Source: Aquilaria yunnanensis (taxonomy: Eukaryota > Streptophyta > Magnoliopsida > Malvales > Thymelaeaceae). Taken from it: a stretch of 64,000 nt of DNA. The position numbers were made by a program, and so were the translations under genes. Positions within the stretch are counted from its first letter, which is position 1. Every line of letters begins with the position of its first letter. Where the stretch lies: positions 49,412,501 to 49,476,500 of the forward strand of contig CM077596.1 in assembly GCA_039654915.1 (NCBI GenBank), written 5' to 3'. The notes under the pieces are model-generated. The model had not been told where the DNA came from. It was given only the letters and a program-made list of their open reading frames with translations, and did not search any database. This document shows, in pieces, positions 1 to 64,000 of the stretch.

Positions 1-1849
1 TCTTTCTTTTCTTTTTCTTTTTATCTTGTTTAATGAAGGGTATTTATTATTTAAATAAATACTTAATTTATAAAAGAATTAAAAAGTAATAAAAACTTTA
101 AAAAAATTTTGAGATTTATTTTATGTTTATTCAAAAAGAAGGAATAAATTAATCAGGAAAGATTTATATTTTATGTTATGTTTGTTCTTTTTATTTAATA
201 AAAGATAAACTAAAAAGAAAAATTATTAAATCAAGATCTTATTTATTCAACCAAAAAAAAAATTATATGTGTTTAAAAGAAAAATCTTAATATTTTATTT
301 GATAAAAGGTGAATCAAAAATCAATTATTCAATCAATATTTAATTAAGGAAATAAAAATTTATATGTATATTTCAAACATAAAAGAAAAATCTTAATATT
401 TTATTTTGTTTTATTTTGTTTTGGTAAAAGATTAACCAAAATTAATTGTTTAAACAAAAAAAACAAAAATTTATATGTATATTTTAAACAAAAGAGGAAA
501 AAGTTTTGATATCTAAAAAAGATTATTTAACCAAAAATTTATATGTATTTTAAAACAAAAGTCTTGATATTTTTATTTTTATATTCTTCTTTGTTTGATG
601 AAAGATTTTTTTTTAATTTTAATTTATATCTCTGAAAATATATTTAAGAGAAATTTAATTATTATTTATTTATTTATTTATTTTTGTTATTTTTTTTTGA
701 AATCATTTGACTAAGACTTTTATAAAGGAAACAAAAAGTTATGTCTTTTCATTATTTTGAAAGAAATAAGCAAAATATTACTGAATAATATTAACCAAAA
801 AATTTTACTCTTTTTATTCTTTTTATTAATAAAGAAAATTAAAAAGTTATATTTTAATAATTAATATATTAGTCCAAAGTTTTTATTTTTAATAAAGAAA
901 ATAAATTATTTATATACTTTTTTTAAAAAATAATTCCAAGCCATGGATCATGACGGATCATTTGGTTATGGATTTTTAATTTTTTTTAAATTTAATTATT
1001 TAATTAATTATTAATTTTAATTATAATTTTATTGAATTTTTCTTGAATTTTTAATTATTATTACTTTAAAGATATATTTAAAAACAGAATTGATTTGTAT
1101 TTTTGGAATTATTTAATTATGTTTGTTTAATAATTTTAATAAAAGGAATAAAAAGTTATGTTTTAAAATAATAAAAGATAGTTAGCTTTTAAAAATGATT
1201 TTTCACATAAAAGAATCTTCTTTTAATTTTTATTTTTTATTTTACTCATTTACTTATTTATTATTGATGGGTAAAGGTGAATTAAGTGAAAATAAATTTA
1301 ACCACCTAAAAATTATATAAAGTAAATAAAGGAAAATTAATAATAATAAAGTGGGGCTTTTTGGCCATCCACTTTAATAACACAATAATAATAATAATAA
1401 TTAACAAAGTTAGTAAAGTTAGTTGTTAATAACAATAAAAATAAAAGTTAGATGAATTAGTTGTTAATTATTAACAATAATAGCAACAATAATAATAAAA
1501 GTTAGCAAAGTTAGTAAGTTAGTTGTTAGTAACAATAATAATAACAAAATTAGTAAGTTAGTAACAATAATAATAATAACAATAATAAAGTAAGTTAATA
1601 ACAATAATAATAACAATAATAATAAATGTTAGTAAGGTTAGTTGAGTTAATTGTTAATATTAACAACAACAATAATAAAAGTTAGTAATAACAATAAACA
1701 AGTAAATAAAGAAGAGTTAGTAATTAATTTTCTGCAAAAATAAAAGAAAGGTTAGTGACCAAAGTGAATAAATATGAAGAGATGGAGGGTTAAACTAAGA
1801 TTTTACCTAAAGAATATGTTTTTTTTTTTAATCCTGTTACGTAAAACGC

Positions 1850-2170
1850 GAGGGTGATGGGCGACGGCAGCGAACGGCAGGGGAGCTGAGGCAGGGCTGG
1901 CGGCGGGTGGTCCGGCAAGGGCGAGGGGGAGGCAGCCAGGACGGAGCACGAAGCGGAGGGGGAGGAAAGGGAAACCGGGACGGATCGCGACGGGCTCGGG
2001 GCCGGAGAGACACGACGGAACGGCCGGGAACGGCGACGGCGAGCGTGGCGGGGTGCGGCGGTGAGCGTGGCGGGACTACGGCAACAGCGTGGGGGCACGG
2101 GGGAGGAAGAAACGGCAGCTGGGAAGAGGAGAGAGAGAGAGAGAGAGAGAGTATACGGAGAGGGGAAGAA
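1850..2170. other. GC-rich island inside LTR R
   Basis: A short CpG-rich block in an otherwise AT-rich LTR, open in several frames on both strands (for example 1907-2203 plus, 1790-2098 minus) but encoding only Arg/Gly/Pro/Ser-rich low-complexity peptide. The same island lies downstream of the TATA box in every LTR of the family, so it is LTR sequence, not a gene. Confidence 0.7.
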
Positions 2171-2322
2171 GATGGTGTGTTTAAGGGAAAAAAAAATTTC
2201 TGATTTTTCTGAGAAGAGATAGAAGGGGTAGGGACTTAAGGTAGTAATTTACGCTTTTTTTAAAACGGAGCTCTAAGTTTTTTCTCTATTTTTTTTTGTG
2301 TTCAGCACAAAATTTGGGGGTC

Positions 2323-2330
2323 TATTTATA
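2323..2330 (-). promoter_or_regulatory. TATA box of LTR R
   Basis: TATAAATA on the minus strand, about 505 bases inside the LTR from its TGTTG end. The same spacing is found in the other LTRs, marking the U3/R promoter. Confidence 0.65.
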
Positions 2331-2834
2331 GAGGAAGTTTGGCTGAACTGTTGATGGATAAATTAATAAAAAATTTCAAACTTATCTTTTAAATTGGTAA
2401 AATGACAATTTTAGTCCTTTACGTCTCTCAGCCTCTGGATAAGTTCCTGAAGCTTCTGATTTTGACAATTTTGTCGTTTTCTGTCAATTTGCGCCAAAAA
2501 CGTCGGCAGGCCCAAAATTTTATGTTACAAACTACCAAATGCTCCTGGAACTTTTAGAATTTGTCAATTTTTCCCGAAACTTCTCAATTTTGTCATTTTT
2601 ACCTCAAACTTTTAATTTTTTGTCATTTTTTTTTCATGAAATTTTATTTTATTTCAAACATTCACATATTTACACATATATCATTTTAAATCAAATTTTC
2701 ACAAAACAAAAATATATTTTAAACTAATTAAATTTTTTTAATAATAATAGTAATATATTTTTTTTTAAATTAATTTTTTTTTAATAAAATTTTTTTAAAA
2801 TTTTAAAACACCCGGACGAAATTGGGTGTCAACA

Positions 2835-3493
2835 GTAAGGAATTGGGCTGTCACTATAATTTAGTGATGGGATTCGGGAACTACCCTCGGCCTTTTGATA
2901 AACCACCCTATGCATATAGAACTCCCCACTTAACCATAGAACTGACCACAGTATTCCTCCCATTTTACCAACGCCATAAGCATGTCCTTGTTATGCTATG
3001 TTGTTACTCTACACTTTTATTTTCTTCGTGTCTTATATTTATGGTTTTAATTCATTTTTCCATAATAGTTCATGAGTTGTTAATTGCTATTTAACTTGTT
3101 AATAACCTTATTTTTCTTTTGTTATACTTCCGTTCTGTGCAATTATTCTTCATGCATCAAAATCATGCATCAAACTATGCTAACTTTTTGGTCTTTCTAA
3201 TAATAACTAGAAGTCTTGAAGTTTCACAATAGTTGATAATCAAGCTCACTCATTGCATACATCCATTACATCAATCACACTCATATAAAATCTGAGAAAA
3301 ATAATCTCATTGCATGCATTCCATTACATGAATCACGTGCATATAAATTTTGATAAAAACATAATCTTATTTTGCATGCATGCATCCATTGCATAAATCA
3401 CATACATGTAGAGTCTAATAAAATAAATCTCACCTTAAAGGGGGTAAAATTGGACCTCAACATCGATATTCAACTCGGCTCCAAACAAAATTA
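2835..3493 (+). other. O1 untranslated leader (second half)
   Basis: Non-coding leader matching 34795-35452 and 45705-46350. It holds several copies of a short degenerate motif (GCATGCATCCATTACATCAATCAC followed by CATATAAA-TCTGATAAAA) at about 3240-3420. No primer site or LTR end remains because R interrupts it upstream. Confidence 0.75.
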
Positions 3494-5735
3494 ATGGCAG
3501 AACAAGCCGAAGGACGTCTTATAGAGATGGAGTCCAAGATAGAAAGTATGGCAGAACAGATGAGACAATTCATGGAACTAATCAAGGAGAAAACAACTCA
3601 AGTTCCCATCAAAGAAGCACAAGATCCCACTTATCCTCCGGGATTCACCCCGCAACGAGTCTCAGTCCAAGAAAACCTGTTTCAGGAATCAGGTCCGTCC
3701 GCTAGCATTCACCTGAAACGGGACACTGTATATGAAGAAAAGAAGACACCACCAAAGGAAGAAGGAGAATCTCAAAAGCTCGAAACAATAGAGAAGAGAC
3801 TGCGAGCCATTGAAGGAGGCACTATATTCGGATCTCTCTCAGTGGATGACCTATGCTTGGTACCAGATGTCATAATTCCTTCAGACTTTAAGGTGCCAGA
3901 TTTCATGAAATACGATGGAACGAGTGATCCCATCACTCACATCACATTGTTTCTAAGAAGACTACAACCACTCACAAAAGATGAAAAGGTGTGGATTGCA
4001 CTTTTTCAGGAAAGCCTCACAAAATCAGCATTACAGTGGTATCTAAGTCAAGGTCCAAGAAACATCAAAACTTGGAATGACCTTGCTCAGGCCTTCATCG
4101 GCAATTATAAACATGTTATGGACTTCGCTCCAGATCGTCAAACTCTCCAAAACATGGAGAAGAAAAAGCAAAAAACTTTCAAGGAATATGCCCAACGGTG
4201 GAGGGATTCAGCTGCACAAGTTTAGCCACCTATGACAGAAAGAGAAATGGTCACTTTATTTGTTCAGACGTTGCAGTACCCATATTATGACAAACTCATT
4301 GGCAATTCGGCAACCAATTTCACTGACGTAGTCATGTCTAGAGAAAGGATCAAGCATGGGATTAGGATCGGGAAGATTACTGAGTCCTTTAGTGATCCAA
4401 TGAAAAGAGGAGGACCCTCCAGAAGAAAAGATGAAGAAATACAACAAATAGGACGAGGAAGAGGGATTCCCCTCGTGGGTACTGTTGCTACCGGGCCTCG
4501 CCGATCCTACTCTACCAATAGGCCCAATGATTATTCTACCAATAAGCCCAACAATTATCCTCTCAACAGGCCTAATCAGTTACGGCCACCTGTTCCGACT
4601 TCTCCACAAAGGCCGAAAGAAGTTTTTGCGCCAATTCCTATGACTTACACTGAGTTATATCCAAAACTCATTGAAAGTCAACTTATCCATCCAATTCCTA
4701 CAAATCCATTTAAACCCCCATATCCAAGGTGGTATGACCCCAACATAACTTGCCCATATCATGATGGTGCTGTGGGCCACGGACTGGAAAATTGCATAGC
4801 ATTGAAGCGTATAGTCCAACAATTAATCGAGTCCAAGTGGTTGGACTTTTCCGATGAACCAAACGTCACTCACAATCCATTGCCGCCTCATCAAGCAAAA
4901 CCAATCAATATGATAGAAAGAGCACTGGCCGATGAAGAAGTCAGTCAATGATATCATAACCCCTCTCAAGCATGTATATTCATGGCTTGTAAAAGAAGGG
5001 ATTATCATGGGAAAGTCTTCTTTTGGAAACGAAAAAGTCGAAGATGAGGAGTGGTACAACTTTCATGACAGTAAGAGTCATTCTATCCAGGAATGCCCAG
5101 AATTCCGTGAAAGTCTACAAAGACTCATAGACTCCTCCCAACTCATCATTTTTATGTCAGATAAAGATGATGATGTGAATGTGATCATTAAAGAATAAGA
5201 AGTCAAGGCTATCCCAAGACCACTAGTCATACCAATTTCAAAACCTGTTCTTAAGCCTTTAAGAATTCAAGTCCCAAGGTCATTCCCATATAAATCAGAC
5301 AAAACTGTTCCATGGAGCTATGATTACACTTCTAACATCACATCAACTCCGTTAGAAGTTGGGAGTATAACTAGAAGTGGTCGGTGTTATTCTCCGGAGT
5401 AAATGAACAAGCTCCAACAAGATAAGAATGTTACAGACCCAACAAGTAGACCTCTTGATACAAATACATCCAAAGAGCAAGAGATGCCTCGAGCAGTAAC
5501 AGATGAGCAAGCTACTGAGTTTCTCAAACTCATAAAGCAAAGTGAATACAGCATCGTTGAGCAGTTGAACCGCCTGCCAACAAAGATCTCTATACTTTCA
5601 CTACTCATAAGCTCTGATGCTCATCGAGAAGCCCTCCTCAAAGTCTTGAATAAGGCCTATGTTGAGCCAGATATTTCAGTGAATAATTTTGACCACCTCG
5701 TCAACAACATCACCGCACAGAATCTTATCATATTC
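3494..5735 (+). pseudogene. gag: O1 gag(-pro) pseudogene
   Basis: Ty3/Gypsy gag, structural protein of the virus-like particle. The start is ATG at 3494. Residues 1-40 (MAEQAEGRL...) look coiled-coil. The retrotransposon gag domain lies at about 3840-4210 and includes WYLSQGP and YAQRW. A CX2HX5HX4C zinc-knuckle-like motif follows near 4750. Breaks are clear against the open copy at 35453: CAG to TAG at 4223, a 1-base insertion near 4920-4940, TGG to TAA near 5196, and CAA to TAA near 5399. The second knuckle has lost its first Cys (Tyr instead). Sequence ends before the protease, where it is fused to LTR DNA. This is the only copy retaining the whole central gag domain in one piece. It cannot make a full protein. 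Confidence 0.9.
3617..3623 (+). repeat. GCACAAG microhomology, left copy
   Basis: GCACAAG occurs here and at 4214-4220 in the O1 gag. In O3 the 597 bases between the two are absent and a single GCACAAG remains at 35576-35582, so these are the ends of the O3 gag deletion. Confidence 0.85.
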
Positions 5736-6739
5736 ATTAAAAATCCGCCGTCCTGCCGCCGTCGTCCTGCCGTCTCGCGCCACCGCGTCCAGCCGTTCCG
5801 CCGCCGCGCCCAGCCGTCCTGCCGCCGTCGCCCCGCGCCCTCGCCGCCGTCGTCCCGGCCGCCGTTGCCCTTGCCGCCGTCGCCCTGCGCCCCGCCGCCG
5901 TCGCCCCGTCGCCTGGCCCGCCATCGCCCCCAGCAGCCCCCCCCCCCCTGCCGTCGCGATTTCACGTTTCCTGTTAACAGGAAATTCAAATTTAAAATAA
6001 AAAAGGTACAACTCTCGTTTAATCCTTCATCTTTTCAATTTCTTTCACTTTGGTCACTAACCTTTTATTTTGTTCTTGCAGAATTAATTCCTAACTATTT
6101 TAATTTTTACTTGTTTTACTTATTTGTTATTATTACTAACCCTTTTTTTTTTGTTGTTATTAACTTACTAACAACTAACTTTTAATATTATTATTGTTAC
6201 TAACCTTTTAATTTTTGCATTATTACTAACTTTTATAATTGTTGTTAACAATTAATTAACTTTTTATTATTGTTGTTAATTAATTAATTTAATTAACTTG
6301 ACTAACTTTTTATTATTGTTGTTAATTAATTAATTTAATTAACTTGACTAACTTTTTATTATTGTTGTTAATTAATTAATTTAATTAACTTGACTAACTT
6401 TTTATTATTATTGTTAATCAATTAATTTAATTAAACTTGGCTAATTTTTATTATTGTTGTTAATTAATTTAATTAACTTTGCTAACCTTTATTATTATTT
6501 ATTTTTAAAGTGGATGGCCAAAAAGCCCCACTTTATTATTATTAATTTTCCTTTATATAATTTTTTTTTTAATTTAATTCACCTTTACCCTTACTTAAAT
6601 AAATAAATGAAAATTAAAAGAAGATTACTTTTTAATTAATTATTAAGCCTAATAAAAATAATTTTTTAAAAAAGCCAATTATTTTTATTTTTCTTTTATA
6701 AATTGAATAATTATTTAAATAATAAATAACTTTCACTAA

Positions 6740-6930
6740 AAAAAAAACTAAAAGAAAGAAAAGAAAAAGAAAAGATAAAAAAAGAAAAGAAAAAGAAAAG
6801 ATAAAAAAAGAAAAGAAAGAAAAGAAAAAAAAGAAAAGAAAGAAAGAAAAGAAAGAAAGAAAAGTAAAAAGAAAAGAAAAAGAAAGAAAAGAAAGAAAAG
6901 AAAAGAAAATATAAAGAAAGAAAAATCAAA
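6740..6930. repeat. AAAGA-rich low-complexity tract in LTR
   Basis: Long run of AAAGAAAAG-type purine repeats. It gives a Phe/Ser-rich open frame on the minus strand that is an artefact of composition. The counterpart in the 3' LTR is at 22595-22800. Confidence 0.85.
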
Positions 6931-7172
6931 ATTTTAAATTATTAATAAACCTAAAATTTCATGAACAAAAGATTTCCAAATTAATAATTAAACTAATAAT
7001 TGATTCCATAAAAATTAAATAATTAACTAAAAATTAAAATAAATTCCATATCTGGATGATCCGGCAAGATCTACGGTTTAGAAAATATCAACCTTTTTAA
7101 AATAAATAAATTAAATAAAAAGATAAAAATTCATATTTACGATATGGATTAATTGATTAAAATTTCATCAAA

Positions 7173-7356
7173 TTCCGTGTCCAAATGACTCGGCAGAGTC
7201 CATGGTTCGGAATCCAAATCTTCCGTGTCCAAATGACTCGGCAGAGTCCATGGTTCGGAATCCAAATCTTCCGTGTCCAAATGACTCGGCAGAGTCCATG
7301 GTTCGGAATCCAAATCTTCCGTGTCCAAATGACTCGGCAGAGTCCATGGTTCGGAA
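7173..7356 (+). repeat. 48-bp tandem repeat, 3.8 copies, in 5' LTR of E2
   Basis: Unit begins TTCCGTGTCCAAATGACTCG and contains CGGCAGAGTCCATGGTTCGG. Three full units and 40 bases of a fourth are seen. The matching site of the 3' LTR (about 23047-23132) has only two units, and the E4 LTRs have one. Confidence 0.95.
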
Positions 7357-7624
7357 GTATAAAATTCTATACAAATTAACTTAAAAATCCACATTTCGAC
7401 TAATTCAGTTAAAATTTCTAAGTTAACTGAAAATTATTTAAAAGCAAAGTAAAAAAAAATTAAAATCAACTAAGGTGCCAATTTTGGGCGCTATAACAAT
7501 ATTGTTTTAGCGTAACCGTACTCCCGATCCCCGAACTCTCGCAGACCAATTTTAAGGTGACCAATCAACCTAAGAAAACTGATTGGTGGCGACTCCCGAA
7601 AAAGACCCGCACGTTGCCACAGCT

Positions 7625-7642
7625 TGGCGACTCCACTGGGGA
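7625..7642 (+). promoter_or_regulatory. Primer binding site of E2 (tRNA-Arg type)
   Basis: TGGCGACTCCACTGGGGA lies three bases after the LTR end. Its reverse complement ends in CCA and matches the 3' end of plant tRNA-Arg(ACG) as I remember it. It primes minus-strand DNA synthesis. Confidence 0.8.
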
Positions 7643-8602
7643 CCCTGGTTAGTGAGTCAAGCCTAAAAGTTGATTTATTTTGTTCTGTTTTGTTTATTTT
7701 TATGTGGATTTATATGTTATATTTACTTATTTTAAACATGCATAATGCATTCACAATATGAGGCTTTATACCCGAGCTTCCTCAAATCGAACACAATTCT
7801 TTCTAAGCGGAATTGGTGTTGTTGTCCTTGTGAGGCCATGGTCTCCAAGCCTTCACCGGTTTCAAAGTAGCAAAGTAGTGTATTGCCTTCTGAGACAGTT
7901 AGTCTCTGCATGGGCCCACGAAAAGCTACGACTCGAATTAATCCATTCCTTACATTAACCCTAGAGGGTAAGGAATCGGGCCGTCACTATGATTTAGTGA
8001 CGGGATTCGGGAACTATCCCTTGCCTTTTTGATAAACCACCTTATGCATATAGAACTCCCCACTTAACCATAGAACTGACCATAGAATTTCTACCATTTT
8101 ACCAACACCATAAGCATATCCTTGTTATGCTGTGTTGTTACTCTACACTTTTCTTCGTATGGTTTTAACTTGTTTATCCATAATACTTCATGAGTTGTTA
8201 ATTGCTATTTAACTTATTAATAACCTTATCTTTCTTGTGCAATTATTCTTCATGCATCAAAACCACGCATCAAATTATGCTAACTTTTTGATCTTTATAA
8301 TGACAACTAAAAGTTTTGAAGTTCCACGACAATGGATAAGCAAACTCACTTATCGCATGCATGCATTACATTAATCACGTGCATATAAAGTCTGATAAAA
8401 ACATAATCTCACTTTATATTGCATGCATCCATTACATCAATCACGTGCATATAAATTTTGATAAAAAACATAATCTCATTATGTATTGCATGCATCCATT
8501 GCATCAATCATATACATGTAAAATCTAATAAAATGAATCTCACTTTAAAAAGGTAAAATTGGACCTCAACACCGATATCCAACTCGGCTCCAAATAAAAC
8601 TA
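7643..8602 (+). other. E2 leader
   Basis: Non-coding leader shared with O3 and E4. It contains a frameshifted relative of the 72-codon small ORF seen intact at 34575 and 45483, and copies of a GCATGCATCCATTACATCAATCAC-type motif at 8355-8520. No other gene is seen. Confidence 0.7.
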
Positions 8603-9715
8603 ATGGCAGAGCAAACCGAAGGATGCCTCACAAATATTGAGTCCAAGAGAAAACATGGCCGAGCAAATAAAACAATTAATGGAGTTAATCAACGGGAAAG
8701 TAACCCAAGTCCTCGTCAAAAAATCACAAGATCTCACTTATCCTCATGGATTCACTTAACAACGGGTCCCAGCTCAAGAAAAGCTTTTTCATGACTCAGG
8801 CCCATCTGATAACATTCATTTAAGGCACAATCCAATTTTTGAAGGAAAGAAGCCCCTGCTTAAAAAAGAAAAGGATACTAAAAAAAAAACTCGAGGCCAT
8901 AGAAAAGAGATTTCGGGTCATTGAAGGAGGCACTATATTCTGATCTCTCTCAGTGAATGACCTCTGTTTAGTGCCAGATGTCGTAATCCCTTCAAACTTT
9001 AAGGTACCAGACTTTGTAAAATATGATGGAACAAGTGATCCCATCACTCACATCACGTTGTTTCTAAGAAGACTACAACCACTCTTAAAAGACGAGAATG
9101 TGTGGATAGCACTTTTTCAAGAAAGTCCTACAAAGTCAACACTACAATGGTATCTAAGTCAAGGCCCAAAGAACATTGGAACATGGAATGATCTCGCCCA
9201 AGCTTTCATCAGAAGTTACAAGCATGTGATGGACTTGGCCCCAGATCGCCGAACTTTCCAGAATATGGAGAAAAATGAACAAGAGACCTTTAAGGAATAT
9301 GCACAAAGGTGGAGAAATATCTATGATAGAAAGAGAACTGATCACCCTGTTTATCCAAACATTAAATAGACCATTTTATGAAAAACTATTTGGGGACACT
9401 TCAAGTAGCTTTTCAAATATGGTATTATCCGGAGAAAAGATTGAATTTGGAATCAAAACAGGAAAGTTGGTTGATTTTTCAATTGGAGGGTGTTTCAACG
9501 AAAGAAGCGAAGCTGTCCAAAACATCATCTCTAAGTCCTATGGTCTACTACCACTCATGTTATGAACGAAATGATATCCTATTGAGACTGTAATCTTCAA
9601 GGCTCCCTCATCAGCACCACATACCACTTATGGGAAGAAAGCTACTCAAGTCGATTCAATTTCCACAAGCTACAAACCTACTATCACCCATATCAATAGT
9701 AGCAAAGGCCAAGTG
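8603..9715 (+). pseudogene. gag: E2 gag-pro remnant
   Basis: Begins MAEQTEG like the other gag copies, then shifts frame. The recognisable gag domain lies at 8953-9310 (DLCLVPDVVIPSNFKVPDF, WYLSQGP, YAQRW). A further frame at 9314-9565 carries the segment after the domain (FIQTLNRPFYEKLFG). The zinc knuckles and protease are deleted: after about 9600 only the last few codons of the protease ORF can be aligned, at 9695-9712. No functional Gag is possible, in contrast to the open cargo genes downstream in the same element. Confidence 0.85.
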
Positions 9716-10034
9716 ACCTTCTCTTCCAAGTTGGTGTGACCCAAATCCCAAATGTAACTGAAAAGTCTGTGGTGCTGAAACTCAAGGTCCAACAGTTGGT
9801 CGAGTCTAAGTTGCTAGGCCATGATGTGATTGATAATTGAAAGTGAAGATTTTGAGCTGGAATTACATTAATTTTGGAAGGGCTCCAAGTCAGATCTGAC
9901 CTAATAGTCCGCACACACTTTTGAATGACAGGGAATCCTTTGAATAAACTTGTATCTTTGAAAGCTTGCAAAAGTAATCTAATAGTAAAAATCTCCTTGA
10001 TTTAGTCTAGAATCTAGGGTGTAGTCTTTGTTAG
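9716..10034 (+). other. Conserved non-coding segment after gag-pro (E2)
   Basis: Nearly the same sequence follows the protease relic in all three elements (9716, 37544, 46530). No long frame is shared on the plus strand. I see no known motif. Confidence 0.6.
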
Positions 10035-10385
10035 ATGGACACCTGGTATTCTTTTTCTGGTACAACAAAAAGATGTAATGCGTGCATTCTACTACTTTCC
10101 ATTTTTACACTCTTTGCCATTATACTGTCTATTATTGCCATCACACTTTACTTTTTGACAACTGGTAATTCTTTTTGTTCTCTAACAAAAAGATGTTACG
10201 TGTACATTCTACCACTTTTTAATCCCATTATTACTTCTACACATTCTACCAATTTTTACCAAAAATTCAATTATTACACCTACACATTCTACCACTTCTT
10301 ACCAAAAATTCCGTTTTTACATCCATCTCTCACTCCTTTCCATTATACTATCCATTATTGCCATCATACTTTGCTTTCTAAATGA
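10035..10385 (+). CDS. Small ORF with one predicted membrane segment (116 aa)
   Basis: Starts ATG at 10035 (MDTWYSFSG). A hydrophobic run at about residues 18-42 (ILLLSIFTLFAIILSIIAIT) could span a membrane. The C-terminal part is Tyr/His/Phe/Pro-rich and derived from degenerate CATTCTACCACTTTTTACC repeats. An ORF of exactly the same length is kept in E4 at 46848-47198, while O3 has an expanded, frameshifted version. I do not recognise a family. Repeat origin makes chance openness plausible, so the coding call is weak. Confidence 0.25.
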   Translation: MDTWYSFSGTTKRCNACILLLSIFTLFAIILSIIAITLYFLTTGNSFCSLTKRCYVYILPLFNPIITSTHSTNFYQKFNYYTYTFYHFLPKIPFLHPSLTPFHYTIHYCHHTLLSK

Positions 10386-11130
10386 TACTACTCGTGGGTG
10401 AAAATAAAAAGTTAAGGGAGATTTAATAGTGGCGATCTTGAAAGTGCTGTCAAATCTAGTAAGAAGGATTTCATATGTTGCACCCCAACTCTAAAAAAAA
10501 AAAAAAGAATTCATAGTGGTTATCAACATCCTTGCAAGAAGTCTGGGGTTAGCTTCCAAACAAGGTAGCTCTCATATTAAATGACTTCAGTGGCCTCCAA
10601 TTCTCACAAATGCTCAATACAAAAAAAACAAAAAAAAAAATTCTCAGTTTTCCGCAACACAAATTCCAACAAAGGAAAGAAGTTCATCCCTTCCATCAAA
10701 AGCAATTAAAGGGAAAAATCCAAAACAAAAAAAAGAGACTGAGAGCAAACACAAGCAGCTAAGGCCACTTGAATCATTTCACTTCAAGAAGGCTATGTTC
10801 TCAATTCTTTGCAACACAAACTCCGAAAAGAGAAATTCCTCCCTTCCATCAAAAGACAACAAGGGAAAATTCAAAACAAAAAAGGACTGAGAACAAGCAC
10901 GAGCAAGCAAGGCCACTTGAGTCATCTCACTTCAAGAAAGTTATCAAATATGTCATCACCATAGCTCACACAAAAAAAAGGAAACAAAAAAAAACAAAAC
11001 AAAAAAAAGAAAAAGGAAAAAGGGCTCAAACTAGAGCAAAAGAAAAAAAAAGTGAGCTATGGATTCTAAACTGAAAACCTGCAAAGGCGGTCTAGAAGAC
11101 AAAAGTAACTTTCAAGCCAAGCATACATAA
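10386..11130 (+). repeat. A-rich tandem repeats of about 160 bp (E2)
   Basis: Two degenerate units, each with a TTCCGCAACACAAA-like start, CCCTTCCATCAAAAG, an A-rich run, GAGCAA(A/G)CACAAGCA, and GGCCACTTGAATCAT. E4 has about three units (47431-47900), O3 one. The Lys-rich open frame at 10769-11074 follows from the A-rich composition. Confidence 0.75.
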
Positions 11131-11230
11131 AGACCACGATAGTTGGGGGGCAACAGATGAGGTTTAACTTTCTGGAAAGAGTGGCAAGTTTGAGGTCATC
11201 ACTATTGAGTTTTTCATCATAATCAAATTT

Positions 11231-11660
11231 GCTCACGAGTAGTATTAAAAGACCATTCTTTCACACCACTTAAATTTAACTTTCCTCAGACCTAACATCC
11301 TCATTCAGTTAAAAGACTATCATTGTGAATCATGTTTCTACCTTATTTAATACTGCTCACGAGTAGTATTAAAAGACCATTCTTTCACACCACTTAAATT
11401 TAACTTTCCTCAGACCTAACATCCTCATTCAGTTAAAAGACTATCATTGTGAATCATGTTTCTACCTTATTTAATACTGCTCACAAGTAGTATTAAAAGA
11501 CCATTCTTTCACACCACTTAAATTTAACTTTCCTCAGACCTAACATCCTCATTCAGTTAAAAGACTATCATTGTGAATCATGTTTCTACCTTATTTAATA
11601 CTGCTCACGAGTAGTATTAAAATACCATTCTTTCACACCACTCAAACTTAACTTTACTCA
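11231..11660 (+). repeat. 124-bp tandem repeat (E2), three full units plus partial
   Basis: Units start GCTCACGAGTAGTATTAAAA at 11231, 11355, 11479 and 11603, exactly 124 bases apart, and contain TCCTCATTCAGTTAAAAGAC and GTGAATCATGTTTCTACC. O3 has two units (from 38963), E4 one and a part (from 48214). Confidence 0.95.
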
Positions 11661-11797
11661 GACCTAATATTTACCTCTTAATATTATTCTCATTCAGCTA
11701 AAAGACTGCCACAAAAAAAAAACATTCAAACTTAACTTTCCTCACACCTAACATTTACCTCTCGATATCATCCTCATTCAGTTAAAAGGCTATTATT

Positions 11798-11989
11798 GTG
11801 AATCATGTTTATACCTTATTGCCTTGCACAGTTTATGTCTTCGAGTTGGAAAAGGAAGAATGGCAGGATATTTTAATTAAAAACAAAGACCGTAAATTAC
11901 TTTATCAAGCTTTGCAAATTGATGAAAGTTTTTCTTTAAGGCCAAACCATTATTCATTAATGTGTGTAGATTTGAAAGTGAATAGATAG
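11798..11989 (+). CDS. Conserved 63-codon ORF of unknown function (E2)
   Basis: Encodes MNHVYTLLPCTVYVFELEKE... with no family I recognise. The same ORF is open in O3 (39409-39600) with few changes, but E4 has a TGA where E2 has TGG, so it is not preserved everywhere. It may be a relic of a larger coding region. It lies between the 124-bp repeats and a non-coding stretch. Confidence 0.25.
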   Translation: MNHVYTLLPCTVYVFELEKEEWQDILIKNKDRKLLYQALQIDESFSLRPNHYSLMCVDLKVNR

Positions 11990-12770
11990 CTTGAGACTTT
12001 CTTTAAGAAGATGTGGTTCTTGTAAGAGAAATTCATGATCAAGGACCATCACAAAGGTCTAGAAATGCTCAACCTTCTGTTAAATCAAAGATGAGATGAT
12101 ACCTTTTATCCACATAAACACCATATTCAAGGGGGCAAAGTAGTCTCTACTAAGCGTAAGAAGAGTACTGCCAAGAAAGAAGCTCAATAGACAAGGGGGC
12201 AAGTCTTACGGATCAGAACCTGAGTCTAAGGAAGAGCAATCATTCGGACTGTAACATGGGGGTAAACAAGTGTCGACACGGCCACAAGAAAAGGGACAAT
12301 GAAACATTGAAAGTTAAGCCTTTGATAGTATGAAATCCATGACAAGGGATGAGTATTTGAAGAGATATAAAGTATGAGGCGAGCGAACATTAAAGAAATT
12401 GAGGCCAAAATTCAAGAACAAGTCAAAGAAAGCGGACTTTGAAAAGAGTTGGGCTTTTGAGGCAGCGAACAAAAGCTGGAAAGCATAAAAAGATTCAATG
12501 ATAGTCAAAGAAGGCCATCACAAAGAGGATCCAGTAAAACAAAGACATAAAGAACTAGATCCATACAAAAAAGCCATTAGTTACACATGCTCTGCATTCA
12601 TGCATTTCATATCATGCATACATAGCCTTTACATAACAAGGACCAAACGGGAATCACATTCACAGCACAGTTACAGCAGTATAAGCTGAGATCTCAATGT
12701 CATCAGCTCTTACCAATCTATCACTGGATACACAGCTAATATGCGGGACCAACCCGCATCAGGAATTCAA
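11990..12770 (+). other. Conserved non-coding segment (E2)
   Basis: Shared with 39601-40400 and 48730-49500 at high identity but broken into short frames that differ between copies. No motif recognised. Confidence 0.55.
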
Positions 12771-13150
12771 GGATAAAGTAGACAATATTGTCAAAAGCTT
12801 GGCTACCGATTCAATAATCGAGGCTACACCTGGAAAGATAGGATTGACGCCAGCTAGTAATATCCAAGATAAGAGATAACTATAGCCAAGGATAAGGCAG
12901 ATATCAAAAAAAAAAAAATAAAGTAGACAATATTGTCAAAAGCCTGGCAATTGATTCAATAATCGAGGCTACACCTGGAAGGACAGGATTGATGCCAGCT
13001 TAGCAGCATCCAAGATAAGAGATAGTCAAAGATAAGGCAGACATCAAGAAATATTGTCGTTGAAACTTTGTCAAAAGCGGACAATGGATTCAATAATCGA
13101 GGACTGGATCAACGTCAGCTCGATGGAATATCCAAGATAAAAAATATCTA
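12771..13150 (+). repeat. Degenerate ~145-bp repeats upstream of CRP1 (E2)
   Basis: AAGTAGACAATATTGTCAAAAG recurs at about 12775 and 12921, each followed by GATTCAATAATCGAGGCTAC, ACACCTGGAAGGA and CATCCAAGATAAGAGATA-like pieces. A third, shortened copy is at 13050-13145. The motif GACAATATTGTC is itself a palindrome. Confidence 0.8.
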
Positions 13151-13179
13151 TCACATCAAAATGAAGTAGGATCTACTTT

Positions 13180-13287
13180 TCCGGTTAAGCGGCGGATACG
13201 GTACTCCGTGACTCTCAAGTCGGTTCTCTCAGTTGCCCATAATAACTGATTCCTTCACCCCTTCTTTCTTTTACTTCCCTCTAGAAA
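13180..13287 (+). promoter_or_regulatory. Upstream module of CRP1 (E2)
   Basis: Contains GGTTAAGCGGCGGATACGGT, ACTCCGTGACTCTCAAGTCGG and ATAACTGATTC, followed by a CT-rich leader to the ATG. A diverged copy lies before CRP2 at about 14023-14125, so the upstream region was duplicated with the gene. No clear TATA box is seen for CRP1. Confidence 0.45.
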
Positions 13288-13836
13288 ATGGATCCTACTC
13301 TTTCTGTCTTACGAAAATATTTTCCTTCTCTCCCAATGAACATTCTCAAAAAGATCTACCAAGTTCGCTGTGAACGATTAAGAGTTCTGATGCACAAAGG
13401 AATCCCTGAAGATGTGCGGTGGTTAATCGAAGCCAAGGTTCGTCTGGCAGGTGAAATCCCAGAGGCATTTGTGTCTCACATGCCTGGTATAGGCAGAAGC
13501 TCTTATGCCAAAAAACGAAGAGCGAAAAGGTTACGAGTCTGCCACAAATGTGGACGGTGGACTTGTAATACTAAATGTCGTTCTTTAGGGATGATCTCTG
13601 ATAATCGTGAAGATAAAATACGATTCATTAAGAATGGCCTGAGTAAGGACTCGTTGGATGATATCCAATTGACTCTTGAGACGCATTCTTGTGGATCTGT
13701 GCAACGTGAACTTCTTGGTTTATGGAGCATTTTTCATGAAGAACGAAACCGTTACAGTCCCGGGAATCTGACTGTAAATGACCTTGTTTGCCAGCTTGTA
13801 AGAAAACTGGATGGAAAGCAAAACCTCGACTCATAG
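13288..13836 (+). CDS. CRP1 (E2): cysteine-rich, virus-type nucleic-acid-binding protein
   Basis: 182 codons, intact, ATG at 13288 after a CT-rich leader. Residues 1-65 form a helix-rich, Leu/Arg-rich N-terminus. Residues 69-83 carry a G-x-SSYAKKRRAKRL basic stretch, suited to RNA/DNA binding and nuclear entry. Cys 85, 88, 93 and 97 form Cx2Cx4Cx3C, a likely zinc site. RFIKNGL follows at about 112-118, and a conserved HSCG at 133-136. This order resembles the cysteine-rich nucleic-acid-binding proteins of Betaflexiviridae (carlavirus NABP, vitivirus ORF5), known as silencing suppressors or regulators. Those are usually nearer 100 residues, so both ends here are extended. First of three tandem paralogues. 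Family assignment is by motif order only; function in the plant is unknown. An unrelated zinc-binding family is the main alternative. Confidence 0.7.
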   Translation: MDPTLSVLRKYFPSLPMNILKKIYQVRCERLRVLMHKGIPEDVRWLIEAKVRLAGEIPEAFVSHMPGIGRSSYAKKRRAKRLRVCHKCGRWTCNTKCRSLGMISDNREDKIRFIKNGLSKDSLDDIQLTLETHSCGSVQRELLGLWSIFHEERNRYSPGNLTVNDLVCQLVRKLDGKQNLDS

Positions 13837-14125
13837 AAGCCATTAATGCCTTTACTGGACGTAAAACCAGTGGAAGATGTGAGCCACAGTCACAATTACT
13901 GTACATACAGTTTGTTATATTTGGAAAAGTTTGCATTTTCTTTTGACAGATGTACATGCTCCCCTAAGTGTAATCGACACGTTATCCCTTTTCATCACTA
14001 TAAATGCGTGTTCTTCCTTCTGATTAAGCAGTGGATAAGATACCCCGTGACTTCTAAAGTCGGTTATTCCAGTCTCCTACAATAACTGATTCATTTCCCT
14101 CTTCTCTCAAATTCTTCTCTCATCA
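13837..14125 (+). promoter_or_regulatory. CRP1-CRP2 intergenic promoter module (E2)
   Basis: Holds GAGCCACAGTCACAATTACT and GTACAT, which recur after CRP2 and CRP3, then TATAAAT at 13999-14005, 121 bases before the CRP2 ATG, and a second copy of the GGATA-GATACCCCGTGACTTC motif. The repeated layout suggests each ORF has its own promoter. Confidence 0.5.
13999..14005 (+). promoter_or_regulatory. TATA box of CRP2 (E2)
   Basis: CATCACTATAAATGCGTG; the same CATCACTATAAAT block precedes CRP2 and CRP3 in E2, O3 and E4. Confidence 0.5.
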
Positions 14126-14674
14126 ATGGATTCTACTCTTTCTGCACTGCGAAAATACTTTCCTTCTCTTCCAATAAAAGTCCTTAAAAAGATCTACCTT
14201 GCTAGATGTGAAAGAATTAGAGTTTTTACACGCAAAGGCATTCCCGATAATGTGCAGTGGATAATTGAAGCTAAGGTCCGTCTGGCGGGTGAAGTTCCAG
14301 ATGCATTTATGCCCCGCATGCCCGGTTTAGGTAAAAGCCGTTATGCCAAAAGGCAAAGAGCAAAGAGACTAGGCGTGTGTTATAAATGTGGGCGATGGAA
14401 TTGTAATACTAAATGTCGCTCTTTAGGATACATCTCCACAAATCGTGAAGATAAAAGAAAATTCATTAAGAATGACCTGCGTAAGGAATCTCTGGAAGAT
14501 ATCCGAGAGACTCTTGAAACGCATTCTTGTGGAAAAGTGCAAGGTCAAATTGTCAAATTGTGGAGGACTTACCATAAAGAACGAGACCGTTACAGTCTTG
14601 GGAATGTGACTGTAAACGACCCTGTCTGCCAGCTTGTAAGAAAACTGGATGGGAAGCAAGTCCTCGACTCATAG
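14126..14674 (+). CDS. CRP2 (E2): cysteine-rich virus-type protein
   Basis: 182 codons, intact, ATG at 14126 in ATCAATGG. Colinear with CRP1: basic SRYAKRQRAKRL stretch, then Cys 85, 88, 93 and 97 in Cx2Cx4Cx3C with the sequence CYKCGRWNCNTKC, KFIKNDL in the place of RFIKNGL, HSCG, and a C-terminus NDPVCQLVRKLDGKQ. It differs from CRP1 at many positions but not in length, so the duplication is older than the spread of this element family. Virus-type nucleic-acid binding is inferred as for CRP1. The O3 copy is broken (41760), and the E4 copy has a stop at codon 146. Confidence 0.7.
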   Translation: MDSTLSALRKYFPSLPIKVLKKIYLARCERIRVFTRKGIPDNVQWIIEAKVRLAGEVPDAFMPRMPGLGKSRYAKRQRAKRLGVCYKCGRWNCNTKCRSLGYISTNREDKRKFIKNDLRKESLEDIRETLETHSCGKVQGQIVKLWRTYHKERDRYSLGNVTVNDPVCQLVRKLDGKQVLDS

Positions 14675-14894
14675 AAGGCATTGAAGCCATTACTAGATAT
14701 AAATCAGTGAAAGATGAGAGCCACAGTCATGATTGCTGTACATATAAGCTGTCATTTGTCTTTTCTTTTAACAATAATGTACTTGCTTCTATAAGTGTAA
14801 TTAACGCATTATCCCTTTCATCACTATAAATATGTGTTAGTTATTTTCGTTTCCTACAATCACTAATTTATTCTCTTAAATACCTCCTTCATCA
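14675..14894 (+). promoter_or_regulatory. CRP2-CRP3 intergenic promoter module (E2)
   Basis: Repeats the GAGCCACAGTCA...GTACATATAAGCTGTC, TTTTCTTTTAACAATAATGTAC and CATCACTATAAAT order of the previous spacer. TATAAAT at 14825-14831 lies 64 bases before the CRP3 ATG. Confidence 0.5.
14825..14831 (+). promoter_or_regulatory. TATA box of CRP3 (E2)
   Basis: TATAAAT in CATCACTATAAATATGTG, with a CT-rich leader to the ATG at 14895. Confidence 0.5.
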
Positions 14895-15443
14895 ATGGAG
14901 TCTTCTCTTTCCGCCCTACGAAAGTATTTTCCTTCCTTCCCAATAAATGTTCTTAAAAAGATTTATCAAGCTAGATGTGAACGATTTAGAGTATTTATGC
15001 ACAAAGGCATTCCTGATAATGTGCGGTGGCTAATTGAAGCTAAGGTTCGTTCAGCTGGTGAAGTTCCCGAAGAGTTCTTTCCCCGTATGCTCGGCTTTGG
15101 TAAAAGCGCTTATGCCAAAAAAAGAAGAGCAAAGAGGCTAGGTGTTTGTCATAATTGTGGATGGTGGATTTGCAGCAATAAATGTCGTTCTCCAGGAGTG
15201 CTCACCAGAAATCGTAATGATAGAATAAAATTCATCAAGAATGGCTTGCGTAAGGAATCTCTGGAAGATATTCGAGAGGTTCTTAAAGCGCATTCTTGCG
15301 GAATAGTGCAATTTGAGGTTGTTGGATTATGGATAATTTTCCAAAAAGAACGAGATCGTTATAGTCTTGGGAATCTGACTTTAAACAACCCAGTTTGCCA
15401 GTTTGTGAGAAAACTGGATGGGATGCAAATCACCGATTCATAG
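14895..15443 (+). CDS. CRP3 (E2): cysteine-rich virus-type protein
   Basis: 182 codons, intact. Same architecture as CRP1 and CRP2: SAYAKKRRAKRLGVC basic stretch, CHNCGWWICSNKC giving Cx2Cx4Cx3C, KFIKNGL, HSCG, C-terminal VRKLDGMQ. Two aromatic residues (WW) sit between the second and third Cys, where CRP1 and CRP2 have RW. The E4 copy at 51481 is also open with few changes; O3 has lost its 3' part. It is followed by an array of promoter-like repeats and then LOG. Function inferred only from family resemblance. Confidence 0.7.
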   Translation: MESSLSALRKYFPSFPINVLKKIYQARCERFRVFMHKGIPDNVRWLIEAKVRSAGEVPEEFFPRMLGFGKSAYAKKRRAKRLGVCHNCGWWICSNKCRSPGVLTRNRNDRIKFIKNGLRKESLEDIREVLKAHSCGIVQFEVVGLWIIFQKERDRYSLGNLTLNNPVCQFVRKLDGMQITDS

Positions 15444-15569
15444 AAAGCATTGAAGCCATTACTGGATGCAAAGCCAGTGAAAGACGAGGATCAAAGTCAC
15501 GATTACTGTACGTGCTAGCTGTCGCTTTTGCAAATTTTCCTCCCCTTTTGGTAATAATGTATCCACTCC

Positions 15570-15577
15570 TGACGTGA
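15570..15577 (+). promoter_or_regulatory. as-1-like TGACG motif
   Basis: TGACGTGA at the end of one 87-bp unit. TGACG is the core bound by plant TGA-type bZIP factors. Position upstream of a TATA box fits a promoter, but no binding is shown. Confidence 0.35.
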
Positions 15578-15742
15578 ACCAAAGTCACGATTACTGTACG
15601 TGCTAGCTGTCACTTTTGAAATCTTCCTCCCCTTTCGGTGATAATGTATCCACTCCTGACATGAGCCATAGTCACGATACTGTACATGCTAGCTGTCGCT
15701 TTTGAAATTTTCCTCCTCCTTTGACAATCACGTACCTACTCC

Positions 15743-15750
15743 TGACGTAA
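15743..15750 (+). promoter_or_regulatory. as-1-like TGACGTAA motif
   Basis: TGACGTAAG occurs here and in E4 at 52231-52239, 170-180 bases upstream of the LOG TATA box. It has the core of the as-1 element of plant pararetrovirus promoters. Confidence 0.4.
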
Positions 15751-15920
15751 GCTACAGTAGTGACTACTGTATATGCTAGCAGCTATTTTGAAAATTTTCC
15801 TCCTCTTTTAACGATAATGTACCCATACCTGACCAGAGTCATACCCGTGACTACTATGAATAGCTGGCAATAATGTATCCATTCTTGAAAAATAAAATTA
15901 TTGCCTTATCTCTTCATCTC

Positions 15921-15927
15921 TATAAAT
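15921..15927 (+). promoter_or_regulatory. TATA box of LOG (E2)
   Basis: TATAAATATA in CATCTCTATAAATATA, 40 bases before the ATG at 15961. The same block precedes the E4 LOG. Confidence 0.5.
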
Positions 15928-15960
15928 ATATCTTCTTTTCTCACAAGGGTAAGGATAGGA

Positions 15961-16590
15961 ATGGAGAAAACCCCAACTCGTAAATCCCGAAGTATTTGTG
16001 TATTTTCTGGGGCTTTTCCTGGAAAAGATGAAGAGTATTTAAAAGCAGCCAACCATTTGGGTAGAGTATTAGCTGAGCGAAAAATACATTTAGTTTATGA
16101 AGGAGGTAGTGTCGGATTAATGGGAGGTGTAGCATCAGCAGCATCTCTAGGAGGAAGTCAAGTTCTGGGCATTATCCCTGGACCTCTGAAATTTATTTCT
16201 GGGGGCACGATTGGAGAAGAATTAGTGGTTAAAAATTTGCAAGAGCATGTGTTACAAATGCTTTTAAATGCTGATGCTTTTATCGCTCTACCAGGTGGTT
16301 TTGGCACATTGGGAGAAGTCTTTCAAATTGCTTCCATGGCCCAACTTAATTTGCATAAGAAACCCATTGGGCTTTTAAATGTTAACAATTTCTTTACAGG
16401 TCTGATAGCTTTTATGGATAATGCTATGCAGAAGAATTTCATATCAAGAGTGGCACGGCGAATCATAATATCCGCAACAACTGCTGAAGAATTGCTACAT
16501 AAAATACAAGCTTTTGTTCCTGAACCAGATCCAACGATGATCCAAATAGACTGGGCACGACAGTCTTTCCCAACCAGTTCCGTCCCATAA
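15961..16590 (+). CDS. LOG-like cytokinin phosphoribohydrolase homologue (E2)
   Basis: 209 codons, intact and intronless; ATG at 15961 (MEKTPTRKS), because no earlier ATG lies in frame. LOG enzymes release active cytokinin bases from riboside 5'-monophosphates. Seen: CVFSGAFPG (13-21), SVGLMG (50-55), ADAFIALPGGFGTLGE (104-119) with the signature PGGxGTxxE and its Glu at 119, and RRIIISATTAEEL. It resembles the LOGL10-type plant branch. Oddities: the usual catalytic Arg in the RK-x2-M segment is His96 here; Glu47 replaces the first Gly of GGGSVGLMG; the tail PSFPTSSVP-type extension is unusual. Plant LOG genes normally have introns, so capture through mRNA is likely. Catalysis is doubtful. 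It is retroelement cargo, not a host locus. Confidence 0.85.
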   Translation: MEKTPTRKSRSICVFSGAFPGKDEEYLKAANHLGRVLAERKIHLVYEGGSVGLMGGVASAASLGGSQVLGIIPGPLKFISGGTIGEELVVKNLQEHVLQMLLNADAFIALPGGFGTLGEVFQIASMAQLNLHKKPIGLLNVNNFFTGLIAFMDNAMQKNFISRVARRIIISATTAEELLHKIQAFVPEPDPTMIQIDWARQSFPTSSVP

Positions 16591-17100
16591 TTGTCCTTTA
16601 CCCAGCCTGTTGAAACATTGTGGAAGAAGAAGCGATCTGATCCGTTTTTCTTGTCCTTTCGTTTTAATTATCAGCATTTTCTTTCGTATTTCAGTTTTTC
16701 TTTTCAGGGAATTTCGTTATCTTATAATATAGTTTCGTCCATGCTGATATTAAAACCATAGGACAATGCCTTTAGGTTGGAATGGCTGAGTAAAGAGTAA
16801 TTTTTGTTACTCTTGAGACGCATCCTATTAGGTCTACTAGGCATAACATTTTGGGGTAGTTAAGCTTTAACCTTATTTGGATGACATATCTCACAAGGGA
16901 ATCTATATTTACTGAAGAAAATATTAGATGAACCTTGGATATTGATTCCAAACATCCGTTCCCTTTACATAATTTGTTAGCGATATTGTCATCATCAAAA
17001 TTCACTCATTTTATCGAAGTCTAAAGTTTCACACTCGCCTATTATGCAAATTCACACTTTCGAAGAAAATTATTCCAATTCTAATTCCTTTCATATAAAT
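16591..17100 (+). other. LOG 3' flank (E2)
   Basis: Conserved after every LOG copy (16591, 23718, 53082, 62653). It includes GAAGAAGAAGCGATC(T/C)GATCC, a pyrimidine run TTTCAGTTTTTCTTTTCAGG that looks like a 3' splice site, and AGGTCTACTAGGCATAACATTTTG. Probably 3' untranslated sequence captured with the gene or of the element. Confidence 0.5.
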
Positions 17101-20100
17101 TTCGCTCGAGGTTCAAGGAGAGTTCCTTAACCTCATTCAATCAATTTTTCAAATGATAGGAAAGTTCCTATCGTCGAGGTTAAAAGAATTTTCCTTAACC
17201 TCAGAATCATCAATTTTCCTTCAAACGATAGGAGAGTTCCGATCATCGAGGTTCTAAGGTAGGGCCCTTAACCTTAAAATCATCAATTTTCCTTCAAACG
17301 ATAGTAGAGTTCCAATCGTCGAGGTTCTAAGGTAGGACCCTTAACCTCAAAATAATCAATTTTACTTCAAACGATATGAGAGTTCCTATCGTCGAGGTTC
17401 TAAGGTAGGACCCTTAACCTCAAAAACAATTAATTTTCCTTCAAACGATAGGAGAGTTCCTATCGTCGAGGTTCTAAGGTAGGGCCCTTAACCTCAAAAT
17501 CATCAATTTTCCTTCAAACGATAGGAGAGTTCCTATCGTCGAGGTTCTAAGGTAGGGCATTTAACCTCAAAATCATCAATTTTACTTCAAACGATAGGAG
17601 AGTTCCTATCGTCGAGGTTCTAAGGTAGGACCCTTAACCTCAAAAACAATCAATTTTCCTTCAAACAATAGGAGAGTTCCTATCGTCGAGGTTCTAAGGT
17701 AGAGCCCTTAACCTCAAAATCATCAATTTTCCTTCAAACGATAGGAGAGTTCCTATCGTCGAGGTTCTAAGGTAGGACCCTTAACCTCAAAATCATAAAT
17801 TTTCCTTTAAACGATAGGAGAGTTCCTATCATCGAGGTTCTAAGGTAGGGCCCTTAACCTCAAAATCATCAATTTTACTTCAAACGATAGGAGAGTTCCT
17901 ATCGTCGAGGTTCTAAGGTAGGACCCTTAACCTCAAAATCATCAATTTTCCTTCAAACGATAGGAGAGTTCCTATCGTCGAGGTTCTAAGGTAGGACCCT
18001 TAACCTCAAAACAATCAATTTTACTTCAAACGATAGGAGAGTTCCTATCGTCGAGGTTCTAAGGTAGGACCCTTAACCTCAAAATCATCAATTTTCCTTC
18101 AAACGATAGGAGAGTTCCTATCGTCGAGGTTCTAAGGTAGGACCCTTAACCTCAAAACAATCAATTTTACTTCAAACGATAGGAGAGTTCCTATCATCGA
18201 GGTTCTAAGGTAGGACCCTTAACCTCAAAACAATCAATTTTCCTTCAAACGATAGGAGAGTTCCTATCGTCGAGGTTATAAGGTAGGACCCTTAACCTCA
18301 AAATCATCAATTTTCCTTCAAACGATAGGAGAGTTCCTATCGTCGAGGTTCTAAGGTAGGACCCTTAACCTCAAAACAATCAATTTTACTTCAAACGATA
18401 GGAGAGTTCCTATCGTCGAGGTTCTAAGATAGGACCCTTAACCTCAAAATCATCAATTTTCCTTCAAACGATAGGACAGTTCCTATCGTCGAGGTTCTAA
18501 GGTAGGACCCTTAACCTCAAAACAATCAATTTTACTTCAAACGATACGAGAGTTCCTATCGTCGAGGTTCTAAGGTAGGACCCTTAACCTCAAAACAATC
18601 AATTTTACTTCAAACGATAGGAGAATTCCTATCGTCGAGGTTCTAAGGTAGGACCCTTAACCTCAAAACAATCAATTTTACTTCAAACGATAGGAGAGTT
18701 CCTATCGTCGAGGTTCTAAGGTAGGACCCTTAACCTCAAAATCATCAATTTTCCTTCAAACGATAGGAGAGTTCCTATCGTCGAGGTTCTAAGGTCGGAC
18801 CCTTAATCTCAAAACAATCAATTTTACTTCAAACGATAGGAGAGTTCCTATCGTCGAGGTTCTAAGGTAGGACCCTTAACCTCAAAATCATCAATTTTCC
18901 TTCAAACGATATGAGAGTTCCTATCGTCGAGGTTCTAAGGTAGGACCCTTAACCTCAAAACAATCAATTTTACTTCAAACGATAGGAGAGTTCCTATCGT
19001 CGAGGTTCTAAGGTAGGACCCTTAACCTCAAAATCATCAATTTTCCTTCAAACGATAAGAGAGTTCCTATCGTCAAGGTTCTAAGGTAGGACCCTTAACC
19101 TCAAAACAATCAATTTTACTTCAAACGATAGGAGAGTTCCTATCGTCGAGGTTCTAAGGTAGGACCCTTAACCTCAAAATCATCAATTTTCCTTCAAACG
19201 ATATGAGAGTTCCTATCGTCGAGGTTCTAAGGTAGGACCCTTAACCTCAAAACAATCAATTTTACTTCAAACGATAGGAGAGTTCCTATCGTCGAGGTTC
19301 TAAGGTAGGACCCTTAACCTCAAAATCATCAATTTTCCTTCAAACGATAGGAGAGTTCCTATCGTCGAGGTTCTAAGGTAGGACCCTTAACCTCAAAACA
19401 ATCAATTTTACTTCAAACGATAGGAGAGTTCCTATCATCGAGGTTCTAAGGTAGGACCCTTAACCTCAAAACAATCAATTTTCCTTCAAACGATAGGAGA
19501 GTTCCTATCGTCGAGGTTATAAGGTAGGACCCTTAACCTCAAAATCATCAATTTTCCTTCAAACGATAGAAGAGTTCCTATCGTCGAGGTTCTAAGGTAG
19601 GACCCTTAACCTCAAAACAATCAATTTTACTTCAAACGATAGGAGAGTTCCTATCGTCGAGGTTCTAAGGTAGGACCCTTAACCTCAAAATCATCAATTT
19701 TCCTTCAAACGATAGGACAGTTCCTATCGTCGAGGTTCTAAGGTAGGACCCTTAACCTCAAAACAATCAATTTTGCTTCAAACGATAGGAGAGTTCCTAT
19801 CGTCGAGGTTCTAAGGTAGGACCCTTAACCTCAAAACAATCAATTTTACTTCAAACGATAGGAGAATTCCTATCGTCGAGGTTCTAAGGTAGGACCCTTA
19901 ACCTCAAAACAATCAATTTTACTTCAAACGATAGGAGAGTTCCTATCGTCGAGGTTCTAAGGTAGGACCCTTAACCTCAAAATCATCAATTTTCCTTCAA
20001 ATGATAGGAGAGTTCCTATCGTCGAGGTTCTAAGGTCGGACCCTTAATCTCAAAACAATCAATTTTACTTCAAACGATAGGAGAGTTCCTATCGTCGAGG

Positions 20101-20786
20101 TTCTAAGGTAGGACCCTTAACCTCAAAATCATCAATTTTCCTTCAAACGATATGAGAGTTCCTATCGTCGAGGTTCTAAGGTAGGACCCTTAACCTCAAA
20201 ACAATCAATTTTACTTCAAACGATAGGAGAGTGCCTATCGTCGAGGTTCTAAGGTAGGACCCTTAACCTCAAAATCATCAATTTTCCTTCAAACGATAAG
20301 AGAGTTCCTATCGTCAAGGTTCTAAGGTAGGACCCTTAACCTCAAAACAATCAATTTTACTTCAAACGATAGGAGAGTTCCTATCGTCGAGGTTCTAAGG
20401 TAGGACCCTTAACCTCAAAATCATCAATTTTCCTTCAAACGATAGGAGAGTTCCTATCGTCAAGGTTCTAAGGTAGGACCCTTAACCTCAAAACAATCAA
20501 TTTTACTTCAAACGATAGGAGAGTTCCTATCGTCGAGGTTCTAAGGTAGGACCCTTAACCTTATTCAAACAATTTTCCTTCAAACGATAGGAGAGTTCCT
20601 ATCGTCGAGGTTCTAAGGTAGGACCCTTAACCTCAAAACAATCAATTTTTCTTCAAACGATAGAAGAGTTCCTATTGTCGAGGTTCTAAGGTAGGACCCT
20701 TAACCTCAAAATTATCAAATTTTCCCTTCAACGATAGGAGAGTTCTTATCGCAGAGGCTCTAAAAAAATTTTCCTTAACCACATAG
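17101..20786 (+). repeat. Satellite of ~50 hairpin-forming 73-bp units (E2)
   Basis: The 73-base unit holds two inverted repeats. Hairpin 1 is CGATAGGA-GAGT-TCCTATCG, with perfect 8-base arms. Hairpin 2 pairs GAGGTT(CT)AAGG with CCTTAACCTC around a short loop. Two linker versions alternate (AAACAATCAATTTTACTTC and AAATCATCAATTTTCCTTC). Rare variants recur exactly 1241 bases apart, = 17 units (for example GGTTATAAGG at 18274 and 19515), so a 17-mer higher-order unit is duplicated. No coding potential. Confidence 0.95.
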
Positions 20787-20887
20787 TTTAGGCGGCGAGA
20801 AGGTTCTCAATGGCTAGCTAAGACGGATGAAATTTGGTAACTACTTTGCATACATCATGTCTCATGAAGCATGCAAAGGGGGGCAGT
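20787..20887 (+). promoter_or_regulatory. Pre-LTR segment and polypurine tract (E2)
   Basis: GGCGAGAAGGTTCTCAATG, GCATACATCATGTC and CATGAAGCATGC are conserved before each 3' LTR. AAAGGGGGGCAG abuts the LTR and is the plus-strand primer (polypurine tract). Confidence 0.85.
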
Positions 20888-23399
20888 TGTTGACACCCAA
20901 TTTCGTCCGGCCTTTTTTTTTAAAAATTAAAAAAAAATTAATTAAAAAAAATGATTATTATTATTATTATTATTGCTAAAAAATTTTAATTATGTTAATT
21001 AGTTTAAAATATATTTTTATTTTGAGAAGATTTGATTTAAAATAATATATGTGTGAATATGTATGTGTTTGAAATAAAAATAAAATTTCAGAAAAAATGA
21101 CAAAAAAATTAAAAGTTTGAGGTAAAAATGACAAAATTCAGAAGTTTTGGACAAAATTGACAAGTTCTGAAAGTTTCATGAGCTTTGGGTAATTTTTCGC
21201 GTCAATTTTGGGCCTAAACGGACGTTTCTGGCCCGAATTGACAGAAAACGTTAAAATTGTCAAAATCAGAAGCTTCTGAGCTTATCCAGAGCTGGAGTAA
21301 CGTAAAGGACTGAAACTGTCATTTTACCAATTTAAAAGATAAGTTTGAGATTTTTTATTAATTTATCCGTCCACAGTTTAGCTAAGCTCCTTCTATAAAT
21401 ACCCCCCCAAATTCAGTGCTGAACATAGAAAATCAGAGAAAAAATTTCAGAGCTCCGTTTTAAAAACGGAAAAATAGAAGCCTTAGTCCTAGCCTCTCCT
21501 CACTCTGCCAAAACAGTCCCAAAATTATTTTTTCTTACGTTTCGACTACCTTCTTCCTCCGTTTTCTCTTTCTTTCTTTTGCTGTTGCCATCCTATCCCG
21601 CTGCCGTCGCCCTGCCTGCCGCCGTCGTCCTGCCGTCTCGCGCCACCGCGTCCAGCCGTTCCGCCGCCGCGCCCAGTCGTCCTGCCGCCGTCGTCCCGGC
21701 CGCCGTTGCCCTTGCCGCCGTCGCCCTGCCGCCCTGCGCCCCGCCGCCGTCGCCCCGTCGCCTGGCCCGCCGTCACCCCCAGCAGCCCCCCCCCCCCCCT
21801 GCTGTCGCGATTTCACGTTTCCTGTTAACAGGAAATTCAAATTTAAAATAAAAAAGGTACAACTCTCGTTTAATCCTTCATCTTTTCAATTTCTTTCACT
21901 TTGGTCACTAACCTTTTATTTTGTTCTTGCAGAATTAATTCCTAACTATTTTAATTTTTACTTGTTTTACTTATTTGTTATTATTACTAACCCTTTTTTT
22001 TTTGTTGTTATTAACTTACTAACAACTAACTTTTAATATTATTATTGTTACTAACCTTTTAATTTTTGCATTATTACTAACTTTTATAATTGTTGTTAAC
22101 AATTAATTAACTTTTTATTATTGTTGTTAATTAATTAATTTAATTAACTTGACTAACTTTTTATTATTGTTGTTAATTAATTAATTTAATTAACTTGACT
22201 AACTTTTTATTATTGTTGTTAATTAATTAATTTAATTAACTTGACTAACTTTTTATTATTATTGTTAATCAATTAATTTAATTAAACTTGGCTAATTTTT
22301 ATTATTGTTGTTAATTAATTTAATTAACTTTGCTAACCTTTATTATTATTTATTTTTAAAGTGGATGGCCAAAAAGCCCCACTTTATTATTATTAATTTT
22401 CCTTTATATAATTTTTTTTTAATTTAATTCACCTTTACCCTTACTTAAATAAATAAATGAAAATTAAAAGAAGATTACTTTTTAATTAATTATTAAGCCT
22501 AATAAAAATAATTTTTTAAAAAAGCCAATTATTTTTATTTTTCTTTTATAAATTGAATAATTATTTAAATAATAAATAACTTTCACTAAAAAAAAAACTA
22601 AAAGAAAGAAAAGAAAAAGAAAAGATAAAAAAAGAAAAGAAAAAGAAAAGATAAAAAAAAGAAAAGAAAAAAAAGAAAAGAAAGAAAGAAAAGAAAGAAA
22701 AGAAAAAGAAAAGATAAAAAAAAAGAAAGAAAGAAAAGTAAAAAGAAAAGAAAAAGATAGAAAAGAAAGAAAAGAAAAGAAAATATAAAGAAAGAAAAAT
22801 CAAAATTTTAAATTATTAATAAACCTAAAATTTCATGAACAAAAGATTTCCAAATTAATAATTAAACTAATAATTGATTCCATAAAAATTAAATAATTAA
22901 CTAAAAATTAAAATAAATTCCATATCTGGATGATCCGGCAAGATCTACGGTTTAGAAAATATCAACCTTTTTAAAATAAATAAATTAAATAAAAAGATAA
23001 AAATCCATATTTACGATATGGATTAATTGATTAAAATTTCGTCAAATTCCGTGTCCAAATGACTCGGCAGAGTCCATGGTTCGGAATCCAAATCTTCCGT
23101 GTCCAAATGACTCGGCAGAGTCCATGGTTCGGAAGTATAAAATTCTATACAAATTAACTTAAAAATCCACATTTCGACTAATTCAGTTAAAATTTCTAAG
23201 TTAACTGAAAATTATTTAAAAGCAAAGTAAAAAAAAATTAAAATCAACTAAGGTGCCAATTTTGGGCGCTATAACAATATTGTTTTAGCGTAACCGTACT
23301 CCCGATCCCCGAACTCTCGCAGACCAATTTTAAGGTGACCAATCGACCTAAGAAAACTGATTGGTGGCGACTCCCGAAAAAGACCCGCACGTTGCCACA
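20888..23399 (+). repeat. 3' LTR of E2 (2512 bp)
   Basis: TGTTGACACCC to GTTGCCACA. TATAAATA at 21394-21401, GC-rich island 21590-21810, candidate intron-like stretch near 21857-21932, TTAATTAA repeats 22090-22330, AAAGA tract 22595-22800, two 48-bp units at 23047-23132. The internal part is nearly identical to the truncated 5' LTR. Confidence 0.95.
21394..21401 (+). promoter_or_regulatory. TATA box in E2 3' LTR
   Basis: TATAAATA about 506 bases into the LTR. As a 3' LTR promoter it could drive read-through into the LOG fragment that follows at 23400. Confidence 0.6.
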
Positions 23400-23717
23400 G
23401 ATGCTTTTATCGCTCTACCAGGTGGCTTTGGCACATTAGGAGAAGTCTTCCAAATCGCTTCCATGGCCCAACTTAATTTGCATCAAAAACCCATTGGGCT
23501 GTTAAATGTTAACTATTTCTTTGCAGGTCTATTATCTTTTATGAATCGTGCTGTGAAGCAGAAGTTTATCCCTGAGGTGGCACGACGAATCATAATATCC
23601 GCAACAACTGCTGAAGAATTGCTAGATAAAATGCAAGCTTTTGTTCCTGAACCAGATCCAGCGATGATCCAAATAGACTGGGCACGACAGTCTTTCCCAA
23701 CCAGTTCCGTCCCATAA
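23400..23717 (+). pseudogene. LOG 3' fragment of O1
   Basis: Begins at the codons for DAFIALPGGFGTLGE and runs to the normal stop at 23715-23717, so the N-terminal half is missing because E2 inserted here. The frame stays open backwards into the LTR end (from 23361) without an ATG. It belongs to the NYFFAGLLSFMNRA version of LOG, also found in E4, not the NNFFTGLIAF version of E2 and O3. Confidence 0.9.
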
Positions 23718-24235
23718 TTGTCCTTTACCCGGCCTGTTGAAGCATTGTGGAAGAAGAAGCGATCTGATCCATTTTTCTTGTCCTTTCGTTTTAATTATCA
23801 GCATTTTCTTTCGTATTTCAGTTTTTCTTTTCAGGGAATTTCGTTATCTTATAAGATAGTTTCGTCCATGCTGATATTAAAACCATGGGACAATGCCTTT
23901 AGGTTGGAATGGCTGAGCAAAGAGTAATTTTTATTACTCTTAAGACACATCCTATTAGGTCTACTAGGCATAACATTTTGGGGTAGTTAAGCTTTAACCT
24001 TATTTGGATGACATATCTCACAAGGGAATCTATATTTACTAAAGAAAATATTAGATGAACCTTGGATATTGATTCCAAACATCCGTTCCCTTTACATAAT
24101 TTGTCAGTGTTATTGTCATCATCAAGATTCACTCATCTTATCGAAGTTTAAATTTTTGCACTCGCCTATTATGAAAATTCACACTTCCGAATAGAACATT
24201 TCAACTTCGATTGTCTGAGGTACTTAAAAAGGAAG
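23718..24235 (+). other. LOG 3' flank (O1)
   Basis: Copy of 16591-17080, then a transition into satellite sequence. No gene. Confidence 0.5.
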
Positions 24236-25715
24236 AAAGAGTTTTTCTCCACAATCAATTTCAATTTCAATGAGGTTCTAAGGACGGAACCTTTGCCTCG
24301 TAATCAATCAATTTCAATTTCAACGAGAACGGAGCCTTTGCCTCGTAATTAATCAATTTCAACGAGGTTCTAAGGACGGAACCTTTGCCTGGTAACCAAT
24401 CAATTAATCAATTTCATTTTCAACGAGGTTCTAAGGACGGAACCTTTGCCTCGTAATCAATCAGTCCATCTTGCAATGATAAGAGAGTTCTTATCGCAGA
24501 GGTTCTAAGGTAGGGCCCTTAACCTCAAACTTGCAACGATAGGAGAGTTCCTATCGTCGAGGTTCTAAGAAGAGTTCCTTAAACCTCAAACAATCAATCA
24601 TCAATTTTTCTTCAAACGATAAGAGAGTTCTTATCGCAGAGGTTCTAAGGTAGGGCCCTTAACCTCAAACTTGCAACAATAGGAGAGTTCCTATCGTTGA
24701 GGTTCTAAGGAGAGTTCCTTAAACCTCAAACAATCAATCATCAATTTTTCTTCAAACGATAAGAGAGTTCTTATCGCAGAGGTTCTAAGGTAGGGCCCTT
24801 AACCTCAAACTTGCAACGATAGGAGAATTCCTATCGTCGAGGTTCTAAGGAGAGTTCCTTAAACCTCAAACAATTAATCATCAATTTTTCTTAAACGATA
24901 AGAGATTTCTTATCGCAGAGGTTCTAAGGTAGGGCCCTTAACCTCAAACTTGCAACGATAGGAGAGTTCCTATCGTCGAGGTTCTAAGGAGAGTTCCTTA
25001 AACCTCAAACAATCAATCATCAATTTTTCTTAAACGATAAGAGAGTTCTTATCGCAGAGGTTCTAAGGTAGGGCCCTTAACCTCAAACTTGCAACGATAG
25101 GAGAGTTCCTATCGTCGAGGTTCTAAGGAGAGTTCTTTAAACCTCAAACAATCAATCATCAATTTTTCTTCAAACGATAAGAGAGTTCTTATCGCAGAGG
25201 TTCTAAGGTAGAGCCCTTAACCTCAAACTTTCAACGATAGGAGACTTCCTATCGTCGAGGTTCTAAGGAGAGTTCCTTAAACCTCAAACAATCAATCATC
25301 AATTTTTCTTCAAATGATAAGAGAGTTCTTATCGCAGAGGTTCTAAGGTAGGGCTCTTAACCTCAAACTTTCAACGATAGGAAAGTTCCTATCATCGAGG
25401 TTCAAGGAGAGTTCCTTAACCTCAATCAATCAATTTTGCTTTCAACGATAGGAAAGTTCCTATCGTCGAGGTTCTAAGGAGAGTTCCTTAAACCTCAAAC
25501 AATCAATCATCAATTTTTCTTCAAACGATAAGAGAGTTCTTATCGCAGAGGTTCTAAGGTAAGGCCCTTAACCTCAAACTTTCAACGATAGGAAAGTTCC
25601 TATCGTCGAGGTTCTAAGGAGAGTTCCTTAACCTCAACCAACCAATCAATTATCAAATTTTCCCTTCAACGATAGGAGAGTTCCTATCGCAGAAGTTTTT
25701 AAAGAGGATTCCATA
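24236..25715 (+). repeat. Hairpin satellite of O1
   Basis: Starts with ~50-60-base units containing GAGGTTCTAAGGACGGAACC and TTTGCCTCG. Then come dimers of ~140 bases alternating CGATAAGA-GAGT-TCTTATCG and CGATAGGA-GAGT-TCCTATCG hairpins. The arm change A/G is matched by T/C on the other arm. Confidence 0.9.
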
Positions 25716-25725
25716 TCCTCATAAT

Positions 25726-25825
25726 TTAGGTGGCGAGAAAGTTTTCAATGCCTAGCTAACCCAGACGAAATTTGGTAACGATTTTGCATACATCATGTCC
25801 CATGAAGCATGCAAAGGGGGGCAGC
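25726..25825 (+). promoter_or_regulatory. Pre-LTR segment and polypurine tract (O1)
   Basis: Same GGCGAGAA...CATGAAGCATGC block as in E2, ending AAAGGGGGGCAGC against the LTR. Confidence 0.85.
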
Positions 25826-26331
25826 TGTTGACACCCAATTTCGTCAGGCCATTAAAAAAAAATTTCATTAAAAAATTAAATTAAATATTAATTAAAAAAA
25901 TTATTATTATTATTATTATTATTATTAATAAAAAATTTAATTAGTTTAAAATATATTTTTGTTTTGAGAAGATTTGATTTAAAAAGATATATATGGGTAT
26001 ATGTGTATGTTTGAAGTAAAAATTAAAACTCCATAAATGACAAAATTAAAAAGTTTGAGGTAAAAATGACAAAATTGAGAAGTTTCGGGAAAAATTGACA
26101 AATTCTGAATGTTTCATGAGCTTTGCGTAATTTTTCGCATCAATTTTGGGCAAGACGGACGTTTCTGGCCCAAATTGACAGAAAACGACAAAATTGTTAG
26201 AATCAGAAGCTTCTGATACTTATCCAGAGGATAAGAAACGTAAAGGACTGAAACTGTCATTTTACCAATTTATGAGATAAGTTTTGATTATTTTTATTAT
26301 TTAATTAGGAACAGTTCAGCCTAACTTCCTC

Positions 26332-26339
26332 TATAAATA
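26332..26339 (+). promoter_or_regulatory. TATA box in O1 3' LTR
   Basis: TATAAATA at the standard ~506-base offset from the LTR start. Confidence 0.6.
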
Positions 26340-27020
26340 AGGGTCCAAATTTGATGCTGGACACAGAAAAAAATAGAAAGAAAGCTTGGAGCTCCGTTTT
26401 AGAAAAAGAAAAAATTACATCCCTTGTCCCTGCCCTCTCTTCTCTCTTTCCAGACGCCCAAAAACTTTTCTTTTCTTTCATTCTAGCCACCATCTTCCCC
26501 CTCCGCGCTCTTCTCCCGTTTCACTACGTCACCGCCGTTTCTCGCCGCCCCTTTGTCGCCATTGCTCCCCCGCCGTCGCCGTGACCCTCCGCCGCCGTCC
26601 GCCGTCGCGACCCTCGCCCACCGCCCGTTTCTCTTCCTCCTCCGGCCGTCCTCCGCCGTGCTCCCGCGCCGCCGTCGCCTTGCCCCGCCGCCGTCGCCTC
26701 ACCGCCCCTTCGCCTGGCCTGCCGTCGCCCCCAACAGCCCCACCCCCCTGCCCTTGCGCCCGCGTCGCGTTTTCTTTCCTGAGAATTCAAATTTTAACTT
26801 CAAGGGTAAAACCTCCTTTTAGTCCTTCATCTTTTCAATTTCTTTCACTTTGGTCACTAACCTTTTATTTTGTTCTTGCAGAATTAATTACTAACTCTTT
26901 TACTTGTTTATTTATTTGTTTATTATTGTTATTATTACTAACCCCTTTTTATTATTGTTATTAACAACTAATCCAACTTTTATTTTTATTGTTATTAACA
27001 ACTAACTCAACTAACTTTGC

Positions 27021-27026
27021 TAACCT

Positions 27027-27112
<86 letters not shown>
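27021..27112 (+). repeat. (ATT)n microsatellite in LTR
   Basis: About 30 ATT/TTA units with one ACTATC interruption. Confidence 0.95.
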
Positions 27113-27115
<3 letters not shown>

Positions 27116-28354
27116 ATTCATGGAAGGTTATACCTCCTATTTATTTATTTTTAAGTGGATAGCCAAAAAGCACCACTTTATTTTTTTTACTTTTTTTATT
27201 TATTTATTGTCCTTTAATTTTCCCTTATTTACTTTATGTGCTTTTTATTTGTTTATTTATTTACATATGTTATTTAATTTGTGCAAATTTTTTAAGTGGA
27301 TGGCCAAAAAGCCCCACTTTATTCTTTATTTATTGACCTTTATTTACTTGTATGTAATTGTTTGTTTTACATAGCTGATTAAACTTATTTTCACTTTTAG
27401 CTATAAAAAAAATAAAATAATAACAAAGCAATAAGAAGAAAATTTTTTTTATGTGAATAATTAACTTTATTTTAGGACTAATCAAGAATCCATTTTTATT
27501 ACCAAGCCCCAATCCTTTATTTTCTTTCATATTTTTAAACATTAATTGGAATATTAAAACGTATCCTTTTTATTTCCTAAAAAAAAAAATAAAATAAAAT
27601 AAATAAAAAAAGTAAAAAATAATAACAAAAATTCAACCTTTTGTTTTTCCTTTTTATAAAAAAATCATAACCAAACAATTCCACAAAAATCAATTATTTT
27701 TAAGTATATTTTTAGACCCAAAGATTAGATAATTATTTTAAAAATCTTTCAAAAAGAAAGAATGGAAAATAAAATTTTAGACAACATTTTTTCCAAAATT
27801 CCATAAAAAATAATAATTAATTAAATAATGAATAGTAAATTAAAGATTTTTAATAAATTTTTATTATCAAATTTTAAATGAATAAAATTAAGATAAAAAT
27901 CCATATTATGATAATCCTCTGGGATTCATGATATGGAAATTAAAGTATTTATTTAAAATTTCGTCAAATTCCGTGTCCGGGTGACTCGGCAGAGTCCATG
28001 GTTCGGAATTAAAACTTCCGTGTCCGGGTGACTCGGCAGAGTCCATGGTTCGGAAATATCAAATTTTTATACAAATTAATTACTAAAGATTTTTAAACCG
28101 GTATTAATTTAAAAATCCACATCCGATTAATTCAGTTAAAATTTCTAGTTTGAAAATTAACTGAATATTTTTTTAAAGCAAAGCAAAACAAAATTGAAAT
28201 CAACTAAGGTACCAATTTTTGGGCGTTTTAACAAAGTTGTTTTAACGTAACCGTACTCCCGAATCCCCGAACTCTCGCAGACCAATTTTAAGGTAACCAA
28301 TCGACCTAGGTGAAACAGATTGGTGGCAACTCCAGAAAACCCGACGTTGCCACA

Positions 28355-28610
28355 TAAGCGAATTCTTAAACATGAGTTTGAGGTTGAACAAGTTTTGTTG
28401 TATAACTCATGCCTACGTCTGTTCCCTGGTAAGTTGAAATCTAAGTAGTCTAGGCTTTTTACCATTACTAAAGTCTTTCCTTATTATGCAATTGAAGTCA
28501 CTCATCTATCAAAAGGAACGTTTAAGGTTAATGACCAAAGATGGAAGCATTATTACGGTGGGGGTGCTAAGAGACTCAACACCATAATTGTGCTGAAAGA
28601 GCCTAAATGA
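28355..28610 (+). pseudogene. Athila-like Ty3/Gypsy integrase C-terminus, broken
   Basis: Frame from 28359 reads RILKHEFEVEQVLLYNSCLR, then LFPGKLKSK, stop, SRLFTITKVFPYYAIEV. This is the [21 protein letters not shown]-type C-terminal region of plant Athila-lineage integrases, with the expected W replaced by TAG. After the stop at about 28608 come TAATGACAATAAACAAG and GGAGGCAACCCAATC, typical of the sequence past pol in that lineage. The left side is cut by the O1 LTR, so O1 inserted in this element. Confidence 0.8.
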
Positions 28611-31135
28611 AAGCTATCATGGTTATGTCAAAGCTAATGACAATAAACAAGTTCTTGTTGGAGGCAACCCAATCATTTATTGATTTGCTTTATTTTTTTT
28701 CCTATTTATTTTATTTTATGTTATGTTTTGATTTTGAGTAGGGGCAATGCACTATTGCTTCGTGCTAGAATTTCTTACAAATTTTGGGCTACCAACATAT
28801 TTGATAGCTTTTGCAGCCCGTTGGCCTTAATTAGGATCTTAGCTCTTCAACTCTAGGGCAGTATTTATTTTATTTTTATTTTTATTTTATCTCTTCATTC
28901 ATTATTCTACACATTGGGGATAATGTGTGAAACAAGTATGGGGGAGTGACAGCTTCGGCCCTAATTTTATGTTTTATTTTATTTTATTTTATTTTTTTAT
29001 TTTTGCATTTTTGAGCTAATTTTTTTATTCATAGTTTTGAGCACAGATTGGAATTTATGAAGATGATTGTTTCTTTTAGTTCTTCAATGCTTGACTTGAG
29101 TGTTAAGTACGTAGTCTTTAGATCTTTTGCATATGTAAAATTGATTTTCAATTTTTTTTTGCAATTTTAGATCAAGCTAGTAGATGATAGTCCTAGAAGC
29201 TATGTTTGCATCAAACTTCTGTGCCTAGTATTCTATTTCAAAACATACTAGATTAGGAGTTTATTTGTTTGGTTTGTGAGGTTTGTTTAGTTAATGGATA
29301 TGTGAGTGATTGATTGAGAAAAAAAATTGAAAAATGAAAATTTTTTCTGTTTATGAAAGAAATATTTGCTCCGATATTTCATAGTATTAAAGTAAGTAGA
29401 GGTCTTCTCTTAAGACAAAAGTCGATCATTACTCAAAAAAATGTTTGAAAACATAAATATGATCGAAGATCACCTTGGATTGTGTTAAGTTAGTAGCTCA
29501 AGTATAGATAGAAGCCCTATTGGTACACTTTCTAAAAGGTGAAACACAAGAAAAGGATTTGACCAAAAAAAGAAGAAGAAAATCAGCAAAGACAATACAA
29601 TTAATCACTCAATATCCATGATTTTGTGGTATGTTTGTTGGTATCATATGAGTTCTAATCTAGTGTGGTTTCTATTTTGTACTTTGTATAAATGATTGAT
29701 GTTCTTATTGAGTTTTGGAGGACTATGGTTGCTTGTTTGTAAAAAAATTATTTTCATAAACTTATTTTGTTTTGAGTTGCATTGAATCGAAGAGGTTACG
29801 CGCTTAATATCTTTCATTGAGTTCTTGAAGGCTTTAAAGTTTCAGTCTTTTTCTACAATGTCATTGTTCAAGAGTATGATCCATCTTTTGCAAATTTTTC
29901 AGTTTTAGTTTGCTTGGGGACAAGCTATATATATATATATATATATTATTAAATTGACTGGTTAGGTTTCCTAATTATAGTCAACTAATGTGGCCAAGCC
30001 ATCTTGCCTTACCGTTATTAATCTTTGCATGCAAGTTGGGGAATAAACAAACATAACATGATAATCGATTGTCTTACAAGCCTTAATCTTTGCAGCAAGT
30101 TGGCGAATAAACAAACAGAATAATTTTAACACGACAATCCTTTGCCTTACCGGTCTTAATCTTTGCAGCAAGTTGCAGAAGTTCCATCAAATTAGTAAGT
30201 CGGGGAAAATATATTAATTTTGTACCTACAATTAAAAAACTTGTAATTTTCTAATTTCTAAACTTCATTCCTCGCAAATATTCACTCAAAATGCTTGACC
30301 AGTGAAGCTCGACAGAAACTAATAATTAGACCAAGCTCCCATTACATTAACAGAACAAAATGGACACTGTATGAAAAAATATTTAGAAACAGTTTAGACT
30401 CCCCACATTCTATGAAATGTTTAATATTATTTTTTACTGTTCAAATAAAAATTCATCAAGTTTATTACTCTCCTGTTTCACAAATGTTGGTCCTTTTATT
30501 TTTTATTTTTCACTAAAATCTGATTTAAATATATTCATATTAATTTATACTGTAAAAAATTCTTAAAAAATATATTTATAAACTGGAATCTTTACAGTAC
30601 TAGTTTCATATAAAATTTTATATTTTTATAAGAAATTTTAAAAGAAAGAAAATCATAAATTAATTACTTTAAATTAGACCAAGCTCCCATTACATTTTGA
30701 AATTGGATACTCATAAATAGAACAGAATGCTTGTATGAAAAATATTTAAAAACACTGCATTGTATGATATGTTTAGCATTATTTTTCACTATTCAAATAA
30801 AAATATTTAAAAAATTATAAATTAATTATTTTAAATAGTAAAAAGGATAAGCTTTGCAAGACAAACGTAATATTGTTTTATACGTGCCGATGTACACCTG
30901 CAAGCATACGGTTGTCCTCAGTATATACTGTGAGTGGGGTTGATAAATGTGTTCGATTATCAAGCTTAATTTGAGTTATATTCTAACAAGCCACCAAACT
31001 TGAATGGAAAGCAAACAAGAAATATAAATGAAGTGAACTAAACTAAACTACAAACTAAATACCCAAGGGTTTAACTATGGATGGGACTACTTGATTGACT
31101 AACTATGCAAGGGTTTAAAGATGTACTAACCCAGG
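28611..31135. other. Unrelated AT-rich DNA between O1 and O3
   Basis: Probably the rest of the Athila-like element and flank. Seen: ACATTGGGGATAATGTG and TATGGGGGAGT (post-pol and purine-rich motifs of that lineage) at 28911-28947, a (TA)n run at 29927-29947, and three degenerate ~75-base repeats with TTAATCTTTGCAGCAAGTTG at 29990-30180. There is also a degenerate direct repeat starting TTAGACCAAGCTCCCATTAC at about 30327 and 30676. No convincing gene. Confidence 0.5.
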
Positions 31136-34100
31136 TGTTGACACCCAATTTCGTCCGGCCATTAAAATAATTTTAAAAAAAATTTATTATTATTATTATT
31201 GTTATTATTATTACTAAAATTTTTTAATTAGTTTAAAATACATTTTCTTGTTTTGTGAGGATTTAATTAAAAATGATATATGTGTATAAATGTATGTATG
31301 TAATAAAAAGGAAAACTCCATAAAAAATGACAAAATTAAAAAGTTTGGGGTAAAAATGAAAAAATTGAGAAGTTTTGAGAAAAATTGACAAATTCTGAAA
31401 GTTCCAGGAGCATTTGTTAATTTTTCGCATCAATTTTGGGCCAGACTAACGTTTCTGGCCCAAATTAACAGAAAACGACAAAATTGTCAAAATCAGAAGC
31501 TTCTGAAGCTTATCCAGAGTCTGAGAGACGTAAAGGACTGAAACTGTCATTTTACCAAATTAAGAGATAAGTTTGAATTTAATTAATTTTTAATTTTGAA
31601 CAGTCCAGCACCCCTTCCCCTATAAATAGGGGTCCAAAATCTGTGAAGAAGGGATAGAAAAAAATAGAAATCAAGCTTAGAGCTCCGTTTTAAAAAAAAG
31701 AGAAAATTACAGCCTTATTCCCTCTTCCTAGAAGACCAAAACGTTTCTGTTTTCACGTTTTAAGCCCCGTCCCCAATATTTCCGTTTTCTCTCTCTCTCT
31801 CTCTTCTTCGCTGCCGCCGCCCCATCCCGTCGCCATTGCCCCCACGCTGCCGTCGCGCCGTCCCCACGCCGGTACGCCGCCGACCGCTAGTCTCCGTCCG
31901 CTCCGACGTCGCCGCCCCTTTCTTCTTCCTCCACCGCTGTCGCTCCTCCCCGCCGTCATCTCCACGCCGCCGTCGCCCTCCGCCCAGCGCACTCGCTGCC
32001 TCCGCCTGCCCAGCTCCGTCGCCGCCGTGCTCCCTCCTCGCCCCTCGCGTCGTTTCTCTGTTTCCTGTTTCAGAAAATTCAAAATTTTAATTATTAGGGT
32101 AAAACCTTGCTTTAATCCTTAATCTTTTCATGTTCTTTCACTTTGGTTACTAACTTTATTTTTTTTTATCCTTTTGCAGAAAACTTTATTAACTTTTTGT
32201 TTATATTTATTTATTTATCCATTATTTATTGTTGTTATTACTAACCTTTATTATTATTATTATTAACTCACTAACTTACTAACCATACTAACTTTTATTG
32301 TTATTATTATTATTATTAATTGCTAACATAACTAACTTTTATTGTTATTGTTATTATTATTATTAACTACTAACATAACTAACTTCACTAACTTTTATTA
32401 TTATTGTTGTTATAATTAACTCAACTAACATTACTAACTTTTATTTTTATTGTTATTAACAATTAACTTTACTAACTTTGCTAACTTTTATTATTATTGT
32501 GTTATTAAGTGGATGGCCAAAAAGCCCCACTTTATTATTATTAATTATCTTTTTGGTGGTTAAATTTATTTTAACTGTCATAAAAAAATAAAAAAAATAA
32601 AAAAAAAAGGAATTTTATGTGAATAATTATTAAGGCTAATAAAAAAAATCATTTTTAAAAGCCAATTATCTTTTATTATTTTGGAACATATGTTTTTATT
32701 ATTTCTTTAAAGATAACATAAAGTTAACTTTTTCTTCCTTTTTGTTAAAAATTAACAAACAAACATAATTAATTAATAAACAAAAAATATACAAAACAAT
32801 TTTTTAAACATATCTTTCAAATAATAATAAAATTATGATTAAAATTAATAATTAATTAATTAATTAAAAATAAAAATTTAATAAAAATTAAATTTCATAT
32901 CCAAATGATCCGCCAGGATCCAATGGTTTGGAGAATAAAAATATTTTTAAAATAAAAATTAATTTTATAATTACTTTAATCTAGTAAAATAATAAATAAT
33001 AAAAAATGAAAAAACAAAATCTTTCTTTAATAAAAGAAGTATATGAAAAATTAAAACTTTGTATTTTATTTATTTCTGTTAATATATAAATTTGTGGTTT
33101 CTTTATTAAATATACAAAAAAAAAATATTAATTAAATAATAACTTTTTGGTTAATTTTTATCCAGAAATAAAACTTTACTTTTATTTAAAGATATACATA
33201 TAAATTTTTAGTTTCTTTATAAAAATTACTCTTGGTTAATCTTTTATCAAAAAATAAAATATATAAATATTATGAATTTTCTCTATTTTTAAAATATACA
33301 TATAAATCCTTGATTTCTTTATTAAATAATCATTTTTGGTTAATCTCTTATAAAAAAAATGAAATATAAATATCAAGACTTTTTATATAAATCTTTTCTT
33401 TATTATTTTATTGGATAATTAATTTTTGGTTTATCTTTTATCAAACAAAAAAAAATCAATCAAATACATGAATATCAAGATTTTATTTTTAACTCTTTTG
33501 TTTTCTTTGGTAAATAAATAAAATCCTGGTATTAAATAACTAAATAATTACTTTTTTATAAAAAAAATAAATAAATAAAAAGAAAGAAGTAAAAAGTAAA
33601 AGTATTTTTTAGTCATATAACTCTTTGTTCTTTTAATAAAGAATCTTGATGTTAGATAAATAAGAAATTATTTTGGTTCCTTAAATAAATAATAAATATC
33701 TTTCATTAAACAAGAAAATAAAAAGAAAACTAAAAGAAAGAAAAGAAAGAAAGAAAGAAAGTAAAATAAAAGTAAAAGAAAAGAAAGAAAGAAAGTAAAA
33801 TAAAAGTAAAAATATAAAAAAAATAAACAAAACAAAATTTTTAGGTTAACATTAAAAATCATTGACAAAAATCTAAAATTTCATAAATAAAAACTTATAA
33901 ATTAGTAATTAAACTAACAATTAATTTCATAAAAAAATAATTAACTATAAATTAAAATAATTTCCATATCCGGATGATCCGGCAGGATCTACGGTTTGGA
34001 AAGTGTCTTTTTTTAAATTAATTGAGTAAAAAATTAAATAAATACAAAGACAAAAATCCATATTTACGATATGGATTAAAATTTTGTCAAATTCCGTGTC

Positions 34101-34452
34101 CGGGTGACTCGGCAGAGTCCATGGTTCGAATTAAATCTTCCGTGTCCGGGTGACTCGGCAGAGTCCATGGTTCGGAAGTATAAAATTTTATCCAAATTAA
34201 TTACCAAAAATCCACATCCGACTAAATAATTCAGTTAAAATTTCTAAATTTAAAAAATTAACTGAAAATTATTTAAAAGCAAAGCAAAACAAAATTAAAA
34301 TCAATTAAGGTGCCAATTTTGGGCGTTATAACAAAGTTGTTTTAGCGTAACCGTACTCCCGATCCCCGAACTCTCGCAGACCAATTTTAAGGTATCCAAT
34401 CGACCTAGGTAAACTGATTGGTGGCGACTCCCGAAAACTCAACGTTGCCACA
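31136..34452 (+). repeat. 5' LTR of O3 (3317 bp, long type)
   Basis: TGTTGACACCC to GTTGCCACA. TATAAATA 31621-31628, GC island 31800-32055. It is ~0.9 kb longer than the E4 LTRs because of an AT-rich block at about 32900-33960. That block is bounded by two copies of a CCATATCC-ATGATCCG-CAGGATC motif (32898 and 33964) and filled with degenerate ~120-base repeats (CATATAAAT-TTTAGTTTCTTTA). R has the same block. Two 48-bp-type units lie at about 34092-34177. Confidence 0.93.
31621..31628 (+). promoter_or_regulatory. TATA box of O3 5' LTR
   Basis: TATAAATA in CCCCTATAAATAGGGG, an imperfectly palindromic context, 486 bases into the LTR. Confidence 0.65.
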
Positions 34453-34455
34453 GCT

Positions 34456-34473
34456 TGGCGACTCCACTGGGGA
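34456..34473 (+). promoter_or_regulatory. Primer binding site of O3 (tRNA-Arg type)
   Basis: TGGCGACTCCACTGGGGA, three bases past the LTR. Confidence 0.8.
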
Positions 34474-35452
34474 CCCTTTGTTTGTGAGTCAAGCCTAGAA
34501 GTTGATTTATTTTGATTTACTTTGCTTATTATATGTGGATTTATATATTATATTTACTTAGATAAACATGCATAATGCATTCACAATATGAAGCTCTATA
34601 CCCGAGCTTCCTCAAATCGAACACGTTCTTTCTAAGCGGAATTGGTGTTGTTGTCCTTGTGAGGCCATGGTCTTCAAGCCTTCACTGGTTTCAAAGTAGC
34701 AAAGTAGTGTATTGCCTCTTGAGACGGTTAGTCTCTGCATGGGTCCACGAAAAGCTACGACTCGAATTAATCCTTTCCTTACATAAACCCTAGAGGGTAA
34801 GGAATTGGGCTGTCACTATAATTTAGTGATGGGATTCGGGAACTATCCCTTGCCTTTTTTATAAACCACCCTATGCATATAGAACTCCCCACTTAACCAT
34901 AGAACTGACCACAGCATTCCTCCCATTTACCAACGCCATAAGCATGTCCTTGTTATGCTATGTTGTTGCTCTACACTTTTATTTTCTTCGTGTCTTATAT
35001 TTATGGTTTGAATTCATTTTTCCATAATAGTTCATGAGTTGTTAATTGTTATTTAACTTATTAATAACCTTATCTTTATTTTCTTGTACTTCTGTTTTGT
35101 GCAATTACTCTTCATACATCAAAACCACGCATTAAACTTTACTAACTTTTTGGTCTTTATAATGACAACTAGAAGTTTTGAAGTTCCACGATAATGGATA
35201 ATCAAACTCACTCATCGCATGCATTACATTAATCACGTGCATATAAAGTCTGATAAAAACATAATCTCATTGCATACATCCATTACATCAATCACGTACA
35301 TACAAAGTCTGATAAAAACATAATCTTATTTTGCATGTAGGCATCCATTGCATAAATCACATACGTGTAGAGTCTAATAAAATAAATCTTACTTTTAAAA
35401 GGATAAAATTGGACCTCAACACCGATATTCAACTCTGCTCCAAACAAGATTA
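34474..35452 (+). other. O3 leader
   Basis: Leader shared with E2 and E4. It holds the 72-codon ORF listed separately and three GCATGCAT(C)CATTACATCAATCAC-like motifs at 35215-35370. Confidence 0.65.
34575..34793 (+). CDS. Conserved 72-codon leader ORF (O3)
   Basis: ATG at 34575 (MHSQYEALYPSF). The protein contains SGIGVVVLVRPWS and VVYCLLRRLVSAW, with no family I recognise. The same ORF is open in E4 (45483-45701) with a few changes and frameshifted in E2. It lies upstream of gag, where it could act as an upstream ORF. Weak as a coding call because conservation may only reflect shared ancestry. Confidence 0.25.
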   Translation: MHSQYEALYPSFLKSNTFFLSGIGVVVLVRPWSSSLHWFQSSKVVYCLLRRLVSAWVHEKLRLELILSLHKP

Positions 35453-37543
35453 ATGGCAGAACAAATCGAAGGACTTCTCATACAGATAGAGTCCAAGATA
35501 GAAGGTATGGCCGAACAAATAAGACAATTGATGGAGCTAATCAAGGGGAAAGCAATTCAAGTTCCCATCAAAGAAGCACAAGTTCAGCCACCCATGACAG
35601 AAAGAGAAATGCTTACTTTATTTGTTCAGACACTGAAGCACCCATATTATGACAAACTCATTGGCAATTCAGCAGCTAATTTCTCTGACGTCGTCATGTC
35701 TGGAGAAAGGATCGAGCATGGGATTAGGACCGGGAAGATTACCGAGTCCTTTAATGATCCTATGAAAAGAGAAGGACCATCTAGAAGAAAGGAGGACGAA
35801 GTACAACAAATAGGACGCGGAAGAGAGATTCCCCTCGTAGGTACTGTGGCTACCGGGCCTCGCCTATCCTATTCTACCAATTGGCCCAACAATTATCCTG
35901 TCCACAGGCCTAATCAATTACAGCCACCTGTTCTGACCCCTCCAGTACCTGCACAAAGACAAAGAGAAGTCTTTGTGCTAATTCCTATGACTTACACTGA
36001 GTTGTATCCAAAACTCATTAAAAGACAATTCATCTGTCCAATTCCTACAAAGCCATTCAAACCCCCATATCCAAGGTGGTATGACCCCAACATAACTTGC
36101 CCATATCATGATGGCGTTACAGGCCATGGCCTGGAAAATTGCATAGCATTGAAACGTACAGTCCAACAATTAATCGAGTCAAAATGGTTGGACTTTTCCG
36201 ATGAACCAAACATCGCTCACAATCCATTGCCGCCTTATCAATCAAAACCAGTCAATGTAATAGAAGAACACCGGCCGATAAAGAAGTCAGTCAACGATAT
36301 CATAACCCCTCTTAAGCATGTATATTCTTGCCTTCTGAAAGAAGGGGTTATCATCCGGAAGTCTTCTTTTAAACATGAAGAAGTCAAAGATGAGGACTGG
36401 TGTGACTTTCATGACAGTAAAAGTCATTCTATCCAAGAATGCTCAGAATTCCGTGAAAGTCTACAAAGGCTCATGGACTCATCCCAACTCATCATTTTTA
36501 CGTCGGATAAAGATGATGATGTAAATGTGATCACTAAAGAATGGGAAGTCAATGCTATGCCAAAACCACTAGTTATACCAATTTCAAAATCTATTGTCAA
36601 GCCTTTAAGAACTCGAGTCCAGAGGTCATTCCTCTACAAATCAGACAAGGCTGTTCCATGGAGCCATGATTACACTTCCAACATCACATCAACTCCGTTA
36701 GAAGTTAGGAGTATGACTAGAAGTGGTCCATGTTACTCTCCAGAACAAATGTACAAGCTTCGACAAGATAAGAATGTCACAGACCCAACAAGTGAGCCTC
36801 TAGATACAGATACATCCAAAGAGCAAGAGATGTCTCAAGAGGTGACAGATGAACAAACTAATGAGTTTCTCAAACTCATGAAGCAAAGTGAGTACAGCAC
36901 CGTGGAGCAGTTAAACCACCTGCCAACAAAGATCTCCATACTTTCACTACTCATAAGCTTTGATGCTCATCGAGAAACCCTCCTCAAAGTCTTGAATAAG
37001 GCCTATGTTGAGCCAGATATTTCAGTGAATAATTTTGACCACCTCGTCAACAACATCACCGCACAGAATCTCATCACATTCACTGACGATGAGATACCAA
37101 CAGAAGGAAGGGGTCACTCTAAGGCTCTATATATTTCGGTTAAATACAAAGATCGAACTATGACTAGAGTTATTGTTGATAATGGGTCAGCTCTAAACAT
37201 AATGCCAATTGAGACCTTACACAAGTTTGGTATAGACTCATCACACCTCAACTACAGTCATATCACTATTCAAGCATTTGACGGGACGAATAGAAATGTC
37301 GTTGGAAAAATAGAGCTGCCAATAGAGATCGGCCCTTGTGTCTTTCATATCACATTCCAAGTTATGGACATTAATCCTTCTTATACTTGTCTGTTGGGAA
37401 GACCATGGATTCATATGGCCGGAGCAATTCCCTCCTCATTACACCAAAAAATGAAATTCATTTTTGAAGGAAAGTTAATCACAGTCTTTGCTGGTGAAGA
37501 CATTCTGCTATCATCCATATCAACGGTAGCAAAGACCAAGTAA
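35453..37543 (+). CDS. gag-pro: Gag-protease of O3, in-frame deletion of the gag domain
   Basis: 696 codons, open. Residues 1-40 resemble a coiled coil (MAEQIEG...). The join at codon 42-43 (GCACAAG, 35576) removes 199 codons that hold the main retrotransposon gag domain in O1. Two zinc-knuckle-like motifs remain: CX2HX5HX4C from residue 216 and CX2HX4HX4C from 317. A retropepsin-like domain lies at about 555-680, with VDNGSALNI (Asp576 in the place of the DS/TG triad) and LLGRPWIH (from 647). The frame stops there; no reverse transcriptase follows. Gag packs RNA into particles and protease processes it. Without its central domain this product probably cannot assemble alone, so mobilisation would need a partner. 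Confidence 0.9.
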   Translation: MAEQIEGLLIQIESKIEGMAEQIRQLMELIKGKAIQVPIKEAQVQPPMTEREMLTLFVQTLKHPYYDKLIGNSAANFSDVVMSGERIEHGIRTGKITESFNDPMKREGPSRRKEDEVQQIGRGREIPLVGTVATGPRLSYSTNWPNNYPVHRPNQLQPPVLTPPVPAQRQREVFVLIPMTYTELYPKLIKRQFICPIPTKPFKPPYPRWYDPNITCPYHDGVTGHGLENCIALKRTVQQLIESKWLDFSDEPNIAHNPLPPYQSKPVNVIEEHRPIKKSVNDIITPLKHVYSCLLKEGVIIRKSSFKHEEVKDEDWCDFHDSKSHSIQECSEFRESLQRLMDSSQLIIFTSDKDDDVNVITKEWEVNAMPKPLVIPISKSIVKPLRTRVQRSFLYKSDKAVPWSHDYTSNITSTPLEVRSMTRSGPCYSPEQMYKLRQDKNVTDPTSEPLDTDTSKEQEMSQEVTDEQTNEFLKLMKQSEYSTVEQLNHLPTKISILSLLISFDAHRETLLKVLNKAYVEPDISVNNFDHLVNNITAQNLITFTDDEIPTEGRGHSKALYISVKYKDRTMTRVIVDNGSALNIMPIETLHKFGIDSSHLNYSHITIQAFDGTNRNVVGKIELPIEIGPCVFHITFQVMDINPSYTCLLGRPWIHMAGAIPSSLHQKMKFIFEGKLITVFAGEDILLSSISTVAKTK

Positions 37544-37853
37544 CCTTCTCTTCCAAGTTGGTGTGACCCAAATCCCAAATGTAACTGAAAATTCTGTGGT
37601 ACTGAAACTCAAGGTCCAACAGTTGGCCGAGTCCAAGTTGCTAGGCCTGATGTGATTGGTAATTGAAAGTGAAGATTTTGAGCTGGAATTATATTGATTT
37701 TGGAAGGGCTCCAAGGCAGATCCGACCTAACAGTCCGCACATATTTTTGAATGACAGGGAATCCTTTGAATAAAGTTGTATCTTTGAAAGCTTGCAAAAG
37801 TAATCTAATAGTAAAAATCTCCTAGATTTAGTCCAGAATCTAGGGTGTAGTTT
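37544..37853 (+). other. Conserved non-coding segment after gag-pro (O3)
   Basis: Same as 9716-10034 and 46530-46847. It would be the start of reverse transcriptase in an autonomous element, but no such frame is present. Confidence 0.6.
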
Positions 37854-38246
37854 TTGTTAAATGGACACCTGGTATTCTTTTTCTGGTACAAAAAAAGATG
37901 TAATGCGTGCATTCTACTACTTTCCATTTTTACACTCTTTGCCATTATACTATCCATTATTGCCATCACACTTTACTTTTTGACAACCGGTAATTCTTTT
38001 TGTTCTCCAACAAAAAGATATAATGCGTGCATTCTACTACTTTCCATTTTTACACTCTTTTCCATTATACTATCCATTATTGCCATCACACTTTACTTTT
38101 TAACAACCGGTAATTCTTTTTGTTCTCCAACAAAAAGATGTTATGTGTGCATTCTACCACTTTTTACCAAAAATTTTATTTTTACCTCTATCTCTCAATC
38201 TTTGCCATTGCACTATCTATTATTGCCATCATACTTTGCTTTCTAA
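37854..38246 (+). repeat. 120-bp tandem repeat over the membrane-segment ORF (O3)
   Basis: AAAAAGATGTAATGCGTGC-type starts at 37892, 38012 and 38132, exactly 120 bases apart. Because 120 is a multiple of three, the hydrophobic segment of the E2/E4 small ORF appears twice in a 130-codon frame (ILLLSIFTLF-IILSIIAITLYF repeated). Confidence 0.85.
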
Positions 38247-38962
38247 ATGATACTACTCGTGGGTGAAAATAAAAAGTTAAGGAAAATTTGATAGTAGTGA
38301 TCTTGAAAGTGCTGCCAAATCTAGTAAGAAGGATTTCAAACGTTGCACCTCAACCCTCAAAAGGAATTCACAGTGGTTATCAACATCCTTGCAAGAAGTC
38401 CGGGGTTAGCTTCCAAATCCAAAGAAGTTAGCTCTCATATTAAATGGCTTCAATGGTCTCTCAATTCTCATGAATGCTCAACACAAGCAAAGGTTCTCAG
38501 TTCTCTGTAACACAAACTCCAAAAAGAAAGAGAAATTCGTCCCTTCCATCAAAAGACAACAAGGGGAAATTCAAAACCAAAAAAGGACTGAGAACAAGCA
38601 CGAGCAAGCAAGGCCATTTGAGTCATCTCACTTCAAGAAAGTTATCAAGTATGTCATCACCATAGCTCACAAAAAAAAAAAAAAAAAGAAAGGGAAACAA
38701 AGAAAAAAAAACAAAAAAAAACAAAAAAAAAGAAAAGAAAAGAAAAAGGGCTCAAGTTAGAGCAAAAGAAAGAAAACAAAAAAAGTGAGCTATGGATTCT
38801 AGACTGAAAACCTGCAAAGGCGGTTTAGAACACAAAAGCAACCCTCAAACCAAGCATGCATAAAGATCACAATAGTTGGGAGGCAACAGATGAGGTCTAA
38901 CTTTCTGGAAAGAGTGGCAAGTTGAGGTCATCACTATTGAGTTTTTCACCATAATCAAATTT
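38247..38962 (+). other. A-rich non-coding segment (O3)
   Basis: One unit of the ~160-bp A-rich repeat plus flanks. The Lys-rich frame at 38470-38760 is compositional. Confidence 0.6.
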
Positions 38963-39260
38963 GCTCACGAGTAGTATTAAAAGACCCTTCTTCCACACCA
39001 CTTAAACTTAACTTTCCTCAGATCGAACATCCTCATTCAGTTAAAAGACTATCATTGTGAATCATGTTTCTACCTTATTTAATACTGCTCACGAGTAGTA
39101 TTAAAAGACTCTTCTTCCACACCACTTAAACTTAACTTTCCTCAGACCGAACATCCTCATTCAGTTAAAAGACTATCATTGTGAATCATGTTTCTACCTT
39201 ATTTAATACTGCTCACGAGTAGTATTAAAAGACCCTTCTTTCACACCACTCAAACTTAAC
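38963..39260 (+). repeat. 124-bp tandem repeat (O3), two units plus partial
   Basis: Same GCTCACGAGTAGTATTAAAA unit as in E2. Confidence 0.9.
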
Positions 39261-39408
39261 TTTACTCAGACCTAATATTTACCTCTTAATATCATTCTCA
39301 TTCAGCTAAAAGACTGCAACAAAACAAAAAAAACATTCAAACTTAATTTTCCTCACGCCTAACAGTTACCTCTCGATATCATCCTCATTCAGCTAAAAGG
39401 CTATCCTT

Positions 39409-39600
39409 GTGAATCATGTTTATACCTTATTGCCTTGCACAGTTTATGTCTTCGAGTTGGAAAGGGAAGAATGGAAAGATATTTTAATTAAAAACAAAGA
39501 CCGTAAATTACTTTGTCAAGCTTTGCAAATTGATGAAAGTTTTTCTTTAAGGCCAAACCATTATTCATTAATGTGTGTAGACTTAAAAGTGAGGAGATAG
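39409..39600 (+). CDS. Conserved 63-codon ORF (O3)
   Basis: Counterpart of 11798-11989 (MNHVYTLLPCTVYVFELERE). Open here; unknown family. Confidence 0.25.
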   Translation: MNHVYTLLPCTVYVFELEREEWKDILIKNKDRKLLCQALQIDESFSLRPNHYSLMCVDLKVRR

Positions 39601-40429
39601 CTTGAGACTTTCTTTAAGAAGATGTGGTTCTTGTAAGAAAAATTTACGATCAAGTGCCGTCAAAAAATGTCTAGAAATGCTCGACCTTCTGTTAAAGGCG
39701 AGGTGATACCTTTTATCCACATAAACACCGTATTCAGGGGGCAAAGTAGTCTCTACTAAGCGTAAGAAGAGTACTGCCAAGAAAGAAACTCAACAGACAA
39801 GGGGGCAAGTCTTATGGATTAAAACTTGAGCTCAAGGAAGAGCAATCATTCAGACTATAACATGGGAATAAGTAAGTGTCGGCACGGCCACAAGAAAATG
39901 GGCAAATAGACATTGGAAGATAAGCCTTCGATGATATGAAATCCATAACAGGGACAATTGTCCAGAGAGGCATAAAGTATGAGGCGGGCGAACATTAAAG
40001 AAATTTAGGCCAAAATTCAAGAACAAGTCAAGAAAATGGGATTTTGAAAACAGTCGGGCTTTTGAGGCAATGAACAAGAGCTTAGAAGCATAAAGAGATT
40101 CAATGATAGTCCAAGAAGGCAATCACAAAGAAGATCTAGTAAAGCAAAGATATGAAGAACTAGATCAATCCAAAAAAAAAAATAAAAAATAAAAAAAAAA
40201 ATAAAAATAAAAATAAAAAAGAACCATTAATTACACATGCTTTGCATTCATGCATTTCACATCATGCATGCATGACTTTTACATGATAAGAATCAAATGG
40301 GAAACACATCCACCGCACCGTTACAGCAGTATAAGCTGAGATCTCAATAACATCAGCTCTTACCAATCTATCACTGGATACGCAGCTAATATGCGGGACC
40401 AACCCACATTAGGAATTCAAGGATAAGGT
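39601..40429 (+). other. Conserved non-coding segment (O3)
   Basis: Counterpart of 11990-12770. Contains an A-rich tract at 40170-40220. No gene seen. Confidence 0.55.
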
Positions 40430-40800
40430 AGACAATATGTCAAAAGCCTGGAAATCGATTCAATAATCGAGACTACACCTGGAAGGACAGGATTGACGTC
40501 AGCTAGTAGTATCCAAGATAAGAGATAGCTATAGCCAAGGATAAGGCAGATATCAAAAAATATAAAGTAGACAATATTGTCAAAAGCCTGGCAATTGATT
40601 CAATAATCGAGGCTACACCTGGAAGGACAGGATTGATGCCAGCTTAGCAGCATCCAAGATAAGAGATAGCTGTGGTCAAAGATAAGGTAGACATCAAGAA
40701 ATATTGTCGTTGAAAATTTGTCAAAAGCGGACAATGGATTCAATAATCGAGGACTGGATCGACGTCAGCTCGATGGAATATCCAAGATAAAAAATATCTA
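40430..40800 (+). repeat. ~145-bp repeats upstream of CRP1 (O3)
   Basis: Three degenerate units with GATTCAATAATCGAG and CATCCAAGATAAGAGATAG pieces. Confidence 0.75.
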
Positions 40801-40937
40801 TCAAATCAAAATGAAGTAGGATCTACTTTTCCGGTTAAGCGGCGGATACGGTACTCCATGACTCTCAAGTCGGTTCTCTCAGTTGCCCATAATAACTGAT
40901 TCTTTCCTCTCTTCTTTCTTTTACTTCCCTCTAGAAA
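40801..40937 (+). promoter_or_regulatory. Upstream module of CRP1 (O3)
   Basis: Same GGTTAAGCGGCGGATACGGT and CAAGTCGGTTCTCTC block as before E2 CRP1, then a CT-rich leader. Confidence 0.4.
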
Positions 40938-41486
40938 ATGGATCCTACTCTTTCTGTCTTACGAAAATATTTTCCTTCTCTCCCAATGAACATTCTCAAA
41001 AAGATCTACCAAGTTCGCTGTGAACGATTAAGAGTTCTGATGCACAAAGGAATCCCTGAAGATGTGCGGTGGTTAATCGAAGCCAAGGTTCATCTGGCAG
41101 GTGAAATTCCAGAGGCATTTGTGTCTCACATGCCTGGTATAGGCAAAAGCTCTTATGCCAAAAAGCGAAAAGCGAAAAGGTTACAAGTCTGCCATAAATG
41201 TGGACGGTGGACTTGTAATACTAAATGTCGTTCTTTAGGGATGATCTCTGATAATCGAGAAGATAAAATACGATTCATTAAGAATGGCCTAAGTAAGGAC
41301 TCGTTGGATGATATCCAATTGACTCTTGATACGCATTCTTGTGGATCCGTGCAACGTGAACTTCTTGGTTTATGAAGCATTTTTCATGAAGAACGAGAAC
41401 GATACAGTCCCGGGAATCTGACTGTAAACGACCCTGTTTGCCAGCTTGTAAGAAAACTGGATGGCAATCAAATCCTCGACTCATAG
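40938..41486 (+). pseudogene. CRP1 of O3, stop at codon 146
   Basis: Colinear with E2 CRP1 over 183 codons. TGG (Trp146) has become TGA at 41373-41375, and the rest of the frame then continues to the usual stop at 41484-41486. The basic stretch and Cx2Cx4Cx3C cluster lie before the stop, so a 145-residue product would keep the binding module and lose the C-terminal 37 residues. Basic positions vary (KKRKAKRLQVC here). Confidence 0.8.
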
Positions 41487-41759
41487 AAGCCGTTAATGCC
41501 ATTACTGGACGTAAAGCCAGTGGAAGATGTGAGCCACAGTCACAATTACTGTACATACAATTTGTCATATTTGGAAAATTTACATTTTTTTTTTGACAAT
41601 AATGTACTTATTCCCATAAGTGTAATCGACACGTTATCCTTTCATCACTATAAATGCATGTTCTTCTTTCCGATTAAGCAGCGGATACGATACTCCGTAA
41701 CTTCCAAAGTAGGTTGTTTCAGAGTCCTTTCCCTCATCCATTAAATTCTTCTTTCATCA
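41487..41759 (+). promoter_or_regulatory. CRP1-CRP2 promoter module (O3)
   Basis: Same order as in E2, with TATAAAT at 41649-41655. Confidence 0.45.
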
Positions 41760-42296
41760 ATGGATTCTACTATTTCTACCCTGCGAAAGTACTTTCCTTC
41801 TCTTCCAATAAATGTTCTTAAAAAGATCTACCATGCTAGATGTGAAAGAATCAGAGTTCTTATACGCAAGGGCGTTCCTGACAATGTGAAGTGGATAATT
41901 GAAGCTAAGGTCCGTTTGGCTGGTGAAGTTCCAGATGCATTTATGCCCCGCATGCCCGGTTTAGGTAAAAGCCGTTATGCCAAAAGGTGAAGAGCAAAGA
42001 GACTAGGCGTGTGTTATAAATGTGGGCGATGGAATTGTAATACTAAATGTCGCTCTTTAGGATACATCTCCACAAATCGTGAAGATAAAAGAAATGGCCT
42101 GCGTAAGGAATCTCTGGAAGATATCCGAGAGACTCTTGAAACGCATTCTTGTGGAAAAGTGCAAGGTGAAATTATCGGTTTATGGAGGACTTACCATAAA
42201 GAACGAAACCGTTACAGTCTTGGGAATGTGACTTTAAACGACCCTGTTTGTCAGTTTGTAAGAAAACTGGATGGGAAGCAAATCCCCGACTTATAG
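41760..42296 (+). pseudogene. CRP2 of O3, stop and 12-bp deletion
   Basis: CGA to TGA at 41988-41990 stops the frame at codon 77, inside the basic stretch and before the Cys cluster. A 12-base in-frame loss near 42090 removes the KFIKN segment. Otherwise alignable to the end. No functional product is expected. Confidence 0.88.
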
Positions 42297-42520
42297 AAGG
42301 CATTGAAGCCATTACTGGACATAAATCAGTGGAAGATGAGAGCCACAGTCATGATTGCTGTACATATAAGCTGTCATTTGTCTTTTCTTTTGACAATAAT
42401 GTACTTGCTTCTGCAAGTGTAATTAACGCATTATCCCTTTCATCACTATAAATATGTGTTAGTTATTTCCGTTTCCTACAATCACTAATTTCTTTCTTCT
42501 CTTAAATACCTCCTTCATCA
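42297..42520 (+). promoter_or_regulatory. CRP2-CRP3 promoter module (O3)
   Basis: GAGCCACAGTCATGATTGCT, GTACATATAAGCTGTC and TATAAAT at 42447-42453. Confidence 0.45.
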
Positions 42521-42991
42521 ATGGAGTCTTCTCTTTCCGCCCTACGAAAGTATTTTCCTTCCTTCCCAATAAATGTTCTTAAAAAGATTTATCACGCTAG
42601 ATGTGAACGATTCAGAGTATTTATGCACAAAGGCATTCCTGATAATGTGCGGTGGCTAATCGAAGCTAAGGTTCGTTCAGCTGGTGAAGTTCCAGAAGCG
42701 TTCTTTCCCCGTATGCCCGGCTTTGGTAAAAGCGCTTATGCCAAAAAAAGAAGAGCAAAAAGGCTAAGCGTTTGTCATAATTGTGGATGGTGGATTTGCG
42801 GCAATAAATGTCGTTCTCCAGGAGTGATCACCAGAAATCGTAATGATAGAATAAGATTCATTAAGAATGGCTTGCGTAAGGAATCTCTAGAAGATATTCG
42901 AGAGGTTCCTGAAGCACATTGGGAGAAGTCTTTCAAATTGCTTCCATGGCCCAACTTAATTTGCATAAGAAACCCATTGGGCTGTTGAATG
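42521..42991 (+). pseudogene. CRP3-LOG fusion of O3
   Basis: Normal CRP3 up to about codon 131 (EVPEAH), then at about 42915-42921 the sequence becomes LOG DNA (GCACATTGGGAGAAGTC). The lost part is the CRP3 3' end, the promoter repeats and the LOG 5' half. The join sits on a GC(A/G)CATT shared by both genes. LOG is read out of frame, ending at 42988 after a foreign tail of about 24 residues. The Cys cluster of CRP3 is kept. E4 interrupts the LOG part at 42991. Confidence 0.9.
42987..42991 (+). repeat. Target site duplication of E4, left copy (GAATG)
   Basis: GAATG directly before the E4 5' LTR; the same five bases follow its 3' LTR at 62439-62443. Removing E4 and one copy restores a continuous LOG reading. 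Confidence 0.95.
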
Positions 42992-43501
42992 TGTTGACAC
43001 CCAATTTTGTCCGACCATTAAAAAAATTAAACTAAAAAAAAATTAATTAAAAAAAATATATACTTTATTATTATTATATTACTGAAAAATTTTAATTAAG
43101 TTGATTAGTTTAAAATACATTTTTGTTTTGTTTTGTGAAGATTTGATTTAAAATGATATATGTGTGTATATGTGTATGTTTGAAAGAAAAAAGAAAACTC
43201 CATAAAAATGACAAAATTAAAAAGTTTGAGGTAAAAATGACAAAATTGAGAAGTCTCGGGAAGAATTGACAAAATCTGAAAGTTCCAGGAGCATTTGGTA
43301 GTTTGTCACATCAATTTGGGGCCAGCATAACCGTTCTGGCCCCAATTAACAGAAAACGACAAAATTGTCAAAATCGGAAGCTTCAGGAACTTATCCAGAG
43401 TCTGAGAGACGTAAAGGACTGAAACTGTCATTTTACCAAATTAAAAGATAAGTTTGAATTTAATTAATTTTTAATTATGAACAGTCCAGTACCCCTTCCC
43501 C

Positions 43502-43509
43502 TATAAATA
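43502..43509 (+). promoter_or_regulatory. TATA box of E4 5' LTR
   Basis: TATAAATA in CCCCTATAAATAGGGG, 510 bases into the LTR. Confidence 0.65.
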
Positions 43510-43927
43510 GGGGTCCAAATTTGTGTGTTAACACAGAAAGAAGGACAGAAAAAAATAGAAACAAAGCTTAGAGCTATTTTTTTTTTAAAAAAAGGGAAAA
43601 TCGCAGTCTTAGTCCCTAGCCTCTCCTCCCTCTGCCCAGAAAATCTCAAAAGTTTGGCCGTTTGACGCTTTAGCCATCTTGCCCCTTTCGTTTCCTTCAC
43701 TCCCGTCCGACCTCGCCGGCCCTCCTCTCGCCTCACCACGCCGTCGCCGCGTCCCTTCCCTCCGCCGTGTCAGCCTCCCCTTTCTCCCTCGCCCCGTCGC
43801 CTCAGGCCCCTGCCCCTGCCCTTTCTCCTCCTCCTCTCCTCCCCTTCTCTTTCCTTCCGGTGCGCCCGCCCGCGTCCGTCGCACCCGTTTCTCTGTAACA
43901 GAAAAGTTCAAATTTTTGTTTTAAAGG

Positions 43928-44003
43928 GTAAAACTCAGCTTTAGTCCTTTATCTTTTCAATTTCTCTCACTTTGGTCACTAACCTTTTCTTTTGTCCTTG
44001 CAG
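43928..44003 (+). other. Candidate intron in the LTR
   Basis: GGGTAAAAC at the left and a pyrimidine-rich CTTTTGTCCTTGCAG at the right, 76 bases apart, downstream of the TATA box and GC island. The same pair recurs in every LTR, including minus-strand R. It fits a short plant intron in the 5' untranslated transcript, but splicing is not shown. Confidence 0.35.
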
Positions 44004-45362
44004 AAAGAAAAACTAATTAATAACTCTTTTAATATTTATTTGTTTATCTATTATTTATTGTTGTTATTATCACTAACCTTTATTATTATTGTTGTTACTA
44101 TTATTAACTCACTAACTTACTAACCATACTAACTTTTATTGTTATTATTATTATTAATTGCTAACATAACTAACTTTTATTGTTATTGTTATTATCATTA
44201 TTAACTTACTAACTTACTAACTTTACTAACTTTTATTATTATTGTTGTTATTAACATCTAATTTTACTAACTTTTGCTAACTTTTATAATTGATGAAAGG
44301 TTATACCTCATATTTAATTCTTTTAGTGGATGGCCAAAAAGCCGCACTTTATTTATTTGTTTACTATTTATTGATCTTTAACTTTCCTTTATTTACTTTA
44401 TGTGCTTTTTATTTGTTTATTTATTTATTTATTTGCACATGTTATTTAATTTCTGCAATTTTTAAGTGGATGGTAAAAAAGCCCCACTTTATTTTCTTTT
44501 AATGTTCCTTTACTTAACTTATGCAAATTTTAATTATGTAGATGGTTAAAACTTATTTCACTTATTTCACCTTTAACTATAAGAAAAAAATAATAAATAA
44601 AAAATAAAATAATAACAAAAAAAGAAGTTTTTTTTTATGTGAATAATTAACTTCATTTGTATGTCTAACAAAAAAAGCAATTTTTAATATAAAAAAAAGC
44701 CAACCATCTTTTATTATTTTTGGATTACATATTTTTATTTATTTCTTTTAAAGAAAACATTAAAGAAATTCAATCAATTTTTTTAAAAGTAATAGTAATT
44801 AACAATTTAAGAAGAGTAAAAAAAATAACAACAAAATATTAAAATATTAAAAATATTAAAAAAAAATTAACAAAATATTAAATTAATTTCCATATCCGGA
44901 TGATCCGGCAGGATCTACGGTTTAGAAAATATCAACTTTTTTTTAATTGAATAAAAATAAATACAAAGATAAAAATCCATATTTACGATATGGATTAAAT
45001 TATTTAAAATTTCGTCAAATTCCGTGTCCGGGTGACTCGGCAGAGTCCATGGTTCGGAAATATTAAATTTTATACAAATTAATTACCAAAGACTTTTAAA
45101 ACCCGTATTAATTTAAAAATCCACATCCAATTAATTCAGTTAAAATTTCTAGTTTGAAAATTAACTGAATATTTTTTAAAAGCAAAGCAAAACAAAATTA
45201 AAATCAACTAAGGTACCAATTTTTGGGCGTTTTAACAAAGTTGTTTTAACGTAACCGTACTCCCGAACCCCCGAACTCTCGCAGACCATATTTTAGGTGT
45301 CCAATCGACCTGAGCAAAAACCGATTGGTGGCGACTCCCAAAAACCCGACGTTGCCACAGCT

Positions 45363-45380
45363 TGGCGACTCCACTAGGGA
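45363..45380 (+). promoter_or_regulatory. Primer binding site of E4
   Basis: TGGCGACTCCACTAGGGA, three bases past the LTR; one mismatch from the tRNA-Arg-type site in E2 and O3 (A for G at position 14). Confidence 0.75.
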
Positions 45381-46350
45381 AGCGACGTTAGTGAGTCGAG
45401 CCTACAAGTTGATTTGTTTTGATTTGTTTTGCTTATATTTATGTAGATTTATATGTTATATTTACTTAGGTAAACATGCATTATGCATTCACAATATGAA
45501 GCTCTATACCCGAGCTTCTTCAAAGCGAACACGTTCTTTCTAAGCGGAATCGGTGTTGTTGTCCTTGAGAGGCCATGGTCTCCAAGCCTTCACCGATTTC
45601 AAAGTAGCAAAGTAGTGTATTGCCTTCTGAGACGGTTAGTCTCTGTATGGGCCCACGAAAAGCTACGACTCGAATTAATCCATTCCTTACATAAACCCTA
45701 GAGGGTAAGGAATCGGGCTGTCACTATAATTTAGTGACGGGATTCGGGAACTATCCCTTGCCTTTTTGATAAGCCACCTTATGCATATAGAACTCCCCAC
45801 TTAACCATAGAACTGACCATAGAATTTCTACCATTTTACCAACGCCATAAGCATATCCTTGTTATGCTGTGTTGTTACTCTACACTTTTCTTCGTATGGT
45901 TTTAACTTGTTTATCCATAATACTTCATGAGTTGTTAATTACTATTTAACTTGTTAATAACCTTATTTTTCTTTTGTTATACTTCCGTTCTGTGCAATTA
46001 TTCTTCATGCATCAAAACCACGCATCAAATTATGCTAACTTTTTGGTCTTTTTAATAATAACTAGAAGTCTTGAAGTTTCACAATAGTTGATAATCAAGC
46101 TCACTCATTGCATACATCCATTACATCAATCACATGTATATAAAATCTGATAAAAATAATCTCATTGCATGTATTCCATTACATCAATCACGTGCATATA
46201 AATTTTGATAAAAAACATAATCTCATTATGTATTGCATGCATCCATTGCATCAATCATATACATGTAAAATCTAATAAAATGAATCTCACTTTAAGAAGG
46301 TAAAATTGGACCTCAACACCGATATCCAGCTTGACTCCAAACAAGACTAA
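45381..46350 (+). other. E4 leader
   Basis: Shared leader. Holds the 72-codon ORF (listed separately) and the GCATGCATCCATT-type motifs at 46105-46265. Confidence 0.65.
45483..45701 (+). CDS. Conserved 72-codon leader ORF (E4)
   Basis: Counterpart of 34575-34793, open over the whole length with a few residue changes. Unknown family; possible upstream ORF. Confidence 0.25.
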   Translation: MHSQYEALYPSFFKANTFFLSGIGVVVLERPWSPSLHRFQSSKVVYCLLRRLVSVWAHEKLRLELIHSLHKP

Positions 46351-46530
46351 TGGCAGAGCAAACCAAAAGACATCTTACAGATATTGAGTCCAACATAGAA
46401 TATGGCCGGAGCAATTCCCTCCTCATTACACAAAAAAATGAAATTCATTTTTGAAGGAAAGTTAATCACAGTCTTTGCTGAAGAAGGCATTCTGCTATCA
46501 TCTATGTCAACAGTAGCAGAGGCCAAGTGA
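46351..46530 (+). pseudogene. Gag-protease relic of E4
   Basis: The first ~17 codons of gag (MAEQTKRHLTDIES) are joined at about 46402 to the last ~45 codons of the protease ORF (MAGAIPSSLHKKMKFIFEG). Both O3 parent sites read TATGGCCG, so the ~1.9 kb loss occurred at an 8-base microhomology. The frame after the join is not the gag frame. Confidence 0.88.
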
Positions 46531-46847
46531 CCTTCTCTTCCAAGTTGGTGTGACCCAAATCCCAAATGTAACTGAAAAGTCTGTGGTGCTGAAACTCAAG
46601 GTCCAACAGTTGGTCGAGTCTAAGTTGCTAGGCCATGATGTGATTGATAATTGAAAGTGAAGATTTTGAGCTGGAATTACATTAATTTTGGAAGGGCTCC
46701 AAGTCAAATCTGACCTAACAGTCCGCACACACTTTTGAATGACAGGAATCCTTTGAATAAACTTGTATCTTTGAAAGCTTGCAAAAGTAATTTAATAGTA
46801 AAAATCTCCTAGATTTAGTCCAGAATCTAGGGTGTAGTCTTTGTTAA
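46531..46847 (+). other. Conserved non-coding segment after gag-pro (E4)
   Basis: Counterpart of 9716-10034 and 37544-37853. Confidence 0.6.
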
Positions 46848-47198
46848 ATGGACACCTGTTATTCTTTTTCTGGTACAACAAAAAGATGTGATGCGTGCAT
46901 TCTACTACTTTCCATTTTTACACTCTTTGCCATTATACTATCCATTATTGCCATCACACTTTACTTTTCGAAAACTGGTAATTCTTTTTGTTCTCTAACA
47001 AAAAGATGTTGCGTGTGCATTCTACCACTTTTTAATCCCATTATTACTTCTACACATTCTACCAATTTTTACCAAAAATTCAATTATTACACCTACACAT
47101 TCCACCACTTCTTACCAAAAATTCCGTTTTTACATCCATCTCTCACTCCTTTCCATTATACTATCCATTATTGCTATCATACTTTGCTTTCTAAATGA
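46848..47198 (+). CDS. Small ORF with one predicted membrane segment (E4, 116 aa)
   Basis: Same length and start (MDTCYSFSGTTKRC) as 10035-10385 in E2, with a handful of substitutions. Hydrophobic run at about residues 18-42. Function unknown; low-complexity origin possible. Confidence 0.25.
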   Translation: MDTCYSFSGTTKRCDACILLLSIFTLFAIILSIIAITLYFSKTGNSFCSLTKRCCVCILPLFNPIITSTHSTNFYQKFNYYTYTFHHFLPKIPFLHPSLTPFHYTIHYCYHTLLSK

Positions 47199-48070
47199 TA
47201 CTACTCGTGGGTGAAAATAAAAACTTAAGGGAAATTTGATAGTAATGATCTTGAAAGTGCTGCCAAATCTAGTAAGAAGGATTTCATATGTTGCACCTCA
47301 ACCCTCAAAAAGAATTCACAGTGGTTATTAACATCCTTGCAAGAAGTTTGGAGTTAGTTTCCAAACAAGGTAGCTCTCATATTAAATGACTTCAGTGGCC
47401 TCCCAATTCTCATAAATGCTAAAAAAAAAAAAAAAGTTCTCAGTTTTCCGCAGCACAAACTCTGAAAAGAAAAAGTTCATCCCTTCCATCAAAAAGCCAT
47501 TAAAGGGAAAATCCAAAAAAAAAATCCAAAAAAAAAGAGAGACTGAGAAGCAAATAAAGCCACTTGAGTCATCTCACTTCAAGAAGGCTATGATCTCGGT
47601 TCTCCATAACACAAACTCCAAAAAAAAAAGGGAAAAAGTTCATCCCTTCCATCAAAAAGCCAACAAGGGAAAATTCAAAAAAAAAAAAAAAGAGACTGAG
47701 AGCAAACACAAGCAAGTAAGGCCACTTGAATCATCTCATTTCAAGAAGACTATGATCTCGGTTCTCTGTAACACAAACTCCGAAAAGAAAGAGAAGTTCA
47801 TCCCTTCCATCAAAAGGCAACAAGAGAAAATTCAAAACCAAAAAGGACTGAGAACAAGCACGAGCAAGCAAGGCCACTTGAGTCATCCCACTTCAAGAGA
47901 GTTATCAAGTATGTCATCACCATAGCTCACAAAAAAAAAAAGGAAAGGGAAACAAAGAAAAAAAAAATAAAAATAAAACAAAAAAAACAAAGAAAAGAAA
48001 AGAGGCTCAAGTTAGAGCAACAGAAAGAAAAAAAAAAGTGAGCTATGGATTCTAGACTGAAAACCTGCAA
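47199..48070 (+). repeat. A-rich ~160-bp repeats (E4), about three units
   Basis: Units near 47436, 47593 and 47754 with TTCTC-GT-ACACAAACTCC, CCCTTCCATCAAAA and GGCCACTTGA(A/G)TCATC, plus long A runs. The Lys/Ser-rich frame at 47416-47925 is repeat-derived. Confidence 0.75.
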
Positions 48071-48213
48071 AGGCGGTTTAGAACACAAAAGCAACCCTCA
48101 AACCAAGCATGCATAAAGATCACAATAGTTGGGGGCAATAGATGAGGTCTAACTTTCTGGAAAGAGTGGCAAGTTGAGGTCATCACTATTGAGTTTTTCA
48201 CCATAATCAAATT

Positions 48214-48390
48214 TGCTCACGAGTAGTATTAAAAGACCCTTCTCCCACACCACTTAAACTTAACTTTCCTCAGACTGAACATCCTCATTCAGTTAAAAGA
48301 CTATCATTGTGAATCATGCTTCTACCTTATTTAATACTGCTCACGAGTAGTATTAAAAGACCCTTCTTTCACACCACTCAAACTTAACTT
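48214..48390 (+). repeat. 124-bp repeat (E4), one unit plus partial
   Basis: GCTCACGAGTAGTATTAAAA at 48214 and 48338. Confidence 0.85.
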
Positions 48391-48537
48391 TACTCAGACC
48401 TAATATTTACCTCTTAATATCATTCTCATTCAGCTAAAAGACTGCAACAAAACAAAAAAAAACATTCAAACTTAATTTTCCTCACGCCTAACAGTTACCT
48501 CTCGATATCATCCTCATTCAGCTAAAAGGCTATCCTT

Positions 48538-48729
48538 GTGAATCATGTTTATACCTTATTGTCTTGCACAGTTTATGTCTTCGAGTTGGAAAGGGAAGAA
48601 TGACAGGATATTTTAATTAAAAACAAAGACCGTAAATTACTTTGTCAAGCTTTGCAAATTGATGAAAGTTTTTCTTTAAGGCCAAACCATTATTCATTAA
48701 TGTATGTAGACTTAAAAGTGAGGAGATAG
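48538..48729 (+). pseudogene. 63-codon ORF remnant (E4)
   Basis: Counterpart of 11798-11989 and 39409-39600 with TGA in place of TGG near 48600. Confidence 0.4.
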
Positions 48730-49500
48730 CTTGAGTCTTTCTTTAATAAGATGTGGTTCTTGTAAGAGAAATTTACGATCAAGTGCCAGCACAAAGGTCT
48801 AGAAATGCTCGACCTTCTGTTAAATCAAAGGCGAGGTGATACCTTTTATCCACATAAACACCATATTCAGGGGGGCAAAGTAGTTTCTACGAAACATAAG
48901 AGGAGTACTGCCAACAAAGAAGTTCAATAGACAAGGGGGCAAGTCTTATGGATCAAAACTTGAGCTCAAGGAAGAGCAATCATTCAGATTATAACATGGG
49001 GATAAGTATGTGTCAGCCCGGACACAAGAAAAAGGACAGACATTAAAAGTAAAGCCTTTGATAGTATGAAATCCATGACAAGGGATGAGTATTTGAAGAG
49101 ATATAAATTATGAGGCGGGCCAACTTTAAAGAAATTGAGGCCAAAATTCAAAGAACAAGTCAAAGAAAGAGGATTTTGAAAAGAGTTGGGCTTTTGAGGC
49201 AGTGAACAAAAGCTGGAAAGCATAAAGAGGTCAATGATAGTCCAAGAAGGCAATCACAAAGAAGATCCAATAAAGCAAAGACATGAAGAACTAGATCCAA
49301 AATAAAAGAATACCATCAGTTACGCATGCTTTGCATTCATACATTTCACATCATGCATGCATGACTTTTACATGATAGGAACCAAATGGGAAGCACATCC
49401 ACGGCACAGTTTCAGCAGTATAAGCTGAGATCTCAATGTCATCAGCTCTTACCAATCTATCACTGGATACACAGCTAATATGCGGGACCAACCCACATCA
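48730..49500 (+). other. Conserved non-coding segment (E4)
   Basis: Counterpart of 11990-12770. No gene recognised. Confidence 0.55.
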
Positions 49501-49745
49501 GGAATTCAAGGATAAAGTAGACAATATGTCAAAAGCCTGGCAATTGATTCAATAATCGAGACTACACCTGGAAGGATAGGATTGACGCCAGCTTAGCAGC
49601 ATCCAAGATAAGAAATAGCTGTGGTCAAAGATAAGGCAGACATCAAGAAATATTGTCGTCGAAACTTTGTCAAAAGCGGACAATGGATTCAATAGTCGAG
49701 GACTGGATCAACGTCAGCTCGATGGAATATCCAAGATAAAAAATA
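49501..49745 (+). repeat. ~145-bp repeats upstream of CRP1 (E4), two units
   Basis: GTAGACAATATGTCAAAAG...GATTCAATAATCGAG, then a shorter copy; one unit fewer than E2 and O3. Confidence 0.7.
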
Positions 49746-49886
49746 TCTATCACATCAAAATGAAGTAGGATCTACTTTTCCGGTTAAACGGCGGATACGG
49801 TACTCCGTGACTCTCAAGTCGGTTCTCTCAGTTGCCCATAATAACTGATTCTTTCCTCTCTTCTTTCTTTTACTTCCCTCTAGAAA
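49746..49886 (+). promoter_or_regulatory. Upstream module of CRP1 (E4)
   Basis: GGTTAAACGGCGGATACGGT, ACTCCGTGACTCTCAAGTCGG and a CT-rich leader, as in E2 and O3. Confidence 0.4.
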
Positions 49887-50435
49887 ATGGATCCTACTCT
49901 TTCTGTCTTACGAAAATATTTTCCTTCTCTCCCAATGAACATTCTCAAAAAGATCTACCAAGTTCGCTGTGAACGATTAAGAGTTCTAATGCACAAAGGA
50001 ATCCCTGAAGATGTGCGGTGGTTAATCGAAGCCAAGGTTCATTTGGCAGGTGAAATCCCAGAGGCATTTGTGTCTCACATGCCTGGTATAGGCAAAAGCT
50101 CTTATGCCAAAAAGCGAAGAGCGAAAAGGTTACAAGTCTGCCATAAATGTGGACGGTGGACTTGTAATACTAAATGTCGTTCTTTAGGAATGATCTCCGA
50201 TAATCGAGAAGGTAAAATACGATTCATCAAGAATGGCCTGAGTAAGGACTCATTGGATGATATCCAATTGACTCTTGAGACGCATTCTTGTGGATCAGTG
50301 CAACGTGAACTTCTCAGTTTATGGAGCATTTTTCATGAAGAACGAGATCGTTACAGTCCCGGGAATCTGACTTTAAACGACCCTGTTTTCCAGCTTGTAA
50401 GAAAACTGGATGACAAGCAAATCCTCGACTCATAG
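49887..50435 (+). CDS. CRP1 (E4): cysteine-rich virus-type protein
   Basis: 182 codons, intact. Nearly the E2 protein, with changes such as R to H in VHLAGE, R to K in GKSSYAKK, R to Q before the first Cys, D to G in NREGK and C to F near the C-terminus (DPVFQLV). The basic stretch, Cx2Cx4Cx3C and HSCG are unchanged. Its openness matters because gag-protease of the same element is almost completely lost. Confidence 0.7.
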   Translation: MDPTLSVLRKYFPSLPMNILKKIYQVRCERLRVLMHKGIPEDVRWLIEAKVHLAGEIPEAFVSHMPGIGKSSYAKKRRAKRLQVCHKCGRWTCNTKCRSLGMISDNREGKIRFIKNGLSKDSLDDIQLTLETHSCGSVQRELLSLWSIFHEERDRYSPGNLTLNDPVFQLVRKLDDKQILDS

Positions 50436-50707
50436 AAGCCGTTAATGCCGTTACTGGACGTAAAGCCAGTGGAAGATGTGAGCCACAGTCACAATTATTG
50501 TACATACAATTTGTCATATTTGGAAAATTTACATTTTCTTTTGACAATAATGTACTTACTCCCATAAGTGTAATCGACACGTTATCCTTTCATCACTATA
50601 AATGCATGTTCTTCTTTCCGATTAAGCAGCGGATACGATACTCCGTAACTTCCAAAGTCGGTTGTTTCAGAGTCCTTTCCCTCATCCATTAAATTCTTCT
50701 TTCATCA
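50436..50707 (+). promoter_or_regulatory. CRP1-CRP2 promoter module (E4)
   Basis: GAGCCACAGTCACAATTATT, GTACATAC and TATAAAT at 50597-50603, then the GCGGATACGATACTCCGTAAC motif. Confidence 0.45.
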
Positions 50708-51256
50708 ATGGATTCTACTCTTTCTACCCTGCGAAAGTACTTTCCTTCTCTTCCAATAAATGTTCTTAAAAAGATCTACCATGCTAGATGTGAAAGAATC
50801 AGAGTTCTTATACGCAAGGGCGTTCCTGACAATGTGAAGTGGATAATTGAAGCTAAGGTCCGTTCGGCTGGTGATGTTCCAGATGCATTTATGCCCCGCA
50901 TGCCCGGTTTAGGTAAAAGCCGTTATGCCAAAAGGCGAAGAGCAAAGAGACTAGGCGTGTGTTATAAATGTGGGCGATGGAATTGTAATACTAAATGTCG
51001 CTCTTTAGGATACATCTCCATAAATCGTGAAGATAAAAGAAAATTCATTAAGAATGGCCTGCGTAAGGAATCTCTGGAAAATATCCGAGAGACTCTTGAA
51101 ACGCATTCTTGTGGAAAAGTGCAAGGTGAAATTATCGGTTTATGAAGGACTTACCATAAAGAACGAGACCGTTACAGTCTTGGGAATGTGACTGTAAACG
51201 ACCCTGTTTGCCAGCTTGTAAGAAAACTGGATGGAAAGCAAATCCTCGACTCATAG
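50708..51256 (+). pseudogene. CRP2 of E4, stop at codon 146
   Basis: Open for 145 codons, then TGG to TGA at 51143-51145, the same codon as in O3 CRP1, followed by a normal in-frame tail to 51254-51256. The basic stretch and the CYKCGRWNCNTKC cluster are retained, so a truncated binding protein is possible. Confidence 0.8.
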
Positions 51257-51480
51257 AAGCCGTTAATGCCGTTACTAGACATAAATCAGTGGAAGATGAG
51301 AGCCACAGTCATGATTGCTGTACATATAAGCTCTCATTTGTCTTTTCTTTTGACAATAATGTACTTGCTTCTGCAAGTGTAATTAACGCATTATCTCTTT
51401 CATCACTATAAATATGTGTTAGTTATTTCCGTTTCCTACAATCACTAATTTTTTTCTTCTCTTAAATACCTCCTTCATCA
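51257..51480 (+). promoter_or_regulatory. CRP2-CRP3 promoter module (E4)
   Basis: GAGCCACAGTCATGATTGCT, GTACATATAAGCT and TATAAAT at 51407-51413. Confidence 0.45.
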
Positions 51481-52029
51481 ATGGAGTCTTCTCTTTCCGC
51501 CCTACGAAAGTATTTTCCTTCCTTCCCAATAAATGTTCTTAAAAAGATTTATCAAGCTAGATGTGAACGATTCAGAGTATTTATGCACAAAGGCATTCTT
51601 GATAATGTGCGGTGGCTAATCGAAGCTAAGGTTCGTTCAGCTGGTGAAGTTCCAGAAGCGTTCTTTCCCCGTATGCCCGGCTTTGGTAAAAGCGCTTATG
51701 CCAAAAAAAGAAGAGCAAAGAGGCTAGGCGTTTGTCATAATTGTGGATGGTGGATTTGCGGCAATAAATGTCGTTCTCCAGGAGTGATCACCAGAAATCG
51801 TAATGATAGAATAAGATTCATTAAGAATGGCTTGCGTAAGGAATCTCTAGAAGATATTCGAGAGGTTCTTGAAGCGCATTCTTGCGGAATAGTGCAATTT
51901 GAGATTGTTGGATTATGGATAATTCTCCAAAAAGAACGAGATCGTTATAGTCTTGGGAATCTGACTTTAAACGACCCAGTTTGCCAATTTGTGAGAAAAC
52001 TGGATGGGATGCAAATCGCCAATTCATAG
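51481..52029 (+). CDS. CRP3 (E4): cysteine-rich virus-type protein
   Basis: 182 codons, intact; same structure as E2 CRP3 with few substitutions (for example G for S after the third Cys: CGNKC). Basic stretch SAYAKKRRAKRL, RFIKNGL and HSCG are kept. Confidence 0.7.
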   Translation: MESSLSALRKYFPSFPINVLKKIYQARCERFRVFMHKGILDNVRWLIEAKVRSAGEVPEAFFPRMPGFGKSAYAKKRRAKRLGVCHNCGWWICGNKCRSPGVITRNRNDRIRFIKNGLRKESLEDIREVLEAHSCGIVQFEIVGLWIILQKERDRYSLGNLTLNDPVCQFVRKLDGMQIANS

Positions 52030-52408
52030 AAGGCATTGAAGCCGTTACTGGATACAAAATCAGTGGAAGACGTGAACCAAAGTCACGATTACTGTACATG
52101 CTAGCTGTCGCTTTTGAAATTATCCTCCCAATAATGTACCCACTCCTGACATGAGATACAGTTATGACTACTGTATATAGCTGCCACTTTTGAAATTTTC
52201 CTTCTCTTCCAGCAATCACGTACCTACTCCTGACGTAAGCTACAGTAGTGACTACTGTACATGCTAGCAGCTATTTTGAAAATTTTCCTCTTCTTTTAAC
52301 GATAGTGTACCCATACCTGACCAGAGTCATACTCGTGACTACTGTGAATAGCTGGCAATAATGTATCCATTCTTGAAAATAAAAATTATTACTTTATCTT
52401 TTCATCTC
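52030..52408 (+). promoter_or_regulatory. LOG promoter region with ~85-bp repeats (E4)
   Basis: Three degenerate units (starting near 52080, 52148 and 52244), one or two fewer than in E2. TGACGTAAG at 52231-52239 has an as-1-like core. Confidence 0.5.
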
Positions 52409-52415
52409 TATAAAT
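52409..52415 (+). promoter_or_regulatory. TATA box of LOG (E4)
   Basis: TATAAATATA in CATCTCTATAAATATA, 43 bases before the ATG at 52452. Confidence 0.5.
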
Positions 52416-52451
52416 ATATTCTCTTTTCTTCTTTTCTCACATGGGATAGGA

Positions 52452-53081
52452 ATGGAGAAAACCTCCACTCGTAAACCCCGAAGTATTTGTGTATTTTCTG
52501 GAGCTTTTCCTGGAGAAGATAAAGAGTACTTAAAGGTTGCCAACCATTTGGGTAGTGTATTAGCTGAGCGAAAAATACACTTAGTTTATGGAGGAGGTAG
52601 TGTCGGATTAATGGGAGCTGTAGCATCAGCAGCATCTTTAGGAGGAAGCCAGGTTTTGGGTATTATCCCTGCATCTCTGAAATCGGTTTCTGGGGGCACG
52701 ATTGGAGAAGAGCTAGTGGTTAAAAATCTGCAAGAGGGCTTATTACAAATGCTTTTTAATGCTGATGCTTTTATCGCTCTACCAGGTGGCTTTGGCACAT
52801 TAGGAGAAGTCTTCTAAATCGCTTCCATGGCCCAACTTAATTTGCATCAAAAACCCATTGGGCTGTTAAATGTTAACTATTTCTTCGCAGGTCTATTATC
52901 TTTTATGAATCGTGCTGTGAAGCAGAAGTTTATCCCTGAGGTGGCACGACGAATCATAATATCCCCAACAACTGCTGAAGAATTGCTAGATAAAATGCAA
53001 GCTTTTGTTCCTGAACCAGATCCAGCGATGATCCAAATAGACTGGGCACGACAGTCTTTCCCAACCAGTTCCGTCCCATAA
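52452..53081 (+). pseudogene. LOG of E4, stop at codon 122
   Basis: Colinear with the E2 LOG. CAA to TAA at 52815-52817 stops the frame just after PGGFGTLGEVF; the frame then continues to the normal end at 53081. Here the loop is the canonical GGGSVGLMG, unlike E2. The segment before ADAFIALPGG reads NLQEGLLQML, again without the RK pair. The C-terminal half carries the NYFFAGLLSFMNRA version shared with O1. No active full-length enzyme is expected. Confidence 0.9.
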
Positions 53082-53595
53082 TTGCCCTTTACCTGGCCTG
53101 TTGAAGTATTGTGGAAGAAGAAGCGATCCGATCCGTTTTTCTTGTCCTTTAGTTTTATTATCAGCATTTTCTTTCGTATTTCAGTTTTTTTTTTCAGGGA
53201 ATTTTGTTATCTTATAAGATAGTTTCGTCCATGCTGATATTAAAACCATGCGACAATGCCTTTAGGTTGGAATGGCTGAGTAAAGAGTAATTTTTATTAC
53301 TTTTGAGACGCATCCTATTAGGTCTACTAGGCATAACATTTTGTGGTAGTTAAGCTTTAACCTTATTTGGATGACATATCTCACAAGGAAATCTATATTT
53401 ACTGAAGAAAATATTAGATGAACCTTGAATATTGATTCCAAACATCCGTTCCCTTTACATAATTTGTCAGTGTTATTGTCATCATCAAAATTCACTCATT
53501 TTATCGAAGTCTAAATTTTTGCACTCGCCTATTATGAAAATTCACAATTTCGAAGAAAATTATTCCAATTTCAATTGCTTTCATATAAATTTCGC
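53082..53595 (+). other. LOG 3' flank (E4)
   Basis: Counterpart of 16591-17100. No gene. Confidence 0.5.
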
Positions 53596-53910
53596 TCGAG
53601 GTCCTAAGGAAAGCTCCTTAGCCTCAAAATCAATTTTCATTATCGGGGTTTTAAGGATGGAACCTTTGCCTCGAAAACAATCAATTTTCATCATCGGGGT
53701 TTTAAGGATGGAACCTTTGCCTCGAAAACAATCAATTTTCATCATCGGGGTTTTAAGGATAGAACCTTTGCCTCGAAGAACAATCAATTTTCATTCAACG
53801 GTAGGACTGCTCCTATCGTCGGGTTTTAAGGATGGAACCTTTGCCTCGAAAACAATCAATTTTCATCACTGAGGTCCTAAGGAAAGCTCCTTAGCCTCGA
53901 AATCAATCAT
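53596..53910 (+). repeat. ~51-bp repeats at the start of the E4 satellite
   Basis: Four units of GGGGTTTTAAGGATGGAACC, TTTGCCTCGAA and CAATCAATTTTCATCATC, flanked by two GAGGTCCTAAGGAAAGCTCC-TTAGCCTC units. They form the second hairpin type only, with one CGGTAGGACTGCTCCTATCG-like unit near 53800. Confidence 0.9.
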
Positions 53911-56900
53911 CAATTTTTCTTTAAACGATAAGAGAGTTCTTATCGCAGAGGTTCTAAGGTAGGGCCCTTAACCTCAAACTTTCAACGATAGGAGAGTTCC
54001 TATCGTCGAGGTTCTAAGGAGAGTTCCTTAAACCTCAAACAATCAATCATCAATTTTTCTTAAACGATAAGAGAGTTCTTATCGCAGAGGTTCTAAGGTA
54101 GGGCCCTTAACCTCAAACTTTCAACGATAGGAGAGTTCTTATCGTCGAGGTTCTAAGGAGAGTTCCTTAAACCTCAAACAATCAATCATCAATTTTTCTT
54201 TAAACGATAAGAGAGTTCTTATCGCAGAGGTTCTAAGGTAGGGCCCTTAACCTCAAACTTTTAACGATAAGAGAGTTCCTATCGTCGAGGTTCTAAGGAG
54301 AGTTCCTTAAACCTCAAACAATCAATCATCAATTTTTCTTAAACGATAAGAGAGTTCTTATCGCAGAGGTTCTAAGGTAAGGCCCTTAACCTCAAACTTT
54401 CAACGATAGGAGAGTTCCTATCGTCGAGGTTCTAAGGAGAGTTCCTTAAACCTCAAACAATCAATCATCAATTTTTCTTTAAACGATAAGAGAGTTCTTA
54501 TCGCAGAGGTTCTAAGGTAGGGCCCTTAACCTCAAACTTTCAATGATAGGAGAGTTCCTATCGTCGAGGTTCTAAGGAGAGTTCCTTAAACCTTAAACAA
54601 TCAATCATCAATTTTTCTTTAAATGATAAGAGAGTTCTTATCGCAGAGGTTCTAAGGTAGGGCCCTTAACCTCAAACTTTCAATGATAGGAGAGTTCCTA
54701 TCGTCGAGGTTCTACGGAGAGTTCCTTAAACGTCAAACAATCAATCATCAATTTTTCTTAAACGATAAGAGAGTTCTTATCGCAGAGGTTCTAAGGTAGG
54801 GCCCTTAACCTCAAACTTTCAACGATAGGAGAGTTCCTATTGTCGAGGTTCTAAGGAGAGTTCCTTAAACCTCAAACAATCAATCATCAATTTTTCTTTA
54901 AACGATAAGAGAGTTCTTATCGCAGAGGTTCTAAGGTAGGGCCCTTAACCTCAAACTTTCAACGATAGGAGGGTTCCTATCGTCGAGGTTCTAAGGAGAG
55001 TTCCTTAAACCTCAAACAATCAATCATCAATTTTTCTTTAAACGATAAGAGAGTTCTTATCGCAGAGGTTCTAAGGTAGGGCCCTTAACCTCAAACTTTC
55101 AATGATAGGAGAGTTCCTATCGTCGAGGTTCTAAGAAGAGTTCCTTAAACCTCAAACAATCAATCATCAATTTTTCTTAAACGATAAGAGAGTTCTTATC
55201 GCAGAGGTTCTAAGGTAGGGCCCTTAACCTCAAACTTTCAACGATAGGAGAGTTCCTATCGTCGAGGTTCTAAGGAGAGTTCCTTAAACCTCAAACAATC
55301 AATCATCAATTTTTCTTTAAACGATAAGAGAGTTCTTATCGCAGAGGTTCTAAGATAGGGCCCTTAACCTCAAACTTTCAACGATAGGAGGGTTCCTATC
55401 GTCGAGGTTCTAAGGAGAGTTCCTTAAACCTCAAACAATCAATCATCAATTTTTCTTTAAACGATAAGAGAGTTCTTATCGCAGAGGTTCTAAGGTAGGG
55501 CCCTTAACCTCAAACTTTCAATGATAGGAGAGTTCCTATCGTCGAGGTTCTAAGGAGAGTTCCTTAAACCTCAAACAATCAATCATCAATTTTTCTTTAA
55601 ACGATAAGAGAGTTCTTATCGCAGAGGTTCTAAGGTAGGGCCCTTAACCTCAAACTTTCAACGATAGAAGAGTTCCTATCGTTGAGGTTCTAAGGAGAGT
55701 TCCTTAAACCTCAAGCAATCAATCATCAATTTTTCTTAAACGATAAGAGAGTTCTTATCGCAGAGGTTCTAAGGTAGGGCCCTTAACCTCAAACTTTCAA
55801 CGATAGAAGAGTTCCTATCGTTGAGGTTCTAAGGAGAGTTCTTTAAACCTCAAGCAATCAATCATCAATTTTTCTTAAACGATAAGAGAGTTCTTATCGC
55901 AGAGGTTCTAAGGTAGGGCCCTTAACCTCAAACTTTCAACGATAGGAGAGTTCCTATCGTCGAGGTTCTAAGGAGAGTTCCTTAAACCTCAAACAATCAA
56001 TCATCAATTTTTCTTAAACGATAAGAGAGTTCTTATCGCAGAGGTTCTAAGGTAGGGCCCTTAACCTCAAACTTTCAACGATAGGAGAGTTCTTATCGTC
56101 GAGGTTCTAAGGAGAGTTCCTTAAACCTCAAACAATCAATCATCAATTTTTCTTTAAACGATAAGAGAGTTCTTATCGCAGAGGTTCTAAGGTAGGGCCC
56201 TTAACCTCAAACTTTTAACGATAAGAGAGTTCCTATCGTCGAGGTTCTAAGGAGAGTTCCTTAAACCTCAAACAATCAATCATCAATTTTTCTTAAACGA
56301 TAAGAGAGTTCTTATCGCAGAGGTTCTAAGGTAAGGCCCTTAACCTCAAACTTTCAACGATAGGAGAGTTCCTATCGTCGAGGTTCTAAGGAGAGTTCCT
56401 TAAACCTCAAACAATCAATCATCAATTTTTCTTTAAACGATAAGAGAGTTCTTATCGCAGAGGTTCTAAGGTAGGGCCCTTAACCTCAAACTTTCAATGA
56501 TAGGAGAGTTCCTATCGTCGAGGTTCTAAGGAGAGTTCCTTAAACCTTAAACAATCAATCATCAATTTTTCTTTAAATGATAAGAGAGTTCTTATCGCAG
56601 AGGTTCTAAGGTAGGGCCCTTAACCTCAAACTTTCAATGATAGGAGAGTTCCTATCGTCGAGGTTCTACGGAGAGTTCCTTAAACGTCAAACAATCAATC
56701 ATCAATTTTTCTTAAACGATAAGAGAGTTCTTATCGCAGAGGTTCTAAGGTAGGGCCCTTAACCTCAAACTTTCAACGATAGGAGAGTTCCTATTGTCGA
56801 GGTTCTAAGGAGAGTTCCTTAAACCTCAAACAATCAATCATCAATTTTTCTTTAAACGATAAGAGAGTTCTTATCGCAGAGGTTCTAAGGTAGGGCCCTT

Positions 56901-59900
56901 AACCTCAAACTTTCAACGATAGGAGGGTTCCTATCGTCGAGGTTCTAAGGAGAGTTCCTTAAACCTCAAACAATCAATCATCAATTTTTCTTTAAACGAT
57001 AAGAGAGTTCTTATCGCAGAGGTTCTAAGGTAGGGCCCTTAACCTCAAACTTTCAATGATAGGAGAGTTCCTATCGTCGAGGTTCTAAGAAGAGTTCCTT
57101 AAACCTCAAACAATCAATCATCAATTTTTCTTAAACGATAAGAGAGTTCTTATCGCAGAGGTTCTAAGGTAGGGCCCTTAACCTCAAACTTTCAACGATA
57201 GGAGAGTTCCTATCGTCGAGGTTCTAAGGAGAGTTCCTTAAACCTCAAACAATCAATCATCAATTTTTCTTTAAACGATAAGAGAGTTCTTATCGCAGAG
57301 GTTCTAAGATAGGGCCCTTAACCTCAAACTTTCAACGATAGGAGGGTTCCTATCGTCGAGGTTCTAAGGAGAGTTCCTTAAACCTCAAACAATCAATCAT
57401 CAATTTTTCTTTAAACGATAAGAGAGTTCTTATCGCAGAGGTTCTAAGGTAGGGCCCTTAACCTCAAACTTTCAATGATAGGAGAGTTCCTATCGTCGAG
57501 GTTCTAAGGAGAGTTCCTTAAACCTCAAACAATCAATCATCAATTTTTCTTTAAACGATAAGAGAGTTCTTATCGCAGAGGTTCTAAGGTAGGGCCCTTA
57601 ACCTCAAACTTTCAACGATAGAAGAGTTCCTATCGTTGAGGTTCTAAGGAGAGTTCCTTAAACCTCAAGCAATCAATCATCAATTTTTCTTAAACGATAA
57701 GAGAGTTCTTATCGCAGAGGTTCTAAGGTAGGGCCCTTAACCTCAAACTTTCAACGATAGAAGAGTTCCTATCGTTGAGGTTCTAAGGAGAGTTCTTTAA
57801 ACCTCAAGCAATCAATCATCAATTTTTCTTAAACGATAAGAGAGTTCTTATCGCAGAGGTTCTAAGGTAGGGCCCTTAACCTCAAACTTTCAACGATAGG
57901 AGAGTTCCTATCGTCGAGGTTCTAAGGAGAGTTCCTTAAACCTCAAACAATCAATCATCAATTTTTCTTAAACGATAAGAGAGTTCTTATCGCAGAGGTT
58001 CTAAGGTAGGGCCCTTAACCTCAAACTTTCAACGATAGGAGAGTTCTTATCGTCGAGGTTCTAAGGAGAGTTCCTTAAACCTCAAACAATCAATCATCAA
58101 TTTTTCTTTAAACGATAAGAGAGTTCTTATCGCAGAGGTTCTAAGGTAGGGCCCTTAACCTCAAACTTTTAACGATAAGAGAGTTCCTATCGTCGAGGTT
58201 CTAAGGAGAGTTCCTTAAACCTCAAACAATCAATCATCAATTTTTCTTAAACGATAAGAGAGTTCTTATCGCAGAGGTTCTAAGGTAAGGCCCTTAACCT
58301 CAAACTTTCAACGATAGGAGAGTTCCTATCGTCGAGGTTCTAAGGAGAGTTCCTTAAACCTCAAACAATCAATCATCAATTTTTCTTTAAACGATAAGAG
58401 AGTTCTTATCGCAGAGGTTCTAAGGTAGGGCCCTTAACCTCAAACTTTCAATGATAGGAGAGTTCCTATCGTCGAGGTTCTAAGGAGAGTTCCTTAAACC
58501 TTAAACAATCAATCATCAATTTTTCTTTAAATGATAAGAGAGTTCTTATCGCAGAGGTTCTAAGGTAGGGCCCTTAACCTCAAACTTTCAATGATAGGAG
58601 AGTTCCTATCGTCGAGGTTCTACGGAGAGTTCCTTAAACGTCAAACAATCAATCATCAATTTTTCTTAAACGATAAGAGAGTTCTTATCGCAGAGGTTCT
58701 AAGGTAGGGCCCTTAACCTCAAACTTTCAACGATAGGAGAGTTCCTATTGTCGAGGTTCTAAGGAGAGTTCCTTAAACCTCAAACAATCAATCATCAATT
58801 TTTCTTTAAACGATAAGAGAGTTCTTATCGCAGAGGTTCTAAGGTAGGGCCCTTAACCTCAAACTTTCAACGATAGGAGGGTTCCTATCGTCGAGGTTCT
58901 AAGGAGAGTTCCTTAAACCTCAAACAATCAATCATCAATTTTTCTTTAAACGATAAGAGAGTTCTTATCGCAGAGGTTCTAAGGTAGGGCCCTTAACCTC
59001 AAACTTTCAATGATAGGAGAGTTCCTATCGTCGAGGTTCTAAGAAGAGTTCCTTAAACCTCAAACAATCAATCATCAATTTTTCTTAAACGATAAGAGAG
59101 TTCTTATCGCAGAGGTTCTAAGGTAGGGCCCTTAACCTCAAACTTTCAACGATAGGAGAGTTCCTATCGTCGAGGTTCTAAGGAGAGTTCCTTAAACCTC
59201 AAACAATCAATCATCAATTTTTCTTTAAACGATAAGAGAGTTCTTATCGCAGAGGTTCTAAGATAGGGCCCTTAACCTCAAACTTTCAACGATAGGAGGG
59301 TTCCTATCGTCGAGGTTCTAAGGAGAGTTCCTTAAACCTCAAACAATCAATCATCAATTTTTCTTTAAACGATAAGAGAGTTCTTATCGCAGAGGTTCTA
59401 AGGTAGGGCCCTTAACCTCAAACTTTCAATGATAGGAGAGTTCCTATCGTCGAGGTTCTAAGGAGAGTTCCTTAAACCTCAAACAATCAATCATCAATTT
59501 TTCTTTAAACGATAAGAGAGTTCTTATCGCAGAGGTTCTAAGGTAGGGCCCTTAACCTCAAACTTTCAACGATAGAAGAGTTCCTATCGTTGAGGTTCTA
59601 AGGAGAGTTCCTTAAACCTCAAGCAATCAATCATCAATTTTTCTTAAACGATAAGAGAGTTCTTATCGCAGAGGTTCTAAGGTAGGGCCCTTAACCTCAA
59701 ACTTTCAACGATAGAAGAGTTCCTATCGTTGAGGTTCTAAGGAGAGTTCTTTAAACCTCAAGCAATCAATCATCAATTTTTCTTAAACGATAAGAGAGTT
59801 CTTATCGCAGAGGTTCTAAGGTAGGGCCCTTAACCTCAAACTTTCAACGATAGGAGAGTTCCTATCGTCGAGATTCTAAGGAGAGTTCTTTAAACTTCAA

Positions 59901-59975
59901 ACAATCAATCATCAGTTTTTCTTCAACGATAAGAGAGTTTTTATCGTAGAGGTTCCAAGGAAGATTCCTTAACCT
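53911..59975 (+). repeat. E4 hairpin satellite: 1954-bp higher-order repeat x3
   Basis: Basic unit is a 139/140-bp dimer: CGATAAGA-GAGT-TCTTATCG hairpin, CAGAGGTTCTAAGG...CCTTAACCTC hairpin, CGATAGGA-GAGT-TCCTATCG hairpin, GAGGTTCTAAGGA-GAGT-TCCTTAAACCTC hairpin, then an AATCAATCATCAATTTTTC linker. Private variants recur 1954 bases apart: TCTACGGAGA at 54711, 56665 and 58619; the loop variant GATAGGAGGG at 54964, 56918 and 58872. 1954 fits 14 dimers (8 x 140 + 6 x 139). No coding potential. Confidence 0.95.
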
Positions 59976-60081
59976 TATGATTTAGGCGGCGAGAAGGTTC
60001 TCAATGCCTAGCTAAGTCGGACGAGATTTGGTAACGACTTTGCTTGCATCATGTCCCATGAAGCATGCAAAGGGGGGCAGC
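59976..60081 (+). promoter_or_regulatory. Pre-LTR segment and polypurine tract (E4)
   Basis: GGCGGCGAGAAGGTTCTCAA...CATGAAGCATGC then AAAGGGGGGCAGC against the LTR. Confidence 0.85.
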
Positions 60082-62438
60082 TGTTGACACCCAATTTTGT
60101 CCGACCATTAAAAAAATTAAACTAAAAAAAATTAATTAGAAAAAATATATACTTTATTATTATTATATTACTGAAAAATTTTAATTAAGTTGATTAGTTT
60201 AAAATACATTTTTGTTTTGTTTTGTGAAGATTTGATTTAAAATGATATATGTGTGTATATGTGTATGTTTGAAAGAAAAAAGAAAACTCCATAAAAATGA
60301 CAAAATTAAAAAGTTTGAGGTAAAAATGACAAAATTGAGAAGTCTCGGGAAGAATTGACAAAATCTGAAAGTTCCAGGAGCATTTGGTAGTTTGTCACAT
60401 CAATTTGGGGCCAGCATAACCGTTCTGGCCCCAATTAACAGAAAACGACAAAATTGTCAAAATCGGAAGCTTCAGGAACTTATCCAGAGTCTGAGAGACG
60501 TAAAGGACTGAAACTGTCATTTTACCAAATTAAAAGATAAGTTTGAATTTAATTAATTTTTAATTATGAACAGTCCAGCACCCCTTCCCCTATAAATAGG
60601 GGTCCAAATCTGTGTGTTAACACAGAAAGAAGGACAGAAAAAAATAGAAACAAAGCTTAGAGCTATTTTTTTAAAAAAAAGGGGAAAATCGCAGTCTTAG
60701 TCCCTAGCCTCTCCTCCCTCTGCCCAGAAAATCTCAAAAGTTTGGCCGTTTGACGCTTTAGCCATCTTGCCCCTTTCGTTTCCTTCACTCCCGTCCGACC
60801 TCGCCGGCCCTCCTCTCGCCTCACCACGCCGTCGCCGCGTCCCTTCCCTCCGCCGTGTCAGCCTCCCCTTTCTCCCTCGCCCCGTCGCCTCAGGCCCCTG
60901 CCCCTGCCCTTTCTCCTCCTCCTCTCCTCCCCTTCTCTTTCCTTCCGGCGCGCCCGCCCGCGTCCGTCGCACCCGTTTCTCTGTAACAGAAAAGTTCAAA
61001 TTTTTGTTTTAAAGGGTAAAACTCAGCTTTAGTCCTTTATCTTTTCAATTTCTCTCACTTTGTTCACTAACCTTTTCTTTTGTCCTTGCAGAAAGAAAAA
61101 CTAATTAATAACTCTTTTAATATTTATTTGTTTATCTATTATTTATTGTTGTTATTATCACTAACCTTTATTATTATTGTTGTTACTATTATTAACTCAC
61201 TAACTTACTAACCATACTAACTTTTATTGTTATTATTATTATTAATTGCTAACATAACTAACTTTTATTGTTATTGTTATTATCATTATTAACTTACTAA
61301 CTTTACTAACTTTTATTATTATTGTTGTTATTAACATCTAATTTTACTAACTTTTGCTAACTTTTATAATTGATGAAAGGTTATACCTCCTATTTAATTC
61401 TTTTAGTGGATGGCCAAAAAGCCGCACTTTATTTATTTGTTTACTATTTATTGATCTTTAACTTTCCTTTATTTACTTTATGTGATTTTTATTTGTTTAT
61501 TTATTTATTTATTTGCACATGTTATTTAATTTCTGCAATTTTTAAGTGGATGGTAAAAAAGCCCCACTTTATTTTCTTTTAATGTTCCTTTACTTAACTT
61601 ATGCAAATTTTAATTATGTAGATGGTTAAAACTTATTTCACTTATTTCACCTTTAACCATAAGAAAAAAATAATAAATAAAAAATAAAATAATAACAAAA
61701 AAAGAAGTTTTTTTTTATGTGAATAATTAACTTCATTTGTATATCTAACAAAAAAAGCAATTTTTAATAAAAAAAAAAGCCAACCATCTTTTATTATTTT
61801 TGGATTACATATTTTTATTTATTTCTTTTAAAGAAAACATTAAAGAAATTCAATCAATTTCTTTAAAAGTAATAGTAATTAACAATTTAAGAAGAGTAAA
61901 AAAAATAACAACAAAATATTAAAATATTAAAAATATTAAAAAAAATTAATAAAATATTAAATTAATTTCCATATCCGCATGATCCTGCAGGATCTACGGT
62001 TTAGAAAATATCAACTTTTTTTTAATTGAATAAAAATAAATACAAAGATAAAAATCCATATTTACGATATGGATTAAATTATTTAAAATTTCGTCAAATT
62101 CCGTGTCCGGGTGACTCGGCAGAGTCCATGGTTCGGAAATATTAAATTTTATACAAATTAATTACCAAAGACTTTTAAAACCCGTATTAATTTAAAAATC
62201 CACATCCAATTAATTCAGTTAAAATTTCTAGTTTGAAAATTAACTGAATATTTTTTAAAAGCAAAGCAAAACAAAATTAAAATCAACTAAGGTACCAATT
62301 TTTGGGCGTTTTAACAAAGTTGTTTTAACGTAACCGTACTCCCGAACCCCCGAACTCTCGCAGACCATATTTTAGGTGTCCAATCGACCTGAGCAAAAAC
62401 CGATTGGTGGCGACTCCCAAAAAGCCGACGTTGCCACA
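60082..62438 (+). repeat. 3' LTR of E4 (2357 bp)
   Basis: TGTTGACACCC to GTTGCCACA, nearly identical to 42992-45359. TATAAATA at 60591-60598, GC island 60768-60980. An 8-base ACTTACTA-type unit present in the 5' copy is missing here. Confidence 0.96.
60591..60598 (+). promoter_or_regulatory. TATA box in E4 3' LTR
   Basis: TATAAATA at the usual offset. Confidence 0.6.
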
Positions 62439-62443
62439 GAATG
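62439..62443 (+). repeat. Target site duplication of E4, right copy (GAATG)
   Basis: Second copy of the GAATG at 42987-42991. Confidence 0.95.
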
Positions 62444-62652
62444 TTAACAATTTCTTTACAGGTCTGATAGCTTTTGTGGATTATGCTATGCAGAAGAATT
62501 TCATATCAAGAGTAGCACGACGAATCATAATATCCGCAACAACTGCTGAAGAATTGCTAGATAAAATGCAAGCTTTTGTTCCTGAACCAGATCCAGCAAT
62601 GATTCAGATAGACTGGACACGACAGTCTTTCCCGACCAGTTTGATCCCATAA
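62439..62652 (+). pseudogene. LOG 3' fragment of O3
   Basis: Continues the LOG sequence interrupted at 42991: NVNNFFTGLIAFVDYAMQ to the stop at 62650-62652. It belongs to the E2-like LOG version and ends PTSLIP instead of PTSSVP. Together with 42915-42991 it is all that remains of LOG in O3. Confidence 0.9.
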
Positions 62653-63165
62653 TTGTCCTCTACTTACCCTGTTGAAGTATTGTGGAAGAAGAAGCGATCC
62701 GATCCGTTTTTCTTGTCCTTTAGTTTTATTATCAGCATTTTCTTTCGTGTTTCAGTTTTTCTTTTCAGGGAATTTCTTTATCTTATAAGATAATTTCGTC
62801 CATGCTGATATTAAAACCATGGGACAATGCCTTTAGGTTGGAATGTCTGAGTAAAGAGTAATTTTTATTACTCTTGAGACGCATCCTATTAGGTCTACTA
62901 GGCATAACATTTTGGGGTAGTTAAGCTTTAACCTTATTTGGATGACATATCTCACAAGGGAATCTATATTTACTGAAGAAAATATTAGATGAACCTTGAA
63001 TATTGATTCCAAATATCCGTTCCCTTTACATAATTTGTCAGTGTTATTGTCATCATCACGACTCACTCATCTTATCGAAGTCTAAATTTTTGCACTCGCC
63101 TATTATGAAGATCCACACTTTCGAAGAAAATTATTCCAATTTCAATTCCTTTCATATAAATTTCG
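62653..63165 (+). other. LOG 3' flank (O3)
   Basis: Counterpart of 16591-17100 and 53082-53595. No gene. Confidence 0.5.
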
Positions 63166-64000
63166 ATCGGGGTTCTAAGGATGGAACCTTTGTCTTGAAA
63201 TCAATCAATTTTTATCAACGATAGGAGAGTTCCTATCGCAGAGGTTTTAAGAAGAATTCCTTAAACCTAAAAAAAAAAAAATATCAATCAATCAATTTTA
63301 CTTTCAACGATAGGAAAGTTCCTATCGTCGAGGTTCAAGGAGAGTTCCTTAACCTCAAACAATCAATCAACCAGTCCATCTTACAACGATAGGAGCTTTC
63401 CTATCGTAGAGGTTCTAATGACGTTTCCTTAACCTCAAACAATCAATCAACCAGTCCATCTAACAACGATAAGAGCTTTCCTATCGTAGAGGTTCTAATG
63501 ACTTTTCCTTAACCTCAAACAATCAATCAACCAATCCATCTTACAACGATAGGAGCTTTCCTATCGTAGAGGATCTAAGGACCTTTCCTTAAACCTCAAA
63601 CAATCAATCAACCAGTCCATCTTACAACGATAGGAGCTTTCCTATCGTAGAGGTTCTAAGGACCTTTCCTTAAAGCTTAAACAATCAATCAATCAGTCCA
63701 TCTTACAACGATAGGAGCATTCCTATCGTAGAGGTTCTAAGGACCTTTCCTTAAACCTCAAACAATCAATCAACCAGTCCATCTTACAACGATAGGAGCA
63801 TTCCTATCGTAGAGGTTCTAAGGACCTTTCCCTAAACCTCAAACAATCAATCAACCAGTCCATCTTACAACGATAGGAGCTTTCCTATCGTAGAGGTTCT
63901 AAGGACCTTTCCTTAAACCTCAAACAATCAATCAATCAGTCCATCTTACAACGATAGGAGCTTTCCTATCGTAGAGGTTCTAAGGACCTTTCCTTAAACC
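63166..64000 (+). repeat. O3 hairpin satellite (partial)
   Basis: After three mixed units, a regular ~81-bp unit: CGATAGGA-(GCTT or GCAT)-TCCTATCG, TAGAGGTTCTAAGGACC-TTTCCTTAAACCTC, and CAATCAATCAACCAGTCC. The hairpin arms equal those of the other arrays while the loop differs. It continues past the window end. Confidence 0.93.

Follow-up and report, generated by a model that had tools for sequence, protein, structure and literature searches.

A virus-type CRP and LOG gene block in LTR retrotransposons of Aquilaria yunnanensis

Three LTR retrotransposons, E2, O3, and E4, in a 64,000-nt window of Aquilaria yunnanensis (the whole stretch of DNA that was analysed) carry a block of three cysteine-rich protein genes and a LOG-like gene, CRP1-CRP2-CRP3-LOG, between gag and the 3' LTR. 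The block is read, with a probability of roughly 0.6, as a module of accessory genes that plant Ty3/gypsy retrotransposons carry, which was passed to a pol-less element and whose CRPs and LOG would aid that element. From sequence, we infer silencing suppression by the CRPs and cytokinin activation by LOG.

Elements and features of the window

The features are as follows, with their coordinates, strand, and basis.

2835..5736, +, O1 internal region, gag and the stretch ahead of protease (homology)
5752..7622, +, E2 5' LTR, start truncated (aligns with gaps to 21615-23400 at 91.8%)
7625..7642, +, E2 primer binding site (PBS) TGGCGACTCCACTGGGGA, directly after the LTR end
8603..9526, +, E2 gag remnant, frameshifted (tblastn with O1 gag; Retrotrans_gag 7.7e-7)
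13177..16852, +, CRP-LOG module of E2, sharp 5' edge at 13177 (stretch common with pol-bearing elements, blastn)
13177..13287, +, conserved non-coding CRP1 leader (aligned in E2, E4, L001, L040-L043, and the CRP2 leader)
13288..13836, +, CRP1, 182 aa (Viral_NABP 6.7e-7, Carla_C4 1.4e-5)
13999..14005, +, TATAAAT box, 127 bp upstream of CRP2
14126..14674, +, CRP2, 182 aa (Viral_NABP 1.4e-6, Carla_C4 1.1e-4)
14825..14831, +, TATAAAT box, 70 bp upstream of CRP3
14895..15443, +, CRP3, 182 aa (Carla_C4 2.3e-5, Viral_NABP 2.4e-5)
15492..15843, +, CRP trailer repeats between CRP3 and LOG (TRF, self-BLAST)
15921..15927, +, TATAAAT box, 40 bp upstream of LOG
15961..16590, +, LOG-like gene, intronless, 209 aa (Lysine_decarbox 7e-29; 2a33, At2g37210, 3.5e-50)
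17125..20751, +, E2 73-bp satellite array between LOG and 3' LTR (TRF)
20876..20887, +, E2 polypurine tract (PPT) ahead of the 3' LTR (sequence)
20888..23399, +, E2 3' LTR (pairing with 5' LTR; sequence)
23400..24191, +, O1 LOG tail and downstream sequence (93.6% to 16273-17064)
31136..34452, +, O3 5' LTR (homology; sequence)
35399..37543, +, O3 gag-protease open frame, 714 aa (Asp_protease_2 6.7e-5, slightly below cut-off)
40938..42991, +, O3 CRP1 and CRP2 (one premature stop each), part of CRP3, LOG piece (tblastn)
42987..42991, +, GAATG target duplication left of E4 (sequence)
42992..~45360, +, E4 5' LTR (homology; sequence)
49887..53081, +, E4 CRP1, CRP2 (one stop), CRP3, LOG (one stop) (tblastn)
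60082..~62439, +, E4 3' LTR (homology; sequence)
62439..62443, +, GAATG target duplication right of E4 (sequence)
about 62440..62649, +, O3 LOG tail past E4 (tblastn)

The four ORFs lie where the sequence-only reading had placed them, with the CRPs recovered by tblastn in E2 (13288-15443), O3 (40938-42919, CRP3 cut), and E4 (49887-52026), and LOG in E2 and E4. O1 does retain the LOG end it had been credited with, as a piece at 23400-23714 (tblastn). The O3 LOG is split into pieces at 42916-42993 and 62419-62649 (tblastn), and E4 is inserted within it. The earlier argument that E4 encloses the block was borne out: its LTRs (termini TGTTGACA...TTGCCACA) are 98.8% identical, with a perfect GAATG on either side. 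E2 is without a visible target duplication because its 5' LTR is truncated (start ~5752). It is the sole window copy with all four frames open; in E4, CRP2 and LOG each contain a single stop, and in O3 so do CRP1 and CRP2, with CRP3 and LOG cut.

The elements have the traits of Ty3/gypsy-type, non-autonomous LTR retrotransposons, namely paired LTRs (TG...CA), a PBS, a PPT, a 5-bp duplication, and a gag identified with Pfam (Retrotrans_gag plus a protease-like match). They are pol-less as judged by alignment: in E2, O3, and E4, as in the sampled copies described below, the stretch from gag to CRP1 aligns with non-coding sequence. Rfam gave 0 matches on 7600-17100. TATAAAT boxes precede CRP2 in 13/13 and CRP3 in 12/12 copies, with 7/7 columns invariant at both, and LOG in 12/12 copies at -40 to -48, with 4/7 alignment columns invariant, all of these copies being related to each other and not independent. 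The flank of the LOG box resembles the promoter-like stretches of CRP2 and CRP3. The PBS TGGCGACTCCACTGGGGA is presumably of the tRNA-Arg type. Ogre families use a tRNA-Arg primer, according to the part of PMC2533021 drawn on here.

Module proteins and copies across the genome

Viral affinity of the CRPs, proposed from the letters of the window, was upheld by Pfam profiles: the window CRPs exceed the curated cut-offs of Viral_NABP and Carla_C4, and in an alignment of the three window CRPs with 12 relatives, Carla_C4 was matched by all 15 and Viral_NABP by 14. Four Cys and KxRRAK are at least 90% conserved over 65 sequences. In viral CRPs of this kind, an Arg-rich nuclear signal is combined with a CCCC or CCHC finger, and silencing suppression is usual for viral CRPs (PMC11213338, in the portion cited). 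A CRP profile search of PDB gave 0 matches. The predicted structure of CRP1 is of poor quality (mean pLDDT 61.5), so its structural matches are a hint only; the best viral ones were flexivirid CRPs at E 0.013 or worse, none being at E ≤0.001. Database matches and the tree show a large and diverse plant CRP family. No published account of these CRPs was found in the literature searched, and no viral relatives of CRP or LOG were found in IMG/VR. A core-only CRP profile, designed to leave out full-length plant proteins, gave 599 matches; among the 120 listed, none was named as a virus, the few named ones were plants (Parasponia, Striga), and most were unnamed.

The E2 LOG contains the PGGxGTxxE motif as PGGFGTLGE. 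Its frame is open, but two conserved motif positions are substituted, the motif Arg and a Gly, and the assumption that it is a working enzyme was rejected. The conserved Arg ahead of PGGxGTxxE is missing from E2 and E4 LOG and kept in 10/10 sampled copies.

Further LTR-flanked CRP-LOG copies, for which a genome search had been suggested, exist genome-wide. A CRP1 search of the same genome (842 Mb) returned 8220 first-look candidates, the best 150 of which had 96-100% identity, with 146 of these 150 stop-free. Ten copies were sampled from the best 150 and are spread over several chromosomes; selection by protein score to E2 CRP1 favours intact frames and lowers CRP1 Ka. CRP1, CRP2, and LOG were present in 10/10 and CRP3 in 9/10, the layout otherwise being the same. 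Because this layout recurs in all ten further copies, one without CRP3, a chance block was rejected, as were CRP and LOG as chance ORFs. LOG aligned full-length in every sampled copy. A downstream PPT was found in 10/10 (probe match) and a downstream LTR in 9/10; the longest LTR piece of pairs was 96.5-100% identical in nine copies, and a 5-bp target duplication was present in five of the eight copies with both ends visible. The first 12 PBS bases were found in 6/10, and since the search used an exact pattern, copies that it missed are not evidence of absence. The family spread recently, with LTR pairs up to 100% identical. Single-residue losses in open frames include a motif Gly in one sampled LOG (L033) and a finger Cys in one CRP3 (L038).

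Pol-bearing elements and explanations for the block

The sequence-only reading had described the block as cargo of this element family, which proved too narrow, because the module also sits behind pol in another retrotransposon type. CRP follows integrase in all four decayed pol-bearing copies fetched from the same genome (L040-L043) and in L001, a plant-like contig from elsewhere that carries Integrase_H2C2 and rve and whose CRP is above the Viral_NABP cut-off and slightly below that of Carla_C4. CRP starts about 200 bp past integrase in each of the five. Judged by eye, these pol-bearing elements may be Athila. Steinbauerova et al. 2011 reportedly had two Athila-like elements resembling LOGL4. 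In blastn, E2 homology begins at base 13177 in 5/5 and has its furthest 3' reach at 16829-16852 in L040, L042, and L043, the copies showing the far side of LOG. Given this common start in all five, two retrotransposon types share the block, which behaves like a module. One of the four own-genome copies (L041) shows LOG as well, so the two genes need not occur together. In the CRP and LOG trees, the window genes group with pol-borne copies of their own genome (100/98 and 100/99). Indirect indications of CRP-LOG linkage come from other species, where CRP and LOG on equal-sized contigs coincided 4 times among contigs of at least 1300 bp (mean 0.53, max 2 over 120 offsets) and 7 times among all contigs <100 kb (mean 1.17, max 4).

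It is very improbable that CRP and LOG are ordinary host genes lying by chance among repeats. Databases do list numerous proteins of this sort simply as plant 'hypothetical proteins', but 10/10 sampled copies, on several chromosomes, lie in elements with LTR, PBS, or PPT features, LOG is intronless, and candidates number in the thousands, for which reasons host genes in place were rejected. An inert hitch-hiking cargo is unlikely; here a non-autonomous element would have captured the 3' part of another and amplified it passively, low Ka/Ks reflecting past constraint in the pol-bearing ancestor. Ka/Ks was 0.17 for CRP1, 0.43 for CRP2 (codon-aligned, allowing for a 4-codon deletion in O3), 0.33 for CRP3, 0.25 for LOG, and 0.22 for CRP1 against the L001 CRP. 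Passive cargo would be expected to decay after insertion, as seen in the breakage of CRP2 in 3/10 and LOG (stops) in 4/10 sampled copies, and the motif residue lost from E2 and E4 LOG points the same way, as does the O3-E4 pair with a CRP2 Ka/Ks of 0.98. However, Ka/Ks within the ten sampled copies is 0.14 for CRP1 (biased by choice), 0.41 for CRP2, 0.32 for CRP3, and 0.23 for LOG, CRP3 is without a stop in 9/9 copies that were not chosen on CRP3, and no column of the CRP2 and CRP3 TATA boxes varies. CRP2 is weakly constrained.

A possibility given somewhat below even odds is that the CRPs are endogenous viral elements, an integrated flexivirus gene having later been taken up by a retrotransposon; this concerns ultimate origin and is compatible with the accessory-module reading. 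It is consistent with the profile matches to carlavirus-type NABPs, the weak viral structure matches, mostly to flexivirid CRPs, and the betaflexivirus replicase-like DNA reported in cucumber (PMC3136472, in the part cited). Against it stand the size and diversity of the plant CRP family and the location in retrotransposons of all copies whose surroundings were read, and a CRP tree without a viral row gives no direction, whether virus to element or element to virus.

Under the preferred reading of an accessory module, pol-bearing elements hold the leader and CRP, sometimes followed by LOG, behind pol, which is the position of a retroviral env. The module, with its leader and 3' non-coding sequence, would have moved to a gag-bearing pol-less element in this plant's lineage, where the CRP unit would have become three, with putative TATA promoters ahead of the downstream genes, and the family would have reached high copy number until recently, presumably via the pol of another element. 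The CRPs may act in the nucleus as zinc-finger proteins that bind nucleic acids; as with their relatives in flexivirids, the effect could be weaker RNA silencing or changed transcription of host genes. LOG may convert cytokinin ribotides to active cytokinin, promoting division of element-expressing cells, and together the proteins could raise the chance of the element reaching dividing or germ-line cells. Rather doubtful is the stronger proposal of a transferable env-position module that would join an RNA-virus-type silencing suppressor or nuclear regulator to a cytokinin-activating enzyme under its own TATA promoters, move between lineages, blunt silencing, and push division; if true, such elements would act as DNA-based counterparts of symptom-causing RNA viruses.

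Comparison with known systems

Of the earlier proposal, the LTR family with virus-type CRPs and LOG stands, with a real viral NABP profile match; the pair as wholly new does not, the LOG half being already described in Gypsy elements (PMC9289625, in the part cited). Gypsy-type elements of Citrus and Populus trichocarpa carry a YgdH/LOG domain (PMC9289625 section 12, citing Steinbauerova et al. 2011) and share with the present elements a LOG-like extra domain in Ty3/gypsy, whereas a CRP partner, triplicated genes, TATA boxes, and transfer of a module are not mentioned in that section. Reverse transcriptase served as the marker in that screen as summarised there, so pol-less elements would be missed.

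Retand/Tat elements, in the excerpts cited, are alike in having a long internal region, tandem repeats, extra ORFs, and non-autonomous copies (PMC11963269, PMC6317226); their Transposase_28 ORFs are antisense and their tandem repeats lie ahead of the 3' LTR (same sources), whereas the extra ORFs of the CRP-LOG elements run in the sense direction and resemble viral or LOG genes. The use of extra ORFs in plant retrotransposons is mostly unknown, and a review describes antisense ones as without similarity to other transposons or viruses (PMC7264820, in the part cited). The CRP-LOG module has a readable meaning in both halves and low Ka/Ks, is common to two retrotransposon types, has 146 or more CRP1 copies free of stops in a single genome, and is found in elements inserted very recently; it therefore makes retrotransposon-borne silencing suppressors or growth regulators a directly testable question. 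A Phalaenopsis Gypsy with an AlkB RNA demethylase is likewise a large Gypsy lineage with a domain also found in flexivirids, and differs in having one ORF with in vitro activity, CRP-LOG being a multi-gene module of other proteins known from sequence (PMC9289625, in the passage cited).

The module bears on where flexivirid cysteine-rich proteins originated. Carlavirus and betaflexivirid CRPs (Pfam PF01623, PF05515) share with the retrotransposon CRPs a basic stretch and a four-Cys finger, with the profile match above cut-off; the latter differ in being 182 aa long, extending beyond the matched stretch at either end, and in being encoded by LTR retrotransposons, in three copies in the E2/E4 family.

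Anatomy of the CRP-LOG block and its elements

With 35% GC and a make-up of nested LTR elements, the window resembles plant nuclear DNA; it lies at G000:C4:49412501-49476500 of its source assembly (842 Mb, 345 contigs). The sequence-only reading had placed a block of three virus-type cysteine-rich protein genes (CRP1, CRP2, and CRP3) and a LOG-like gene in the LTR retrotransposon copies E2, E4, and O3, with a LOG end kept by a further copy, O1. Both statements hold: the block occurs in all three copies, and O1 and O3 are each marked by a LOG tail. All four frames are open in E2:

13288-13836, CRP1 of E2
14126-14674, CRP2 of E2
14895-15443, CRP3 of E2
15961-16590, LOG of E2

The three CRPs share 67-71% pairwise identity. 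In the Pfam search that the earlier reading had proposed for the CRPs, all three matched Viral_NABP and Carla_C4 above the cut-off; the E2 LOG matched Lysine_decarbox. In E4, CRP2 and LOG carry a single stop each; in O3, CRP1 carries one stop and CRP2 one premature stop, and CRP3 and LOG are cut. The proposed enclosure of E4 by LTRs and a target duplication was confirmed, with GAATG on either side of the following pair, which is 98.8% identical with TG...CA ends:

42992-45360, LTR of E4
60082-62439, LTR of E4

The E4 polypurine tract is AAGGGGGGCAGC. E4 interrupts the LOG of O3, and E2, whose 5' LTR is truncated, lies between gag and the LOG tail of O1. The gag-protease frame of O3 spans 714 aa, with a protease match just below the Pfam cut-off. 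Elements of the E2, O3, and E4 type are judged to be without pol, because the interval between gag and CRP1 matches non-coding sequence when copies are aligned. Their gag is, we assume, Ogre/Tat-like, and the primer site behind the E2 LTR, TGGCGACTCCACTGGGGA, is presumably tRNA-Arg-like, which fits an Ogre/Tat placement without proving it. A tRNA-Arg primer is used by Ogre families (PMC2533021).

Large satellite arrays lie behind LOG (window 17125-20751, 24261-25646, 53628-59960, and 63305-64000) and precede the 3' LTR wherever it is in view. They are built mainly of 73-, 140-, and 81-bp units and contain a GATAGGAGAGTTCCTATCG-like palindrome; unit length varies among family members. A reverse-oriented LTR belonging to a related element (882-2834) adjoins the O1 internal region exactly at 2835.

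Copies in the genome, insertion age, and selection

A search of the source assembly with CRP1 gave 8220 first-look candidates, the best 150 of which had 96-100% identity over 182 aa (146 stop-free). Ten copies were taken stepwise down this list of 150, a choice biased toward intact, E2-like CRP1. The further LTR-flanked copies that the sequence-only reading had proposed to look for were present: CRP1, CRP2, a full-length LOG alignment, and a downstream polypurine tract were found in 10/10 copies (CRP2 frameshifted in one), CRP3 in 9/10, and an LTR in 9/10 on each side. In the tenth copy on the upstream side, the stretch holds an insertion of ~4.7 kb; in L012, a ~4.7-kb insertion in the non-coding region (oriented ~3260-7926) holds a 713-aa open frame. 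Among the genes not used in sampling, CRP3 was stop-free in 9/9 copies, CRP2 was broken in 3/10, and LOG had stops in 4/10.

LTR pairs were compared in nine of the ten copies. Identity over the longest aligned piece was 100% (1614 bp visible), 99.96, 99.93, 99.86, 99.6, and 99.2% in six copies, and 97.6% (825 bp), 97.1%, and 96.5% (629 bp; second piece 90.3%) in the others. Perfect 5-bp duplications (AACCC, TTAAC, TAATG, ACTAT, and CTTGC) flanked five of the eight copies in which both outer ends could be seen; of the remaining three, two have a polypurine tract ahead of their start, an arrangement expected of tandem elements, and one had no match. Given LTR pairs up to 100% identical and perfect duplications, some insertions are very recent. 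In L010 and L024, a polypurine tract stands directly before the 5' LTR, as if one LTR were common to two tandem elements.

Mean Ka/Ks is low (see the table below). The sets leave out CRP2 of L030, which is frameshifted, the O3 CRP3, which is cut, and absent genes, and the CRP1 value is lowered by picking copies on CRP1 protein score. Window pairs ranged from 0.22 to 0.98, the top value (O3-E4 CRP2) resting on only three synonymous changes.

Mean Ka/Ks of codon-aligned copies
Gene; window and sampled copies (n); ten sampled copies alone
CRP1; 0.17 (13); 0.14
CRP2; 0.43 (12); 0.41
CRP3; 0.33 (11); 0.32
LOG; 0.25 (12); 0.23

TATAAAT was found upstream of CRP2 (13/13 copies), CRP3 (12/12), and LOG (12/12), and upstream of CRP1 in none of the 13 copies searched, where TATAAAA occurred in 2/13. 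All seven columns of the motif are invariant for CRP2 and CRP3 and four of seven in the LOG alignment; the promoter-like stretch of LOG resembles its CRP2 and CRP3 counterparts.

Viral likeness of the CRPs, state of LOG, and possible function

Aligned CRPs matched Carla_C4 in 15/15 and Viral_NABP in 14/15 cases at E 0.01 or better. With a poor CRP model, none of the first 30 viral matches of a structure search reached E 0.001 (best 0.013); by virus name, we take 27 of these 30 to be flexivirid viruses, the other three being nameless. The virus-named matches were mostly annotated as nucleic-acid-binding protein or silencing suppressor.

The LOGs of both E2 and E4 lack the motif Arg before PGGxGTxxE, and one Gly of the GGG motif is replaced in E2. 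This Arg is kept in 10/10 sampled copies, some with other changes. The family thus seems capable of encoding a normal LOG, which E2 and E4 themselves probably do not produce. Most likely, the module serves the element: the CRPs would counter silencing or alter host transcription, and LOG would raise local cytokinin and cell division.

Citing Steinbauerova et al. 2011, PMC9289625 reports that Gypsy consensus sequences from Citrus and, once a filter is off, from Populus trichocarpa contain LOG (YgdH) domains; CRPs are not mentioned there. Nor are they in the open passages of PMC6317226 or PMC11963269, and no description of CRP combined with LOG in retrotransposons was found in titles, abstracts, and open passages.

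The module in pol-bearing elements and other plants

L001, a plant-like contig of 3330 bp, is filed under a bacterial MAG (Candidatus Nomurabacteria), which is probably contamination of the public genome collection. Its integrase frame matches rve and Integrase_H2C2 (Pfam), with a CRP ~200 bp behind; Ka/Ks between this CRP and CRP1 of E2 is 0.22 at Ks 0.90. Against the source assembly, the L001 integrase gave 86 scored matches of 27148 candidates, and the context behind pol was read in the best four (L040-L043; 70-72% identity, stops in all). CRP lies behind pol in 4/4, and LOG, in two frames, in one (L041). The main homology to E2 starts at base 13177 in 5/5 (L001 and L040-L043) and extends to 16829-16852 in the three copies showing the far side of LOG; extra short, weak E2 matches in L042 and L043 (E 3e-4 to 3e-5) are out of line with it. 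A non-coding CRP leader of ~70 bp is common to E2 and the pol-bearing elements.

The CRP tree (105 rows; matches <165 aa left out) placed window CRP1-3, the pol-borne CRPs of this genome, and rows P0001 and P0005 in one clade (100/98). The LOG tree (122 rows; matches >235 aa left out) joined the window LOGs, row P0121, and the L041 piece (100/99), and separated 119 rows from two Arabidopsis LOGs and one bacterial LOG (100/97). In the simplest reading, which we infer from this shared module, the pol-bearing type would have given its 3' part to a pol-less element in the lineage of Aquilaria yunnanensis, where the CRP unit would then have triplicated.

The CRP leader of L001 is immediately preceded by a pyrimidine tract and CAG (1629-1661) that resemble a splice acceptor, and in L040-L043 a donor-like GGTAAGT stands just behind pol. 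Because of these sites, splicing may contribute to CRP expression in pol-bearing elements, as it does for retroviral env.

CRP relatives numbered 248 at E up to 1, with Populus, Xanthoceras, and Orobanche as named sources among the 120 listed; a CRP core search added Parasponia and Striga among 120 of 599 matches listed. Among the 120 of 7775 LOG matches listed, Reevesia, Populus, Paulownia, and Diplodiscus each account for several relatives of this type. CRP and LOG contigs of equal size indirectly suggest CRP-LOG linkage in other plants. The source assembly also holds a second integrase group (~60-62% identity), in which open frames of 1809 aa are present in many copies.
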